A DNA stretch of 60,879 bases from Thermomonas sp. (GTDB lineage Bacteria; Pseudomonadota; Gammaproteobacteria; Xanthomonadales; Xanthomonadaceae), in assembly GCF_025993755.1 (NCBI RefSeq), contig NZ_JAMQHN010000089.1, forward strand, positions 1-60,879, given 5' to 3'. A program made the translations under genes and the position numbers. The notes beneath the pieces are model-generated. The model did not search any database. It was not told the DNA's origin and saw nothing but the letters and a program-made list of their open reading frames with translations. Every line of letters begins with the position of its first letter. Positions within the stretch are counted from its first letter, which is position 1. Below, one piece after another: positions 1 through 60,879 of this stretch.

Positions 1-129
1 CGAGGGCGTCAGGTCGAACTGCCGGCTTGCCTCCGCCACCGTCGTCTTGCCCTGGATGATCTCCAGCACCAGCGCCGACTTTCGCCGGGCTGTCCATCGT
101 TTGATCTCTTCGTCCATCACTTGGCTCAT
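1..129 (-). CDS. IS3-type transposase OrfA, N-terminal part (runs off window)
   Basis: The first 43 codons of a gene run off the left edge. The product begins MSQVMDEEIKRW and continues with the KSALVLEIIQGKTTVAEASR region, which reads as a helix-turn-helix DNA-binding segment like those of OrfA proteins of IS3-family elements. A strong ribosome binding site (AAGGAG) lies 7 bases before the ATG at 129. The rest of the element, including any DDE catalytic ORF, is outside the window. It sits 37 bases past the oleD stop codon on the same strand, so an insertion sequence flanks the ole cluster. Family assignment is by motif memory; a HTH regulator of another kind is less likely. Confidence 0.7.
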   Translation of the reverse strand, partial: MSQVMDEEIKRWTARRKSALVLEIIQGKTTVAEASRQFDLTPS

Positions 130-166
130 CGTGCTCTCCTTGGAAAGGTAGCACCTGAGCAGGAAA

Positions 167-1165
167 TTACTGGGTCATTACAGCGGCGCGCAGGCGCTCC
201 AGCCCCTCGTCCATCGACACCTTGGGCACATAGCCGAAATCCCGCGTCGCCGGGGCCATTGAATACCAGTGCGGCGTGCTCAGCTGTTCGGCGAGGAAAC
301 GGGTCAGCGGCGGGTCGTCGCGCAGCGGCAGCAGCGTCCACAGCGCTTCGCACACGGCCCCGATCGCATAGGCGGTGCCATAGGGAATGGATTTGCGGAT
401 CTCGGGCGCATCGGCCGCGCGCAGCAGGGCGTTGAGCACCTTGCGCAGCGGCCACGGTTCGCCGTTGCTGATGAAGTAGGGCTTGCCGGCGCAGGCGGCC
501 CCCGCGTGCAGGTGTTCGAGCGCATCGACATGGGCGCTGGCGGCGTTGTCGAGATAGGTGGTGTCGACGAGGTTCTCGCCGCCGCCGACCAGCCGCACCC
601 TGCCGCTGCGCGCGCGCGCCACCAGCCGCGGCAGGATCTGGGTGTCGTTCGGTCCCCAGATCAGGCGCGGGCGCAGGGCGACGGTGGCAAGTTCCGGGCC
701 GTTGGCCGCCAGCACCGCGCGTTCGGCAATCGCCTTGGTGGCGGCATAGTGCGACTTGAACGGTTCGCCGTAAGGCACGTTCTCCGCGCTGGCGCCCTCG
801 ACCGGGCAGGTGGCCCGGTGCGTGACGCTGGGCGTGGAGGTGAACACCAGCTTGCCGATGCCGTGGGCGCGGCAGGCGGCCAGCACGTTTTCCGTGCCCG
901 TGACGTTGGCCGAATGGAAATCGGCGCGACGCCCCCAGACGCCGGCCTTGGCGGCGTTGTGCAGGATCGCGTCGAAACCGCCATCCAGCGCCCGCAGCAC
1001 CGCCGCGCGATCGGCCAGGTCGCCCTGCAGCTGCGGCACGCCTTGCGCATCGAGCGCGGCATGCGCGCTGCGGCTGAAACTCGTCACCGCGTGGCCCCGC
1101 TCGCGCAGGGCGCGGCACAACGCCTGCCCGAGGAAACCGCCCCCGCCGGTGACGAGCACCTTCAT
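167..1165 (-). CDS. oleD: OleD, 2-alkyl-3-oxoalkanoate reductase (SDR/epimerase family)
   Basis: Predicted 332-residue NADPH-dependent reductase of the extended SDR family. It reduces the 2-alkyl-3-ketoacid made by OleA to the 2-alkyl-3-hydroxyacid. The N terminus has the Rossmann motif TGGGGFLG (residues 6-13). Ser110 in FTSTPS and the pair Tyr140/Lys144 in HYAATK match the Ser-Tyr-Lys catalytic triad. The ATG at 1165 overlaps the oleC stop codon by 4 bases (ATGA), so the two are translationally coupled. It is the last gene of the minus-strand ole set. The name rests on family motifs plus oleC, oleB and oleA nearby; an isolated epimerase of this type would be hard to name. Confidence 0.92.
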
Positions 1166-2817
1166 TCGCGTCCCGCCGCCGCGATTTTCGTCGCCGCCCA
1201 GGCCGCCAGCTTTTCGCGACCGATCTTGGCGTTGTGGCGAATATCCACCGGGAACGGCTTCGGGTAGTGCAAGAACACGTCGATCTTGGCGGCATGCGCG
1301 AACCCGTCGGCGATGTGGCGCAATTCGTCGGCCACCTCCTTCGAATCGGCGCCGCTGCCAGGCCTGAGCTCGAAGCACAGCACCGCCGTCTGCGCGCCGC
1401 TGGCGCCCACCCCGACCAGCGCGGTGCGCGCGATCGCGGGGTGGGTGTTGAAGATCGGTTCGACCTGTTCGGTGCACAGCGTGGTCAGCGCATCGACCCT
1501 CACCCGCTGCGACTTGCGTCCGCAGAACCACAGCCGTCCCTGCGCGTCGAACCAGCCAAGGTCGCCCATCCGGTGCACGACGCGTTCGCCGCCGTCGGGC
1601 AGGGTCTCGCGGATCTTGGCCAGCGCGGTCTGGTCCTCGCGGCCGAAGTACGCGTCGGTGGCGCTGGGGCCGGCCACGGTAATTTCGCCCACCTCGCCCG
1701 GAGGCGCCAGCAGCGCGTCGCTCCAGCGGGCGATGGCGTTGTCGTCGATGCCGATGATCCGCACCGTGTTTCCGGCCACCGGCCGGCCGACGCAGGTACC
1801 GGCGCCGGTTTCGGTGCGCGCGCGCAGTTCCAGCAATTCGCGCCCTTCGATCACCGCCACCGGCAGGCATTCGGTCGCGCCGTAAGGCGTCCAGAAGGTC
1901 GCCTCCGGCGGCAGCAGTTCCAGCATCCGCTGGACGATCTCCGGCGGCACCGGCGCGCCGGCGCTGGTGACGCGCCGCAGGGTCGGCAGCGCTTCGCCGT
2001 ATTCGGCCAGCACCCGCATCAGCGCCGGCGAGCCGAACAGTTGGTCGGCCTGGAAGCGCGCGATCGCCGCATGCAGCTTGCGCGGGTTGGCGCGGGCCGG
2101 GCGAGTCGGATCCATGTCGGGAATCACGCTGGTCAGCCCGAGCGCGGGATCGAACAGCGCGAACGGAGGGAAGGTCGGGAAATCGACGCCGCCGGCCTCG
2201 ATCCCGAGCATGTCGCGCAGCATCGCGGTCTGGGCGACGAAGTGCCGATGCCGATAGACCACGCCCTTGGGCACCCCGGTGCTGCCGCTGGTGAACAGGA
2301 CCGCCGCCTCGTCGTCCGGCGCGGTGGCGGCCAGCTGCGACCCGGCGCCCTGCCCGTCCGCTTCGATCTGCGCCAGGGTGACGTCGGCCAGCAGCGCGAC
2401 GCGCCCGGTCGTCACGCGCAGTTTTGCCGACGGCGCCCAGCCCAGCAGCGCCCTGGCCAGCAGCGCCAGCGGAATGCCGATGAAGGCGGCCGCCTGCGCC
2501 TGCGCCAGGCACTGCTTGAGCGCGCGTTTGTCGATGCCCGGATCGATCAGCACCGGCACCGCGCCGAGCTTGAACAGCGCGAACATCAGCAGGAAGAACT
2601 CCGGCGTCGGCCGCACCATCACCACGCAGCGCGTCCCCCGCCCGATGCCGCGCTTGCCCAGCCCCGCCGCAATCGCGTCGCTGCGCGCGTCGAGCTGGGC
2701 ATAACTCAGCGCGACGTCATAGCGGCCATTGCGCCCCGGGCAGCGGATCGCGACGCGGTCGGGACATTCGCGCGCCAGCCGCGGCAGCGCGGACGCGATG
2801 TTGCAAGGCTCGTCCAT
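1162..2817 (-). CDS. oleC: OleC, beta-lactone synthetase (AMP-dependent synthetase family)
   Basis: Predicted 551-residue adenylate-forming enzyme that closes the 2-alkyl-3-hydroxyacid from OleD into a beta-lactone using ATP. The AMP-binding P-loop reads [17 protein letters not shown]. Further conserved blocks are WTPYGATE and, near the C terminus, [12 protein letters not shown] with the late Lys. I chose the ATG at 2817 (MDEPCNIA) because the CNIA-LPRLAR block is where remembered Xanthomonas OleC proteins begin; an upstream ATG at 2850 would add 11 residues. Neither has a clear Shine-Dalgarno sequence. It overlaps oleD by 4 bases. The gene upstream (2962-3699) is on the other strand, so oleC needs its own promoter in the gap 2818-2961. 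Confidence 0.92.
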
Positions 2818-2961
2818 GCGCCGATTATCGCCCAGCCGCATGCCACGCACCCGCGCAGCATCCTGACCCGCCGGGATGATCCGGAACGGATTTGATGCAG
2901 GTCAAAACAGCCGGGATCCGGCATCCGCAATCTGGGGGCCCCGGACTTGGAGATCATGGGC

Positions 2962-3699
2962 ATGAGCGACAAACTCACGGGCAAGGTCGCCCTTGTGACC
3001 GGCGGCGCCCGCGGCATCGGCGCCGCCATCGTGCGCAGGCTGCACGCAGATGGGGCGGCCGTGGCCATCACCGACGTGCTCGCCGAACAGGGACAGGCGC
3101 TGGCCGCCTCGCTGGGAGACCGCGCAGCCTTCTTTCTTCATGACGTCACCGACGAGGCCGCCTGGACCGACACCATCACCGCGGTCACCCGTGCATTCGG
3201 CGGGCTGCACATCCTGGTCAACAATGCCGGGATTTTCATCCCCGGCGCCATCGCCGACGCCCGCGCCATCGACAACGAGCGCCAGTTCCGGGTCAACCAG
3301 CTGGGCGTGCTGCTCGGGATGAAGCATGGCCAGGGTCCGATCCGTGCGGCTGGCGGCGGCAGCATCGTCAACATCAGTTCGATCGCCGGGCAGCTCGGCT
3401 TCCCCGGTACGGCCGGCTATGTCGGCACCAAATGGGCGGTGCGCGGGATGACCAAGACCGCTGCCCTGGAACTGGCGCCTTTCCGCATCCGGGTCAACTC
3501 GGTGCACCCCGGCTTCATCGACACCCCGATGCTGGATGCGCTCACACCCGAAGCCACCCAATCCGGCATCGACGGCACTCCGCTGAAACGGATCGGCAAG
3601 CCGGAGGACATCGCCGCCGCGGTCGCATTCCTGGTGGGGCCGGACGCCGAGTTCATCACCGGATCGGAGCTGACCGTAGACGGTGGCTGGATTCTTTGA
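2962..3699 (+). CDS. Short-chain dehydrogenase/reductase (classical SDR)
   Basis: Predicted 245-residue classical SDR oxidoreductase, probably a cytosolic NAD(P)-dependent alcohol or hydroxysteroid-type dehydrogenase; the substrate cannot be told. Motifs are TGGARGIG (cofactor binding), NNAG, the Ser of ISSIAG, the YVGTK catalytic Tyr/Lys and the HPGFIDTPM loop. The ATG at 2962 is preferred because GGAG sits nine bases upstream; an ATG at 2956 is too close to it. It is transcribed against the ole genes and lies between oleC and oleB, which are adjacent in other Xanthomonadaceae as I recall. Whether it acts on ole products or is unrelated cargo is unknown. Confidence 0.85.
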   Translation: MSDKLTGKVALVTGGARGIGAAIVRRLHADGAAVAITDVLAEQGQALAASLGDRAAFFLHDVTDEAAWTDTITAVTRAFGGLHILVNNAGIFIPGAIADARAIDNERQFRVNQLGVLLGMKHGQGPIRAAGGGSIVNISSIAGQLGFPGTAGYVGTKWAVRGMTKTAALELAPFRIRVNSVHPGFIDTPMLDALTPEATQSGIDGTPLKRIGKPEDIAAAVAFLVGPDAEFITGSELTVDGGWIL

Positions 3700-3732
3700 C
3701 TGCGGGCATCAGCGTTGGGGATCGGGGTCAGT

Positions 3733-3797
3733 CGGTGGGCAGCAGCCTCGCAAGTCGCTCCCCGATACTCGCTTTGTTGCGAGGCCACCGCCCACCG
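3733..3797. repeat. Imperfect 21-bp inverted repeat (REP-like hairpin)
   Basis: Left arm 3733-3753 (CGGTGGGC...CCTCGCAA) and right arm 3777-3797 (TTGCGAGG...GCCCACCG) pair with 3 mismatches in 21. A 23-base centre separates them. It fills most of the space between the converging SDR and oleB genes. It could be a REP-type element or a bidirectional transcription stop; there is no clear U-tract. Confidence 0.7.
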
Positions 3798-3853
3798 GCT
3801 GGCTCCACAATTCGTGGCGCCATCCCTCCGATGCCGCCGCAGCGGAATGTCCG

Positions 3854-4756
3854 CTAAAGCGGATTGCGGTCCAGGAACGCGCGGATCAGCGGCACCAGTT
3901 CCTCATGCTTGTCTTCCAGCGCGTAGTGGCCGGCATCGGTGTAGGCATGCACTTCCGCATGCGGCAGTGCCGTGCGGAAACCACCGAGGAAATGCCTGTC
4001 GAACACGAAATCACGCAGGCCCCAGCCGATGAAGGCCGGGCGATCGGCATAGCCGGGCAGCGCTCTCGCGCTGGCCTGCACCAGCGCCATCGCGCGGTCG
4101 CCTTCATGCAGCGGGATGTCCTGCATGAAGCGCAAGGTGGAAATCGCGTTGGCCCAGCCGTCGTACACGCCGGTATAGGCGGCACGCACGTCCTTCGGCA
4201 GTTTGCGCACCGTGCCCAGGCGCGCCGCGCCGCGGGCGAACAGGTTGAAGCGCCGGATCAGCCAGCCGCCGAAGCGCGAATCACGGCCCATCGCCAGCCG
4301 AAGGGGGAAGCGCTTCGCGCCCGGCAGCGGAAACGCGGCGGTATTGGTGATGACCAGCCGGCGCACGCGCTCCGGATCGCGCAGCGCCCAGCCGAAGCCG
4401 ATCATCCCGCCCCAGTCGTGGACCGCCAGCGTCAGCGGGCCGGTGATGCCCAGATGCTTCAGCAGCGCGTCAAGGTCGTCGATCCGCGACTGCAGGGTGT
4501 AGTCGTAGCGCGGGGATGCGCCCGGCGCATCGTCCGGCTTGTCGGACAGGCCCATGCCGACGTGGTCCGGCACGACGCAGCGATAGCGGTCCGACAGCGC
4601 GGCGACCAGATGGCGCCAGTAATAGCTCCAAGACGGATTGCCGTGCAGCATGACGACGACCTCGCCATCGCGAGGCCCTTCGTCCAGATACGACATCCCG
4701 ATGCCGGGGCGCACCTCGAAACGTTGCGGGGTGAACGGGTATTCGGGAAAGGGCAT
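3854..4756 (-). CDS. oleB: OleB, beta-lactone decarboxylase (alpha/beta hydrolase, haloalkane dehalogenase-like)
   Basis: Predicted 300-residue alpha/beta hydrolase that decarboxylates the beta-lactone from OleC to the cis-olefin. The fold motifs are HGNPSWSYYW (oxyanion region) and HDWGG, with an aspartate nucleophile (Asp114) rather than the usual serine. His277 in GHYALED is the catalytic base. Asp nucleophiles are typical of haloalkane dehalogenases and OleB. Length and the Asp114/His277 spacing fit remembered Xanthomonas OleB. The next minus-strand gene upstream is a lipoprotein 106 bases away, and oleC lies beyond the inserted SDR. A true haloalkane dehalogenase is the only serious alternative and is made unlikely by oleA, oleC and oleD. 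Confidence 0.9.
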   Translation of the reverse strand: MPFPEYPFTPQRFEVRPGIGMSYLDEGPRDGEVVVMLHGNPSWSYYWRHLVAALSDRYRCVVPDHVGMGLSDKPDDAPGASPRYDYTLQSRIDDLDALLKHLGITGPLTLAVHDWGGMIGFGWALRDPERVRRLVITNTAAFPLPGAKRFPLRLAMGRDSRFGGWLIRRFNLFARGAARLGTVRKLPKDVRAAYTGVYDGWANAISTLRFMQDIPLHEGDRAMALVQASARALPGYADRPAFIGWGLRDFVFDRHFLGGFRTALPHAEVHAYTDAGHYALEDKHEELVPLIRAFLDRNPL

Positions 4757-4774
4757 CGTCGGCTCGAACGGAAA

Positions 4775-4797
4775 GGCACGCCGGCTTCCGACGTGCC
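4775..4797 (-). terminator. Hairpin between lipoprotein gene and oleB (weak terminator candidate)
   Basis: GGCACG and CGTGCC arms, with inner CCGG/CCG pairing and one mismatch, form a 10-bp stem around a 3-base loop. On the minus strand it is followed by TTTCCGTT, a poor U-tract. It could attenuate read-through from 4863-5204 into oleB. Confidence 0.4.
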
Positions 4798-4862
4798 GCC
4801 ATTATCGCCGACATTGCCGCCGGGCACCGCTCGCGCCGTTCCGCCTCACCGCGGCCGGGCGC

Positions 4863-5204
4863 TCATTCCTCGACGCGGGTCAGCTCCTTGCCGTCCACCG
4901 TCATCTTCCATTCCCCGTTGTCCTCGTGCGGAGGCACCGACACCCTGTAGGTGGTCTTCATCGGCCCCAGCCCGACGATGAAATCGTTGCCGTCAAAGCC
5001 CTGCAGCGGCGCCTCGACTCGCGTACTGGCGTTGCCGCCGCCTTCCTTCACGACGATGACTTTCCCGCTCTGGGAAATATTGACGGCCATGCCGTTGGAC
5101 TGCCATTCGCCAATATAGGCCTGCTTGTCGGGCGGGACGGATTGGCCGCAGCCGGCCAGCCCCAGCGTGGCGAGCAGCAGCGTGGCGATTGCGAAACGTC
5201 TCAT
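4863..5204 (-). CDS. Small predicted lipoprotein
   Basis: 113-residue protein of unknown function. A signal peptide ends in the lipobox LAGC (Cys near residue 19), so export and lipid attachment are expected. The mature part is short, polar and beta-rich looking (GEWQSNGMAVNISQSGKVIVV, then a DGNDF segment), reminiscent of small lipocalin-like or META-type lipoproteins, but no family is claimed. It lies between oleB and a small membrane protein gene on the same strand and could share a transcript with oleB across the 106-base gap containing a hairpin. Confidence 0.75.
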   Translation of the reverse strand: MRRFAIATLLLATLGLAGCGQSVPPDKQAYIGEWQSNGMAVNISQSGKVIVVKEGGGNASTRVEAPLQGFDGNDFIVGLGPMKTTYRVSVPPHEDNGEWKMTVDGKELTRVEE

Positions 5205-5355
5205 GATGCTCTCCGGCAGTAGTTGTGTCCCCGTTCAGCGGGACGGGACATCACGAACGGCCGCGTTCCCGCGTGCAGCCGTCCATCGAGATAACGACGG
5301 AAGCGGCGGCCACCGGACAATTCACTGCCACGCCAACATCCGCAGGGCACCGCAG

Positions 5356-5664
5356 CTACAGCGACGTATAGACCAGCAGCACGCCGCCGGTCAGGATCGC
5401 GATCAAGGACAGCGAGAACGACCACTCGGAAATCGTCACCATCGTCTTGGCGCGCTTCCGATCCGGATGCTTGGTCGCCCAGTAGCCAAGCGACACGGTG
5501 ATCAGGAACCCCAGCGAGGCGAACAGGAACAGGTCGTCCGTGATCGAATCGATATGGGTGACGGCGTCCTTCGCCGAAATGATGGCCACCACCGCCAGGC
5601 AAACCGTCGCCATCGTGGCGCTGACGGTGATCAGGACCTCGGTGGATCTGTTCTCGTCCGACAT
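5356..5664 (-). CDS. Small membrane protein, three predicted TM helices
   Basis: 102-residue protein of unknown function. Three hydrophobic stretches are visible: residues about 9-30 (VLITVSATMATVCLAVVAII), 41-61 (LFLFASLGFLITVSLGYW) and 78-100 (FSLSLIAILTGGVLLVY). The start at 5664 has GGAGG six bases upstream. Short charged linkers (HPDRKRAK) suggest a simple inner-membrane protein. It is 150 bases upstream of the lipoprotein gene on the same strand and divergent from the uracil-DNA glycosylase gene. Confidence 0.75.
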   Translation of the reverse strand: MSDENRSTEVLITVSATMATVCLAVVAIISAKDAVTHIDSITDDLFLFASLGFLITVSLGYWATKHPDRKRAKTMVTISEWSFSLSLIAILTGGVLLVYTSL

Positions 5665-5802
5665 GGGGCCTCCGGGATGGACGCCATCATGCCCGAGTCG
5701 ACGGCATCCGCAATACCGGACGTCTGTTTGTGGCCGCGCCGCCGCACGGATACACCGGACCACGGCGCGTCGCTTCACGTCTGCGCTGGCATCATGCGTC
5801 GC

Positions 5803-6396
5803 ATGAGCGATTCCTTCGACGCGCTGATGGCGCGCATCCGCGCCTGCCGGATCTGCGAGGCGTTCCTGCCGCTCGGGCCGCGCCCGGTGCTGCAGGCCTC
5901 GCCGCGGTCGCGACTGCTGATCGTCAGCCAGGCGCCGGGGCGCAAGGTGCATGAAACCGGCATCCCCTTCAACGACCCCAGCGGCGATCGCCTGCGCGAC
6001 TGGCTGGGGATCGACAAGGCCGCGTTCTACGACCCGGAGCGGGTCGCCATCGTGCCGATGGGCTTCTGCTTTCCCGGCACCGGCAAGAGCGGCGATCTGC
6101 CGCCGCGCCCGGAGTGCGCGCCGCAGTGGCATCCGCAGCTGCTGCCGCGGCTGAAGCAGGTGCAGCTGACGCTGGCCATCGGCCAGTACGCGCAGGCCGG
6201 GCTGCTGAAGGAAGCGCGCGGCGCGACCCTGACCGACACCGTGCGGGACTGGCGCCGCCATCTGGACGCACGCGCCATCCTGCCGCTGCCGCACCCCAGC
6301 CCGCGCAACCGGCTGTGGCTGGCGCGCAATCCGTGGTTCGAGCAGGACTTGCTGCCGGAGCTCCAGCGACGGGTGGCTGCGGCGCTGAATGCGTGA
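5803..6396 (+). CDS. Uracil-DNA glycosylase family protein with Fe-S cysteine pattern
   Basis: Predicted 197-residue member of the uracil-DNA glycosylase superfamily, a base-excision repair enzyme that removes uracil or other deaminated bases. Motif A region reads SQAPG...HETGIPFNDPSG and motif B is LPHPSPRN. Four cysteines at 15, 18, 89 and 105 are spaced C-X2-C-X70-C-X15-C, the 4Fe-4S arrangement known in family 4/5 enzymes. Motif A has Ser-Gln where family 4 usually has Gly-Glu, so the exact subfamily is uncertain. The ATG at 5803 is used; 5794 would add three residues. It is flanked by minus-strand genes, so it is a single-gene unit inside the ole region. Confidence 0.82.
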   Translation: MSDSFDALMARIRACRICEAFLPLGPRPVLQASPRSRLLIVSQAPGRKVHETGIPFNDPSGDRLRDWLGIDKAAFYDPERVAIVPMGFCFPGTGKSGDLPPRPECAPQWHPQLLPRLKQVQLTLAIGQYAQAGLLKEARGATLTDTVRDWRRHLDARAILPLPHPSPRNRLWLARNPWFEQDLLPELQRRVAAALNA

Positions 6397-6506
6397 GCCG
6401 CCGACAATCGGACAGGCGCGATGTCTTGAAGTCATGGCCGACGCCGGCCTGAATCAACAGCCGGCATGCCGCCGGGGCGGTGCGCGGCCTGCGCCGCGCG
6501 CCGCGT

Positions 6507-7523
6507 TCACCATTCCACTTCGGCCATCGAGCAGTTCAGGCCGGAGCCGATGCCGAGCAGGGCGACGCGGCTGCCTTTCTTCAGGCGCCCCATCTCGCGC
6601 AGCTTTGACAGCACGATCGGCACTGATGCCGGGCCGATATTGCCGTGTTCGCCGAAAATGGTCATCACCTTGCGCGGATCGATGCCCATCGCCTTGGTGA
6701 AGGCGGCGGTGTGCACCTTGCTGACCTGGTGGATCACGAACTCGTCCATCTCGCCCACCACCCAGCCGAGCTTGGTCTTGGCGACCTCGAAGGTCTTGGT
6801 CGCCAGCTTGACGCCCTCGATCAGCAGGGTGCGGGTGTCGGTGATCATGCCGTCGAGGTTGCCGCGGCACAGCTTGTTCCACTGGGTCGCCGCGCGCGTG
6901 ACGCCGCCCTTGTAGCGCGGGGCGCCCGGCGCCAGTTCGGCGCGGGCCAGCACCATGCCGGCGGCGCCCGAGCCCAGGGTCAGACTGGCCAGCTCGCGGC
7001 GGAAATCCTCTTCGGTGACGTCCTCGCGCATCATCCGTTCGAGGGTCTTCTCGTAGACCATGTTGGCGGTTTCGCCGTCGACCACCAGCGCGTACTCGAT
7101 CTCGCCGCGCTCGATCATCCGGCCGGCGATGTCCATGCCGTTGATGAAGGCCAGGCAGGCGTTGGCGATGTCGAAGTTCTGGCAGGTGTCGGGCAGGCCG
7201 AGGTTGCCGGAGACGATCGAGGCGGTGGACGGCTCCAGGTAGTCGCGGCTGACCGAGGTGTTGACCAGCAGCCCGACCTTGTCCGGGTCGATGCCGGCAT
7301 CGGCCAGCGCCTTGACGCCGGCCAGGGTGGCGGCGTCGGAGGCCTGCACGTTGTCGTCCCACAGCCGGCGCTCGTGCACGCCGGCGATGTCGCCGAGCAC
7401 GTCGGTGCGGATGCCGAGCCGGTCGAGCGTCGGTTTCAGCCGGGCGTTGATCTCGTCCGAGGACAGGCGACGCGGGGCGTCGATGTGGGCCAGGCCGGCA
7501 ATGGCAACGCGTTGAAACAGCAT
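6507..7523 (-). CDS. oleA: OleA, head-to-head acyl-CoA condensing thiolase
   Basis: Predicted 338-residue thiolase-fold enzyme related to FabH. It condenses two fatty acyl-CoAs in a non-decarboxylative Claisen reaction to a 2-alkyl-3-ketoacid, the first step of olefin synthesis. Catalytic residues are visible: Glu97 in DYLEPST, Cys123 in ANACLAF, His in VIHQVSK and Asn in EHGNIG. The Glu-to-Cys distance (26) and His-to-Asn distance (30) equal those of Xanthomonas OleA, which separates it from plain FabH, where no such Glu exists. The ribosome binding site is weak. It is separated from oleB by three genes, unlike the compact order remembered for Xanthomonas. Confidence 0.93.
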   Translation of the reverse strand: MLFQRVAIAGLAHIDAPRRLSSDEINARLKPTLDRLGIRTDVLGDIAGVHERRLWDDNVQASDAATLAGVKALADAGIDPDKVGLLVNTSVSRDYLEPSTASIVSGNLGLPDTCQNFDIANACLAFINGMDIAGRMIERGEIEYALVVDGETANMVYEKTLERMMREDVTEEDFRRELASLTLGSGAAGMVLARAELAPGAPRYKGGVTRAATQWNKLCRGNLDGMITDTRTLLIEGVKLATKTFEVAKTKLGWVVGEMDEFVIHQVSKVHTAAFTKAMGIDPRKVMTIFGEHGNIGPASVPIVLSKLREMGRLKKGSRVALLGIGSGLNCSMAEVEW

Positions 7524-7568
7524 GATCGTGACTCAAGACAGGCGCCCGAACGGCACCTCGGATCAGGC

Positions 7569-7610
7569 AGGATAGCGCGTTTCCCACACCGTGCGCTGGC
7601 GTATGGGAAA
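7569..7610 (-). promoter_or_regulatory. Possible oleA promoter with inverted-repeat operator
   Basis: Arms TTTCCCA (7580-7586) and TGGGAAA (7604-7610) are a perfect 7-bp inverted repeat with a 17-base centre. On the minus strand they precede TATCCT (7569-7574), a fair -10 box 46 bases before the oleA start. The placement suggests a repressor or activator site, but no regulator is identified. Confidence 0.4.
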
Positions 7611-7636
7611 ATCGGGCCGGCAAAGCCTGCTCGCAT

Positions 7637-7948
7637 TCAGGGACAGCGCCACATCGCCCAGCGCTGGCGGCCGTTCTCCGGGGGCTGCATCGGGCTGATC
7701 CGGTTGGCGCCCAGCCCGACGGCCTGGTTGCGCGCCAGAATTTCCAGCTCGTCGCGCACCCGCAGCGCATCGCGCTCGTAGAACCCGACCCGATGGGTCA
7801 TGGTCACCACCACTTCGCCACGCGAGACACAGCCGGCCGGCGCGCTGGCCAGGACCTGCACTTGCTGCCCTCCGGGCGTCATCGACACGAACGCACAGCC
7901 GGCAAGGGCGAAACAGCCAAGCGCCAACAGGGAAATCCGCATTCGCAT
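7637..7948 (-). CDS. DUF4156-type lipoprotein
   Basis: 103-residue predicted lipoprotein: the signal sequence MRMRISLLALGCFALAGC ends in a lipobox (LAGC), and the body has GCVSRGEVVV and LARNQAVGLGANRI, the pattern I associate with DUF4156 proteins (Rcs-regulated or stress lipoproteins in enterics). Starts at 7948 or 7942 both have purine-rich sites nearby; AAGGA is ten bases before the first. The stop is 113 bases from oleA, and the intervening DNA holds the likely oleA promoter. Function unknown; family call is from remembered motifs. Confidence 0.75.
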   Translation of the reverse strand: MRMRISLLALGCFALAGCAFVSMTPGGQQVQVLASAPAGCVSRGEVVVTMTHRVGFYERDALRVRDELEILARNQAVGLGANRISPMQPPENGRQRWAMWRCP

Positions 7949-8097
7949 GCCTCGAGGGTCCTTGCTTCCGGAACCGTCGTCGCACAGCGGCAAGGATCCG
8001 GCGCTGCCGACGTCCCTTGCGAGTGTGGCCGGTTTCATGCCGGACTGGATGAACGCGGGATGGCTCCGGGCATCTGCACGCTGGCGACGAACCCGGT

Positions 8098-8715
8098 TCA
8101 GCCCTCGCCCAGCAGCGTCTCCACCAGCGCGGCGTGGTGGGCGGCCTGGACCGATCGGCGCAGGCGGCTGGCGGTGAGGATGCAGCAGATCTCGTTGACC
8201 GCGGATTCGAATACATCGTTGATGATCACGTAGTCGAACTCGTCGTAGTGGCGCATCTCCTCGCGCGCGCCGGCCATCCGGCGCCGGATGACCTCCTCGG
8301 AATCCTGGGCGCGCTTGCGCATGCGTTCTTCCAGCGCGGCGCGCGTCGGCGGCAGGATGAAGATGCCGACCGCATCCGGCACTTTCTCCCGGACCTGGCG
8401 CGCGCCCTGCCAGTCGATTTCCAAGAGCACGTCGCAGCCGGCCGCAAGCAGCGGCTCCACCGCCTGTCGCGCGGTCCCCTTCCAGTCGCCGTGCACCTTG
8501 GCGTATTCGAAGAAATCGCCTGCCGTCACCATCGCCTCGAATTCACCGGCGCTGATGAAGTGGTAATCGCGTCCGTCCACCTCGCCCGGCCGCGCCGGCC
8601 GCGAAGTGTACGAAACCGACAGCCGCAGCCCCGTATCGCGCGCCAGCAACGCCCGCACCAGGCTGGACTTTCCGGCGCCGGAGGGGGCCGCGACGATGTA
8701 GAGGGTTCCGCGCAT
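8098..8715 (-). CDS. gmk: Guanylate kinase
   Basis: 205-residue nucleoside monophosphate kinase converting GMP to GDP with ATP in the cytosol. The P-loop is APSGAGKSS (residues 9-17). GMP-binding residues follow in [16 protein letters not shown] with the DYHF Tyr, then [11 protein letters not shown] and the lid region [11 protein letters not shown]. Length matches the bacterial family. It starts 9 bases after the yicC stop on the same strand, the usual yicC-gmk pairing. No rpoZ gene follows; a lipoprotein gene lies 149 bases downstream on the same strand. Confidence 0.97.
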
Positions 8716-8724
8716 GGGCTCAGC

Positions 8725-9585
8725 CTATTCGATGTTCTGGATCTGCTCGCGGATCTGGTCGATCAGCACCTTCAGCTCGACCGAGGCATTGCTGGTGCGC
8801 GCGTCCACCGACTTGCTGCCCAGGGTGTTGGCCTCGCGGTTGAACTCCTGCAGCAGGAAATCCAGCCGGCGCCCGGCCGGGCCGCCTTGCCCAAGCACAC
8901 GCTGCAGCTCGTCGAGGTGGCTGGACAGGCGGTCCAGCTCCTCGTCGACGTCGAGCTTCTGCAGCCACAGCACCAGCTCCTGTTCCAGCCTTCCCGGATC
9001 GACCGCCGTTCCCAGATCGGCCAACCGCGCGTCCAGTTTCTGCCGCTGGCCGGTGCGGATCGCCGGAATCAGGCCGCGCACGTCGGCCACGATGGCTTCG
9101 ATGCGCCGGGCGCGTTCGCGGATCGTCTCGGCCAGTTTGCCGCCCTCGCGCTCGCGCGCCGCAACGAAAGCGTCCAGGGCCGCATCCAGCACCGCCAGCG
9201 CCTCGGCCTGCAGCGCTTCGGCATCGATGCCCGCCACCTGCAGGACGCCCGGGTACTGCAGCAGCTCGGTGAATTCGACGCGCATCTGCGGAAAATGCGC
9301 GTCCAGCGTGCGCGCCAGCTCCCCCAGCCGCGCCACCACCGCTTCATCCAGCCCGAGGCTGGCGCCGGCCGGCGCGCGCAGTCGCAAGACGAGGTCGATC
9401 TTGCCGCGACCGATGCGCGCCGACACGCGTTCGCGCAGCGCCGATTCGAACCCGCGCAGTTCCTCCGGCAGGCGCACGCCCAGTTCAAGGAAGCGGTGGT
9501 TCACCGAACGCAGCTCGCAGCCGAGCGCACCCCACGCGGTTGCGCGTTCGGCGGTGGCGCTGGCGGTCATGCTGCGGATCGGCAT
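8725..9585 (-). CDS. yicC: YicC family endoribonuclease-like protein
   Basis: 286-residue YicC/YloC family protein; members have been reported to act as endoribonucleases on small RNA or mRNA. Conserved features are the N-terminal IRSMTA segment, the [11 protein letters not shown] block, and the C-terminal [28 protein letters not shown] block characteristic of the family. The start at 9585 (MPIRSMTA) places the SMT motif where other members have it. It is divergent from rph with 66 bases between start codons, a widely conserved rph/yicC-gmk arrangement, so the two transcription units share a short bidirectional promoter region. Confidence 0.95.
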
Positions 9586-9651
9586 GGGGCGAACCCGAGT
9601 GCGGAAACGGTCAATGGTAATCTAGTGCCCCGTCGTTTTCCGGTTGCAGCG

Positions 9652-10395
9652 ATGACATCGCTTCGTCCCAGCGGCCGCCAGTCCGGCGAGCTGCGCCCCG
9701 TCGAAATCATTCGCGGCTACACCCGCCACGCCGAGGGTTCCGTGCTGGTGAGCTTCGGCGACACCCGCGTTCTGTGCACCGCCAGCGTCGACAACAAGGT
9801 GCCCGCCTTCCTGCGCGGCAAGGAAGAGGGCTGGGTGACGGCCGAATACGGCATGCTCCCGCGCGCCACCCACACCCGCAGCGACCGCGAGGCCGCGCGC
9901 GGCAAGCAGGGCGGACGCACGCTGGAAATCCAGCGCCTGATCGGGCGCTCGCTGCGCGCCTGCATCGACCGCAAGCTGCTCGGCGAACGCACCATCACCC
10001 TCGATTGCGACGTGCTGCAGGCCGACGGCGGCACCCGCACCGCGGCGATCACCGGCGCCTACGTGGCGCTGGTCGATGCGGTCGAAGGGCTGATCGCCTC
10101 CGGCGCGATCAAGCCGCGCCAGCAGCGCCGTTCACCGATCATCGGCGCAGTTGCGGCGGTTTCGGTGGGCATCTTCCGGGGCACGCCGGTGCTGGACCTC
10201 GACTACGCCGAGGACAGCGCCTGCGACACCGACATGAACGTGGTAATGAACGACGGCGGCGGTTTCATCGAACTGCAGGGCACTGCCGAAGGCCACGCCT
10301 TCCGCCGGGACGAACTCGACGCCTTGCTGGCGCTGGCCGAATCCGGCTGCCAGCAGCTGTTCGCCGCGCAACAGGCCGCGTTGGCAAGCCCCTGA
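9652..10395 (+). CDS. rph: Ribonuclease PH
   Basis: 247-residue phosphorolytic 3'-5' exoribonuclease that trims tRNA 3' ends. Family blocks present: [15 protein letters not shown] at the N terminus, [56 protein letters not shown] and [10 protein letters not shown]. Full length. The ATG at 9652 follows a TAATCT -10-like box (9618-9623). It is the first gene of a plus-strand group ending with hemW; the spacer to rdgB (10396-10606) is rich in hairpins. Confidence 0.97.
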
Positions 10396-10409
10396 CCCCA
10401 CGATCAATG

Positions 10410-10429
10410 CAGGCTTGCATCGAAGCCTG
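10410..10429 (+). terminator. Hairpin after rph
   Basis: CAGGCTT (10410-10416) and AAGCCTG (10423-10429) pair perfectly around a six-base loop, 14 bases after the rph stop. No U-tract follows, so it is at most a 3'-end stabilising hairpin or a Rho-type pause site. Confidence 0.4.
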
Positions 10430-10465
10430 ACCAAGCAGTTGCATCTGCGATGAACCCCAAGCCGT

Positions 10466-10566
10466 GCCAGCCGCCCCTTGGAGTTCGAGCAGGCCATGGA
10501 TGGCCTGCGCCCGCGAATTGCAGCAGGATGCGCAACCTGAGCGGCGAATCCCAAGGGGCGGCTGGC
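10466..10566. repeat. 101-bp element bounded by perfect 16-bp inverted repeats, with inner hairpin
   Basis: Arms 10466-10481 (GCCAGCCGCCCCTTGG) and 10551-10566 (its exact reverse complement) bound a 101-bp unit. Inside, CAGGCCA (10490-10496) and TGGCCTG (10501-10507) form a second hairpin with a four-base loop. The pairing stops sharply at both ends. It lies between rph and rdgB. It looks like a small palindromic mobile or REP-type element; no target-site duplication is evident at the borders. Confidence 0.8.
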
Positions 10567-10606
10567 GCGGCCGCGAGGAAATTCGCACACCACGGAACCC
10601 ACTTCC

Positions 10607-11197
10607 ATGAAGCTCGTTCTCGCATCCTCCAACCCGGGCAAGCTGAGCGAACTGCGCGCCCTCCTCGGCAGCAGCATCGACCTGCACGCGCAATCGGAAT
10701 TCGGTGTCGGCGATGCCGTGGAAACCGGGCTGACCTTCGTCGAGAACGCGCTGATCAAGGCCCGCCACGCCGCCCGTGCGACCGGGCTGCCGGCGCTGGC
10801 CGACGACTCCGGCCTTTGCGTCGACGCCCTGCACGGCGCCCCCGGCCTGCATTCGGCGCGCTACGCCGGCACCCACGGCGACGACGAGGCCAACAACGAC
10901 CGCCTGCTGCGCGAGCTCGCGGACATTCCAGAAGCGCAGCGCACGGCGCGCTTCGTCTGCGTGCTGGCCCTGCTGCACCGCCCCGACGACCCGATGCCAC
11001 TGATCGCGCAGGGCGCGTGGGAAGGCCGCATCCTGCGCGAACGCCGCGGCGCCGGCGGCTTCGGCTACGACCCGGTGTTCTTCTCGCCCGCGCACGGCTG
11101 CGCATCGGCGGAGCTGCCGCCCGAGGTGAAGAACCGCGACAGCCACCGCGCGATGGCGCTGGCGAAGCTGCGGGCGGGGCTGGTGCCGCCGCGCTGA
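10607..11197 (+). CDS. rdgB: dITP/XTP pyrophosphatase (RdgB/HAM1 family)
   Basis: 196-residue nucleotide pool sanitiser that hydrolyses dITP, ITP and XTP to monophosphates. Family signatures: [10 protein letters not shown] at the N terminus, [19 protein letters not shown] with the catalytic Asp pair, [18 protein letters not shown] and the C-terminal [12 protein letters not shown]. Full length. Usually encoded between rph and hemW, as here, which supports the identification. The upstream spacer carries the 101-bp inverted-repeat element. Confidence 0.96.
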
Positions 11198-11402
11198 GCG
11201 CCTGTGTCGAAAGCGACCGGACGACCTTCGTTCGGGCTGCAGAGCGAAAGCTTTTTTGACGTGGATCAGCGCGGATGGCGCGGATAGAGCCGTCAGACAC
11301 GATGGCTGTGGCCATTCCGGGATAACCGTGGACGACATCCCATCTCCACGTGCTGCTTGCCACTGAAGGGAAACGCCTCACCGACGAAACGGGCGGCGCT
11401 TC

Positions 11403-11415
11403 TACAATGTGCGGA
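11403..11415 (+). promoter_or_regulatory. -10 box abutting the hemW start (leaderless transcript candidate)
   Basis: TACAAT (11403-11408) ends six bases before the ATG at 11415, so transcription would begin at or next to the start codon. No convincing -35 hexamer is seen at 16-18 bases upstream. Confidence 0.45.
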
Positions 11416-12566
11416 TGCTCACCGCCCCGCCGCTCGCGCTCTACGTCCACGTCCCGTGGTGCGTGCGCAAATGCCCGTACTGCGATTTCAATTCGCACCA
11501 GCAGCGCGGCGCCCTGCCGTTCGACGCCTATGTCGATGCGCTGATCGCGGACCTCGAACACGACTTGCCACAGGTCTGGGGTCGGGTCGTGCACAGCGTG
11601 TTCTTCGGCGGCGGCACGCCGTCGCTGTTTCCGCCGCAGGCGATCGACCGCTTCCTGCAGCAGGCCAGCGCGCGCCTGCGCTTCGCGCCGGGCGCGGAAA
11701 TCACCCTCGAAGCCAATCCGGGCACGCTCGAACACGGGCCGTTCCCCGGCTACCGCAGGGCCGGGGTCAATCGCCTGAGCATCGGCGTGCAGAGCTTCGA
11801 CGACGGCTGCCTGCAGCGGCTGGGGCGCATCCATTCCAGCGGCGACGCCGATCGCGCGGTCAAGGCGGCGCAGGATGCCGGCTTCGACAACATCAACCTC
11901 GACCTGATGTACGCGCTGCCGCAGCAGACCCTGGCGATGGCCGAGGCCGACATCGCGCTTGCGGTCGCCCTGCAGCCCACCCACATCAGCCATTACCAGC
12001 TCACCCTCGAAGCCGGCACGAAATTCGGCGCCCGCCCGCCCGCCGGCATCCCCGACATCGACAGCGCCTGGGACATGCAGGAAGCCTGCCAGGCAGCGCT
12101 GGCCCGGGCGGGCTTCCTGCAATATGAAGTCAGCGCCTACGCCCGCGATGGCCGCCGGTGTGCGCACAACCTGAACTACTGGACATTCGGCGACTATCTG
12201 GGCATCGGCGCCGGCGCCCACGGCAAGCTGACCCTGCCGGCCGAAAACCGGGTGCTGCGCCGCTGGAAAACCAGGCTGCCCAACGCCTACATGGCCAAAG
12301 CGGGTCGTGCGGAGGCCATCGAGGGGGAAGAGACGCTCCGCCCCGAACGCCTTGCCTTCGACTTCATGCTCAACGCGCTGCGCCTGAACGACGGCGTGTC
12401 GATGGCCAGCTTCGAAGCCCGCACGGGGCTGTCACGATCGTCCATCGCCGATCGCCTGGGCACCGCGCGCGCGAACGGCTGGCTGGACGCGGATCCGGAT
12501 TGGCTGCGGCCGACGCCGCTGGGCCTTCGCTTCGCCAACGACGCGATCGCCTTGTTCCTGGACTGA
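11415..12566 (+). CDS. hemW: HemW, radical SAM heme chaperone
   Basis: 383-residue radical SAM protein of the HemW type, a heme-binding chaperone formerly annotated as anaerobic coproporphyrinogen oxidase. The cluster motif is CVRKCPYC (Cys16, Cys20, Cys23), followed by FFGGGTPS, LEANPGTLE, GVNRLSIGVQSF and the HemW C-terminal YEVSAYAR-RRCAHNLNYW region. I start at ATG 11415 because a -10-like box lies just before it; a GTG at 11409 would add two residues but falls inside the presumed promoter. Downstream is the DUF1631 gene after 86 bases. Confidence 0.94.
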   Translation: MLTAPPLALYVHVPWCVRKCPYCDFNSHQQRGALPFDAYVDALIADLEHDLPQVWGRVVHSVFFGGGTPSLFPPQAIDRFLQQASARLRFAPGAEITLEANPGTLEHGPFPGYRRAGVNRLSIGVQSFDDGCLQRLGRIHSSGDADRAVKAAQDAGFDNINLDLMYALPQQTLAMAEADIALAVALQPTHISHYQLTLEAGTKFGARPPAGIPDIDSAWDMQEACQAALARAGFLQYEVSAYARDGRRCAHNLNYWTFGDYLGIGAGAHGKLTLPAENRVLRRWKTRLPNAYMAKAGRAEAIEGEETLRPERLAFDFMLNALRLNDGVSMASFEARTGLSRSSIADRLGTARANGWLDADPDWLRPTPLGLRFANDAIALFLD

Positions 12567-12652
12567 CCGCCGGCCCGACTGTCCACGGCAGCGTTGCCCA
12601 TGCCCGATTCGCGCTACCATTCCGGCGGTGGCGGAGCGCCAGGGGGGCGTTG

Positions 12653-14863
12653 ATGGCCGAAGCAATCTCCGGAACCAGGGAAGGCGGATTGATCCCGGCC
12701 CGCGTGTCGCGGCGCGCGCGCAGCGTACTCGATCGTTTGTTTGCCGACGTGCGGCAGGAATTCGAACTTCGTCTGCCCAGGATCGTCGAAGCCACCGAAC
12801 TGGCCCTGACCGAGCCGCTGCCCGCCGGCAATCCCACCCTGGAGGCGACGCGGATCGAATCGCTGCGCAGCCTCGGCAGCGGCAGCCCGCTGTTTCTCCA
12901 GCGCTTTCTCCTGTCCGTGGAAGAGGGCTTCAAGACGCCCGGCGCCGGTACCGCTCTCGCCAGGCCGGAAGACTCCGGTTACCGGCCGCAGACGCTGAGT
13001 CTGGTCAGCGATGACGACATCAACAACGACGACGCCCTGCTGGTAAACACCGCCAGTCGACTCAGTTCCCGCAACAGTCTGGCGCTGCAGCTGCTCGGCC
13101 AGCGCCTCGGCGTGCTGACCCGCGCGCCGGCGTATGAACCGGAAGCCTTGCCGATGGGGCCGTACGCGCTGTGCGCGGGCCTGGCCGAGGCCGTCGCCGT
13201 GTTCGAGCTGTCGCGGCCGGCCCGCCTGCAGCTGTTCCAGCAGTTCGAGCGGGCCCTGATCGATGCCTATCCGACGCTGCTGGACGTCTGCAACCGGAGC
13301 CTGGTCCAGCTCGGAATCCTGCCGCACCTCAGCTACGTGCCCGTGCGCCGGGCGCCGGGATCGCGCGCCAGCGACAGTGACGAAGCAGCCGGCGTGCTCG
13401 ATGCGCAATCCCCCGAAGCGCTCGCCGGCCAACGGGTCCGTGCGGCGCTTCAGGCGCCGATCGACGCGAGCTTCGCCACCCTGCAATCCTTGCTGCAACG
13501 CCGACGCAAGGTGCTCGCCAAGTTGCGTCCGACCAGCGCGGTCACCGCGGGCCGCGATCCCGAGAAACCGGTCCCGAAGCTCGGGCACGACGAGGTTCTG
13601 GAAGCGTTGCAGCGGCTGCGCAGCAACAACACCCGCGCCCAGAGCGTGCACGAATACCGCCAGATCCTGCTGGCACAGGCTCGCCAGCAGCGCGGCCACG
13701 GCGTGACGCTGTCCGAATCCGACGAGGACAGCTTCGACCTGCTGGCCCTGTTCCTGGCCCAGCTACAGCGCGCCCTGCGCCGCTCCAGTCCGGGGCATTC
13801 GCTGATCGACAAACTGTTCCTGCCGATGGCGATATCCGCCCTGCGCGACAGCGATTTCTTCACCCGCCCGGAACACCCTGCGCGCGAACTGCTCGACGCC
13901 GTCTCGCTCGCCGGCGCGCGCTGGCTGGGCGAAGACGACCTCGACGCACAGTGGCTGGGCCTGCTGCAACGTGCGGTCAACTCGGTCCAGCGCGACGGAG
14001 ACGGGGGCACGGAAGCGTTTTCCGAGGCCAATCGCACCTTGCAATCGGGACTGCAAACCCTGATGCGCAAGGCCGAGATGGCCGAACGCCGGCAGGTGGA
14101 AGCCGCACGCGGCCGCGAGCGACTGGCGATCGCGCGGATGCGCGCCGGCGAGGCGATCGACGTGATTGTCGGCGATAACGCCCTGCCGCCCTACCACGAC
14201 GCCTTCATCCGCCATACCTGGGTCGATGTGCTGTCACTGGCCTTCCTGCGCGGCGGAGAGGAAGCGGCCGGCTGGAAAGAGCTGTTGGAAATCACGCAGC
14301 AGATCGCCGCGGCGGGGCTGCTCGGCGACGCGAAAGCGCTCCCGGATTCCAGCATCGCACGTGTGTGCGCGGCGCTCGAACAGGTGGGCTATCACCAGGA
14401 CGATGCCGCCGCGATTGCCGCTGCGCTGGGTCCGGGGGCCGATGCTGCCGAGCGCGAACGGCTCCGGGTCAAGCTCGGCGAGCGAGCCCGCCTCGGCGAG
14501 GACGCCATGGCCGCGGACGATGATGCAAAAGTGCTGAAGCATCCCGAAGAACGCCAGGCCTACGAACGCTTGCGCAGCGTAAGCATCCCCGCATGGATCG
14601 AATATTCACAAGATCCCGAACATCCGCTCCGCCGGCGCCTGGCCTGGATCGGCGAGACCTCGGGACAGGCGTTGCTGGTCAACCGCCGCGGTCTGCGCAC
14701 GGGGGAGGAAACCCTGGTCAAGCTGGCGCGGAAGCTTGCCACCGGCGATGCCCAGCTGCTGGATGCGGATTCGTCGCCGGCGAAGTCGGCGTGGAAAGCC
14801 ACGCTCGACAGCCTGATGCCGCTGGCGTCCGACAAGGACAGGAAGGATGGCGATGGGCATTGA
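12653..14863 (+). CDS. DUF1631 domain protein
   Basis: 736-residue cytosolic protein that I recognise as a DUF1631 member (large, Leu/Arg-rich, mostly helical). Visible landmarks are RARSVLDRLFADVRQEFELRLP near the N terminus, the LVSDDDINNDDALL acidic loop, a conserved VPVRR at mid-length and the C-terminal LVNRRGLRTGEETLVKLARKL. There is no signal peptide or membrane segment. The ATG at 12653 follows AGGGGGG. Its end overlaps the PilZ gene by 11 bases, so the two are coupled, which hints at a role in cyclic-di-GMP-linked control. The molecular function is not known to me. Confidence 0.85.
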   Translation: MAEAISGTREGGLIPARVSRRARSVLDRLFADVRQEFELRLPRIVEATELALTEPLPAGNPTLEATRIESLRSLGSGSPLFLQRFLLSVEEGFKTPGAGTALARPEDSGYRPQTLSLVSDDDINNDDALLVNTASRLSSRNSLALQLLGQRLGVLTRAPAYEPEALPMGPYALCAGLAEAVAVFELSRPARLQLFQQFERALIDAYPTLLDVCNRSLVQLGILPHLSYVPVRRAPGSRASDSDEAAGVLDAQSPEALAGQRVRAALQAPIDASFATLQSLLQRRRKVLAKLRPTSAVTAGRDPEKPVPKLGHDEVLEALQRLRSNNTRAQSVHEYRQILLAQARQQRGHGVTLSESDEDSFDLLALFLAQLQRALRRSSPGHSLIDKLFLPMAISALRDSDFFTRPEHPARELLDAVSLAGARWLGEDDLDAQWLGLLQRAVNSVQRDGDGGTEAFSEANRTLQSGLQTLMRKAEMAERRQVEAARGRERLAIARMRAGEAIDVIVGDNALPPYHDAFIRHTWVDVLSLAFLRGGEEAAGWKELLEITQQIAAAGLLGDAKALPDSSIARVCAALEQVGYHQDDAAAIAAALGPGADAAERERLRVKLGERARLGEDAMAADDDAKVLKHPEERQAYERLRSVSIPAWIEYSQDPEHPLRRRLAWIGETSGQALLVNRRGLRTGEETLVKLARKLATGDAQLLDADSSPAKSAWKATLDSLMPLASDKDRKDGDGH

Positions 14864-15185
14864 ACAGCGCCGCCACCCGCGCCGCGAAGTGGTCGGGCGC
14901 GTCGAGGTCTTCGACACCATCGCCGAGCAGACGGTGGGCGTTCTGGGAGACGTGTCCGCCGGCGGCCTGCTGCTGATCGCCAGCTCCCCGTTGCCCGACG
15001 ACGCGCTGTTCCAGCTCCGCTTCAGCCTGGCCGACGAGGGCCGCCCGCTGCCGACCATCGAAGTCGGCGCCCACGTGCTCTGGCAGGCACCCGCCGGCGC
15101 GCCGGGCCAGTACTACGTCGGCATGCGCTTCATCGGCCTCGCGCCTGAAGTGGCACGACTACTCGAAAACTGGTCACAAAAGTAG
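14853..15185 (+). CDS. PilZ domain protein
   Basis: 110-residue single-domain PilZ protein, a predicted cyclic-di-GMP receptor. The N-terminal RRHPRR supplies the RxxxR motif and DVSAGG supplies the D/NxSxxG motif; both needed for ligand binding are intact. The C-terminal QYYVGMRFIGL is the usual closing strand. I use ATG 14853 with GGAAGG six bases upstream; ATG 14847 overlaps that site. The gene begins inside the end of the DUF1631 gene, indicating co-translation. Confidence 0.9.
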   Translation: MGIEQRRHPRREVVGRVEVFDTIAEQTVGVLGDVSAGGLLLIASSPLPDDALFQLRFSLADEGRPLPTIEVGAHVLWQAPAGAPGQYYVGMRFIGLAPEVARLLENWSQK

Positions 15186-15277
15186 CGGGCGCGGAGGATG
15201 CCGGCATCCGGCCAGCCCACACCCGCGGATCACGTCTCCTGCGCGACAATGCCGGCTTCTCGACGTCAGGTGATGCC

Positions 15278-16600
15278 GTGACCCGATCCGAAACCGCCGC
15301 GCTGTATCCAGCCCATCTGGCGACCCTGGAAATGCGCGCCGCCGAAGCGCTACGCCGTTGCCAGCGTGATCACCTGGTCGTTCCCAGCGGCACTCTGCAC
15401 CTGCGCGCGTTCGACGACCTGGAGTATCCCTACGCGGTCAATCCCCAGTTCAAGGCCTGGCTGCCACTGACCGATGCGCCGGGAAGCTGGCTGGTCGTCA
15501 CCCCCGGCCGGCGTCCGAAGCTGGTGTTCCTGCAACCGCAGGACTACTGGCACGCGGTGCCGGACGCACCCTCGGGCTACTGGGCGGAGCAGTTCGAGAT
15601 CGCGGTGATCCGCAATCCCGAGGACGCGCTGGCGCAACTGCCCGCCGACGCCTCGCGCTGCGCGATCCTGGGCGAAGCGCAGAGTGCGCTGGGCGATTTC
15701 GTGCCGGACAACCCGCCGGAGGCGATCGCCTATCTGGAATACCACCGCGCCTTCAAGACGCCGTACGAGATCGCGATGATGGCGGCCGCCAACCGCACCG
15801 CCGTGCGCGGTCACCGGGCGGCGCTGCGCGCCTTCCGCGCCGGCTCGGGCGAGTTCGGCATCCATCTGGCCTATTGCCAGGCCACCGGCCAGGACGTCAA
15901 CGCCCTGCCCTACGGCAACATCATCGCCCTCAACCGCCACGCGGCGATCCTGCACTACATGACCCAGGAACGGTTGCCGCCGAAATCCTTGCGCAGCTTC
16001 CTGATTGACGCCGGCGCCGACCACGGCGGCTATGCGGCCGACGTCACCCGCACCTATTCCGCACAGGACGACGATTTCGCGGCGCTGATCGCCGCCGTGG
16101 ACTCGGCCCAGCAGTCGCTGGCGGCACGCGTGCGTCCTGGCCTCGACTACCGCCAGCTGCATTTGGACGCCCACCTCGCGCTGGCCGGCGTGCTGCGCGA
16201 GGCCGGCGTGCTGCGCGTGGGCGCCGAGGAAGCGGTGGCGCGCGGCGTCTCGCGGGCGTTCTTCCCGCACGGGCTGGGCCACGGCATCGGCCTGCAGGTG
16301 CACGACGTCGCCGGCTTCGCCGCCAGCGACGCCGGTGGCACCCTGGACAAACCCGACGGCCATCCATTCCTGCGCCTGACCCGCACCCTGGAACCGGGAA
16401 TGGTCGTCACGATCGAACCCGGCGTGTATTTCATCGACATGCTGCTCGACCAGATCAAGGCCGACGGCTGCGCCGACGCGGTCGACTGGGATCGGGTCGA
16501 AGACTTCCGGCCCTGCGGCGGGATCCGGATCGAGGACGACGTGGCCTGCACCGAGGATGCGCCGATCAACCTCACCCGCGAGGCCTTTGCGGAAGGCTGA
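15278..16600 (+). CDS. pepQ: Xaa-Pro dipeptidase
   Basis: 440-residue M24 metallopeptidase cleaving Xaa-Pro dipeptides. Metal ligands are in place: the two Asp of IDAGADHGGYAADVTRT, the His of HGLGHGIGLQVHDV, Glu of TIEPGVYF and Glu of GIRIEDDV. The N-terminal domain (YPAHLATL...) and length match PepQ rather than PepP. Translation starts at GTG 15278 with AGGTGA upstream; a nearby ATG at 15272 is closed at once by a stop. The gene converges on pepP, only 32 bases separating the stop codons. Confidence 0.94.
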   Translation: MTRSETAALYPAHLATLEMRAAEALRRCQRDHLVVPSGTLHLRAFDDLEYPYAVNPQFKAWLPLTDAPGSWLVVTPGRRPKLVFLQPQDYWHAVPDAPSGYWAEQFEIAVIRNPEDALAQLPADASRCAILGEAQSALGDFVPDNPPEAIAYLEYHRAFKTPYEIAMMAAANRTAVRGHRAALRAFRAGSGEFGIHLAYCQATGQDVNALPYGNIIALNRHAAILHYMTQERLPPKSLRSFLIDAGADHGGYAADVTRTYSAQDDDFAALIAAVDSAQQSLAARVRPGLDYRQLHLDAHLALAGVLREAGVLRVGAEEAVARGVSRAFFPHGLGHGIGLQVHDVAGFAASDAGGTLDKPDGHPFLRLTRTLEPGMVVTIEPGVYFIDMLLDQIKADGCADAVDWDRVEDFRPCGGIRIEDDVACTEDAPINLTREAFAEG

Positions 16601-16632
16601 TCGCGCAGTCGGCCGAACGCGCGCGACTCCCG

Positions 16633-17961
16633 CTACGCGGCAGCGGTGCCCGCCATGAACGCCTCGACTTCGTCGGCGGTGCGTTCCAGCGCGGCGCTGA
16701 GCACGCGGTGGCCGGTGCGCGTCACCAGCACGTCGTCCTCGATGCGGATGCCGATGCCGCGCCAGCGGGCAGGGACATCGGCCGCATCGGCCGGCACGTA
16801 CAGCCCCGGCTCGACCGTGAACACCATGCCCGGCTCGAGCAGTCGCGAGGCGCCCTCGATCCGGTATTCGCCCACGTCATGCACGTCCAGTCCGAGCCAG
16901 TGCCCGGTCTTGTGTGGATAGAAGCGCTTGTACGTTTCTCCGGAAACCGCGTCCTCCAGTCGGCCCTTGAGCAGCCCCAGCGCCAGCAGACCCTCACACA
17001 GGGTCAGGACCGCCGCCGCGTGTATCTCGGCAAAGGCCGCGCCGGGTCGCGCCTGCGCCAATGCCGCATCCTGCGCCCTGCAGACCAGGTCGTGCAGGGC
17101 GCGCTGCTCGCGCGAGTAGCGCCCGCTGGCAGGGAAGGTGCGGGTGAGGTCGGCCGCATAGCCGCAGTATTCGGCGCCCGCGTCGATCAACACCAGTTCG
17201 CCCGCGCGCACCCGACTGGCGTTGGCGCCGTAGTGCAGGATGCAGCCGTTGGCCCCGGCACCGACAATGCTGGCGTAGGCCGGCTGCGCGTCGTTGCGGC
17301 GGAACTCGCGCTCGACTTCCGCCTGCAGGGCGTACTCGTGGACGCCGCCGCGAACCGCACGCATTGCCGTGCGGTGGGCTTCGATCGTGATATCGACGGC
17401 GCGCTGCATCAGCCGCACTTCCGGCTCCGACTTGAACAGCCGCATCTCGTCGAGCAGATGGCCCAATTGCAGGAATTCCTGCGGCGCGCGTCCGTCGGCG
17501 CGACCGCGCAAGCGGTTGACCCAGCCGATCAGCTTGAGGTCGAACCCGGCGTCCAGCCCCAGCGGATAAAAGGCGCGGGCGCGTCCTTCCATCAGCCCGG
17601 GCAGGATGTCGTCGATATCGGAGATCGGATAGGCATCATCGACGCCGAGTTCCTCGCCGGCCCGCTCCGGCCCGAGCCGGGGCCCGTCCCAGCCTTCCCG
17701 GGCAGGATCGCGCTCGCGGCAGAACAAGATCGTCTCGCCGTGCCGCCGTCCCGGCACCAGCGCCAGCACGGCATCGGGTTCGAGGAAGCCGGTCAGGTAC
17801 AGGAAGTTCGAATCCTGGCGGTACGGGTACAGGGTGTCGCGGCTGCGCACCCGCTCGGGCGCAGCGGCCAGCACCACGATGGCCGCGTCCCCGACCAGGT
17901 CCATCAGTCGCTTGCGGCGCGCGGCATGCAGCCGGCGCCACTCGGCGGTCAGCAGCGGCAT
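16633..17961 (-). CDS. pepP: Xaa-Pro aminopeptidase
   Basis: 442-residue M24 metallopeptidase releasing the N-terminal residue before proline. Ligand motifs: IDAGAEYCGYAADLTRTF, HKTGHWLGLDVHDVGEY, TVEPGLYV and GIRIEDDVLVT. The N-terminal RRKRLMDLVGDAAIVVLAAAPE and YRQDSNFLYLTGF are typical of PepP. ATG 17961 begins 13 bases after the UPF0149 stop, the common ygfB-pepP operon. In enterics ubiH follows pepP; here the next gene is pepQ on the other strand, so the ubiquinone gene is not in this operon. Confidence 0.95.
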   Translation of the reverse strand: MPLLTAEWRRLHAARRKRLMDLVGDAAIVVLAAAPERVRSRDTLYPYRQDSNFLYLTGFLEPDAVLALVPGRRHGETILFCRERDPAREGWDGPRLGPERAGEELGVDDAYPISDIDDILPGLMEGRARAFYPLGLDAGFDLKLIGWVNRLRGRADGRAPQEFLQLGHLLDEMRLFKSEPEVRLMQRAVDITIEAHRTAMRAVRGGVHEYALQAEVEREFRRNDAQPAYASIVGAGANGCILHYGANASRVRAGELVLIDAGAEYCGYAADLTRTFPASGRYSREQRALHDLVCRAQDAALAQARPGAAFAEIHAAAVLTLCEGLLALGLLKGRLEDAVSGETYKRFYPHKTGHWLGLDVHDVGEYRIEGASRLLEPGMVFTVEPGLYVPADAADVPARWRGIGIRIEDDVLVTRTGHRVLSAALERTADEVEAFMAGTAAA

Positions 17962-17974
17962 CGGAACGCTTCCA

Positions 17975-18517
17975 TCAATGCAGACGGCGGTCGGCGGGCG
18001 GCGCCAGACTGCGGTCCGCGTGCAGCAGCAGCACCGCGACCCGCAGGTATTCTTCGATCTCGGCCAGCGCTTCCTCATCCTCGCCGTCGCCTTCGTCGTC
18101 CATCTGCGCGGCGGCCAGATTGCCAAGATCGCGCAGCGCTTCCTGGCCTTCCTCCGACAGCGCCCGTCCGTCCGGAACCAGACCGAATCCACCCAGGAAA
18201 CCGCGACACCAGGCGAACACCGCTTCGGCGCGTGCGCTCACGCCGTCGCCATCGGGCAGCAGCAGCTGGAAGCCGAACTGCGGATCGTCGAGTTGCGCAA
18301 GGCTGGCCGCGTGCATCCGATCCAGCGCATCCGCGTCCTTCGGCAGCGCCAACCCGGGATCGACCATCACCTGCCGCAGCCAGTCCGGCGCGTCGGTGGC
18401 CCCTCCTGCCAACCAGCCGCACAGCGCGCCATGCAGCTCTGCAGGCGAGCAGGCGAGCGCATCCCGGTCGATGGCCGCAGCCACCTCGGACCAGCCCGGC
18501 AAGGCGAAATCAGGCAC
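17975..18517 (-). CDS. UPF0149 (YgfB) family protein
   Basis: 180-residue protein of the YgfB/UPF0149 family, small acidic helical proteins usually encoded before pepP. Conserved features are SPAELHGALCGWLAGG at the N terminus, FAWCRGFLGGFGL in the middle and an acidic EEEALAEIEEYLRVAVLLL tail. I chose GTG 18517 because GAGGG lies about seven bases upstream and the sequence before it lacks family similarity. In Pseudomonas a homologue modulates an alginate/AmpR-type regulator, but no specific role is inferred here. Confidence 0.88.
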   Translation of the reverse strand: MPDFALPGWSEVAAAIDRDALACSPAELHGALCGWLAGGATDAPDWLRQVMVDPGLALPKDADALDRMHAASLAQLDDPQFGFQLLLPDGDGVSARAEAVFAWCRGFLGGFGLVPDGRALSEEGQEALRDLGNLAAAQMDDEGDGEDEEALAEIEEYLRVAVLLLHADRSLAPPADRRLH

Positions 18518-18681
18518 GATGGAACCCTCGCCATCGGAAAGCCGGAAGTTTAGCAACCGCGGCCGTTCGCTTGTTGCCCATGCGCCACTGCCACTAAACT
18601 CGGCCACAGTCTCGCCGCGAAACCCCATCCCGTCTGTCGGCACATCCGGCAGCCCGCACCGCTGGCCGATCCCGCCTGGAT

Positions 18682-20910
18682 TTGAACACGCCCATCGACT
18701 CGCCTCTGATCCTGCTGCTGTCGGTGCTGGTGCTGGCGCTGGCCGGGCTTGCCTTGGTCAGCTATCGGCGGCGCGAGCGCGACCACCGGAGCTTCCGGCA
18801 GGAACTCGAAGCACGCGAACAGCAGCTGCGGCTCGCGCTCTGGGCGTCCGGCGAGCTCTATTGGCAGTACGACATGCGCACCCAGCACCTGGAACGGATT
18901 CGGATCGTGGCCGATGCCGACAACGACCTGGCCGTGCGCCTCGACCAGGACCGCGACACCCAGATCCATCCCGACGACCTGCCGCGCGTGCTCGACGCGC
19001 TGCGCGCCCATCTGCGCGACGACACGGCGATGCTGCAGACGGAACTGCGCTTCCGCGGCGAGGGCGACGACTGGGCATGGATGCGCGCGCACGGTCGCAC
19101 GATCCAGCGCGACGCCGACGGCCGCGCCACCCTGGTCGCCGGCACGGCCCGCAACATCGACGCCCTGCGCGAACTGGAAGGACAGAACGAGATCGCCATC
19201 GAGGTCATGCGCAACATGGCCGAATCGGTGTGCGTGCTGGATTCCGATTTCATGTTCGTCGCGGTCAACCTGGCCTTCAGCCGGATGAGCGGGTATGAAG
19301 AACAGGAAGTGATCGGCAAGGACGCGTCCCTGCTCAACGGCCGGCAGCACGAACCGGAATTCCATGCCGCCGCGCGCGAAGCGATGCGCAGCCAGGACCA
19401 CTGGACCGGGGAGATGTGGCAGCGGCGCAAGGACGGCGTCGATTTCCTGTGCGCGATGCAGTGCACGACCATCGAAGACCCGCAGACGCACCAGCGCCGA
19501 TACGTGATCGTCGCCAGCGACATCACCGAACGGCGGCGGCTCGAACACGAGCTGCGGTTCCTCGCCAACTTCGACCCGCTGACCAACCTGCCGAACCGGG
19601 CCCAACTGTCGGACCGGCTGGAACGGGCGATCACGCAGGCCCGCCAATGCGATGCCAGGATCGGCTTGCTATTCCTCGACCTCGACAATTTCAAGGACGT
19701 CAACGATACCCTTGGCCACGCGATCGGCGACCGCGTGTTGCGCGCCGCCGCCCGACGGTTGCTGGAGGCGGTCGGCCCCGAGCACACGGTGGCGCGGATC
19801 GGCGGCGACGAATTCACCATCCTGCTCGAGAACATCAATACGGTGGAAGACGCGGATCGGTACGCGCAGCGCATCATCGAGGCATTCGAAACCCCGCTGC
19901 TCCCGGACGAACGCTACGAGTTCACCATCTCGCCCTCGGTCGGCATCAGCCTGTTTCCCGACCACGCGCAGACGGCAAGCGATCTGCTCAAGCACGCCGA
20001 TACCGCGATGTACCAGGCCAAGGCCACCGGCAAGCGTACCTTCGTGCGCTACGCCGAAGCGATGGACAACGACATCCGCCAACGCGCCAACCTCATCACC
20101 GCGCTGCGCCGCGTGCTCGAGCGCGACGAACTGCAGCTGGTCTACCAGCCGCAGGTGAATCTCCGGAATGGCCGGATCGGCAGCGTGGAAGCCCTGCTGC
20201 GCTGGAACAGCCCGGAGTTCGGGCTGATCCTGCCCGGCCAGTTCATCCCGCTGGCGGAAGAAAGCGGCCTGATCGTTCCGATCGGCGAGTGGGTGCTCGC
20301 CGAAGCCTGCCGCACGCTGGCGGCATGGCGGCGCGCCGGCATCGATCCGCGCCTGGTGATGGCCATCAACGTCTCCGCCCTGCAGCTGCTACGCAGCGAT
20401 CTGGCCGGCAGCGTCCAGCGTGCGCTGGTGGGCAACGACCTTCCCGCCAGCGTTCTCGAACTGGAACTGACGGAAAGCGTCCTGATGAGCAATGCCGAAC
20501 TGGCCCGCGAGCGCCTGCGCGCCTTCCGGCGCATGGGCATCTCCATCGCGGTCGACGATTTCGGCACCGGCTATTCTTCGCTGGCCTACCTGCACCGGCT
20601 GCCGATCAACACCCTGAAGATCGACAAGGCGTTCATCGACGGGCTGGCCTCGAACGAGGACAGCGAAGACACCACCATCACCACGACGATCATCGCGATG
20701 GCGCGCACCCTCGGCCTGCAGGTCGTGGCCGAAGGCGTGGAGACGCCCGAACAGCTCGCCTTCCTCGAACAGCACGCCTGCGATCTCGCCCAGGGCTTCT
20801 GGATCTCGCGCCCGCTCCCGGCGGAGGCCTGCCTGCGCTTTCTGCGCGGCGATCCGGTGCCGGCGCCGGTCGACATCGGTCCGCTTGACCCCGACCCCAC
20901 CCCTGCCTAA
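18682..20910 (+). CDS. PAS-GGDEF-EAL membrane protein (cyclic-di-GMP turnover)
   Basis: 742-residue predicted bifunctional cyclic-di-GMP enzyme. One N-terminal membrane helix (about residues 8-28), then two PAS-like segments (the second around MRNMAESVCVLDSDFMFV), a GGDEF domain with intact GGDEF but no RxxD inhibitory site, and a full EAL domain: EALLRW, INVSALQL, ELTES, DDFGTGYSSLAYL, KIDKAF, VAEGVET and QGFWISRPL all present. Both activities could therefore be functional. The only plausible start is TTG 18682, with a weak ribosome site; a downstream start would cut the membrane helix. It is 10 bases before the TIGR02449-zapA pair. Confidence 0.92.
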   Translation: MNTPIDSPLILLLSVLVLALAGLALVSYRRRERDHRSFRQELEAREQQLRLALWASGELYWQYDMRTQHLERIRIVADADNDLAVRLDQDRDTQIHPDDLPRVLDALRAHLRDDTAMLQTELRFRGEGDDWAWMRAHGRTIQRDADGRATLVAGTARNIDALRELEGQNEIAIEVMRNMAESVCVLDSDFMFVAVNLAFSRMSGYEEQEVIGKDASLLNGRQHEPEFHAAAREAMRSQDHWTGEMWQRRKDGVDFLCAMQCTTIEDPQTHQRRYVIVASDITERRRLEHELRFLANFDPLTNLPNRAQLSDRLERAITQARQCDARIGLLFLDLDNFKDVNDTLGHAIGDRVLRAAARRLLEAVGPEHTVARIGGDEFTILLENINTVEDADRYAQRIIEAFETPLLPDERYEFTISPSVGISLFPDHAQTASDLLKHADTAMYQAKATGKRTFVRYAEAMDNDIRQRANLITALRRVLERDELQLVYQPQVNLRNGRIGSVEALLRWNSPEFGLILPGQFIPLAEESGLIVPIGEWVLAEACRTLAAWRRAGIDPRLVMAINVSALQLLRSDLAGSVQRALVGNDLPASVLELELTESVLMSNAELARERLRAFRRMGISIAVDDFGTGYSSLAYLHRLPINTLKIDKAFIDGLASNEDSEDTTITTTIIAMARTLGLQVVAEGVETPEQLAFLEQHACDLAQGFWISRPLPAEACLRFLRGDPVPAPVDIGPLDPDPTPA

Positions 20911-20919
20911 GGTGCGCCC

Positions 20920-21141
20920 ATGGACGCTCGCAACCTCGACACCGAATTGCACAAGCTGCTGGCGCGGCTTGAACTGATGGCCGGGCGCATGCGCCGCCTG
21001 CAGGAGGAAAACCGCGGGCTGCGCGCCCAGATCGAGCAGATGGGCAGCGAGCGCGCCCAGTTGATCGCGCGGCAGGAGCAGGCCCGCAGCCGGGTCGAGG
21101 CGATGATCGGCCGGCTCAAGTCGCTGGAGCAGCACACATGA
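20920..21141 (+). CDS. TIGR02449 family coiled-coil protein (ZapB-like)
   Basis: 73-residue protein that is almost entirely a predicted coiled coil (LHKLLARLELMAGRMRRLQEE onward, heptads of Leu/Met/Ile). It fits the small family found directly before zapA in Xanthomonadaceae. Its stop overlaps the zapA start by 4 bases (ATGA). Position and structure suggest a cell-division partner of ZapA, similar in spirit to ZapB, but this is an inference. Confidence 0.85.
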   Translation: MDARNLDTELHKLLARLELMAGRMRRLQEENRGLRAQIEQMGSERAQLIARQEQARSRVEAMIGRLKSLEQHT

Positions 21142-21431
21142 GCGAACCGGTCAGCGTCCGCATCCTGGATCGCGAATACACCTTCGGCGCCAGCGACGCC
21201 GAGCGTGCCGGCCTGATCGCCGCGGCGCGCATGCTCGACACCCGCATGCGCGAACTTCGCGGCGGCGACAAACTGGTGGCCCCCGACCGCCTCGCGGTGC
21301 TGGCGGCGCTCAACTTCGCCCACGAACTGCAGCAGGCCCGCAGCGGCCCGGATGCAAGCACCGGCGGCGCCTTCGCCCTGATCGACGAAGCCAACCGCAA
21401 GCTCGACGCGCTGCTGGCACAGGCCGACTGA
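21138..21431 (+). CDS. zapA: ZapA, cell division protein
   Basis: 97-residue ZapA, which binds and bundles FtsZ at the division ring. N-terminal VSVRILDREYTFGASDAERAGL and the helical LDTRMRELR-RLAVLAALNFAHEL region are the family pattern. Translation is coupled to the upstream coiled-coil gene. The 6S RNA gene and fau follow, the conserved zapA-ssrS-fau order of gammaproteobacteria. Confidence 0.94.
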   Translation: MSEPVSVRILDREYTFGASDAERAGLIAAARMLDTRMRELRGGDKLVAPDRLAVLAALNFAHELQQARSGPDASTGGAFALIDEANRKLDALLAQAD

Positions 21432-21485
21432 ACGCAGCCCATGCGCCGCACGGCGGAGACCCGCGCCACTCCGTCCGCGGTGGGG

Positions 21486-21491
21486 TATATT
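21486..21491 (+). promoter_or_regulatory. 6S RNA promoter -10 box
   Basis: TATATT lies seven bases before the inferred 5' end of 6S RNA. The -35 position (about 21463-21468) is GC-rich and poor. Confidence 0.55.
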
Positions 21492-21497
21492 GGTCTC

Positions 21498-21680
21498 GCC
21501 CTCTGCCGTGTGCGACGGCGTGCGCAACATTTGCCTTGTCCCTAGATGACGACCACGGGGATGCAACGGTTGCCGGGAGTGCAGGTCCGCCCGCGAGCGG
21601 AAAGCCCGAAGGCCGCCGCGCTTCCCCACTTGAACCGCAGGTTCAAGGTCGTTACGCACGCATCGGCACGGTGGAGGCAT
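21498..21680 (+). ncRNA. ssrS: 6S RNA (SsrS)
   Basis: About 183 nt between zapA and fau, the standard location. The 3' part carries the diagnostic hairpin CTTGAACC-GGTTCAAG followed by GTTACGCACGCATCGGCACGGTGGAG, as in enteric 6S RNA. The 5' CTCTGCCGTG pairs with the 3' CACGGTGGAG to close the molecule, leaving a long GC-rich double-stranded rod with a central bubble. 6S RNA binds sigma-70 RNA polymerase and mimics an open promoter in stationary phase. Ends are set by the closing stem and are accurate to a few bases. A T-rich stretch TTTTCTTTCTT follows. Confidence 0.88.
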
Positions 21681-21712
21681 TTTCTTTCTTCCCCCATCTG
21701 GACGCGCACCGC

Positions 21713-22306
21713 GTGAACCCGCCCCCCGACCGTGCGTCGCTGCGTGCCGCGCTGCGCGAGCGCCGCCGCGCCCTGGGCGCCGCGCAGCGCATCGTTGCCG
21801 CCGAGGCGCTGGCCGACCGGCTTCTGGCGCTGCCGTTCTTCCCGCGCAGCGGCTGCGTGGCCGGCTACTGGGCGGTGGACGGAGAAATCGGCCTGCACGC
21901 TTTCCAGCTGCGGCTGCCGGCCGGCATCCGCTACTGCCTGCCGGTGCTGCATCCGGACGGCCGCCTGCGCTTCGCGCCGTGGCGCACCGGTGCGCCGCTG
22001 GTCGAAAACCGCTACGGAATTCCCGAGCCCGACGTCGCACCGGGGGACACGCTCGCCGCCGCAGAGATGGCCCTGCTGGTGGTGCCCCTGACCGGCTTCG
22101 ACGCAGACGGCAACCGATTGGGAATGGGCGGCGGCTGGTACGACCGCAGCCTCGCCTTCCGCCGCACGCAGGCCCCGCCGCCCTGGCTGGTCGGCGCCGC
22201 GTTCGCCACCCAGCGCACCGAGACCGTGCCGACGGAAGCCTGGGACGTGCGGCTGGACGCCATCTGCAGCGAAACCGGCACCTGGCTCGCCGGAGACGCC
22301 ACATGA
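21713..22306 (+). CDS. fau: 5-formyltetrahydrofolate cyclo-ligase
   Basis: 197-residue enzyme converting 5-formyl-THF to 5,10-methenyl-THF with ATP. The signature [12 protein letters not shown] is intact, preceded by [13 protein letters not shown]. Translation probably begins at GTG 21713 ([19 protein letters not shown]); no ATG exists nearby and the sequence upstream is 6S RNA. It follows ssrS as in most gammaproteobacteria and overlaps the EVE-domain gene by 4 bases. Confidence 0.93.
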
Positions 22307-22773
22307 GCCCACGCCAACGCCACTGGATGATGAAATCCGAACCGGACGCCTTCTCGATCGACGACCTGGCGCGCGTCGGCACCGAGCCATGGAACGGCGT
22401 GCGCAACTACCAAGCGCGCAACTTCATGCGCGACGGCATGCGCGTCGGCGACGGCGTGCTGATCTACCACTCCAACTGCGCGATTCCCGGCATCGCCGGG
22501 ATCTCCCGCGTGGCCAGCGAGCCCTATCCCGACGAAACCCAGTTCGATCCGGAATCCCATTACCACGACCCCAAGGCCACGCGCGAACAGCCGCGCTGGT
22601 TCCTGGTCGACGTCGCCTTCGAGCGCAAGCTGCGGCGCTTGATCCCGCTGTCCGAAATCCGCGAGCACGCCGAGGAGCTTGGCGAAGGCTTCGCCCTGAC
22701 CGCCCGCGGCAACCGGTTGTCGGTATTTCCCGTCACCGCCCACCAGTGGCGGCTTCTGCTCTCCCTCGAATGA
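22303..22773 (+). CDS. EVE domain protein
   Basis: 156-residue single EVE-domain protein, a PUA-like fold related to thymocyte nuclear protein 1 that binds modified bases in DNA or RNA. Recognisable blocks are [40 protein letters not shown] and [16 protein letters not shown]. Start ATG 22303 overlaps the fau stop. Its own TGA overlaps an ATG of rpiA, so fau, EVE and rpiA form one tightly coupled unit. The biological substrate is unknown. Confidence 0.92.
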
Positions 22774-22790
22774 CCACGGCACCGAACCTC

Positions 22791-23438
22791 ATGAGCGAAT
22801 CCAAACGCCTCGCCGCGCAAAAAGCCCTCGACTACCTCGAAGACGACATGATCGTCGGGGTCGGAACCGGCTCCACGGTGGCCTATTTCATCGACGCGCT
22901 GGCGGCGTGGAAGCACCGCATCCGCGGCGCCGTCTCCAGCTCCGAACAGAGCAGCGCGCGGCTGAAGGCCAACGGCATCGAGGTGCTCGACCTCAACGTC
23001 TCCGGGCCGTTGTTGCTGTACGTGGACGGCGCCGACGAATGCGACCCGCACAAGCGCCTGATCAAGGGCGGCGGCGGCGCGCTGACCCGCGAGAAGATCA
23101 TCGCCCAGGCCAGCGAGCGCTTCGTGTGCATCATCGACGCCAGCAAGCAGGTGCCGATCCTCGGCAATTTCCCTCTGCCGGTCGAAGTCATCCCGATGGC
23201 GCGCAGCCTGGTCGCCCGCGCGATCCTTGCCGCCACCGGCGGCCAGCCGGTCTGGCGCGAAGGCGTGGTGACGGACAACGGCAACTGGATCCTCGACATC
23301 CACAACCTGCGGATCGTCGATCCGGTCAAGCTGGAAACCGAGCTCAACCAGATTCCCGGCGTGGTCAGCGTCGGCCTGTTCGCCCGCCGCCCGGCCGACA
23401 TCGTGATCGTGGGCGGCGAGCCGGTGCGGGTGCTGTAA
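22791..23438 (+). CDS. rpiA: Ribose-5-phosphate isomerase A
   Basis: 215-residue enzyme interconverting ribose-5-phosphate and ribulose-5-phosphate. Motifs [21 protein letters not shown] and [12 protein letters not shown] with the catalytic Asp/Glu/Lys are intact. I use ATG 22791 (MSESKRLAA), where homologues begin; ATG 22770 overlaps the previous stop codon and would add seven residues, so coupled initiation there is possible. Last gene of the plus-strand run; nhaA converges from the right. Confidence 0.95.
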
Positions 23439-23468
23439 AACGGCATCGATGTCGCCGTTCCCGGACGG

Positions 23469-24686
23469 CTACCGGTCGGCGACCCTGGCCTGCCGCGGCA
23501 GCACGAAAGACAGCCAGACCAGCCCCAGCACGGCCGACACCAGCGAGCCGCCGAGCACGCCCAGCACGCTTTCGGTGTAATCGAGCGGCAGCCGCGCGTA
23601 GGCCAGCCCGGCGACGAACAGGCTCATGGTGAAGCCGATGCCGCACAGCAGACCCAGCCCCAGCATCGCGCGCAGGTCCATGCCGTCGGGGAAGCGCGCG
23701 ATCCGGAAGGCGCGCAGCAGCACCGCGGCGCCGACGATGCCGATCGGTTTGCCGAGAATCAGGCCCAGCGCGATGCCTGCCGGCAGCGCCGCAGCGAGGT
23801 CGTCCATGCGGATCCCGCCCAGCGCCAGCCCGGCGTTGAGGAAGGCGAACAGCGGCAGGACGCCCCAGGCCACCCACGGATGCAGCGCGTGTTCCAGCGT
23901 TTCCAGCGGCGAATGCTCGACGGCATCGTCAACGGCATTGTGCCGGTCGACGTGCGGAATCATCATTCCGGTGACGACCCCGGCCAGCGTGGCGTGCACG
24001 CCCGAGCGCAGCACCAGCGCCCACAGCAGCAGCCCCAGCAGCAGGTAGGGCGTCAGCGCACGGACTTTCTTCCGGTTCAAAACGAACATCAGCAGCGCCA
24101 CGCCCAGCGCCGCCAGCAGCATTCCGGCGCGCAGGTCGTTCGAATAGAACACCGCGATGATGACGATGGCGATCAGGTCGTCGGCCACGGCAATCGTCGA
24201 AAGCATCACCTTCATGCCCAGCGGCACGCGGCTCCCGAACAGCGCCAGCACGCCAAGGCTGAAGGCGATGTCGGTCGCGGTCGGCACCGCCCAGCCGCGC
24301 AGGCTGTCGGCGTTGCCGTGGTTGAACGCGTAGAAGATCAGCGCTGGTGCGGCCACGCCGGCACAGGCGCAAACCACCGGCTGCAGCAACTGGGCGCGAC
24401 TGGAGAGTTGTCCGGAAACCACTTCGCGCTTGATCTCCAGCGACACCAGCAGGAAGAACACCGCCATCAGGGCATCGTTGGTCCACCAGTGCAGCGAGTG
24501 CGCCCAGGCGCCCTCGCCCAGCGGCGCGTCGCGCACCAGCGCATACCAGCCCGCCAGCGGCGAGTTGGCGCAAACCAGCGCCAGGGCAGCCGTCAGGACC
24601 AGCGCCATGCCGGCGGAGGATTCGAGGCGGAAGAACTCGCCCAGCGCGTGCTGCGCGCGCGCCAGGACGGTCGGAAAGATATTCAT
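23469..24686 (-). CDS. nhaA: Na+/H+ antiporter NhaA
   Basis: Predicted 405-residue inner-membrane antiporter exchanging Na+ or Li+ for protons, with about 12 membrane helices. The functional residues are visible: Asp in PTATDIAFSLGVL and the Asp-Asp pair in IAVADDLIAI, plus LEIKREVVSGQL and the GIGFTMSLF motif. The start at 24686 (MNIF) is preferred because a perfect TATAAT ends immediately before an upstream ATG at 24695, making that codon part of the promoter; the transcript would start near 24686. It converges with rpiA. Confidence 0.94.
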   Translation of the reverse strand: MNIFPTVLARAQHALGEFFRLESSAGMALVLTAALALVCANSPLAGWYALVRDAPLGEGAWAHSLHWWTNDALMAVFFLLVSLEIKREVVSGQLSSRAQLLQPVVCACAGVAAPALIFYAFNHGNADSLRGWAVPTATDIAFSLGVLALFGSRVPLGMKVMLSTIAVADDLIAIVIIAVFYSNDLRAGMLLAALGVALLMFVLNRKKVRALTPYLLLGLLLWALVLRSGVHATLAGVVTGMMIPHVDRHNAVDDAVEHSPLETLEHALHPWVAWGVLPLFAFLNAGLALGGIRMDDLAAALPAGIALGLILGKPIGIVGAAVLLRAFRIARFPDGMDLRAMLGLGLLCGIGFTMSLFVAGLAYARLPLDYTESVLGVLGGSLVSAVLGLVWLSFVLPRQARVADR

Positions 24687-24695
24687 CGCACCCAT

Positions 24696-24701
24696 ATTAT
24701 A
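24696..24701 (-). promoter_or_regulatory. Perfect -10 box for nhaA
   Basis: TATAAT on the minus strand ends nine bases before the ATG at 24686. Transcription should begin about at that codon, giving a leaderless or near-leaderless mRNA. No clear -35 hexamer. Confidence 0.5.
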
Positions 24702-24825
24702 CGGACGCGCCTCGATGTTCCGGGAAGCGATGTCCCGAATCGGCCGGACGTCGCCAGAACGAACCGAGGCAACGCCGGCTGCATCGGCGTCGCCGGGTCG
24801 GGTCCTGCGCCGGATTCGGCGTTTC

Positions 24826-26136
24826 CTAGGCCTCCGGGTTGAAGTGCCGCTTCAGCCCCATCCACACGTCCGGATAGTCCATCTGCCGGTGCGCGGCTTC
24901 CAGCGCCTGCGCCGCCGGCCGGATCACGCCGCGGGTCTCGAACATGATCGCCATGGTGTCGGTGACATAGTCCGGCTTGCTGGTGTCGACCGCGCTGGCC
25001 TTCTCGAAGGTCGCCGCGTCCGGCCCGTGCCCGGTCATGCAGTTGTGCAGCGAGCAGCCGCCCGGCACGAAGCCCTCGGCCTTGGCGTCGTAGATGCCGT
25101 GCACCAGCCCCATGAATTCGCTGGCGACGTTGCGGTGGAACCACGCCGGGCGGAAGGTGTCCTGCATGGCGAGGATGCGCGGCGGGAAGATCGCGAAATC
25201 GACGTTGCTGGTCCCGGGCGTGTCGCTGGGCGAATGTATCACCAGGAAGATCGACGGGTCGGGATGGTCGAAGCTGATCGAGCCGATCACGTTGAAGCGG
25301 CGCAGGTCGTACTTGTACGGCGCGTAGTTGCCGTGCCAGCCCACCACGTCCAGCGGCGAATGGGCGATCGACGCGCGCCAGCAATGGCCCTGGAACTTGG
25401 CGATCAGCTCGAAGTCGCCGTCGACGTCCTCGAACGCCGCATTGGGGGTGAGGAAGTCGCGGGTGTTGGCCAGCCCGTTGCTGCCGATCGGCCCGAGGTC
25501 GGGCAGGCGCAGCAGGGCGCCGAAGTTCTCGCAGACGTAGCCGCGCGCCTGCCCGTCCGGCAGCGCCACGCGGAAGCGCACGCCGCGCGGGATCACCGCG
25601 ATTTCCTGCGGCGCGACGTCGACCACGCCCAGCTCGGTTTCGATGTGCAGCCGTCCCAGCTGCGGCACGATGAGCAGTTCGCCGTCGGCGTCATAGAAGA
25701 AGCGCCCCTGCATGTCGCGGTTGGCCGCGTACAGGTGGACGCCGACGCCGGTGCCGGCTTCCGGGCTGCCGTTGCCGCCCATGGTGAACAGGCCCTCGAT
25801 GAAATCGGCCGGCGCGCTCGGCAGCGGCAGCGCGCCCCAGCGCAGTTTCTCGGGGGTGGCGCGGCCGCTGAAATCGTTGTGGAAGGCCGGAGTGTCGAAC
25901 GCTTCGAAGCGCCCGTGCACGGCGCCCGGACGGATCCGGTACAGCCAGGCGTGACGGTTGGCGTGGCGTGGCGCGGTGAACGCGGTGCCGGTCAGCTGCT
26001 CGGCGTACAGGCCGTGCGCCACCTTCTGCGGGGAATTGCGGCCCTGCGGCACGGTGCCGGGGACCGCCTCGGTTTCAAACCAGTTGCCGAAACCGCTCTG
26101 GTAGCCGGTGCTTTGGATGCTCATGCTCTGGGCCAT
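24826..26136 (-). CDS. hmgA: Homogentisate 1,2-dioxygenase
   Basis: 436-residue non-heme iron dioxygenase that opens the homogentisate ring to maleylacetoacetate in tyrosine catabolism. The N-terminal [13 protein letters not shown], the [15 protein letters not shown] block and the C-terminal iron site (FHRNVASEF supplying His and Glu; CMTGHGPD supplying His) are intact. Full length for the family. It lies 70 bases downstream of hppD on the same strand, with a palindromic repeat in the gap, so the two enzymes of homogentisate formation and cleavage form an operon. The later pathway genes are not in the window. Confidence 0.97.
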
Positions 26137-26146
26137 TCGTGATGGG

Positions 26147-26196
26147 CCTGTCGAACCATGAACGGCCGCCCGCCCTTCGACAGGTCAGGACGAACG
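26147..26196. repeat. Palindromic intergenic repeat (CCTGTCGAA / TTCGACAGG type)
   Basis: CCTGTCGAA (26147-26155) and TTCGACAGG (26176-26184) are perfect inverted arms, the second followed by TCAGGACGAACG. This is a variant of the TTCGACAGGCTCAGGACGAAC palindromes common between genes of many proteobacteria. It sits between hppD and hmgA. Confidence 0.65.
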
Positions 26197-26206
26197 ACCC
26201 GTTCCC

Positions 26207-27307
26207 TTACAGCACGCCGCGCTTCATCTGGTCGCGCTCGATGCTCTCGAATAGAGCCTGGAAGTTGCCTTCGCCGAAGCCCTCGTTGCCCTTGCGCTGG
26301 ATGATCTCGAAGAAGATCGGGCCGAATGCGTTCTGGGTGAAGATCTGCAGCAGCTTGCGCTTGTGGGTCTCGGGGTCGGCGTCGATCAGGATCGAGTTCC
26401 GGCGCAGGCGCGGCACGTCCTCGCCGTTGTCGGGCACGCGGATGTCGACCACGTCGTAATAGGTGTCCGGCGTGTCGAGGAAGGCGACCCCGGCGGCGTG
26501 CATCGATTCCACGGTCGAATAGATGTCGTTGGTGAACAGCGCGATGTGCTGGATGCCCTCGCCGTGGTAGTCGCGCAGGTACTCGTTGATCTGCGACTTC
26601 TCGTCCGAAGACTCGTTCAGGGGGATTCGCACGATCCCGTCCGGCGCGGTCATCGCCTTGGACAGCAGGCCGGTCTTGGCGCCCTTGATGTCGAAGTAGC
26701 GGATCTCGCGGAAGTTGAACAGCTTTTCGTAGTATTCCGACCACTTGTCCATGTTGCCGAGGAACAGGTTGTGGGTCAGATGGTCGATGAAGGTCAGCCC
26801 GAAGCCCTTGGGCCGGGTGTCGACGCCGTCGAACGGAACGAAATCGCCGTACAGGTTCGCGTTGTCGGCATCGACGAGATACAGCATGCAATCGCCGATG
26901 CCCTTGATGACCGGCGCATCGACCGCCTTGCTGTCGGCGCGGAATTCCACCGTCTCGCCGCCGTTGGCCAGCACGTGGGCCAGCACCTCGGCCGAGGGCT
27001 TCCTGAAATTGATCGCGAACCCGCAGGCCGACTGCCCGTGCCGTTCGGCGAAATCGGAGGCGAACGAGTTCTCGGTCTCGTTGAGCAGGAAATTGATGTC
27101 GCCCTGGCGGAACAGGGTGATGGCGCGATCCTTGTGGCGGGCGATGGCGGCAAAGCCCATGCTTTCCAGATAGGCCGTCATCGACGCCGCCGCACCCTTG
27201 GGCGCGGCGAATTCGACGAATTCGAAGCCGTCGATGCCCATCGGGTTGTCGAAGGTGGTGGGGGTCATCCCGAGGCTGAAATCGGCGGCGGTGCGCTGCA
27301 CGGACAT
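26207..27307 (-). CDS. hppD: 4-hydroxyphenylpyruvate dioxygenase
   Basis: 366-residue iron-dependent dioxygenase converting 4-hydroxyphenylpyruvate to homogentisate. The iron ligands appear in order: His in FIDHLTHNLF, His in IQHIALFTND and Glu in PIFFEIIQRKG, with the C-terminal GEGNFQALFESIERDQ helix that covers the active site. AGGAG precedes the ATG. First gene of the hppD-hmgA operon, transcribed from a well-formed promoter at 27343-27371 that is shared with the divergent marR gene. Confidence 0.97.
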   Translation of the reverse strand: MSVQRTAADFSLGMTPTTFDNPMGIDGFEFVEFAAPKGAAASMTAYLESMGFAAIARHKDRAITLFRQGDINFLLNETENSFASDFAERHGQSACGFAINFRKPSAEVLAHVLANGGETVEFRADSKAVDAPVIKGIGDCMLYLVDADNANLYGDFVPFDGVDTRPKGFGLTFIDHLTHNLFLGNMDKWSEYYEKLFNFREIRYFDIKGAKTGLLSKAMTAPDGIVRIPLNESSDEKSQINEYLRDYHGEGIQHIALFTNDIYSTVESMHAAGVAFLDTPDTYYDVVDIRVPDNGEDVPRLRRNSILIDADPETHKRKLLQIFTQNAFGPIFFEIIQRKGNEGFGEGNFQALFESIERDQMKRGVL

Positions 27308-27342
27308 GGCGGGCTCCTGGCTGGATTGTCGCTTGGCCTGCC

Positions 27343-27371
27343 TTTATAGTTTCATATGAAACCAATTTCAA
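27343..27371 (-). promoter_or_regulatory. hppD promoter with palindromic operator in the spacer
   Basis: On the minus strand TTGAAA (-35, 27366-27371) and TATAAA (-10, 27343-27348) are separated by exactly 17 bases. A perfect 14-bp palindrome GTTTCATATGAAAC (27349-27362) occupies the spacer. The divergent gene is a MarR-type regulator, so this is most likely its operator, repressing hppD-hmgA and itself. Start codons of hppD and marR are 77 bases apart. Confidence 0.8.
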
Positions 27372-27384
27372 GGCGCGCCGCAGC

Positions 27385-27900
27385 ATGGCCACGAGCACGA
27401 ACGCGAGGGCGAACGGCAAGCACGCAGGCCCCGGCCCAGCCGTCATCGACGACGTGCTGGTCCTGGAAAACTTCCTGCCTTACCGGCTCAGCGTGCTCGC
27501 CAACCGCGCCTCGGACGCACTGGCGCGCGAATACTCGCAGCGGTTCGATCTGGGCGTCACCGAATGGCGGGTGATGGCGGTGCTCGGCCACCACCCCGGC
27601 CTGTCGGCCAACGCGGTGGCGCGGCGCACGGCGATGGACAAGGTGGCGGTCAGCCGCGCGGTCAATCGCCTGCTGGCGTCCGGACGACTCCAGCGCCGGA
27701 TCGACCCGGACGATCGGCGGCGCTCGCTGCTGCGCCTGTCCCGGGCCGGACGCGCGGTCTATGCCCAGGTGGTGCGGATCGCGCTGGACTTCGAACGCGA
27801 ACTGCTGGCCGGCGTGCCGACCGCCGAGCGCACGCAACTGTTCCATTTGCTCGACCGGCTCGACGCCCTGGAACTGCGCGTCGAACAGGCAACGCCCTAG
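27385..27900 (+). CDS. MarR family transcriptional regulator
   Basis: 171-residue MarR-type winged-helix repressor. After a basic N-terminal tail come LENFLPYRLSVLANRASDALAREY, the recognition segment LSANAVARRTAMDKVAVSRAVNRLL and the wing RIDPDDRRRSLLRLS. The DDRR wing is typical. It is divergent from hppD with a palindromic operator between them, so it probably represses homogentisate genes and is relieved by a pathway intermediate, as known for HmgR/HpdA-type regulators. A weak plus-strand promoter (TTGGCC at 27333, TATGAA at 27355) overlaps the same palindrome, consistent with autoregulation. Confidence 0.9.
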   Translation: MATSTNARANGKHAGPGPAVIDDVLVLENFLPYRLSVLANRASDALAREYSQRFDLGVTEWRVMAVLGHHPGLSANAVARRTAMDKVAVSRAVNRLLASGRLQRRIDPDDRRRSLLRLSRAGRAVYAQVVRIALDFERELLAGVPTAERTQLFHLLDRLDALELRVEQATP

Positions 27901-27918
27901 CCTCGGTCGCGCCGCACC

Positions 27919-29283
27919 TCAATAGCGGTCGTTGAAGGCGAAGATCGGCGATCGCTCCTTCCACTTGCCCTCGGTGAAGTCTGGGAAATCGAGGGTCCGG
28001 TAGCCTTCGGCGATCGACTGTTCCGACAGCGTCGTGATCGCGCTCCACGCCACCGCATCGTAGATGTCGATCGGCATCGGGTCGCCCGCCTTGAGCGCCT
28101 CGATGAAGGCGTGCACCACGAACCAGTCCATGCCGCCGTGGCCGGCGCCGGCCGCCTTGTCGGCGTACTTGCGCCACAGCGGGTGGTCGAATTCGTCGTA
28201 ATACTTCTGCGCATCCTCCCAGCGATGGCGGGGGCTGCGGCCTTCGACATGCACCGACTTGTTGACGTCCATCCACAGCCCGTCGGTGCCCTGCACGCGG
28301 AAGCCCAGCGAGTACGGCCGTGGCAGGCTCACGTCGTGCTGCAGCAGGATGGTTTCGCCGTTCTCGCAGCGCAAGGTGGTGGTGACCAGATCGCCGAGCC
28401 TGAAGACGACCTTGGCGTTGGGATGGTTCGGCCCGCCCTCGAGGCGCTCCAGGATGTAATCGTGCAGACCGCGCGCCTTGCTGGCGAAGGCGTTGATATG
28501 GGTGAAGCGGTTGCCGCGGTGGATGCCCGCGTACATCGCGCAGGGGCCGATGCCGTGGCTGGGGTAGAGATCGCCGTTGCGCTCCACCGCGTGCCGGGTG
28601 CGCCACTGCGCCTCGGAAAACGCCTTCGGCCCGAACTCCACGCCGCTGTCGTAGGGCTGCTTCGGGTCGCCGTTGTTGAACATCACCCCGCGCAGGTCGT
28701 GCTGGTAGCCGCCCTGCAGGTGGATCAGTTCGCCGAACAGGCCCTGGCGCACCATCTGCAGAACGGCCAGCACGTCGCGGCGGTAGCAGACGTTCTCCAT
28801 CAGCATGTACGGCGTGCCGGTGCGCTGCTGCGTGCGCAGGACGTCCCAGTGGTCCGGCAGGGTGATGCCGGCCACCACCTCGCAGGCGACCGCGATCTTT
28901 GCCTCCATCGCCGCGATGGCCTGCGGCGCGTGCCATTCCCACGGGGTGACAATGAACACCGCATCGAGGTCGGTGCGCGCCAGCAGCTTGCGCCAGGCGT
29001 TGACATCGCCGTTGCCGCCGTAGGTCTTGGGCTTGCGCCGGCCGGCCTTGTCGATGATCGCCAGCGCCATGTCCAGCATCACCTGCTGGGTGTCGCAGAT
29101 CGCCACCAGGTCGACGTCGTCGCGGCTGAGGATCGGCCCGAGCTGCGACTGCCCGCGCAGGCCGGTGCCGATCATCGCCACCCGCAGCCGGGAGCGCGGC
29201 GCGGCGAACGCGGGGGTGAGCGAGGCGGCAGCGCCGGCGACGCTGGCGGCGGCGGTGGAAAGCAGGAATTCGCGGCGGCGAAT
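27919..29283 (-). CDS. Tat-exported GH109-like glycosidase (Gfo/Idh/MocA fold)
   Basis: About 454 residues. NAD-binding Rossmann motif MIGTGLRG near residue 38 followed by blocks typical of glycoside hydrolase family 109 (alpha-N-acetylgalactosaminidases): MENVCYRRDV, GGYQHDLR, GVEFGPKAFSEAQW, NGDLYPSHGIGP, FASKARGLHDYI, GHGGMDWF and IYDAVAW. The N terminus reads RRREFLL with a hydrophobic Ala-rich stretch and AFAA cleavage site, a twin-arginine signal. No ATG, GTG or TTG lies in frame upstream of the Arg motif; I infer an ATT start at 29283 with AGGAG four bases upstream. A GTG at 29181 would remove the signal. A plain sugar dehydrogenase is the alternative. Confidence 0.8.
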   Translation of the reverse strand: MRRREFLLSTAAASVAGAAASLTPAFAAPRSRLRVAMIGTGLRGQSQLGPILSRDDVDLVAICDTQQVMLDMALAIIDKAGRRKPKTYGGNGDVNAWRKLLARTDLDAVFIVTPWEWHAPQAIAAMEAKIAVACEVVAGITLPDHWDVLRTQQRTGTPYMLMENVCYRRDVLAVLQMVRQGLFGELIHLQGGYQHDLRGVMFNNGDPKQPYDSGVEFGPKAFSEAQWRTRHAVERNGDLYPSHGIGPCAMYAGIHRGNRFTHINAFASKARGLHDYILERLEGGPNHPNAKVVFRLGDLVTTTLRCENGETILLQHDVSLPRPYSLGFRVQGTDGLWMDVNKSVHVEGRSPRHRWEDAQKYYDEFDHPLWRKYADKAAGAGHGGMDWFVVHAFIEALKAGDPMPIDIYDAVAWSAITTLSEQSIAEGYRTLDFPDFTEGKWKERSPIFAFNDRY

Positions 29284-29343
29284 GGCACTCCTCTCTGTTC
29301 GAAAACGGTATCGTCCCGGATGATCCCCCCACCGGCCGGAAAA

Positions 29344-29371
29344 GGAAACGGCGGCCTCAGCCGCCGTTTCC
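29344..29371 (-). terminator. Terminator of the POT transporter gene
   Basis: Perfect 12-bp stem GGAAACGGCGGC / GCCGCCGTTTCC with a four-base loop, 27 bases after the transporter stop. On the minus strand it is followed by TTTTCC, a modest U-tract. Confidence 0.75.
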
Positions 29372-29398
29372 GGATGCCTCTCGCGGTTGCAATCGGGC

Positions 29399-30901
29399 CT
29401 ACTTCACGCCGTGCATCAACTTCTGGATCAGCGGCGCGATCAGGAACAACAGCACACCTGCTCCGATCAGGACCCAGAATCCGAAGGTGTAGCCGGAATG
29501 CGCCGAAGCGACGGTCATGCCGCCTTCGCCGCTGATCACGCCAGCGAAGATGCCGGACAGATTGTTGCCGATCGCCGTGGACAGGAACCAGCCGCCCATG
29601 CCGAAACCGACCAGCCGCACCGGCGCCAGCTTGGTCACCATCGACAGTCCGATCGGCGACAGGCACAACTCGCCCACCGATTGGATCACGTAGACCATGA
29701 ACAAGGTCCAGAACGGGATCTTCATCGTCTGCGGATCGACCATGCTCGACAGTGCCACCATCAGCAGCAGGAAGGCCAGGCCGTTGAAGATGATGCCCAA
29801 TCCGAACTTGCGCGGGATCGACGGATTGGCGCGGCCCAAACGCACCCAGATCCAGGCGATGACCGGAGCCAGCGAGATGATGGCCAGCGAGTTCACCGAC
29901 TGGAACCAGCCCACCGGGAAGGTCCAGCCGCCGAAATCGCGCTGCACGATGTTCTGGGCCAGAAAGTTGAACGAACTGCCAGCCTGCTCGAAGAACATCC
30001 AGAACAGCACGTTGAAGGCGAAGATGATCAACATCGCCAACGCCTTGTCGCGTGCGACCGCACCATCCTGGAACCCTTCGCGCAGGATCAGCACGCACAG
30101 CGCCAGGAACAGAACGCCGAGAATCCATGCCAGCAGGCTGGCCTCGATGGTCAGCAGGAAAAAGATCAACGGAATCGCCACCACCACGCCCACCGCCACC
30201 ATCAGCGGCTTGGCGAGCCCTTCGCTGCCAGCGATCGGCTTGCCGATGCCCTGCAGCCGCGCACGACCAAACCAGAACCAGATCAGGCTGATCAGCATGC
30301 CGAGGCCCGAGGCGATGAACACGGCTTTGTACGCCGGCATCGCGGAGGAGCCGCCGAACATGTGCTCGGCCAGATAGCCGGTCAGGATCGGCGCGATGAA
30401 GGCGCCTGCGTTGATGCCCATGTAAAACAGGGTGAACCCGGAATCGCGGCGCTCGTCACCCGGCGCGTAAAGCTGTCCCACCATCGTTGAGATGTTCGGC
30501 TTGAACAGGCCGTTGCCGGCGATGATCGTGGCCAGACCGATGCGAAACACGGTCTCGTTCGGAACCACGACCATGAACAAGCCCACGGCCATGACCACCG
30601 CGCCGATCAGGATTGAGCGCTGGTAGCCGATCACCCGGTCGGCCACATAGCCGCCAAAAAGCGCGGCCGCGTACACCAACGCCAGATACGCGCCATAAAG
30701 CCGGCTGGCATGCGCCTCGCCGGAACTGTCGCCACCGAAGAATTCCGCAACGATGTAGAGCGCCAGCGCCCAGCGCATGCCGTAGAAGGCGAAGCGTTCC
30801 CAGAACTCGGTCATGAACAGCATCCACAGCGGACGCGGATGGCCCATGACCTGCTTGAATTCCGGCAACTGCGCCGGCGTGTTTGGCGCGGCTGCGCTCA
30901 T
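29399..30901 (-). CDS. POT family proton-dependent peptide transporter
   Basis: 500-residue inner-membrane symporter importing di- and tripeptides with protons. The signature EFWERFAFYGMRWALALYI contains the ExxERF proton-coupling motif; DRVIGYQRSILIGAVVM and the FxYFMGxNxGAF-like FTLFYMGINAGAF block (the PTR2 signature) are present. About 14 hydrophobic helices. ATG 30901 has GGGGAG seven bases upstream. A strong hairpin follows the gene, so it is monocistronic. It is divergent from the pdh operon. Confidence 0.93.
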   Translation of the reverse strand: MSAAAPNTPAQLPEFKQVMGHPRPLWMLFMTEFWERFAFYGMRWALALYIVAEFFGGDSSGEAHASRLYGAYLALVYAAALFGGYVADRVIGYQRSILIGAVVMAVGLFMVVVPNETVFRIGLATIIAGNGLFKPNISTMVGQLYAPGDERRDSGFTLFYMGINAGAFIAPILTGYLAEHMFGGSSAMPAYKAVFIASGLGMLISLIWFWFGRARLQGIGKPIAGSEGLAKPLMVAVGVVVAIPLIFFLLTIEASLLAWILGVLFLALCVLILREGFQDGAVARDKALAMLIIFAFNVLFWMFFEQAGSSFNFLAQNIVQRDFGGWTFPVGWFQSVNSLAIISLAPVIAWIWVRLGRANPSIPRKFGLGIIFNGLAFLLLMVALSSMVDPQTMKIPFWTLFMVYVIQSVGELCLSPIGLSMVTKLAPVRLVGFGMGGWFLSTAIGNNLSGIFAGVISGEGGMTVASAHSGYTFGFWVLIGAGVLLFLIAPLIQKLMHGVK

Positions 30902-31110
30902 GCGTTTCTCCCCTCGAAAACTGCGGTGGATTGGCGACGCGCGGGCGGTGTCCGATCCCGACGCAACCGCCGAAGCATCACCGAACGGTGCGGGCAACGT
31001 CAACGCCACGCATTCAGGCGTGTGGCCTGTGGTCGGAATTCCCGCACCGCAGCGCTCCGCACGCCAGCGTATTGCGGCAGTGCAGCAAAGAGCGGATGCC
31101 GGCCAGCGGC

Positions 31111-31116
31111 TACAAT
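31111..31116 (+). promoter_or_regulatory. -10 box for the pdhA operon
   Basis: TACAAT lies 30 bases before the pdhA start; transcription would begin near 31123. No good -35 hexamer is seen, so an activator or extended contacts may be needed. Confidence 0.45.
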
Positions 31117-31146
31117 AGAAGGATTGCTCCAATCGGACGGATGCCC

Positions 31147-32220
31147 ATGGCCATCGCCGCCAGTTTCGAAATCGAATACCTGCAATACCTCAATCCCGAC
31201 GGCAAGCTCGTCGGCAAGCTGCCGCCGGCGGTGAAGGACGCCAAGGCGCTGGTGCCGATCTTCAAGCAGATGCTGTTCCTGCGCACCTTCGACGGCAAGG
31301 CCATCGCCCTGCAGCGCACCGGCAAGCTCGGCACCTACGCCGCCGCGCTCGGCCACGAGGCCACCCACGTCGGCATCGGCGTGGCGATGCGCCCCGAGGA
31401 CGTGTTCGCGCCCAGCTATCGCGAATACGGCGCGCAGTTCGCGCGCGGGGTGAAACCGCGCGATGTGCTGATGTACTGGGGCGGCGACGAGCGCGGCAAC
31501 GATTACGAAGTCCCCAGGAACGACTATCCGTGGTGCGTACCGATCTCCACCCAGATGCTGATGGCGTCGGGCGCGGCGCTGTCGTTCAAGCTGCGCAGGC
31601 AGAAGCGCGTGGCGGTGGCGGTGTGCGGCGACGGCGGCAGCTCGAAGACCGATTTCTACGCCGCGATCAACACCGCCGGCGCCTACACCTCGCCGCTGGT
31701 GCTGTGCGTGGTCAACAACGGCTGGGCGATCAGCGTGCCGCGCAAGGCCCAGACCGGCGCCGAGACGCTGGCGCAGAAGGGTCTGGCCGGCGGGCTGTAC
31801 TGCCTGCAGGTGGACGGCAACGACCTGATCGCGGTGCTGGAGGCGATGCGCCGCGCCACCGAGCGCGCGCGCAAGGGCGAAGGCGGCAGCGTGATCGAGT
31901 TCATGACCTACCGCCTGCACGACCACACCACCGCCGACGACGCCCGCCGCTACCGCGGCGAGGACGAGGTCAAGGCGGCGTGGCTGAAGGAACCCTTCAT
32001 CCGCCTGCGCAAGTACCTGACCGCGCAGAAGCTGTGGGACGAAAAGAAGGAAAAGGCCTGGATCGAGGAGTGCACGAAGAAGGTGGACGAGGAAATCAAC
32101 GCCTATCTGAACACGCCGGTGCAGCCGGTCGAAGCCATGTTCGACTATCTGTACGCCGAGCTGCCCGAGGACCTGCGGGGCCAGCGGGCGGAAGCGCTGG
32201 CGCGGGAGGGTCGGGCATGA
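31147..32220 (+). CDS. pdhA: 2-oxo acid dehydrogenase E1 component, alpha subunit
   Basis: 357-residue thiamine diphosphate enzyme subunit that decarboxylates a 2-oxo acid (pyruvate or a branched-chain oxo acid). The ThDP motif GDGGSSKTDFYAAINTAG...VVNN is intact, preceded by QRTGKLGTYAAALGHEA and followed by the phosphorylation-loop-like YRLHDHTTADDARRYR. ATG 31147 with GGACGG six bases upstream is favoured over ATG 31141. The stop overlaps pdhB by 4 bases. The sequence resembles branched-chain as much as pyruvate E1 alpha, so the symbol is provisional. Confidence 0.88.
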   Translation: MAIAASFEIEYLQYLNPDGKLVGKLPPAVKDAKALVPIFKQMLFLRTFDGKAIALQRTGKLGTYAAALGHEATHVGIGVAMRPEDVFAPSYREYGAQFARGVKPRDVLMYWGGDERGNDYEVPRNDYPWCVPISTQMLMASGAALSFKLRRQKRVAVAVCGDGGSSKTDFYAAINTAGAYTSPLVLCVVNNGWAISVPRKAQTGAETLAQKGLAGGLYCLQVDGNDLIAVLEAMRRATERARKGEGGSVIEFMTYRLHDHTTADDARRYRGEDEVKAAWLKEPFIRLRKYLTAQKLWDEKKEKAWIEECTKKVDEEINAYLNTPVQPVEAMFDYLYAELPEDLRGQRAEALAREGRA

Positions 32221-33203
32221 GCGCGCAACCCATCACCCTGATCGAGGCGATCACCCAGGCGCTGGCCTACGAGCTGCGCAGCGACGAGCGCGTGGTCGTG
32301 CTCGGCGAGGACGTCGGCGTCAACGGCGGCGTGTTCCGCGCCACCGCCGGGCTGTCGGAAAAATTCGGCCCCGAACGCATCCTCGACACCCCGCTGGACG
32401 AAACCAGCATCGCCGGCCTGTCCGTCGGCATGGCCTCGCAGGGCATGCGCCCGGTGGCCGAAGCGCAGTTCGACGGCTTCGTCTATCCGATGGTCGATTT
32501 CATGATCAGCCACGCCGCCCGCATGCGCTACCGCACCCGCGGCCGGCTGACCTGCCCGATGGTGCTGCGGGTGCCGTGGGGCGGCGGTATCCGCGCGCCG
32601 GAACATCACAGCGAGGCCAACGAGGCGATCTTCACCAACGTCCCCGGCCTGCGCGTGGTGATGCCCTCCAGCCCGCAGCGCGCCTACGGCCTGCTGCTGG
32701 CGGCGATCCGCGACCCGGATCCGGTCATCTACATGGAGCCCAAGCGCATCTACCGGCAGTACAAGGAGCTGGTGCCCGACGACGGCGAGGCGCTGCCGCT
32801 GGACGTGTGCTACGTGCTGCGCGACGGCAGCGACATCACGCTCGTCACCTGGGGCGCACAGGTCAAGGAAACCCTGGAAGCGGCCGACGCGCTGGCGAAG
32901 GAAGGCATCAGCGCCGAGGTGATCGATGTCGCCACGCTCACGCCGCTGGACTTCCCGACCATCGCCGAATCGGTGGCCAAGACCCACCGCTGCGTGATCG
33001 TCCACGAAGCGCCGCGCACGGCGGGCTTCGGCGGCGAAATCGCCGCCCGGATCGCCCACGAATGCCTGTTCGACCTGCTCGCCCCGGTCGAGCGCGTCAC
33101 CGGCTACGACACCCACATCCCGCTGTTCCGCCTCGAAATGAAGTACCTGCCGAGCGTGGACAAGATCGTCGCCGCCGCAAGGCGCGCGATGGCCTATTCG
33201 TAA
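32217..33203 (+). CDS. pdhB: 2-oxo acid dehydrogenase E1 component, beta subunit
   Basis: 328-residue partner of the E1 alpha subunit. Characteristic blocks: ALAYELRSDERVVVLGEDVG, DTPLDETSIAGLSVGMA, EAQFDGFVYPMVD, HHSEANEAIFTNVPGLRVVMPSSP and VHEAPRTAGFGGEI. The ATG is embedded in the E1 alpha stop (ATGA), ensuring equal synthesis. E1 alpha-beta heterotetramers work with the lipoyl E2 encoded 9 bases downstream; no E3 gene is in this operon, so the complex must use an E3 from elsewhere. Confidence 0.92.
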   Translation: MSAQPITLIEAITQALAYELRSDERVVVLGEDVGVNGGVFRATAGLSEKFGPERILDTPLDETSIAGLSVGMASQGMRPVAEAQFDGFVYPMVDFMISHAARMRYRTRGRLTCPMVLRVPWGGGIRAPEHHSEANEAIFTNVPGLRVVMPSSPQRAYGLLLAAIRDPDPVIYMEPKRIYRQYKELVPDDGEALPLDVCYVLRDGSDITLVTWGAQVKETLEAADALAKEGISAEVIDVATLTPLDFPTIAESVAKTHRCVIVHEAPRTAGFGGEIAARIAHECLFDLLAPVERVTGYDTHIPLFRLEMKYLPSVDKIVAAARRAMAYS

Positions 33204-33212
33204 GGACGCCCC

Positions 33213-34556
33213 ATGAGCAAGAAATTCCTCCTCCCCGACCTCGGCGAAGGTCTGCCCGACGCCACCATCGTCGAGTGGCACGTCAAGGTCGGCGACACGA
33301 TCCGCCTCGACGAGAACCTGGTCTCGATGGAAACCGCCAAGGCGGTGGTGGACGTGCCCTCGCCGGTGTCCGGCAAGGTACTCAAGCTGGCCGGCGGCCC
33401 GGGCGACGTGATCGTCACCGGCAAGCTGCTGGCCGAGTTCGAGATCGATCCCAGCCTGCCGCAGCGCGCCGAAGGCCAGGATACCGGGCACCATCACGGC
33501 GCCGCGCACGACGAGCCCGAACCGGATCCCACTCCCGCGCCGACGCCTGCCGCCAAGCCGGCCTCCGGCGAGCGCGAAGACGCCGGCACCGTGGTCGGCG
33601 CGATGCAGGTCGGCAATGCGGTGGTCAGCGAATCCGCAGTTGCCGTGGGCGGCGTGAAAGCCGTTCCCGCCGTGCGCGCGATGGCGCGCAAGCTCGGCGT
33701 GGACCTGGCGCGCGTGCGCGCCAGCGGACCGGACGGCACGGTGACGATGAACGACGTCAAGCAGGCGGCCGCGAATCCCGCATCGATGGCGGCACCGGCC
33801 GCCGCGCCGGCCGCTGCCGTCGCTCCTGCCGCTGCGGCGTCCGTTGCATCGGCGGCCCGCAGCACGCTCTCGCAATCCGGCAAACCGATGCGCACCCAGC
33901 CGCCGACGGTTTCGGTCAGCGGCCAGCCCGAACAGCTCAAGGGCGTGCGCCGCAACATGGCGCGGGTCATGGCCGACGCCCGCGACCGCGTGGTGCAGAC
34001 CACCATCGTCGACGACGCCGACCTGCATGCCTGGGTGGGCAAACAGGACATCACCGCGCGCACCATCCGCGCGATCGTCGCCGCCTGCAGGGCCGAGCCC
34101 TCGCTCAACGCCTGGTTCGACGACGAGAACCTCGCCCTCACCCGCCATCCGCACGTCGATCTCGGCATGGCGGTGGACACGCCGGACGGCCTGTTCGTGC
34201 CCGCCCTGCGCAACGCGCATCTGCTCGACGGCGCCGGCCTGCGCGCCGGCATCAACCGCCTGCGCGCGCAGGTCGAGGATCGCTCGATCCCGGCTTCGGA
34301 GCTGACCGGCTACACCATCAGCCTGTCCAACTTCGGCATGTTCGCCGGCCGCTACGGCACCGTGGTCGTGGTGCCACCGTGCGTGGCGATCGTCGGAGTC
34401 GGCAAGCTCACCCACGACGTGGTCGCGGTGATGGGCGGGGTGGAAGTGCATCGCCGCATGCCGATCTCGCTGACCTTCGACCACCGCTGCATCACCGGCG
34501 GCGAAGCGGCGCGCTTCCTCAAGGCTCTGCTCGACGACCTGGCGCGACCGAACTGA
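33213..34556 (+). CDS. 2-oxo acid dehydrogenase E2 (lipoyl acyltransferase)
   Basis: 447-residue dihydrolipoamide acyltransferase. Order: one lipoyl domain (residues 1-80, lipoylated Lys43 in METAKAVVDVP), an acidic/Pro/His-rich linker, an E1/E3-binding domain (VPAVRAMARKLGVDLARVRASGPDGTV without its full run quoted), an Ala-rich linker, and the catalytic domain (from about 235). At the C terminus the usual catalytic HxxxDG is HRCITGG: His424 is kept but the Asp is Thr428. This variant looks familiar from Xanthomonadaceae E2 proteins. Substrate (acetyl versus branched-chain acyl) is uncertain; branched-chain use would fit iso-fatty-acid-rich lysobacteria. Confidence 0.88.
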   Translation: MSKKFLLPDLGEGLPDATIVEWHVKVGDTIRLDENLVSMETAKAVVDVPSPVSGKVLKLAGGPGDVIVTGKLLAEFEIDPSLPQRAEGQDTGHHHGAAHDEPEPDPTPAPTPAAKPASGEREDAGTVVGAMQVGNAVVSESAVAVGGVKAVPAVRAMARKLGVDLARVRASGPDGTVTMNDVKQAAANPASMAAPAAAPAAAVAPAAAASVASAARSTLSQSGKPMRTQPPTVSVSGQPEQLKGVRRNMARVMADARDRVVQTTIVDDADLHAWVGKQDITARTIRAIVAACRAEPSLNAWFDDENLALTRHPHVDLGMAVDTPDGLFVPALRNAHLLDGAGLRAGINRLRAQVEDRSIPASELTGYTISLSNFGMFAGRYGTVVVVPPCVAIVGVGKLTHDVVAVMGGVEVHRRMPISLTFDHRCITGGEAARFLKALLDDLARPN

Positions 34557-34572
34557 ATCCGGGGAAAGGTTC

Positions 34573-34608
34573 AATAAAAAGCCCGCATCGACCGAAGTCT
34601 CAGCGGGC
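34573..34608 (-). terminator. Terminator of the PYROXD2-like gene
   Basis: GCCCGC (34581-34586) and GCGGGC (34603-34608) pair; on the minus strand the stem is followed by TTTTTATT. It ends the minus-strand gene whose stop is at 34690, and lies just past the converging E2 gene. Confidence 0.75.
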
Positions 34609-34689
34609 CTGCTCCCTCCCCCACGTCGGGACGCGGGGCGATCGTGACTTATGGCCTAGACGCATGCACGCTGCGGCGCAACATCGCAC

Positions 34690-36300
34690 TCAGTCCGGGC
34701 GCGGCCGGCGGTGCAGGTCCTTGAGGATCTCGCGGGCCGCGCTGCGTCCCGGCAGGCCGGTGACGCCGCCGCCGGGATGGCTGCCGGAACCGCACAGGTA
34801 CAGCCCCTTGAACGCGCCGCGGTAGTTGCCCTGGCCGAGCATCGGCCGGGCGGAAAACATCTGGTCCAGCCCCAACGCGCCGTGGAAGATGTCGCCGCCG
34901 AGCAGCCCCAATCTGCGCTCCAGGTCGAGCGGCGACAGCGCCTCGTAGCCGAGCACGCTGCGGGCGAAGTTCGGTGCGTAATCGTTGACGGTGTCGATCA
35001 TCAACCTGGCCACCGCGTCGCGGTGCGCATCCCAGCCGCCGTCGACCTCGGGGTTCACCTGCTGGCAGAACAGGCTGGCAACGTGCCGGCCCTTGGGCGC
35101 GAGGCTGTCGTCGAGGGTCGAGGAAATCACCAGCTCGACGATCGGCTCGCGCGCCCAGCCGGGGTTGTGCGCCTTCGATTTGGCGTCGAAAAAGGCCTGC
35201 TCGAAATAGCGCAGCGACGGTCCGATCAGGATGCCGCTCTGGTGGTGCGGCTGCAGGTTCGTGCCCGGCGCCGCGGTGAAGTCCGGCAGCTCGGACAGCG
35301 CCACGTTCATGCGGAAGGTGCCCGAACCGCAGCGGTAGCGGCCGATGCGCTGCTCGGTGTCCACGTCCAGCTGCCCGGGCGCCAGCAGCCGGGTATAAAG
35401 CAGCTTCGGGTTCAAGCTGCTGGCGACGACCCGCGCCCGCAGCTCGCGACCGTCGGCCAGCCGCACGCCCACCGCCTTGCCGTCCTCGACCAGCAATTGC
35501 GCGACCTCGGCTTCGGTCTCGATGGTGACCCCGCGCGCCTCGCACTCGGCGCGCATGGCCTGGGTGATCGCCCCCATGCCGCCGATGGCGTGGCCCCAGA
35601 CGCCCTGCTTGCCGTTGACCTCGCCGAACACGTGGTGCAGCAGCACGTAGGCGCTGCCCGGGGTGTACGGGCTGGCGAAATTGCCGACCACCGAATCCCA
35701 GCCCAGCGCCGCCTTCAGCGGCTCGCCCTCGAACCAGGCATCGAGCAGCTCGCCAGCGGACTTGGTGAACAGGTCGAGCAGGTCGCGCCGCCCGCGCATG
35801 TCCAGCGCCTCCAGCTGGCGCACCACCGCCAGCGAGCGGATCCAGTCGGCCAGCACGAAACGGTCGGACACGTTCGGCGGCGTGCGCCGCAGCAGCTCGC
35901 GCAGCACCACCACCACCCGCTCCAGCATCGCGTAGTACTCCGGCAGCCGCTGGGCGTCGCGCGCCGACCACTTGCCGACTTCCTTCAGCCCGGGCTTGCC
36001 GCCGAGCCGGAAGCTGCGCCCGTCGGGCAGCGGCAGGAAGTTGGAATACGGCCGCTCGACGATCCGCAGTCCGTGCTCGTGCAGGCGCAGGTCGGCGATC
36101 ACCGCCGGATTGAGCAGGCTGACGGTGTAGCTCGCCAGCGAATTGCGGAAACCGGGGTGGAATTCCTCGGTGACGGCCGCGCCGCCCACGATGTGGCGGC
36201 GTTCCAGCACCCGCACCTTCAGACCGGCACCGGCCAGGTACGCCGCACAGACGAGGCCGTTGTGGCCGCCGCCGAGGATGAGGGCGTCATCGTTTGTCAT
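34690..36300 (-). CDS. FAD-dependent oxidoreductase, PYROXD2/phytoene desaturase-like
   Basis: 536-residue flavoprotein. The N-terminal dinucleotide motif ILGGGHNGLVCAAYLA, the RHIVGGAAVTEE segment and the C-terminal LYLCGSGSHPGGGVTGLPG are hallmarks of the PYROXD2 branch of the phytoene-desaturase family. Members are amine-oxidase-fold proteins without a settled bacterial substrate; no carotenoid genes are nearby, so a carotenoid role is not claimed. Its ATG overlaps the stop of the TPR protein gene (ATGA, 36297-36300), which implies co-translation. A terminator follows. Confidence 0.88.
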   Translation of the reverse strand: MTNDDALILGGGHNGLVCAAYLAGAGLKVRVLERRHIVGGAAVTEEFHPGFRNSLASYTVSLLNPAVIADLRLHEHGLRIVERPYSNFLPLPDGRSFRLGGKPGLKEVGKWSARDAQRLPEYYAMLERVVVVLRELLRRTPPNVSDRFVLADWIRSLAVVRQLEALDMRGRRDLLDLFTKSAGELLDAWFEGEPLKAALGWDSVVGNFASPYTPGSAYVLLHHVFGEVNGKQGVWGHAIGGMGAITQAMRAECEARGVTIETEAEVAQLLVEDGKAVGVRLADGRELRARVVASSLNPKLLYTRLLAPGQLDVDTEQRIGRYRCGSGTFRMNVALSELPDFTAAPGTNLQPHHQSGILIGPSLRYFEQAFFDAKSKAHNPGWAREPIVELVISSTLDDSLAPKGRHVASLFCQQVNPEVDGGWDAHRDAVARLMIDTVNDYAPNFARSVLGYEALSPLDLERRLGLLGGDIFHGALGLDQMFSARPMLGQGNYRGAFKGLYLCGSGSHPGGGVTGLPGRSAAREILKDLHRRPRPD

Positions 36301-38126
36301 TGCCCGTCCGCCGCGTCCAGCGTCACGTTGAAGTGAATGGCAGCCAGTTGCTCCGGGGACTTGCCCAGCCTGCGCAGGAACGGCAGCCAGCGCGGATCGC
36401 TCTTGATGGGATCAAACGCGGCATCGGAGGCGATCATCGGCAGCGCCGAATCCTTGTACTCGACCGCCTTGTCCAGCCAGGCAAACGCACTGTCGGCATT
36501 GCCCCGCCACGCCTCCACATAGGCGATGTTGTAGGCCGCGTCCCGACCGTACTCGTCGATGATTTCCTTCAAGACCGCATCCGATTTCTCGCGATCGCCA
36601 AGCGTATGCCAGGCCATGGCCTCGCCGAACAAACGGAACGGCTCGAACGGTTCCAGCTTCGCCTCGGCCAGCGCCGCCTGCGCATCGCCCTTGCGCAACA
36701 GCGCGGTGGCGATGGCGGAATGGGAAATGATCCGCTTCGGTTCCAGCATCAGCCCGGTGCGGCAGGCGTCGATCGCAAGATCCAGCTTACCCGCGCCAAA
36801 ATAGGCCAGGCACAGGTTGGCATGGACGTTGGACTGCATCGGATCGCGCGACTTCAGGTTTTTCAGGATGTCGACCGCCAGATCGAGCCGGCCCAAAGCC
36901 TTCGCCACCTGTCCCGCTTGCCCGAGAGCGTAGATATTGCGCGGTTCAAGCTCCAGCGCGCGCTGCACGTTTCTTGCCGCAAAGACAAGATCGTCGTCGC
37001 GGATCATCACGATATTGGACAGCTCGGCATAGGCATCGGCCGAGTTCGGGTCGATTGCCAGCGCCTTGTTGGCGGCCTCCAGCGCCAGCCGGTAGCCCTC
37101 CTCCGGCGGCAGTATGCCAAGACCGGCCTGACTGCTGTGAACCACGGCGAGCATGTTCCACGCATCGACGTAGCGCGGATCGATCTCCAGCGCCTGTTTG
37201 GCCAGCGCCAATGCCTGCGCATAGCCTTCGCTGGAATGCTGGCGAAAGCTGTTCAGGCTTTGCAGGTACAGCGCGAACGCGCGCGGATCGGTCCGGCGCA
37301 CTCTCGGCGCCTCTCCGCCCAGCAGCTTGACCTTCAGCTGCGCCACCACCGCCGCGCCGATCTCGTCCTGGATCGCGAAGATGTCGTCCAGCGGTCGATC
37401 GTAGGTGTCGTTCCACAGCTGCGTGTCCGAACGCCCGTCGATCAACTGCACGGTGATCCGCACCCGGTTGCCGGCCTTGCGGATCGAGCCGTCGAGGATG
37501 TAGCCCACGTCCAGCTTGCGCGCGATGGTCGGGATGTCCTCCTTGCGGTCGCGGAAGGAAAACGCCGACGAACGCGAAATCACCCGCAGTTCCGACACCT
37601 TCGCCAGCAGGTTGAGCAGTTCCTCGGCGATCCCGTCCGACAGGTATTGCTGGTCGTGCGCCTGGCTCATGTCGGCGAACGGCAGCACCGCGATCGAACG
37701 TTCGCCGAAGGTTTCCTTGATCGCGTCGCTGCGCCCTTCCATGCGCGCTTCCGCCGCCACCGCCGCCTGCCGGTGCGGTGCCAGCACGAACTTGTCGAAC
37801 GCGAAATACCCGAGCGCCAGCGCCAGCACCAGCATGATCAGGTAGTCGATCTTCCGACTCGACGCCACCGGCATGGCGGCCGCCTGCTCCGTCGTCGGCT
37901 CGCGCCGCAGCCCGCCCGGCGTCCACTGGAACACCCAGGCGATCACCAGCGCCGGCACGAAACCAATGACGGCCACCAGAAGGATGGCGCGCCCCAGCCA
38001 CTCCGGCGCCGACAGCATCGGCAGCACCGTGCCCGCCACCTGCAGCAGCAGCCACGCGCCGGCCAGATACAGCCCCGCCGCGCGAATCACGTTGCGGCGC
38101 TTGAGTTCGGCAAGGAAGTGGTTCAT
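36297..38126 (-). CDS. FlgO/TolB-like domain and TPR membrane protein
   Basis: 609-residue inner-membrane protein. The start FLAELKRRNVIRAAGLYLAGAW and two further helices (about 44-65 and 94-110) give three membrane segments. Then a FlgO/TolB-N-like domain (SIAVLPFADMSQAHDQQYLSDGIAEE... through IQLIDGRSDTQLW, about 143-270) and about eight TPR repeats (320-560). This architecture is common in Xanthomonadales, often fused to an adenylate cyclase or winged-helix output domain; none is present here, so it may serve as a scaffold. Overlaps the downstream oxidoreductase gene by 4 bases. Confidence 0.85.
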   Translation of the reverse strand: MNHFLAELKRRNVIRAAGLYLAGAWLLLQVAGTVLPMLSAPEWLGRAILLVAVIGFVPALVIAWVFQWTPGGLRREPTTEQAAAMPVASSRKIDYLIMLVLALALGYFAFDKFVLAPHRQAAVAAEARMEGRSDAIKETFGERSIAVLPFADMSQAHDQQYLSDGIAEELLNLLAKVSELRVISRSSAFSFRDRKEDIPTIARKLDVGYILDGSIRKAGNRVRITVQLIDGRSDTQLWNDTYDRPLDDIFAIQDEIGAAVVAQLKVKLLGGEAPRVRRTDPRAFALYLQSLNSFRQHSSEGYAQALALAKQALEIDPRYVDAWNMLAVVHSSQAGLGILPPEEGYRLALEAANKALAIDPNSADAYAELSNIVMIRDDDLVFAARNVQRALELEPRNIYALGQAGQVAKALGRLDLAVDILKNLKSRDPMQSNVHANLCLAYFGAGKLDLAIDACRTGLMLEPKRIISHSAIATALLRKGDAQAALAEAKLEPFEPFRLFGEAMAWHTLGDREKSDAVLKEIIDEYGRDAAYNIAYVEAWRGNADSAFAWLDKAVEYKDSALPMIASDAAFDPIKSDPRWLPFLRRLGKSPEQLAAIHFNVTLDAADGQ

Positions 38127-38259
38127 GCGCGCTGCGCTCTCCGGGCCGGGACCCCACGTCCGGCATGCGGCGACAGTCTTGCACAGGATTCCCGATGTGT
38201 CCGCGCAGCCTGTGTTTCCCGGCGAGGCGCAAGCCTGCCGGGCCAGGCGGCAAGCGGCA

Positions 38260-38856
38260 TCAGGGGCAGGTGGTCACCTGATTCGAACAGGTCCGGGTTG
38301 CCCAGCCGCGAAACCGCCGGTCCTCGTAAGAGGCGTCAACCTCGGCCCAATCGTCCTTGCAGGCGTGCAGGCGAACCGCCCAGGAATCCGGGCCCATCAT
38401 GTTCCCGTCCGGATCGGCGAAGGCGAGATGCGCGACCACGGGCGATTCGAGTGCGGGTTCGCGATGCAGGTTCGCGTCGTTGAGCAACAGGCCGAGATAG
38501 CGCCCCGACACCCAACCCTCGCCCTTGAAAAGCACCTTGTCGGGCTTGTCGCCGGCGTAGTCGATCATGACCGCCGCGCTGATGCGGAACCAGCCGTTGT
38601 GCGATCCGGTGATCGTCACTTCGGCGGCCTCGTCATAGCCTTCGACGCCACCGGGCGGAGGCAGTCGGCCGATCACGGCGTTGTTGGTGCCGGGACCGGA
38701 ACGCACGGCCAGGCCGGCGGGATCGCTGTCGGTGGACCAGGCGGAGAGGTTGCAACGGGCGATGTCCGCCGCCGCAGCGGTGGCCGGGGGCGGCGCGCTT
38801 CCCGCGATCAGAAGCAGGCCCGCAACCGCAACGACATGCCGCAAGCAACGACGCAT
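38260..38856 (-). CDS. Exported protein with SH3-like domain
   Basis: 198-residue predicted secreted protein: signal sequence MRRCLRHVVAVAGLLLIAGS with an ATA-A cleavage region. The mature part has GLAVRSGPGTNNAVIGRLPP, a bacterial SH3 (SH3b) pattern, and a second similar stretch (LLLNDANLHREPALESPVVA). SH3b domains often bind cell-wall peptides. ATG 38856 has GGGAG nine bases upstream. It lies between the kinase and TPR genes on the same strand; function unknown. Confidence 0.8.
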   Translation of the reverse strand: MRRCLRHVVAVAGLLLIAGSAPPPATAAAADIARCNLSAWSTDSDPAGLAVRSGPGTNNAVIGRLPPPGGVEGYDEAAEVTITGSHNGWFRISAAVMIDYAGDKPDKVLFKGEGWVSGRYLGLLLNDANLHREPALESPVVAHLAFADPDGNMMGPDSWAVRLHACKDDWAEVDASYEDRRFRGWATRTCSNQVTTCP

Positions 38857-39011
38857 TGTCCGGTTCTCCCGTTTCCCGCCCCGCACGCGCCCCGGCATCG
38901 CCTGCGCGAGCAGCGCTACGACTCGCAAAACTTCAAGGGACAATACCGCATCCTCGCCCTGGGCGCGACAAGCCGCGCGTTGCGAGACATTGGCTTCAGG
39001 ACCCGGCTCGG

Positions 39012-41618
39012 CTATGCGTCCGCCAGCAGGCTGCGCACACGCTCGAGCTCCGCCGCATCGCCACCCGCGGCTGCCATCGCCTGCGCGCTTAGGCCATCCA
39101 GCAGGCGTCTCGCTTCGTCGCGCTGACCTTGCTCGATCAGCGCTTCCGCCAACGACAGGCGGAAGCTCTGGCCGGCCGCGTTGTCTTCGCCGAACTGCTG
39201 GCGCAACCGCTGTTCGGCTTTCCGCAACAGGGCGATGCCGGCGGGACGGTCGCCGCAGTTGTATTCCTGCAACCCGAGGTTGCCGGTTTCGACCAGCGTG
39301 GCCTGTTTGTTTTCGCCGTAGCGCGCGGCCATGCGCCGCGCCACGTCGCGCTGGATCAGCAGGGCGGCGGGGCAGTTTCCAGCCATGTCGTGGATGCTGG
39401 CCACGGTGGAGCGTTGCACCAGCGTCTGGTAGTTGTCGGGGCCGTAGATCTTTTCCGAGGCGGCGGCGGATGCCTGCGCCAGCGGCAGGGCTTCGGCGTA
39501 GTTGCCTTGGCTTCGCAGCGCGCGGGCCAGGTTCATCTGCACCGAGGCGATGCGGGTTTCGCCAACCTGCCGCACATCCAGCAGCGGATCCGTCAGTATG
39601 CCGCGCATCAATGCGATGGCCTTGTCGGTCTGGCCGGAACGGCGTAGCGCATCGGCCAGGTTCTCGCGGATCACGAAGGCGCGCTGCGCGTCCCCCGGGA
39701 ACAACTGCCGCTGCAGTGCGTCCGCGCGCACCCAGGCCGGCAATGCCCGATCAATCTGCAACTGCTGGTGGTGGAAGATGCCGCGGGCAAAAGCTGCATC
39801 CAGCGCCAGTTCGCTGTTCTGATGCAGGCGAGCGCCAGCCTTGGCATCGGCGTCGGCCAGCAGTTTTCCCGCCTCCTTGAAATCGGTATCGCGACTGGCG
39901 TAGGCCAGCGTGCGCACCAACGCATAGGCGGTGCGCAGCGTCAATGCGTCGTCCGCGCCGAAGGCGACGGTGAAATCGCGCAGGGCCGCGCGCAGTTCTT
40001 CCGCGCTACGCTCGATCTCACCCAGTGCGCGCCACGACTGCCCCAGCGCCGCGTGGATGCTGCCGCGAGTGGCCCGATCCTGGCCGAACTTGCCGTTGAT
40101 TTCCCGCGAGGCCACGTCCAGCATGTCGCGAATGGTGGGGTCATGCTCGAATGCCGCGCCGCCGGGGCTGACCGTACCGATCAGGTCGTTGCTGAGGAAG
40201 GACACCACCGCTACCGCGCGTGCTGCCTGCATTTCGGCGATGTCGCGCTGCCGCTCGGCGAGGCGGTGCTGCTGCTCGCTGCGGTGCCAGAACCAAAGGC
40301 TGCAACCCAGTCCCAGCAGTAGCGCGGCGAAGGCGGCCACTGCCCACGGGCGGCGCGCACGACTGCGTTCCAGCGCATGGCGCAGCGCGGCGGCGGCGTG
40401 TTCGTCCGCCTCGCGCTGGGCGCGTTCGGTGCGGCGCTGCGGCAGACGGTGCAGGCGCTCGGCCAGTTCGGTGGCGCTGGCGATGCGGCGGGCGGGGTCG
40501 GCGTCGGTGGCCTGTGCGATATCCTCGCGCAGCTGCGGATCCTCGATATCGCGCTCCCAGCCCGGCACCAACGGCCTGCGCAGATCGCCGGCCAGCCACT
40601 GGTAGAGCAGCATCCCCAGCGCATAGACGTCGCTGCGGACGGTGGCCGACTGTCCGGCCAGCAGTTCCGGGGCCAGATACAGCGGCGTACCGGAGCTGGA
40701 ATCGCCGCCGACTTGCGTCATCGTCATGCCCAGCGCGGTGATGCCGAGTTCGGCAAGCCGCTCCGGCTGCAGCAGTCGGCTGCTGCCGAAATCGGTCAGT
40801 CGCGTCTGCCAGCCCTCGCCGCGCGCGGCCACCAGCACGTTGGCCGGCTTCAGGTCCTTGTGCAGCACGCCGACCGCATGCGCTGCGGCCACGGTTTCGA
40901 CGATGGGAATGAAGAAGGCGAGGCGCTGCTCCCTGTCCAGCGCGGCCAGCCTGCCATCCTGCGCGGCCCATTCCGGCAGCGCTTGCCCGCCGTAGTCGGA
41001 TTCCAGAAAGAACGGCGTCGATGCGAAGTTCCAGTCCAGCAGGCGGACGATGTCCTCGCGCTCCCCCAGCGCTTCGCGCAGCACCCGCAGCAGGGTGGCC
41101 TCGCGCTTGATCGAGGCCAGGCATTCGCCGTCCAGGGCGAACTTGAACACGCGCGCATCGCGGCTGCGTGGATGCCGCGCCAGCCAGACTTCGCTGCCCA
41201 GCGTGTGGCCCAGCTGACGTTCCAGCACGAACTGCTCGCGCCCCGGCACCGGCTTGCCCGCTTCCAGCGCCAGCGGACTGGACGGCGCGGCCCCGACCGC
41301 CATGCGCTCCAACGGCCCGTCGAAACGGTACCCGATCCTCGGCACAGTGGCGATGCGGCGCTCCCCATCGGCATCCAGCGCCTTGCGCAGCTTGCCCACG
41401 GCGGTGGACAGCACGTTGTCCACCGTCACCCGCCCGGCCCAGACGGTTTCGAACAATTCGTCCTTGGTCACCACCTCGCCGGCATGGCGCAGCAACAGCG
41501 ACAGCACCTCCAGCGGCTTGTGCTCCATCTCCACCGGCAGGCCGGCGACCCGCAGCTCGCGCCGCGATTCGTCGAATTCGATGCTGCCGAAACGCCAGCG
41601 GTAGAGAGAATCGCCCAT
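39012..41618 (-). CDS. Winged-helix / Ser-Thr protein kinase / TM / TPR fusion
   Basis: 868 residues. Domains: OmpR/PhoB-type winged helix (1-103, ending RIGYRFDG), Ser/Thr kinase (about 128-395), membrane helix (about 425-444, VAAFAALLLGLGCSLWFW), then a TPR-rich C-terminal half (from about 480). Kinase residues: Lys159 in VFKFAL, HKDLKPAN with Asp255, DFG at 276-278 and APE as LAPELL; the Gly loop is degenerate (LGHTLGSEV). The topology puts DNA-binding and kinase domains in the cytoplasm and TPRs in the periplasm, like ToxR/CadC with a kinase inserted. ATG 41618 begins MGDSLYRW. Targets unknown. It is the promoter-proximal gene of the minus-strand run. Confidence 0.9.
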   Translation of the reverse strand: MGDSLYRWRFGSIEFDESRRELRVAGLPVEMEHKPLEVLSLLLRHAGEVVTKDELFETVWAGRVTVDNVLSTAVGKLRKALDADGERRIATVPRIGYRFDGPLERMAVGAAPSSPLALEAGKPVPGREQFVLERQLGHTLGSEVWLARHPRSRDARVFKFALDGECLASIKREATLLRVLREALGEREDIVRLLDWNFASTPFFLESDYGGQALPEWAAQDGRLAALDREQRLAFFIPIVETVAAAHAVGVLHKDLKPANVLVAARGEGWQTRLTDFGSSRLLQPERLAELGITALGMTMTQVGGDSSSGTPLYLAPELLAGQSATVRSDVYALGMLLYQWLAGDLRRPLVPGWERDIEDPQLREDIAQATDADPARRIASATELAERLHRLPQRRTERAQREADEHAAAALRHALERSRARRPWAVAAFAALLLGLGCSLWFWHRSEQQHRLAERQRDIAEMQAARAVAVVSFLSNDLIGTVSPGGAAFEHDPTIRDMLDVASREINGKFGQDRATRGSIHAALGQSWRALGEIERSAEELRAALRDFTVAFGADDALTLRTAYALVRTLAYASRDTDFKEAGKLLADADAKAGARLHQNSELALDAAFARGIFHHQQLQIDRALPAWVRADALQRQLFPGDAQRAFVIRENLADALRRSGQTDKAIALMRGILTDPLLDVRQVGETRIASVQMNLARALRSQGNYAEALPLAQASAAASEKIYGPDNYQTLVQRSTVASIHDMAGNCPAALLIQRDVARRMAARYGENKQATLVETGNLGLQEYNCGDRPAGIALLRKAEQRLRQQFGEDNAAGQSFRLSLAEALIEQGQRDEARRLLDGLSAQAMAAAGGDAAELERVRSLLADA

Positions 41619-41793
41619 GTCTTGCCGGTTGCCTGACGAAGGCCACTTATAGGCGGCGCGGCGCAGGCCCGTCAACCGCGCGCGGGGCGAGGCTTGAAGG
41701 TTTCTTGAAGGTTCCGTGAGGACACGCGGACGATCTGCGACCAGCATTGCCCCGATCCCGGCGCGACCCGCCCGGGCGAAACGATGGGGGTTG

Positions 41794-42159
41794 ATGATGG
41801 AGACGCGAAACGCGAACGCTGCGGCGACGGGAAAGAACACTCTGCAGACGATCGGGAGCCGGTTGCGTCTGGCCGCGATCCTCGTCCTTGCGCTACTGCT
41901 GGCGGCGTGCGGCGACGGCATGACCGGCAGATTCGAGGGCGGCGTGACCGGCGAGCAGGTTCTCACCTTCCACGGCAACGGAAAAGCCACCCAGGAAGCC
42001 GCCGGGATGGAGCAGCAGCTGGAATACGAGGTCGACGGCGACAAAATCCGGCTGCGCAACCCCGACCAGCCCGGCACCACCGTGGTGCTGACCCGCAAGG
42101 ACGACGACACCCTGACCGGCGGGCCGATGGGCCTGCTGGAATTCAAGCGCAAGCAATAA
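41794..42159 (+). CDS. Small predicted lipoprotein
   Basis: 121-residue protein with an unusually long basic N-region before the hydrophobic core and lipobox (LALLLAAC, Cys about residue 39). The mature part (MTGRFEGGVTGEQVLTFHGNGKA..., VVLTRKDDDTLTGGPMG) looks like a small beta-rich domain. GGGGG precedes the ATG pair at 41794/41797. It is 18 bases upstream of the MORN/ankyrin lipoprotein gene and likely co-transcribed. No family recognised. Confidence 0.75.
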   Translation: MMETRNANAAATGKNTLQTIGSRLRLAAILVLALLLAACGDGMTGRFEGGVTGEQVLTFHGNGKATQEAAGMEQQLEYEVDGDKIRLRNPDQPGTTVVLTRKDDDTLTGGPMGLLEFKRKQ

Positions 42160-42177
42160 TCCGGGGAGCGAACCGAC

Positions 42178-43875
42178 ATGCGCAAATTGGCACTGCTGTT
42201 GTCACTCCTGGTAGTGGCTGGATGTGCGAAGGAACACGAAATCACCCTGCCCATGGATGGGCGCGCCAGCAACGAGATCTCCCGGATCAACGCCTCGAAC
42301 CAAGTCGATCGACCCTACCGGGTCGATGGAAAGCCATTTTCCGGCGTGGTGGTGGGCCGCCGCGGTGACCAGGTGGTATTACGCGTGCACATGCGCGATG
42401 GCCGCAAGCACGGCGTGACGGAATGGTTCTACAACGACGGCACGCGGCAGAGCCGCGAAGAGGTGGCCTGGGACGAGGCGGATGGCGTGCGGCACACAGG
42501 CGATTCCGAAAGCTGGTGTGAGAACGGCGAACGCCGCTCGCTGACCGAATACAGCCGCAAGGGCCAGCAAGAGCTGGCGCGAAACTGGGATTGTGAAACC
42601 GGCAAACTGGTGGCGGAGTCTAGGTTCGACGCCGAGGGGAGGCAGGACGGGCAGGCAAGCAAATGGGCCCCGAGCGGCACGCTGATCGAACGGGCATCGT
42701 GGAAGGCCGGCGCCTTGCACGGCGACAAGCAGACCTGGGCGGCAAACGGCACGCTGCTCGAGCACGCCCGCTACCGCGAAGGCAAGAGACACGGCCTGCA
42801 GGAAACTTGGCACGCCAATGGGAAGCCCGCCACCCGCGGCGAATACGCCGACGACAAGCCGGTCGGCCCGCATGAAACCCGGGACGAGAACGGACGGCTG
42901 GTGGAAGGCGGCAGTTACGCTGCGGATGGCAGCAAGACCGGCCTGTGGCTGGAACGCAGTGGCGACAGGAGCACAGCCGTGCAGTACGGGCCGGGCGGCT
43001 TCGTGCCGCCGGAGCTGCTGAGCACCTATGCCACGGCGCTGTGGACGCGCCCGAACCCGCAGACGGTCGCCTTCTACCTGGACGAAGGCAAGATCAAGCT
43101 CGGCGATGCGCTGCCGGCAAGCTACAACGGCGATCCGGAGCAAGGACCCTACCAGTTCCCGGTTCGCAGCTGGACCTATCCAGTGATCTTCGCCGACGAC
43201 ACCGTGCTGCCGCTGCTGCTGGAAAGGGGCGCGAACATCGATCAGACCGACAGCGAAGGCCGCACCCGCCTGCTGCGCTGCGTCGAACGGTACCGCTACA
43301 ACGCACGCAACAACGATCTCTGGGTTTGCAGCGCGGCGCAGTTGCAGGCCCTGCTGGACCGAGGTGCGAAGGCCTCGGTCGTGGATCGCCACGGACGCAA
43401 TGCCCTGCACCACCTGCTGAACGTCGCTGTGTACGACGACCGTGGCGACGTGTTTGGCCATGGTGCCACCGAGGCCCGCCAAGCGCGCGTGGCGTTGCTG
43501 GCGGCACTGGTCAAGGCGGGCGCCAACGCCAATGCTGCTGACGAGGAGGGCTACACGCCGCTGGTTCGGGCGCTGAAATCGCGGCACATCGACCTGATCA
43601 AGGCCGTGCTGGCCGCCGGCGCACGCGCAAACGCGCCAGGCCCAGCCGGTACCCGGGCCGTGCATTGGCTGTTCCTCAACGACACCGGCAGCTATGACAT
43701 CCGCGGCGATTTCGTCGCAGAAGCACTGCCACTGCTGGTAGCCGCCGGTGCCGATGTCAACGCACCGCTGGAATGGGACAACCAGCGCGTCACCCTGCGC
43801 GACCTGGCGGTGCGCCACGGACTGGTCGACCTGGTGCGCCTGATCGAACAGAACACCAAACCGGCGAAACCGTGA
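42178..43875 (+). CDS. Lipoprotein with YwqK/MORN-type repeats and ankyrin repeats
   Basis: 565 residues. Lipobox VVAGC at residues 12-16. The N-terminal half holds MORN_2/YwqK-like repeats (GRKHGVTEWFYNDGT, GALHGDKQTWAANGT, GKRHGLQETWHANGK and relatives), about residues 60-260. The C-terminal half carries ankyrin repeats (LLLERGANIDQTDSEGRT, LLDRGAKASVVDRHGRNALH, LVKAGANANAADEEGYTPL and others). YwqK homologues are often labelled antitoxins, but this is an envelope-anchored two-module protein; immunity or scaffold roles are guesses. The next ORF begins on the last base of its stop codon. Confidence 0.85.
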   Translation: MRKLALLLSLLVVAGCAKEHEITLPMDGRASNEISRINASNQVDRPYRVDGKPFSGVVVGRRGDQVVLRVHMRDGRKHGVTEWFYNDGTRQSREEVAWDEADGVRHTGDSESWCENGERRSLTEYSRKGQQELARNWDCETGKLVAESRFDAEGRQDGQASKWAPSGTLIERASWKAGALHGDKQTWAANGTLLEHARYREGKRHGLQETWHANGKPATRGEYADDKPVGPHETRDENGRLVEGGSYAADGSKTGLWLERSGDRSTAVQYGPGGFVPPELLSTYATALWTRPNPQTVAFYLDEGKIKLGDALPASYNGDPEQGPYQFPVRSWTYPVIFADDTVLPLLLERGANIDQTDSEGRTRLLRCVERYRYNARNNDLWVCSAAQLQALLDRGAKASVVDRHGRNALHHLLNVAVYDDRGDVFGHGATEARQARVALLAALVKAGANANAADEEGYTPLVRALKSRHIDLIKAVLAAGARANAPGPAGTRAVHWLFLNDTGSYDIRGDFVAEALPLLVAAGADVNAPLEWDNQRVTLRDLAVRHGLVDLVRLIEQNTKPAKP

Positions 43876-44363
43876 TGTGGAAGGTGTTGCTGTATCTGGT
43901 GCTCGCCGTACCGATGCTTGCGCAGGCGCAGTCCGAGCCGACGACCGATTCCCCGGCCTACCTCGGTTCATTTCCTTCGGTTGAACGAGTTCGCACCGAC
44001 ATCATCGCGAGCGCAGGGGAGGCGCGACCCGAGGAAATCGAAGGTCGTGTCGAAGGCCGCCTCAAGACCCTGGCCAATGCGCTGAGGCACTCCTGGAGGA
44101 GCCGCTATTCAAACCGCGAGACCGGCCTGCCGGTTCCCGGCATCCGAATGGGCACCGGTCGCTGCGGAGCAGCTGCATGCAGCGTATTCGTCTGCACAAA
44201 CGCCTGGAGCGGTACGAGTTCGAGCACCGCACATCCGGAGGGGTGGTGGAGCTCGCGGATTACGACGCTTCCTTGCGACATCGCCGCGAGAAGTGGAAGA
44301 AGGGCTTGCTCCTCCGGATTGCCGCAACGATGTTGGTCATCGGGATGCTGGGGTTGCCCCTGA
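43875..44363 (+). CDS. Short exported ORF, probably frame-disrupted
   Basis: The ATG shares a base with the stop of the preceding gene (TGATG). The first ~100 codons look real: signal peptide MWKVLLYLVLAVPMLAQAQS and a polar mature part (ERVRTDIIASAGEARPEEIEG) with high third-position GC. After about position 44100-44180 the codon bias in this frame collapses (Cys/Ser/Trp-rich), while the frame of 44177-44404 becomes the well-coded one. I therefore read this as one gene with a frameshift, or two genes with a degenerated junction. No family recognised. Confidence 0.45.
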   Translation: MWKVLLYLVLAVPMLAQAQSEPTTDSPAYLGSFPSVERVRTDIIASAGEARPEEIEGRVEGRLKTLANALRHSWRSRYSNRETGLPVPGIRMGTGRCGAAACSVFVCTNAWSGTSSSTAHPEGWWSSRITTLPCDIAARSGRRACSSGLPQRCWSSGCWGCP

Positions 44364-44404
44364 CGGCGACGGCCTATTTCATCGAATCGGGCCGGATTGA
44401 TTGA
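44177..44404 (+). CDS. Small single-TM protein (possible C-terminal part of the preceding gene)
   Basis: 75 residues in good codon usage: a basic cytoplasmic-type segment (MQRIRLHKRLERYEFEHRTS) and one membrane helix near the C terminus (LLRIAATMLVIGMLGLPLTA). GGAG lies seven bases before the ATG, so independent translation is possible. The same frame stays open upstream (EEPLFKPRDRPAG), which is why a frameshifted single gene with 43875-44363 is the alternative. Confidence 0.45.
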   Translation: MQRIRLHKRLERYEFEHRTSGGVVELADYDASLRHRREKWKKGLLLRIAATMLVIGMLGLPLTATAYFIESGRID

Positions 44405-44632
44405 AAAAAGGATGAGCGGAGGGCGCATCCGGTCGCACAGGGATGCGCATGACGAACGGACTACGACGAGACGTTTCCTTCTACGGGTGATTTGGCCAGA
44501 TCGCGGCGCGCACCATCGATCCGGATCTGCCCTTCGCGGACCGGGGCGTCGGCGATTTTCACGGCAGTCCGGCGGCACAGTTAGAACGCACAATGCGGAA
44601 AAGCAGGAAGTACCCAACCGGAGAACAAACCC

Positions 44633-45670
44633 ATGCACGCAAGATCTTTCGTCACGCCGCTGCTGGTGCTTGCAGCGTTCAATGCCGGCGCGCAAACGCC
44701 GCCGTCGTTGCCGTCGTCTGCACTGAAGGCCTGGGAAACCCACGCCCGCCAGTATTGCGGCAGTATCGGGGAGCGCTACGTCGGCGCGAGGTTCAAGCCG
44801 ATGCCGGCCTCGGGCATCGACGGCAGTGGCATGCCTGCGGGGACGGGCCGCTATCTTGCCGTCGATTTCAACGACGACGGCAAGCCGGATTTCGTCATCG
44901 CCACGCCCAACGGCGGCTGCGCCGGCCTCAACGAAGGGCGAGACGGACCGCAATTGACCGTCGAGTTCGTGGTGTCCACGGCCAGCGGCCATGTGCGGGA
45001 TTCGCAAAGTTCAACGGATGGCTACGATTCCACGCTGGTGATGCCCTCCATCAGCCCGGCCTGGGTGCAGCGCCGCGGCAACGCGCAGGTGTTGCGCTAC
45101 CCGACCGGCAGCGCCGGTGCCGGCCGGTGCGGGCCGTTGCCAGCGGAAGTGGTCTGGGGCTGGAATGGCCGCCACGTCGAAGTGCTGGAACGCTACAACG
45201 CCCGGAACCAGCCGGTGGATGCGGAAGGCTGCGCGGCAAGGCCCGCCAGGGCAACGGCGGCGGCGCAGGGCAGGCCGGGCACCACCGCTGCGCGCATCCC
45301 CCTGGCCGTCGGCTATTACGCCTATGTGGAAGGCACGTTCTCGACCTGCGCCAAGCCGGTCGGCGACATGCTGTATTTCGACGGCAAGCGTTTCTGGACA
45401 CCATCGGATTTCACCGACCCAAGGCACAAATTCACGAGTGAAGCACTGAAGTGGGAAATGTCGGCCGCAGACCGCTTCCGCATCACCTCCCGCAGCCGCG
45501 ACGAGGACGGACAATGGGATCCGCACCTCTACGTCACCGAATACGTCATCACCGGCCCGCAGTCGTTCACGTTCGTCGGCACGGTGGGCGGGCGGATGAA
45601 CGCGCGCGAAAACTACCAGCTCTGCCCGAACATTCCCGCCAGATCGAGGTTCTTCAAAGCCGCCAGATGA
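44633..45670 (+). CDS. Exported protein of unknown function with DxNDDG-type calcium loop
   Basis: 345 residues with a signal peptide (MHARSFVTPLLVLAAFNAGAQ). A segment VDFNDDGKPDFVIATPNGGC resembles the Asp-rich loops of FG-GAP/EF-hand-like repeats, suggesting calcium binding. Cysteines at several positions (YCGS, GGCAG, GRCG, GCAA, TCAK, LCPN) fit a disulfide-bonded periplasmic protein. GGAGA lies eight bases before the ATG. It is the last gene of the plus-strand accessory run and converges on the ADP-ribosylglycohydrolase gene. No family recognised. Confidence 0.75.
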   Translation: MHARSFVTPLLVLAAFNAGAQTPPSLPSSALKAWETHARQYCGSIGERYVGARFKPMPASGIDGSGMPAGTGRYLAVDFNDDGKPDFVIATPNGGCAGLNEGRDGPQLTVEFVVSTASGHVRDSQSSTDGYDSTLVMPSISPAWVQRRGNAQVLRYPTGSAGAGRCGPLPAEVVWGWNGRHVEVLERYNARNQPVDAEGCAARPARATAAAQGRPGTTAARIPLAVGYYAYVEGTFSTCAKPVGDMLYFDGKRFWTPSDFTDPRHKFTSEALKWEMSAADRFRITSRSRDEDGQWDPHLYVTEYVITGPQSFTFVGTVGGRMNARENYQLCPNIPARSRFFKAAR

Positions 45671-45702
45671 GCGCGTCGAAGGCGCAGATTCGCCGATTGC
45701 AT

Positions 45703-46488
45703 TCACGCCCCCGGCAGCTCCCCTGCGACGGCGTACAACTGCTTCAGGACCGCAGCCAGATCGTCCGGAAGATAGGCCCAGCCGGCCCTCGCCAGCGCGT
45801 CGTCGATTCCGAACAGCGCCTCTGCCACGCCGCCGGCGATCGCCGCGATGGTGTCGCTGTCGCCGCCGATCGAAATCGCGTTGCGGATCGCATCCTCGTA
45901 ATCGCGCGCCTCCAGCGCACAGGTCAGCGCCTGCGGCACGGTGTCCTGGCTGCGTTCGTTGTAGACGTAGTGCGGACGGATCGCATCGACCGATGCGGAC
46001 AGGTCGTAGCCGAATCGCTGTGCGATTCGTGCGCGGATTTCGGGTGGCGAACAACCGGCCCGCGCCAGATGGATCGCAACCGCCGTGGCCGCGGCGCCGC
46101 GCATGCCTTCAGGGTGGTTGTGGGTCACCTCGGTGACGCGATCCGAAAGCGCGATCGCCTCTCCCACGCTGGCTGCCAGCATGCCCGCCGGAGACACCCG
46201 CATCGCCGCGCCGTTGCCGAGGCTGTTGTACGGCCCCATGTCGTCGTGCGTCAGCCACACCGCGAAGCGTTGGCCCCAACCGCCGTTGCTCCAGTAGCGT
46301 CGCCCCCATTCGCGCAACGCCACCGCGGGATCCTTGTCGTCGAGCAGGGCGTCGGCCACCGCGATCGTGCACACCGTGTCGTCGGTGAAGAACGCCTGCG
46401 GATGAAAGAACGGCTGGAAGTCCTTGGCCCGATGGTTGTCGAATTCGTAAACCGACCCGACGATGTCGCCAATGACCGCGCCCAGCAT
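45703..46488 (-). CDS. ADP-ribosylglycohydrolase family protein
   Basis: 261-residue DraG/ARH-like enzyme that removes ADP-ribose from proteins or other molecules. Magnesium-site motifs are FFTDDTVCTIAVADAL near the N terminus and GGDSDTIAAIAGG near the C terminus; LGAVIGDIVGSVYEF is the usual opening. ATG 46488 with GAGGAG seven bases upstream is favoured over an upstream extension to 46539. No ADP-ribosyltransferase partner is seen in the window. A DUF1801/YdeI-type gene lies upstream on the same strand after 47 bases. Confidence 0.92.
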   Translation of the reverse strand: MLGAVIGDIVGSVYEFDNHRAKDFQPFFHPQAFFTDDTVCTIAVADALLDDKDPAVALREWGRRYWSNGGWGQRFAVWLTHDDMGPYNSLGNGAAMRVSPAGMLAASVGEAIALSDRVTEVTHNHPEGMRGAAATAVAIHLARAGCSPPEIRARIAQRFGYDLSASVDAIRPHYVYNERSQDTVPQALTCALEARDYEDAIRNAISIGGDSDTIAAIAGGVAEALFGIDDALARAGWAYLPDDLAAVLKQLYAVAGELPGA

Positions 46489-46535
46489 GGTGGTCTCCTC
46501 GCTGCATGGATCGAACGTTGCCGACCACGTCCCGG

Positions 46536-47135
46536 TCAACCGCCCTGATGCTTCCAGTTTCGCGGCTTGCCTTCACCGATCCACTCCAGCGCCTGCTCAA
46601 CCCGCCGGGCGCGAGTCTCGGGACGCTTGGCGCCGATGATCCATTCGGCGTACTCGCGCTGCTTGCCGGGCGTGAAGCCGTCCCAGGCCTTGCGCGCCAT
46701 CCTGTTGCCGCGCATGGCCATGGCCAGGTCGTCCGGAAGCGGCAACGGCGGCCTTGGCTTGCGTCCGCCGGCCCCGGAGACGCCAGCATCGATCAACGCC
46801 ATCGCCGCACGGATGTGGCCCGTGGTCTCGCGCTTTGCCGGCAAATCCCCGAGCGCGGCGATGCGCCCGTACTGGCCCATGCCATCCCGGGCCGCGGCAT
46901 CGGCGCCCACCACCTGCTTGCCGTGCCACAGGTTGAAGGCCGCGTGCTGCTTGAACCCGGCCATCACCCCCAGCAGCTTGTCGTTGTAGGTGAACGCCGG
47001 CGCACCCCACTTGATCGTCTCCAGCGCCGCAGGACAGGCCACGTGCACGCGGCGGCGCAGCTCCTCCAGGATGGGTCGGGCGAAATCGGCCTGCCGCGAG
47101 ATGTAGGCGTCGACACGTGGATCGTTGCTGGCCAT
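46536..47135 (-). CDS. YdeI/OmpD-associated family protein (DUF1801 plus OmdA)
   Basis: 199 residues. N-terminal DUF1801-like domain (DPRVDAYISRQADFARPILEELR, then IKWGAPAFTYNDKLLG and FKQHAAFNLWHG) and C-terminal OmdA-like part (GFTPGKQREYAEWIIGAKRPETRARRVEQAL). Such proteins are small, cytosolic and stress-linked, with no agreed activity. ATG 47135 is preferred; a GTG at 47144 would add three residues. Same strand as the ADP-ribosylglycohydrolase downstream, possibly co-transcribed. Confidence 0.88.
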   Translation of the reverse strand: MASNDPRVDAYISRQADFARPILEELRRRVHVACPAALETIKWGAPAFTYNDKLLGVMAGFKQHAAFNLWHGKQVVGADAAARDGMGQYGRIAALGDLPAKRETTGHIRAAMALIDAGVSGAGGRKPRPPLPLPDDLAMAMRGNRMARKAWDGFTPGKQREYAEWIIGAKRPETRARRVEQALEWIGEGKPRNWKHQGG

Positions 47136-47272
47136 GGCGCTCACCGTTTGCCTGCGGTTTGGCCATTGTGCATCAAGTCATTGCGACCCTCGGCGGCAGG
47201 ATTGATGCAGCCATGTGCTTCCGACGTGCCAAGGCGGTCGACCACAGCGCCCGATGACCGGCGCCCGCACCG

Positions 47273-47890
47273 TCAGGGGCAACGGACTGCGAGCACCCGC
47301 CCTACATGTACGAGCACGGTGACGGTGGGCCCATCCGGCGACTCGCACTGGTCGAGGAGATCCTCCGCGGTATTGGCGCCCCAACCCGCGAGCTCGATCT
47401 CACGCATCCGGCCATCGGGCGCGCGCCCTTTCAAGGTGATGAAGATGTAGCCGGCCGGGCTCCTGAAACTGCGCTTGAGTGTTTTTTCGAAACCGGTCAT
47501 GCGCAACACCTCCGGGCCGGACACGAGGTCGCGGACGGGGTTGCTGGCGGCGACGAGCCCAAGCGCGGCGGCGACTCCTGCCAATGCCCACAAGGCCCGC
47601 TTGCCGGCACCCGCGTTCTCGACGGCGTAGCGCCCGATGCAGACGAGGATGAGCGCCGTGCCGACGAGCTGCCAGGCAGCGCGCACGCCAATGGCCCACG
47701 GCCAGGTTTCGAGCGTGGGCGAGGCGAGCCCGGTGACGAGGGCGCCCAGCAACAGCCCGGTGATGTAGATCGCACTGGCCACCATCAAGAACAGGCTTGC
47801 CGGATCCTGGTCGCTGCGACGCTGGCTCGCGTAGGCAGCGACCAGAATGATCACCACGACCAGCGCGATCCCAACCGGTATCCACATCAT
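47273..47890 (-). CDS. Membrane protein of unknown function
   Basis: 205 residues. Four hydrophobic helices in the first 120 residues (MWIPVGIALVVVIILVAAY; SLFLMVASAIYITGLLLGAL; AAWQLVGTALILVCIG; LWALAGVAAALGLVAA), followed by a soluble C-terminal domain of about 80 residues (GFEKTLKRSFRSPAGYIFI ... VTVLVHVGRVLAV). No family recognised. Upstream lies a 311-base gap, downstream 137 bases to the YdeI-like gene. Confidence 0.75.
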   Translation of the reverse strand: MMWIPVGIALVVVIILVAAYASQRRSDQDPASLFLMVASAIYITGLLLGALVTGLASPTLETWPWAIGVRAAWQLVGTALILVCIGRYAVENAGAGKRALWALAGVAAALGLVAASNPVRDLVSGPEVLRMTGFEKTLKRSFRSPAGYIFITLKGRAPDGRMREIELAGWGANTAEDLLDQCESPDGPTVTVLVHVGRVLAVRCP

Positions 47891-48201
47891 GGTCCCGTTC
47901 CCTCGGCCCGACCCGGAATCAGGCTACAGCACCCGGGAAATTTCCGCGTCCGACGCCGTTGTCCCCAGCAAGCCGCATCGGCTGTCGCAACCGCAACGTC
48001 AGGATACGCGCACGATGAGCCGCGCATTTGGCGATCGGTTCCCCGCGAGGTAGATTCGATGGAACATCCGCTGTTTGCCGTCCTTTACCTGTCCGGCAGC
48101 GCGACGTATGGAGAGCAGCGTGCCGGGGTAAGGCACAGCCCACCCACGTCCGGACGAAGGCGAGTCAAGACCATGCGTGTCCTTTTCTGTTGCTGCAGCG
48201 C
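47891..48201. other. 311-base intergenic stretch, nothing recognised
   Basis: Between jetD and the four-helix membrane protein gene, both on the minus strand. It must hold the promoter of 47273-47890 and the 3' end of the Wadjet transcript. A short open frame from 48061 on the plus strand (MEHPLFAVLYLSG) has no supporting features. No hairpin with a U-tract is evident. Confidence 0.5.
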
Positions 48202-49407
48202 TCAGCCAACGCGGCCTGAATCCACCGGAGGCATCGCGGGATCGAGCGTTTCCTGTTCGAGCCGCAGCGGCCGGCGAGCCAGCGCCTCAGCCACCTGCGG
48301 CCAGCCCGATCGCGTGGCCCAGCGCTGCATGGCGGCAAGCGCGGCGGGCGCGGGCATATCTGCGGCATCAGCCACTCTCGCCGGCAAGGTCGCAGGCGAC
48401 ATCAGCCAGGGCTGCAGCACATGTCCCGCGTCGCGCGCGGTCGCCGCCAGCACGGCGGCGATGCGGAAGCCGCCTTCGTCGATGTCGCCCCAGTGGTAGA
48501 CCGGCAACGCCGTCGGCAGGCTGGCGAGCAGCCGCGCATAGGCGTCTCGCCACGCCGGCGAGGGCATGCCGCCGGTGTACAACAGCAAGGTCGATGCAGC
48601 GTCCGGCGATCGGGTCGCGTCGTGGAAGCTGGCGAGGTTCTCGACGGTGAGCACACAACGCGCAGCAGTCGCCACCGCACGCACCGACTCGACCGGCAGG
48701 CCCAGATACGGGCGCACCAACGGCAAGGTGGCGTCGGCCAGCTCCACCGAACCGATGCCGGCCAGCAGCATCGGCTGCGGTTCGCGGCGCAGGCCGATGG
48801 CCGACCACACTTCCTCCTTCGACAAGCCGCTGGCGGCCAGTTCGCCGGCGACCAGGATGTCCAGCCATGGGGTGAGTTTCTCCAGCTGCTTGCTGTCGCC
48901 GAACAGGCGCACGCTTTCGCGGCGCAGGATGCGTTCGTGGCCGGCATCGTCCAGCCGCGCGGCCACGGCGCGGGCCGCGTCGGCCAGTTCGCCGGCGGCC
49001 TCGGGGCCGGTGCCGCGCGGCTTGCGATTGGCGCGCCACGCCGCGATCACCTCGTCGAGCACCGGGAAGCGGGCGCGCCAGGGTTCCAGCGTACGTTCCG
49101 CCTGCGCCACCCGGTCGTCGAGCAGCTCGATGTGGAGATGGCGTGCCAGGGCGCACGTATCCGCCACGGCCAGACGCAGCAGTTTCGAGCCGTCGCCACT
49201 GCGGCCTTCGCGTTGCGCGGTGATGGCGCCGTCGTGCTCGGCCAGCGCGATCTCGCCGTGGAAGATCTCCAGTTCATCCAGCGAACGCAGCGCGAGGTAC
49301 TCCGCCGCGCCGCCCATCGGCAGCGACACATGCTCGTCGGCACCGCGCAGACGCGCGCTTTCGGCGCGGCGCAGCAGGCGTTCCAGCAGCTGCCGCGCTG
49401 CGCTCAC
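48202..49407 (-). CDS. jetD: JetD, Wadjet TOPRIM nuclease subunit (DUF3322/DUF2220)
   Basis: 401 residues. In Wadjet systems JetD is the TOPRIM-fold endonuclease, related to topoisomerase VI, that cuts plasmid DNA recognised by the JetABC motor. The C-terminal TOPRIM motif is visible: Glu256 in VENLASFHD, and Asp308/Asp310 in YHWGDIDEGGF. The N-terminal part (ARQLLERLLRRAESARLRG, then DEHVSLPMGGAAEYLAL) fits the DUF3322 region. Translation begins at GTG 49407, overlapping the jetC stop (GTGA). Last gene of the operon. The metal ligands are intact, so the nuclease should be active. Confidence 0.92.
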   Translation of the reverse strand: MSAARQLLERLLRRAESARLRGADEHVSLPMGGAAEYLALRSLDELEIFHGEIALAEHDGAITAQREGRSGDGSKLLRLAVADTCALARHLHIELLDDRVAQAERTLEPWRARFPVLDEVIAAWRANRKPRGTGPEAAGELADAARAVAARLDDAGHERILRRESVRLFGDSKQLEKLTPWLDILVAGELAASGLSKEEVWSAIGLRREPQPMLLAGIGSVELADATLPLVRPYLGLPVESVRAVATAARCVLTVENLASFHDATRSPDAASTLLLYTGGMPSPAWRDAYARLLASLPTALPVYHWGDIDEGGFRIAAVLAATARDAGHVLQPWLMSPATLPARVADAADMPAPAALAAMQRWATRSGWPQVAEALARRPLRLEQETLDPAMPPVDSGRVG

Positions 49408-52400
49408 GGGGGCGCCTGCTCGCGGGCGATGCGCGCGGCTTCCTCGGCCAGCAGCTCGGGGTGCAGGTCGAACTGGTCGCTGAGCAGCAGTTCGCGGGCG
49501 GCCGGCTTCACCTCGATGCGCTCGGCCTGCAGCAGGTCGCCGTCGCGGAACAGCTCGATGTAGCTTTCCAGCACGCCGCTCAGGGTGCCCTGGGCGGTGT
49601 CCGGCGCGGCCAGGATCAATTGCAGGCCGAGCGAGCGCAGGTAGTCGACGGTGGCGCGGGCGTTCTGCGCGTCGATCTTGTCGCCGAATTCGTCGAGCAG
49701 GACCAGGCCGATGCCGCCCGCATGCGCCTCGCTCTTGCCATAGGCCGCGGCCAGCGCCGCGCCGGCGATCACGTACAGCGGCGCGCGATGCTCGCCACCG
49801 GAGCCCGAGCGCATGCGCTCGCTGAGCGTGCCGATGACGCGATCCTCCTGGCGGATCTGCACCTCGAAGCGGAAGAAGCGGCGGTAGTCGTCCAGCGGCG
49901 AGGCGAGGGTGCGGACCGCGGCGTTGTCCTCGATCAGCTCGCGGAAGGCGGGCGGCACTTCGCCGGCGCTGCCGAACAGGTTGTCCTCGCCGCCCACGTC
50001 GGCCACGCGCTGGATGAAGCGGTGCAGCTCGCGGTATTCCGGCGCCACTTCGTAGTGGAACTGGTAGCGCTCGTTGTTGGAGAACGCGGGACTGGCGCGC
50101 AGTGTGCGGTTGAGCGTGTTGATCTGGTACTTGAGCTTGCTGAAGTTGTCGTACAGCGCGGAGGCGACGTTGGCGCGGAAGGTTTCCACCGCCGTCGTGT
50201 AGGCCTGCTCGGCCTCGCCCTGGTAGTTGGCCAGCTCGGTATCGCGCAGATGCGCCAACTCCTTCGCCAGCAAAGCACCGGCTTCGCGCCAGTCGCCGGA
50301 AGCAAAATCCAGGTCGAGGCCATAGTCCTTGGCGTATTGCGACAACGCGCTCCAGGCGCCTGGCAACAGATCGTTCAGCTGCTTGTCGCTGTTGCGGGCC
50401 CGCTCTTCGCAACGGTCGCTACGCTCCTTCAACGTGGGCAGCTTCGCATCGAGTTCCTCGCGTTGACGCTCGACGCGGTTGGGGTCCACATCGGTATGGG
50501 CGAAGGCCTCCACCGCACGCTGGGCGACCAGGGATTCCTGGGCGCGCAGACCATCGAGAAGACGCTCCGCGCTTTTGACGGCATCTTCCGCCAACGCCAC
50601 CTTGCCGAGCAGGTCGTCGCGCTTGCCGCGCCATTCGAGCATGCGCTCGTGCAACTGGCGCACCTGTTCACCCAACCTCAGCAAATCCGGGTCGAGCGTC
50701 GCCTGGCGGCTTTCCATCGCGGCGCGATAGCGGCGCTCGACTTCGCGATGCTCCAGCACGCGTTCGTGCAGCGACTGCGCCGCCTCGTCGGGATCGGCCA
50801 GCCGCGCCAGGCCGCGCTGGCAGGCTTCGGCGCGGTCCAGTTCAGGTTTCAGCTGGCGCACGTCGCGCTCGGCCGCCTCGATGTCCTCGCGCAGCGCGCG
50901 CAGGCGGTCGCGATTGTCGGTGGCGCCGATCTTCAGGTCGCCGGCGGCCGGCAGCCGCAGGCGTTCGATGCTGCCACCCTTGGCGAGCAGGCCGTCGCGG
51001 GTCAGGCCCTGGCGGCTGCGGATCAGTTCGGCCTCGGTGTCCACGCAGCGCAGCTCGCCCAGCTGGCGACGCAGGAAGGCCAGCGCGTCGGCGTTGTCGC
51101 CTTCCAGCAGGGCGGCCACGCTGTCGCTGGCGGGCCGTTCGGCACCGCGGCCACTGCGCGCCTGACTGCTCAGGGCCAGCTTGACGCCGTAGACCGAGCG
51201 GCCGCCCTGCAGCGAACGATACAGTTTCGTCGCGCGCTCCTCGGCGTCGGCGGGAATCAGCAAGGCCTCGACGTTGCTGCGCAGGTAGGCCTCGATCACC
51301 GGCTGCCAGCTGGCATCGCTCACCCGCACCAGGTCGCACACCGGTTGCGCATCGATGCCTTCGTCGCGCAGGTAGCTCATCAGGCGCACCGCGTCCGGGT
51401 TCAGTTCGGCCTGGCCGGCGGCGAGGCGCTTCTGGTTCTGCCGCGCGCCTGCCAGCCGGCCCTGCGCTTCGTCGAACGCACCGTGCAGCGCCCGGGCGTG
51501 GCCGTCGACCGCCTCGATCAGCGGCCTGGCGGCGGCCAGCACCTGGCGCGCCTGCGCGTGCATCGGCTCGGATTCCCACGGCAGCCCGGCGTCGGCGGGC
51601 AACGCCGCGAGCGTGCCGTACCAGTCGTTCCAGGCGGACTGGGCGTTGGCCAGCGCGCCGGCATCCACGCTCGGCAAGCCCAGCTTGCGGACCGCGGCGA
51701 ACTGGTCGCGGACGAAACCGATCTCGCGCAGCAAGGCCTTCTTCACCTGCGCCAGGCGGTCGCGGTCGCGCCCGGCCAGTTCGTCGAACTGCGCCTGCTC
51801 GCCGTAGCCCTGGCTGCCTTGTAGGCGCGCGTTGGCCTGGGTGTGCGCCTCCTCGGCCGCCTGCTGTTCGAGATTCGCTTCCTGCAGCGCGCGCCGCGTG
51901 GCGGCGAGCTTGTCACCGGCCTGCCCGTGCGACTCCCCGGCCTGTTCGACCTGCTCGGCCAGCAGGTCGCGCGCGTACTCGGCGGCCAGCGCGCGATACG
52001 AAGCGGCGCGCACGGCCTGGGCGGCGATCTTCGTGTACTGCTGCTCGACGCCTTCGGCGGCGCCGATGCGCTGCACCACCTGCTCGATCTTTTCCTTGAG
52101 CTGGCGGAAGGTGGCCAGCAGCGCGCGGAAGCGGGCGATGTCGGTGGGACGATCCTCGGCGACCAGGGTGCGCACGAACAGGTCCACGTCCTCGACGCGC
52201 TGCAGGTTCAGCGCGTTCTGGAACGCCTTGCGGTAGGCGCCGACGTCCGGATGGGCGGTGGGCGCGGCGCGCAGCCGGAACAGCAGGTCCTTGACGAAGC
52301 GTTCGCTGGTCGGGTGCAGCTCGGGCTTGCTGCCGGCCTCGCGGCAGCGGCGCAGGGCCAGCTCGCGGAACGCGATCCACTCCAGCGGCAGTTCCCTGCC

Positions 52401-52835
52401 CTGGCTGCGTTCGAGGTGGTCGTCCAGCTCCAGCGCCGCGCCGGGCAGCATGTACTGGCCGTAGACGCGATGCTCCGGCTCGTCGGCCGAGGCGCCCAGG
52501 GCGATGCCGCAGGTGAGCGGCACGCCGCTGTCCTGGTCGCGGAACACCAGGGTGATGTAGGTGGTGGCGGTGCGCCGCTTGCGGCCATGCTCGCCGCTGC
52601 GGTACACGCCCAGGCAGTAGTCGCGGATGCTGCGCGCCCGGGCGCTGCCGCCGGCCTGCGCGTTGAAGCGGATGCGGCTGCGGTCGCCGCCCAGCAAGAC
52701 GATCTGCAGCGCATCGAGCAACGCGCTCTTGCCGGCGCCGTTCGGCGCGATGATCGCGCTGGTGGCGTCCAGCGTCAGGGTCTGCGCCTCGAACAGGAAG
52801 AACTGCACCAGGTGCACGCGCTCAAGCAGCTGCAT
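49404..52835 (-). CDS. jetC: JetC, Wadjet SMC-like ATPase (MukB/SbcC-type)
   Basis: 1143-residue SMC-like ATPase that, with JetA and JetB, extrudes DNA loops and senses small circular DNA. Walker A is APNGAGKS at 30-37, just after the MukB-like opening LLERVHLVQFFLF. Two long coiled-coil regions rich in Glu/Arg/Leu flank a central hinge-like part (about 440-620). The ABC signature SGSGGEH is at 1010-1016 and Walker B GLVLLDE at 1043-1049, followed by FGDKID. All nucleotide-binding residues are intact. The start overlaps jetB by 14 bases, the end overlaps jetD by 4. Confidence 0.94.
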   Translation of the reverse strand: MQLLERVHLVQFFLFEAQTLTLDATSAIIAPNGAGKSALLDALQIVLLGGDRSRIRFNAQAGGSARARSIRDYCLGVYRSGEHGRKRRTATTYITLVFRDQDSGVPLTCGIALGASADEPEHRVYGQYMLPGAALELDDHLERSQGRELPLEWIAFRELALRRCREAGSKPELHPTSERFVKDLLFRLRAAPTAHPDVGAYRKAFQNALNLQRVEDVDLFVRTLVAEDRPTDIARFRALLATFRQLKEKIEQVVQRIGAAEGVEQQYTKIAAQAVRAASYRALAAEYARDLLAEQVEQAGESHGQAGDKLAATRRALQEANLEQQAAEEAHTQANARLQGSQGYGEQAQFDELAGRDRDRLAQVKKALLREIGFVRDQFAAVRKLGLPSVDAGALANAQSAWNDWYGTLAALPADAGLPWESEPMHAQARQVLAAARPLIEAVDGHARALHGAFDEAQGRLAGARQNQKRLAAGQAELNPDAVRLMSYLRDEGIDAQPVCDLVRVSDASWQPVIEAYLRSNVEALLIPADAEERATKLYRSLQGGRSVYGVKLALSSQARSGRGAERPASDSVAALLEGDNADALAFLRRQLGELRCVDTEAELIRSRQGLTRDGLLAKGGSIERLRLPAAGDLKIGATDNRDRLRALREDIEAAERDVRQLKPELDRAEACQRGLARLADPDEAAQSLHERVLEHREVERRYRAAMESRQATLDPDLLRLGEQVRQLHERMLEWRGKRDDLLGKVALAEDAVKSAERLLDGLRAQESLVAQRAVEAFAHTDVDPNRVERQREELDAKLPTLKERSDRCEERARNSDKQLNDLLPGAWSALSQYAKDYGLDLDFASGDWREAGALLAKELAHLRDTELANYQGEAEQAYTTAVETFRANVASALYDNFSKLKYQINTLNRTLRASPAFSNNERYQFHYEVAPEYRELHRFIQRVADVGGEDNLFGSAGEVPPAFRELIEDNAAVRTLASPLDDYRRFFRFEVQIRQEDRVIGTLSERMRSGSGGEHRAPLYVIAGAALAAAYGKSEAHAGGIGLVLLDEFGDKIDAQNARATVDYLRSLGLQLILAAPDTAQGTLSGVLESYIELFRDGDLLQAERIEVKPAARELLLSDQFDLHPELLAEEAARIAREQAPP

Positions 52836-53463
52836 CGTCGCCCTCCCTGGCTTCGTCCCCGTCGTCGTCGGGCAGGTCGTCGTCGCGGTTGTGCTGGTCC
52901 AGCCGCTGCAGCCATTGCTCGCCGACCACCTCGACGATGGCCGGGCGCGCGCGCAGGTGGAACGGCTGCGGGTCGTCGCTCTCGGAGTCGACCAGCCGGC
53001 ACACGCCCCAGCGCTTGAGCGTGCGCGCCAGCGCGCGCAGCGCGCCGACCTCGGGCATCGCCCGTCCGACCAGCGCCTGGTAGGCCTCCTGCAGCTCGGG
53101 CAGCTCCACCACCACCTCGCCCTGGTCCTCGATCTGCCCCTGCCGCGCGGCCTCGTCGTAGCGCTGGCGCAACACCAGCAGCAACAGCGTTTCCTCCAGC
53201 GTCACCGGCGTGCCTTCGCCATGGGCGGGCAGCGCCACCACGTAGCGGTAGTGCGCGTTGCGTTCCAGCCGGATGCCCAGCGGCGCCAGCGCGGCGAGGT
53301 AGTCGTCGAAGTGGTCCTCGATCAGGTGGTAGGCCACCTTCGTGCCGCGGTCGCTGGCGTACAGCACCTGCTCGGTGACCAGGCGCCAGGCGGCGCGCTC
53401 GAAGTCCTGCACGGTGTAGATGCCGTTGGACATCTGGCTCAGCGTGTTCCAGCTGCGTTTCAT
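52822..53463 (-). CDS. jetB: JetB, Wadjet MukE-like subunit (DUF4194)
   Basis: 213-residue small subunit, the MukE/kite-type partner that bridges JetA and JetC. The N-terminal QDFERAAWRLVTEQVLYASDRG and AYHLIEDHFDDYLAALAPLGIRLER, then ETLLLLVLRQRYDEA, match the DUF4194 pattern I associate with JetB. The C-terminal tail is strongly acidic (DDDLPDDDGDEAREGDD). ATG 53463 overlaps the jetA stop by 4 bases. Call is firm because of the neighbours. Confidence 0.92.
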   Translation of the reverse strand: MKRSWNTLSQMSNGIYTVQDFERAAWRLVTEQVLYASDRGTKVAYHLIEDHFDDYLAALAPLGIRLERNAHYRYVVALPAHGEGTPVTLEETLLLLVLRQRYDEAARQGQIEDQGEVVVELPELQEAYQALVGRAMPEVGALRALARTLKRWGVCRLVDSESDDPQPFHLRARPAIVEVVGEQWLQRLDQHNRDDDLPDDDGDEAREGDDAAA

Positions 53464-54920
53464 GCGGTCTTCCTCGGCCGGCTGATGATGAAGCGCGGCG
53501 CGCGCAGGTAGTCGTTGTCGCCCGGTGCGCCGGCGTCGAGCAGCTCGACGCGGAAGCCGCGCAGCAACCGCGCCCGCGGATCGTCGCGGCGCAAACCGCC
53601 GACGCGGTGGCTGCGCAGGGCCAGGGTGAGCAGGGTCTGGTAGGCGCGCAGGTCCTCGATGGAGGCGATCGCGAGCTGCGTGGAATCGACGCTGCCCCCG
53701 GGTGGCAGGTGGCGGCCGACGTAGCGGGCCATGTCTTCGGCGTTGACCAGCCGCGCGCGTTTCATCCGTCGCAGCAGGCTCAACCGCGCCAGCTGCTCGG
53801 GCGTCGGTTGCTGCACGGCATTGGCGCTGCGCGCGATCGGCTGGGGCCTGCGTCGCGGCGGGCGCAGTTGCGAGTCGTCCATCAGCGCGCCGGGCGCCAC
53901 CGGCAGGCGCAGGGCGTCTTCGGGCGCCTGCAATACGCCACGGCAGGCGCGGCGCAGCAGCACGTCGAGCTTGTCCGGCGCGCGCAGGCGGTAGTCGAGG
54001 AAGGCCAGCGCGCGGCGGTTGGCCTGGCGGATGTCCTCGTCCAGGCGGCCCAGGTATTCGTCGATGCGCTCCAGTTCGTGCAGGCGGCGCAGGCTGCGTT
54101 GCAGGCGCGCTTCGGCGCGTTCGGCATCGCCGGCGGTGAGGTGTTCGCGATACCAGCCGAGCATGGTGTCGTGCAGCGCCGTGCCTTCGACCTGCTGCGC
54201 CATGGCGAGGATCGCGCTGCGCCGCGCCAGCGGATGGTCGGCCTTGTGCAGGTCGGCGTAGTCGCCGACGAAGAAGCTGGAAACGTAGCGCTCGAACCAC
54301 TGTCGAGCGAACTGCGCGGTGGTTTCCGAGCGCGACAGTTCCGGCATCAGGTCGCGCACCTTCAGGCTCATCGAGGACAGCGACACCAGCAGCCGGCGTG
54401 CCTGGTCGGCAGCCTCGTCCAGCGCGTCGCCGAAGGCCTTGCCCTCGACTACCTGCTGCAACTGCAACTCGATCGAACGCACCTTGGCCGAGACGAAGGT
54501 CGGGCCGTGCTCGGCAAACTCGACCAGGGTAGAAAGGAATTGCGACACCGCCGGCATCATCGACACCATCTCGCGCGCGCCGACCCGCTCCTGGCGCAGC
54601 CAGCCGGCGGAGCGGAAGCGCTCGTGGATGGCATTAGCGCGGTCAACCAGAGAGGCGTCGGGCACCTCGCCAGGATCGCCTTCGTCGACCCACGGATCGT
54701 CGGTAAGCAGGTAGTTTTCCAGTGCGGCGGTGATCTCGCGACGCTGAAAGCCGATGCTGGGCGGCAGCGGTGCGTCCGGCCCGAAGAACTGCTCGAACAG
54801 GCGGCACAGCAATTCCCAGTAACGTTCGCGGTTGGCGCTGGCGAGCGGCCCGAACAGCCCGGCAGGCAGCACAGCGAACAACGGCGGAGCGGTGCTGGCG
54901 TTCGGGTGATGATCCATCAT
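53460..54920 (-). CDS. jetA: JetA, Wadjet MukF-like kleisin (DUF3375)
   Basis: 486-residue kleisin subunit that links the JetC heads. A DUF3375-like sequence: winged-helix-type N terminus (RERYWELLCRLFEQFFGPD), ENYLLTDDPWVDEG, then a long helical middle (IELQLQQVVEGKAFGDALDEAADQ) and a C-terminal part ending in FIISRPRK. First gene of the operon. I chose the ATG at 54920 (MMDHH); a CATAAT box sits six bases before it, and there is no ribosome binding site, so initiation may be leaderless. DUF3375 as JetA places the system in type I of published Wadjet schemes. Confidence 0.92.
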   Translation of the reverse strand: MMDHHPNASTAPPLFAVLPAGLFGPLASANRERYWELLCRLFEQFFGPDAPLPPSIGFQRREITAALENYLLTDDPWVDEGDPGEVPDASLVDRANAIHERFRSAGWLRQERVGAREMVSMMPAVSQFLSTLVEFAEHGPTFVSAKVRSIELQLQQVVEGKAFGDALDEAADQARRLLVSLSSMSLKVRDLMPELSRSETTAQFARQWFERYVSSFFVGDYADLHKADHPLARRSAILAMAQQVEGTALHDTMLGWYREHLTAGDAERAEARLQRSLRRLHELERIDEYLGRLDEDIRQANRRALAFLDYRLRAPDKLDVLLRRACRGVLQAPEDALRLPVAPGALMDDSQLRPPRRRPQPIARSANAVQQPTPEQLARLSLLRRMKRARLVNAEDMARYVGRHLPPGGSVDSTQLAIASIEDLRAYQTLLTLALRSHRVGGLRRDDPRARLLRGFRVELLDAGAPGDNDYLRAPRFIISRPRKTA

Positions 54921-54926
54921 CCATCG

Positions 54927-54956
54927 ATTATGCGGTGGCTCAGTGCCCGCTGTCCG
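54927..54956 (-). promoter_or_regulatory. Possible Wadjet operon promoter
   Basis: On the minus strand CGGACA (54951-54956) and CATAAT (54927-54932) are 18 bases apart. The second hexamer ends six bases before the jetA ATG. Both match consensus moderately. Confidence 0.4.
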
Positions 54957-55334
54957 GCAACGCCAGGGTGCCATCAAGTATAGGAATTTCAAACGCCCTT
55001 TCCGGGCAGTCTGGCGGGTAGGTGGCGGCTGCGCAAGCGCCGGTTGGCGCTCAGATCGGTGGTCCACGCGTCGGCTTGCTGCCGCGCGCACGTCGGCGAG
55101 GATTCGGCGAGGATCCAGTCTATCCGCCGAAGGTACGTCTCCCGATCCATTCGATTCTAACTGGCAGTGCCCGCACACCACGCGCAAAAAGCCGTGCTCG
55201 AGCATCCCGCAGCGCAGATACGGCCGCTCAGGGTTGCGCCCGCGACCACACCTTCATATCGGCGTTTTCTGCTTTTCGCGTCAGACATTGCCGCGGCGCA
55301 GGCAGGAACCCTCCGACCTCGGACGCCAGAAAGC
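54933..55334. other. Intergenic stretch between jetA and groEL
   Basis: About 400 bases without an intact gene. It holds the putative jetA promoter at its left end, a 28-codon transposase-like scrap at 55155-55238, and the groEL terminator just beyond its right end. Long frames crossing it are antisense extensions of jetA or groEL. Confidence 0.6.
55155..55238 (-). pseudogene. Remnant of an IS91-family transposase (zinc-binding N-terminal segment)
   Basis: About 28 codons reading RNPERPYLRCGMLEHGF then LRVVCGHCQLE. This matches the pattern ERYL-CGIL-GF-RV-C--C of the zinc-finger region near the N terminus of IS91-type (Y1/Y2 HUH) transposases. A stop codon lies a few codons upstream and similarity ends abruptly downstream, before jetA. 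No other part of the element is seen. The assignment is from motif memory over a short stretch. Confidence 0.45.
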
Positions 55335-55363
55335 ACAAAGCCCGGCACGAGGCCGGGCTTTGT
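55335..55363 (-). terminator. Terminator of groESL
   Basis: Perfect 12-bp stem ACAAAGCCCGGC / GCCGGGCTTTGT around a five-base loop, 25 bases after the groEL stop; on the minus strand the stem ends in CTTTGT followed by GCTTTCT. Confidence 0.85.
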
Positions 55364-55388
55364 GGTCAGGCTTGCCGGATGGCTGTGC

Positions 55389-57059
<1,671 letters not shown>

Positions 57060-57081
57060 TTAGGGAGGAAGCGACGCGCGA

Positions 57082-57372
57082 TCAGCCGAGGATGGCGAAC
57101 AGGTCGTCTTCCTTCACCACCAGATACTCGACGCCGTCGAGCTTGACCTCGGTGCCGCTGTACTTGCCGAACAGGACCTTGTCGCCCACCTTGACCTGGG
57201 TCGGACGGGTCTGGCCGTTGTCGAACACCTTGCCGGTGCCGACGGCAACCACTTCGCCCTTGATCGGCTTCTCGGTGGCGCTGTCGGGGATCACGATGCC
57301 GCCCGCGGACAGCTTCTCTTCTTCCATGCGCTTGATGACCACACGGTCGTACAGCGGCTTGATATTGGACAT
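57082..57372 (-). CDS. groES: Co-chaperonin GroES
   Basis: 96-residue 10-kDa cap of the GroEL chamber. [16 protein letters not shown], the mobile loop [19 protein letters not shown] and [20 protein letters not shown] are the standard sequence. AGAGGT precedes the ATG at 57372. First gene of the heat-shock operon. Confidence 0.99.
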
Positions 57373-57416
57373 GAGCAACCTCTGCAAATGGTTGATTGAT
57401 TGGGAAAAACCCGGTC

Positions 57417-57446
57417 ATTCTAGCACTCGAACCGCACGAGTGCCAA
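57417..57446 (-). promoter_or_regulatory. groESL promoter overlapped by a CIRCE operator
   Basis: CIRCE: nine-base arms at 57420-57428 and 57438-57446 with a nine-base centre; on the minus strand TTGGCACTC-N9-GAGTGCTAG, each arm one mismatch from consensus. It coincides with a promoter TTGGCA (57441-57446), 18-base spacer, TAGAAT (57417-57422). HrcA repression of groESL is therefore expected; hrcA itself is not in the window. Confidence 0.88.
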
Positions 57447-57605
57447 CGCGTGAAACGCAAACGCCCCGCAACCGGGATGGCTTGGAGATGGGGCGGGTGA
57501 CGGCGGTTTCAAGGGCACGCCGGCAAATCGGCGTCCCACCGCATGCCACGGGCGTACCGTCGGCCAGCGCTCGCCTTGCCACTGCCCGACGATTACCCTG
57601 CCCGG

Positions 57606-57923
57606 ATGGATGCATTGCTGTGCCTGACCGCCTGCCCCGATACCGACAGCGCCGTCCGCATCGCCGATGCGCTGGTCGAAGAGCGTCTGGCCGCCTGCGT
57701 CAACGTGATTCCCGGCCTGCGCTCGGTGTACCACTGGCAGGGCGAGGTCGAACGCGCGGACGAGGTGCTGCTGCTGATCAAGACCACCCGCGCCGCCTTT
57801 CCGGCGCTGCGGGAGCGGCTGCAGGAACTGCATCCGTACGAACTTCCCGAACTGGTTGCGGTCGAACCGGCGGATGGGCTGCCCGCCTACCTGGAATGGG
57901 TCGCGGGCGCCGTGCGGACGTAA
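57606..57923 (+). CDS. cutA: CutA divalent-ion tolerance protein
   Basis: 105-residue trimeric CutA1 family protein. Characteristic CLTACPDTDSAVRIADALVEERLAACVN (quoted in part), then VYHWQGEVERADEVLLLIKT and YELPELVAV. Implicated in copper tolerance in E. coli but with a broader, unsettled role. ATG 57606 is the natural start; the reading frame extends upstream without similarity. Nine bases before dsbD, the common cutA-dsbD order. Confidence 0.95.
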   Translation: MDALLCLTACPDTDSAVRIADALVEERLAACVNVIPGLRSVYHWQGEVERADEVLLLIKTTRAAFPALRERLQELHPYELPELVAVEPADGLPAYLEWVAGAVRT

Positions 57924-57926
57924 AAT
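57921..57926 (+). promoter_or_regulatory. -10-like box six bases before dsbD
   Basis: TAAAAT spans the cutA stop codon and ends six bases before the dsbD ATG, leaving room for a leaderless dsbD transcript in addition to read-through from cutA. No -35 match. Confidence 0.35.
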
Positions 57927-57932
57927 GACGCG

Positions 57933-60281
57933 ATGACCGGTCTGCTTTCCCCACTGCGCCGTTGGCTGGCCGCAGCGCTCCTGTTCGCCGCCGCGCTGCC
58001 GGCAGTCGCGCAGGACGCCGAGTTGCCGCCGGTCGACCAGGTGTTCGTGCTCTCCGCGCAGGCCACCGCGCGCGACCGCATCGAGGTGCGCTGGAAGATT
58101 GCCGACGGCTTCTATTTGTACCGGCACCGTACGTCGGTGAAGACCGGATCGAATTTCGACGGCGCGCAGCTCGCGTTGCCGGAGGGCGCAAAGCACCACG
58201 ACCAGTTCTTCGGCGATGTCCAGACCTATCGCCAACGGCTGGTCGGCGTCCTGACCGGAACGCCCGCCGCCGGCGCCAGCGGCGTGACGCTGACCGTGAA
58301 ATACCAAGGCTGCGCCGATGCCGGGGTGTGCTATCCGCCGCAAACCCGCACCCTGTCCGTGCCGCTGCCGGCCGAACCGGACGCAGCCGCCGTCGTCGGC
58401 TTCGGGCGCAGCGCCGGCGGCAATCCCTTCGCCGCGCTGGGCGGAGCCGGCGCCGCGCAGGACGGCCCGCTGCCGCCCGAGCAGGCCTTCACCAGCGAAG
58501 TCATCGCGCTGGACGGCAACACCCTGCTCCTGCGGCTGACCCCGGCGCGCGGCTACTACATCTATCGCGACAAGCTCTCGGCGCGGCTCGACGCCGGCAC
58601 CGGGCTGTCGGCATCCCTTCCGCCGCCGGCGCGACTCCCCAAGGCCACGCCCTACCGCGACGAACACTTCGGCAACGTCGCGGTCTATTTCGACCAGGTT
58701 GAAATCCGCCTGCCGGTGGCCCGCGCCAACCCGCGCGCGGCCAGCGGCACGCTGACGGTCGGCCTGCAGGGCTGCCAGGACAACGGCATCTGCTATCCGC
58801 CAATGACGCGCCAGCTTGCAGTGTCGCTGCCGGCCGGCGTGATCGGCGGAGGCAACGATGGCAGTGGTTCAGCCGCACAAAACGACTCGCTTCCCGCCTC
58901 GCTTCCCGCGGCGGCTCCTGCGGCAATCCCCGCGGCGCCGGATGCTGGCACCGCGGCCACGGTTGTAGCGACCAGCGTACAGCCCGCTCCGGAAGTGTTT
59001 GCCGCACCCGACCCCCTTCCGCAGGCCATGCCGGAGCGCACCGCGCCGCCGCAGCAGAGGGTGCCGGGCCTGGCGCTGGCGTTGCTGCTGGCGCTGGCTG
59101 GCGGGTTGATCCTGAACCTGATGCCCTGCGTGCTGCCGGTGCTCTCGCTGAAGGCACTGGCGGTCGCGCAAAGCGGCGAGAACGCAGCCCGGGCACGCCA
59201 CCACGCGCTGGCCTATACGGCGGGCGTGCTGCTGTCGATGCTGGCGCTGGGCGCGCTGGCGCTGGCGCTGCGACGGGCCGGACTGGCGCTGGGCTGGGGT
59301 TTCCAGCTGCAACAACCGCTGGTGCTGGCGCTGCTGGCGCTGGTGATGTTCGGCCTCGGCCTGAACCTGTCCGGGCTGTGGCAGGCCAATGTCGCCGTGG
59401 GCGGGCGCGGCGCGGCCCTGCTCGGCCGCAGCGGGGCCAGCGGCGACTTCTTCACCGGCGTGCTGGCGGTGGTGCTGGCCACGCCCTGCACCGCGCCGTA
59501 CATGGGCGCGGCCCTGACCTATGCCTTCATCGGTCCGGCCGTCGGCGCGCTGCTGGTGTTCCTCATGCTGGGGCTGGGGCTGGCGCTGCCGTTCCTGCTG
59601 ATCGGCTTCGTCCCCGCGCTGGCGCGGCGGCTGCCCAAACCCGGCGCGTGGATGGACACGCTCAAGCAGTTCCTCGCCTTTCCGCTGTACGCCACGGCGG
59701 CCTGGCTGGTCTGGGTGCTGGCGCGGCTGCGCGGTGCCGATGCGGTGGGGCTGTGGATGATCGCGGCGATCGGTCTGGCGCTGGCGGCCTGGGCCTGGAC
59801 GCGATCCCGCAGCGGCGGCGCGCGGGCGTGGCAGCCGGTCGCCGTGCTGGTGCTGCTGGCGCTGGGCTGGCCGCTGGCGCGGCTGCACGCGCTGCCGCGA
59901 CCGCAGGCCGTGGCGACGGCGCAGGAGGGCGATCTGGCCACGGTGTCCTGGTCGCCACAGGCGCTGGCCGACCTGCGCGCGCAGGGCCGCCCGATCTTCG
60001 TCAACGTGACGGCTGACTGGTGCGTCACCTGCAAGGCCAACGAGCGCACCGTGTTCGCCGGCAGCGCGTTCCGCGACGCGCTGCGCGATGCCGACGCAAC
60101 CTACATGGTCGGCGACTACACCGACGTCGATCCGGCGCTCACCGCCTATCTGCAGGCCCACCGCGCCGTCGGCGTGCCGCTGTACGTGGTCTATCCGCGC
60201 GGCGGCGGCGAAGGCGAGATCCTGCCGACCCTGCTGACCCCCGGCACCGTGACGGCGGCGCTGTCCCGGGCCGCGCGCTGA
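57933..60281 (+). CDS. dsbD: DsbD, thiol:disulfide interchange protein with duplicated N-terminal domain
   Basis: 782 residues. Signal peptide (to about 26), then two DsbD-alpha domains in tandem: the first with GCADAGVCYPP (Cys127, Cys133), the second with GCQDNGICYPP (Cys281, Cys287). A Pro/Ala-rich linker leads to the membrane domain with eight helices and cysteines in NLMPCVLPVL and ATPCTAPYMG, and a C-terminal thioredoxin domain with WCVTC. It passes electrons from cytosolic thioredoxin to periplasmic partners such as DsbC and the TlpA-like protein encoded next. E. coli DsbD has a single alpha domain, so this one is about 200 residues longer. The next gene starts on its last stop base. 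Confidence 0.95.
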   Translation: MTGLLSPLRRWLAAALLFAAALPAVAQDAELPPVDQVFVLSAQATARDRIEVRWKIADGFYLYRHRTSVKTGSNFDGAQLALPEGAKHHDQFFGDVQTYRQRLVGVLTGTPAAGASGVTLTVKYQGCADAGVCYPPQTRTLSVPLPAEPDAAAVVGFGRSAGGNPFAALGGAGAAQDGPLPPEQAFTSEVIALDGNTLLLRLTPARGYYIYRDKLSARLDAGTGLSASLPPPARLPKATPYRDEHFGNVAVYFDQVEIRLPVARANPRAASGTLTVGLQGCQDNGICYPPMTRQLAVSLPAGVIGGGNDGSGSAAQNDSLPASLPAAAPAAIPAAPDAGTAATVVATSVQPAPEVFAAPDPLPQAMPERTAPPQQRVPGLALALLLALAGGLILNLMPCVLPVLSLKALAVAQSGENAARARHHALAYTAGVLLSMLALGALALALRRAGLALGWGFQLQQPLVLALLALVMFGLGLNLSGLWQANVAVGGRGAALLGRSGASGDFFTGVLAVVLATPCTAPYMGAALTYAFIGPAVGALLVFLMLGLGLALPFLLIGFVPALARRLPKPGAWMDTLKQFLAFPLYATAAWLVWVLARLRGADAVGLWMIAAIGLALAAWAWTRSRSGGARAWQPVAVLVLLALGWPLARLHALPRPQAVATAQEGDLATVSWSPQALADLRAQGRPIFVNVTADWCVTCKANERTVFAGSAFRDALRDADATYMVGDYTDVDPALTAYLQAHRAVGVPLYVVYPRGGGEGEILPTLLTPGTVTAALSRAAR

Positions 60282-60879
60282 TGCCCTCCAACCGCACCGT
60301 GCTGCTGGTCGCCGCGCTGGCGGCCTTGGCCGGTGCCGCCGCCAGCGTGTTCTTCGAACCCACCCTCGCCTACAGGCTGGCCGGCACCGAGGCCGGACAG
60401 GAGGCGCTGCAGGCCACACTGGAAGCGCGGGCACCACCGCCGCCCGCAGGCGTGACCGTGGCTCGCCGCGGCGAACGCATCCCGGCACTGCGCCTGTCCG
60501 ACCTCGACGGCACGCCGGTCCCGCTTCCCGACGCCTGGGCCGGACGGCCGACGCTGGTCAACCTCTGGGCCACCTGGTGCGCGCCCTGCCTGAAGGAAAT
60601 GCCCGATCTGCAGGCATTTTCGGCGCAACAGGGCGCCTCCGGCGTGCGCGTGGTCGGCATCGCCCTCGACGATCCGGACGCGGTGCGCCCCTTCCTCGCC
60701 CGGCACGGCATCACCTACCCGATCCTGACCGACGCCCCCGGCCCCGCCGACGCCGGCGTGCGGCTGGGCAACCGCGCCGGCGTACTGCCGTATTCGGTGC
60801 TGATCGACGCTGATGGCCGCATGATAAAGACAAGAATCGGGCCATTCGAAGATGTTGAGGCGGTTGCGCGCTGGTCGGC
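60281..60879 (+). CDS. TlpA-like periplasmic thioredoxin (C terminus cut by window edge)
   Basis: The first 199 codons of a membrane-anchored thioredoxin-fold protein. N-terminal helix about 7-25 (VLLVAALAALAGAAASVFF), a Pro-rich linker, then a TlpA/ResA domain with active site WATWCAPC (Cys100, Cys103) and LPYSVLIDADGR carrying the cis-Pro. It shares one base with the dsbD stop (TGATG), so DsbD probably keeps it reduced. The last 15 codons use more A/T-ending codons than the rest. Ends beyond 60879. Confidence 0.9.
   Translation, partial: MPSNRTVLLVAALAALAGAAASVFFEPTLAYRLAGTEAGQEALQATLEARAPPPPAGVTVARRGERIPALRLSDLDGTPVPLPDAWAGRPTLVNLWATWCAPCLKEMPDLQAFSAQQGASGVRVVGIALDDPDAVRPFLARHGITYPILTDAPGPADAGVRLGNRAGVLPYSVLIDADGRMIKTRIGPFEDVEAVARWS

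Follow-up and report, generated by a model that had tools for sequence, protein, structure and literature searches.

A complete type I Wadjet operon downstream of groEL in a Thermomonas-type bacterium, and related JetABC loci that lack the JetD nuclease

Sequence and profile evidence identifies positions 48202 to 54920 of the DNA analyzed here (a 60,879-nucleotide stretch from Thermomonas sp., contig NZ_JAMQHN010000089.1; hereafter, the window) as a complete type I Wadjet operon with intact genes, including the one for the JetD nuclease. We hold with high confidence that it is a complete Wadjet type I (JetABCD/MksBEFG) anti-plasmid system, which a Thermomonas-type bacterium probably gained by horizontal transfer, with insertion after groEL. 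On its own, it is an ordinary though complete type I Wadjet, one more of a known system. Its relatives in the Lysobacterales led us to a broader reading, to which we give an even chance of being right: JetD was lost on about a dozen occasions, in at least one case in situ with shared neighbors on either side, while JetABC stayed intact, selected, and working, and the window lineage was rearmed by gene transfer.

RESULTS

The window carries a complete type I Wadjet operon

The source assembly comprises 2.69 Mb in 207 contigs and is 99.3% complete. As the preliminary description stated, four genes lie on the minus strand in the order jetA-jetB-jetC-jetD and read as one operon:

jetA, 53460 to 54920, minus strand: 486 amino acids; kleisin, MksF-like; PADLOC JetA1 (E 4.9e-232); Pfam PF18982 JetA (175 bits)
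jetB, 52822 to 53463, minus strand: 213 amino acids; KITE subunit, MksE-like, DUF4194; PADLOC JetB1 (E 3.3e-99); Pfam PF13835 (80.7 bits)
jetC, 49404 to 52835, minus strand: 1143 amino acids; SMC-like ATPase, MksB-like; PADLOC JetC1 (E = 0, 1635 bits)
jetD, 48202 to 49407, minus strand: 401 amino acids, GTG start; TOPRIM nuclease, MksG-like; PADLOC JetD1 (E 2.5e-153, 509 bits); Pfam PF09983 JetD_C (61 bits)

The junctions overlap by 4 bases (jetA/jetB, ATGA), 14 bases (jetB/jetC), and 4 bases (jetC/jetD, GTGA), also as described earlier, and the genes contain no stops or frameshifts. For all four products, the best PADLOC models were of type I and spanned nearly the full length. Models of types II and III scored far lower (JetC2, 48 bits versus 1635 for JetC1; JetD3, 21 bits versus 509 for JetD1). 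The Pfam matches above the cutoff were JetA PF18982, DUF4194, SbcC_Walker_B, and JetD_C PF09983. The DUF4194 domain expected of JetB was thus recovered. The proposed identity of JetA as DUF3375 was rejected, as DUF3375 gave no match and PF18982 was found instead, and the DUF3322 domain expected of JetD gave no match at E ≤ 0.1. The G+C content of the operon (0.67 to 0.73 per kb) falls within the range of the window, in its upper part. No near match of the operon was found on plasmids. Sequence searches of the PDB returned no solved relative for JetA, JetC, or JetD, and these three proteins are therefore distant from those that have been studied.

The three ATPase motifs of JetC, said earlier to be kept, were read in their alignment columns: Walker A (APNGAGKS) from residue 30, the signature (SGSGG) from residue 1006, and Walker B (LLLDEFGD) from residue 1041. 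The Glu and Asp-X-Asp of the TOPRIM site also held up, with E256 and D308-I-D310 present in JetD and all three acids invariant in a 15-row JetD alignment. A predicted JetD model (mean pLDDT 89.9, pTM 0.62) was matched by Foldseek to MksG of C. glutamicum (8b7f), TopoVI-A (1d3y), JetD of P. aeruginosa (7til), and Spo11 (8urq), with E values of 1.5e-8 to 2.2e-5 and TM-scores of 0.29 to 0.38 by query length; the alignments to the full-length JetD and MksG structures had high rmsd values. JetD is thus predicted to be a TOPRIM nuclease with an acidic triad and a TopoVI-A-like fold, at moderate TM-scores.

Could the window copy nevertheless be dead or decaying? Its kind is patchy in the genus, and decay is visible in some relatives (genomes G407 and G155). 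The window genes, however, are open and tightly overlapping with intact motifs, and all four have dN/dS values well below 1 (against Rhodanobacter T12-5: jetA, 0.16; jetB, 0.29; jetC, 0.24; jetD, 0.41). We consider a decaying copy quite improbable.

The Wadjet mechanism has been established for relatives of this system, according to passages of PMC10586767, and it is extended to the window operon by analogy. JetC dimers with the kleisin JetA and the KITE subunit JetB would load on DNA and extrude loops driven by ATP. If the circle is small, the DNA available to the machine would run out, upon which the JetD nuclease would be activated and the circle cut. JetABC is also similar to MukBEF (same passages), and relatives retain jetC under constraint without jetD, so that the operon could be a MukBEF- or MksBEF-type condensin that organizes the chromosome rather than a defense system. 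An operon for such a condensin would be expected to lack a nuclease gene, whereas the window encodes a complete JetD in which the three acids are all present; the type I profiles score far above the Pfam MukB model (E 0.06), and a canonical SMC is already encoded elsewhere in the genome. Profile searches, which the preliminary description had proposed as a way to detect a MukBEF or condensin without JetD, assigned the genes to Wadjet type I. We regard the condensin explanation as very unlikely. The window shares with the solved Wadjet type I/MksBEFG systems the gene set, its order, the ATPase and TOPRIM motifs, and the predicted JetD fold; it differs in being distant in sequence and in its site after groEL. 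With P. aeruginosa MksBEF it shares, at the level of subunit types rather than of compared sequences, the SMC-kleisin-KITE triad, but it keeps JetD.

The operon sits in an insertion at a variable site

The features that surround the operon are as follows:

groES, 57082 to 57387: named by eye
groEL, 55389 to 57029, minus strand: right neighbor of the insertion; PF00118
Insertion, 38885 to 55388: ∼16.5 kb between groEL and the gene at 38.9 kb; left border placed to ∼100 bases
groEL-jetA intergenic stretch, 54921 to 55388, minus strand: weak promoter-like site at 54956 to 54927; terminator-like site after groEL at 55354 to 55339
IS91-transposase-like short stretch, 55205 to 55140: inside the groEL-jetA intergenic stretch
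OmdA/YdeI-type gene, 46536 to 47144, minus strand: Pfam; island passenger
ADP-ribosylglycohydrolase gene, 45703 to 46539, minus strand: Pfam; island passenger, found in 2 of 25 genus genomes (its own and G016)
FAD-oxidoreductase-like gene (named by eye), 34690 to 36300, minus strand: directly after groEL in several relatives

In the 18 relatives whose sequence was fetched around groEL, groEL itself was always matched and the dsbD side was matched in 17 (all except G018), and what lies downstream of groEL was variable across the genus. The operon was absent after groEL in all 18, over a visible stretch of 1.5 kb (G016) to 9 kb, and of 18 kb in G020. In G020, the nearest relative, groEL is followed by ∼720 bases and then by sequence in the window order, which starts at 38.78 kb and descends to 25.2 kb; the part at 36 to 38 kb is doubled. 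This gap of ∼720 bases means that ∼16.5 kb is extra in the window. The gene found in the window at 34.7 to 36.3 kb lies within ∼110 to 180 bases of groEL in four further genomes (G006, G010, G011, and G014). In G016, which has no jetC, two island genes are joined to the 38.9-kb position of the window, and the contig ends before the jet side. On the basis of these comparisons downstream of groEL, we place the operon in an insertion at an often-changing site, in agreement with the earlier statement that it was inserted beside groESL.

That statement went further and suggested a defense-gene locus with a transposase scrap upstream. A PADLOC scan of seven neighbors in or near the island revealed no convincing defense gene: five gave no match, one matched generic kinase models, and one gave a partial PDC-M72A match, so the several clustered systems of a defense island were not found. 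The kinase-type domain belongs to an island open frame at 39012 to 42290, which drew many PADLOC kinase models, and the partial PDC-M72A match to its neighbor at 42178 to 43875. As for the scrap, a likeness to the IS91 family does exist, over at most 20 residues (best E, 0.03), but it has no Pfam match at E ≤ 1 and is not a recognizable transposase of the kind an IS91/ISCR-borne element would carry. The genome holds no second copy of the groEL-jetA stretch beyond a 38-base match in its terminator part. Hence, although the changing content after groEL and the short IS91-like stretch upstream of jetA would suit a transposon-carried defense island or hotspot, we find this explanation unlikely.

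Two resemblances to other loci were also seen. A 68-base segment (window 54978 to 55045) is 84% identical to positions 7438 to 7505 of locus L043, downstream of groEL in both. The OmdA/YdeI-type gene has a counterpart just after jetD in locus L064 (82% identity over 613 bases); both copies are close to jetD but oppositely oriented, and the gene may be a shared passenger.

The operon was probably acquired by horizontal transfer

Of 25 genus genomes, 6 carry jetC, the window's own included, as expected of a locus that is not uniformly conserved, the point on which the preliminary description had proposed a presence/absence check. The other five copies are sited away from groEL as far as is visible: jetC and groEL are ∼1.7 Mb (G003) and ∼0.75 Mb (G011) apart on the same contig, they occupy different contigs in G017 and G019, and G021 has no groEL match. 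The window JetC is 88% identical to that of Rhodanobacter sp. T12-5 and 86% identical to that of Frateuria sp. STR12, compared to 72 to 78% within its own genus. DsbD, encoded near groES, shows the reverse (72 to 87% in five genus genomes versus 44 to 60% in Rhodanobacter T12-5). Since JetC is nearer to Rhodanobacter and DsbD nearer to the genus, transfer is likely, and the JetC tree joins the window with three Rhodanobacteraceae in a clade with support of 96/96.

The jetABCD operons of Rhodanobacter T12-5 and Frateuria STR12 resemble that of the window in all four products (JetC, 88/86%; JetA, 90/89%; JetB, 93/89%; JetD, 72/67% identity). They differ in their flanks, which are common to other Rhodanobacteraceae (L049 to L054) and which were not found in the window at that sensitivity. 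Horizontal transfer is the likely and best reading of these sequences for the origin of the operon. The larger clade that contains Rhodanobacter also includes jetD-less jetC rows from Thermomonas, which leaves some room for old vertical descent with losses.

Many relatives carry jetABC without jetD

In a tblastn examination of 55 JetC loci, no JetD was detected in 23. Removal of second copies (L004, L057, and L093) and of two fragments (L088 and L096, the latter cut by a contig end) resulted in 51 rows, the window included, of which 32 have JetD and 19 do not. The latter are distinct Lysobacteraceae loci with an open JetC:

jetD-less loci: L058, L059, L062, L072, L074, L076, L077, L079, L081, L082, L083, L090, L095, L097, L098, and L099 to L102

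Both jetA and jetB were found in 18 of them; the contig of the remaining one, L058, starts inside jetC. A JetD profile matched nothing at E ≤ 0.1 in these loci except weakly in L059. A genome-wide JetD search of 18 JetD-less genomes (that of L079 left out) gave nothing at E ≤ 0.01 in 16; G028 had a weak match elsewhere (28.9 bits), and G026 had a 36-residue remnant. The same search detected JetD in 10 of 10 JetD-bearing control genomes. The jetD-less Thermomonas and other Lysobacteraceae loci resemble the window in JetC (72 to 78% identity in the genus) and in the order jetA-jetB-jetC where the contig reaches, and they differ in the absence of JetD, those two matches apart. In the five other genus genomes with jetC, there was no JetD_C match at E ≤ 0.01, one of these genomes (G021) being only 78% complete. 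Three genus genomes without a jetC of this kind (G002, G007, and G010; L103 to L105) gave strong JetD_C matches unlike the window JetD and probably represent other Wadjet types.

Of 395 evenly sampled Lysobacteraceae genomes, tallied by jetC and jetD only, 59 have this JetC at E ≤ 1e-200. JetD is adjacent in 36, four of which have a short or interrupted copy (G398, G155, G342, and G407); JetD went unmatched at E ≤ 1e-5 in 22, and in G097 the sole match was weak and located elsewhere. In G155 (L158), a JetD remnant that covers only profile residues 2 to 108 and 359 to 395 follows an open jetC at 7606, and in P. mexicana (L059) a remnant lies directly after an open jetC. Because these remnants adjoin an open jetC, both represent losses.

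The possibility that a substitute nuclease is encoded downstream of jetC where jetD is missing was considered and rejected: the following frames differ by locus and include LacI-type regulator, MoeB/ThiF-like, and FMN-oxidoreductase-like genes (mechanical open reading frames, named by eye), with no common candidate. Twelve family genomes have a long JetD match and no JetC at E ≤ 1e-200, a control set that was chosen by JetD and so is unable to reveal JetD-less operons; in 11 of them, jetD sits next to a jetC that is more distant in sequence. The twelfth (L154, G253:C1) carries a JetD-like gene, and nothing in the stretch examined matched jetA, jetB, or jetC.

JetABC is maintained where JetD is absent

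In 22 JetD-less family genomes, stop-free JetC matches ran from residue 1 to 3 through residue 1137 to 1142 (of 1143). Of 23 JetD-less rows, 20 have APNGAGKSALL as Walker A and one has APNGAGKSAIL; the remaining two (L004 and L058) represent a single locus in duplicate, whose sequence departs from these readings in the first 50 bases of its contig. Nei-Gojobori dN/dS values for jetC ranged from 0.08 to 0.34 in six pairs from two JetD-less clades and from 0.09 to 0.24 in eight pairs with JetD, and the top value of 0.34 may reflect mild relaxation in one Pseudoxanthomonas clade. A canonical SMC was present in all 24 genomes tested (the window's own, the 22 JetD-less genomes, and G097), so JetABC is an extra and not a replacement.

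JetA columns that are invariant with JetD vary somewhat more without it (0.31, against 0.175 with an SD of 0.086 in label shuffles; L097 and L078 left out), a relaxation that stems partly from one four-row clade and that we did not count as evidence for a lost contact. The idea that the JetB N terminus is kept only with JetD was rejected, as this terminus is very similar whether or not JetD is present.

One explanation for these data is that jetABC without jetD is an inactivated defense remnant on its way out, as passages of PMC11680222 suggest for Stenotrophomonas maltophilia. The same passages cite inactivation of the defense by jetD deletion, and the more variable JetA columns would fit. 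On the other hand, JetC is open over nearly the whole query, the ATPase motifs are intact in the readable rows (all except the one locus at a contig end), the dN/dS ranges with and without JetD overlap, and conservation of >95% is reported there for S. maltophilia. We view the remnant explanation as possible yet somewhat doubtful.

JetD presence changed about a dozen times

A careful JetC tree of 49 rows (the long rows L097 and L078 left out) requires 12 changes in JetD presence, all 12 forced by starred branches, and its bootstrap trees require 12 or 13; a quick tree of all 51 rows gave 13 changes, 12 of them forced. Such counts alone cannot distinguish losses from gains. Distances between loci are correlated for JetC and JetD (Spearman 0.644 over 31 loci; none of 999 permutations reached this value), and the nearest neighbor is the same in both proteins for 21 of 31 loci. 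This correlation and the common neighbors fit coinheritance and loss better than repeated gain, although these sequence comparisons would still allow for some exchange of jetD between loci.

In one pair, L081 without jetD and L094 with jetD, from two Lysobacter species, both flanks are in common. L059 compared to L056 and L060, and L062 compared to L061, share the downstream flank only; the upstream flank of L062 and L061 was not in common at that sensitivity. Under the reading of repeated JetD loss, JetABC alone might serve as a second condensin or as a noncutting plasmid tamer beside the normal SMC, and the window operon would be the rearming of a JetD-less lineage by gene transfer.

DISCUSSION

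How much of this was known? According to passages of PMC11680222, 82% of S. maltophilia strains have Wadjet I, in most cases lacking jetD and located in an island with RecBCD; the jetD-less form is there called probably inactive. Passages of PMC9148166 report jetABCD in most Xylella strains. A phrase search of the literature for Wadjet lacking jetD, with most subscription journals outside its coverage, returned only PMC11680222. Repeated jetD loss across the order was not described in the titles and opening abstract lines among the matches listed, in a search that likewise covers few subscription journals. As far as searched, then, the absence of JetD with JetABC kept is known in one species and apparently has not been described across the order.

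Close relatives that differ in whether a given locus includes jetD, such as L081 and L094 in Lysobacter, are natural pairs, and they make the existing proposal that MksBEF-type condensins arose from Wadjet by JetD loss directly testable. Labeling jetABC as "Wadjet" or "inactive" may misname a chromosome machine. If our reading is true, the proposed transition from an immune system to a chromosome machine would have been replayed naturally and repeatedly in the Lysobacterales.
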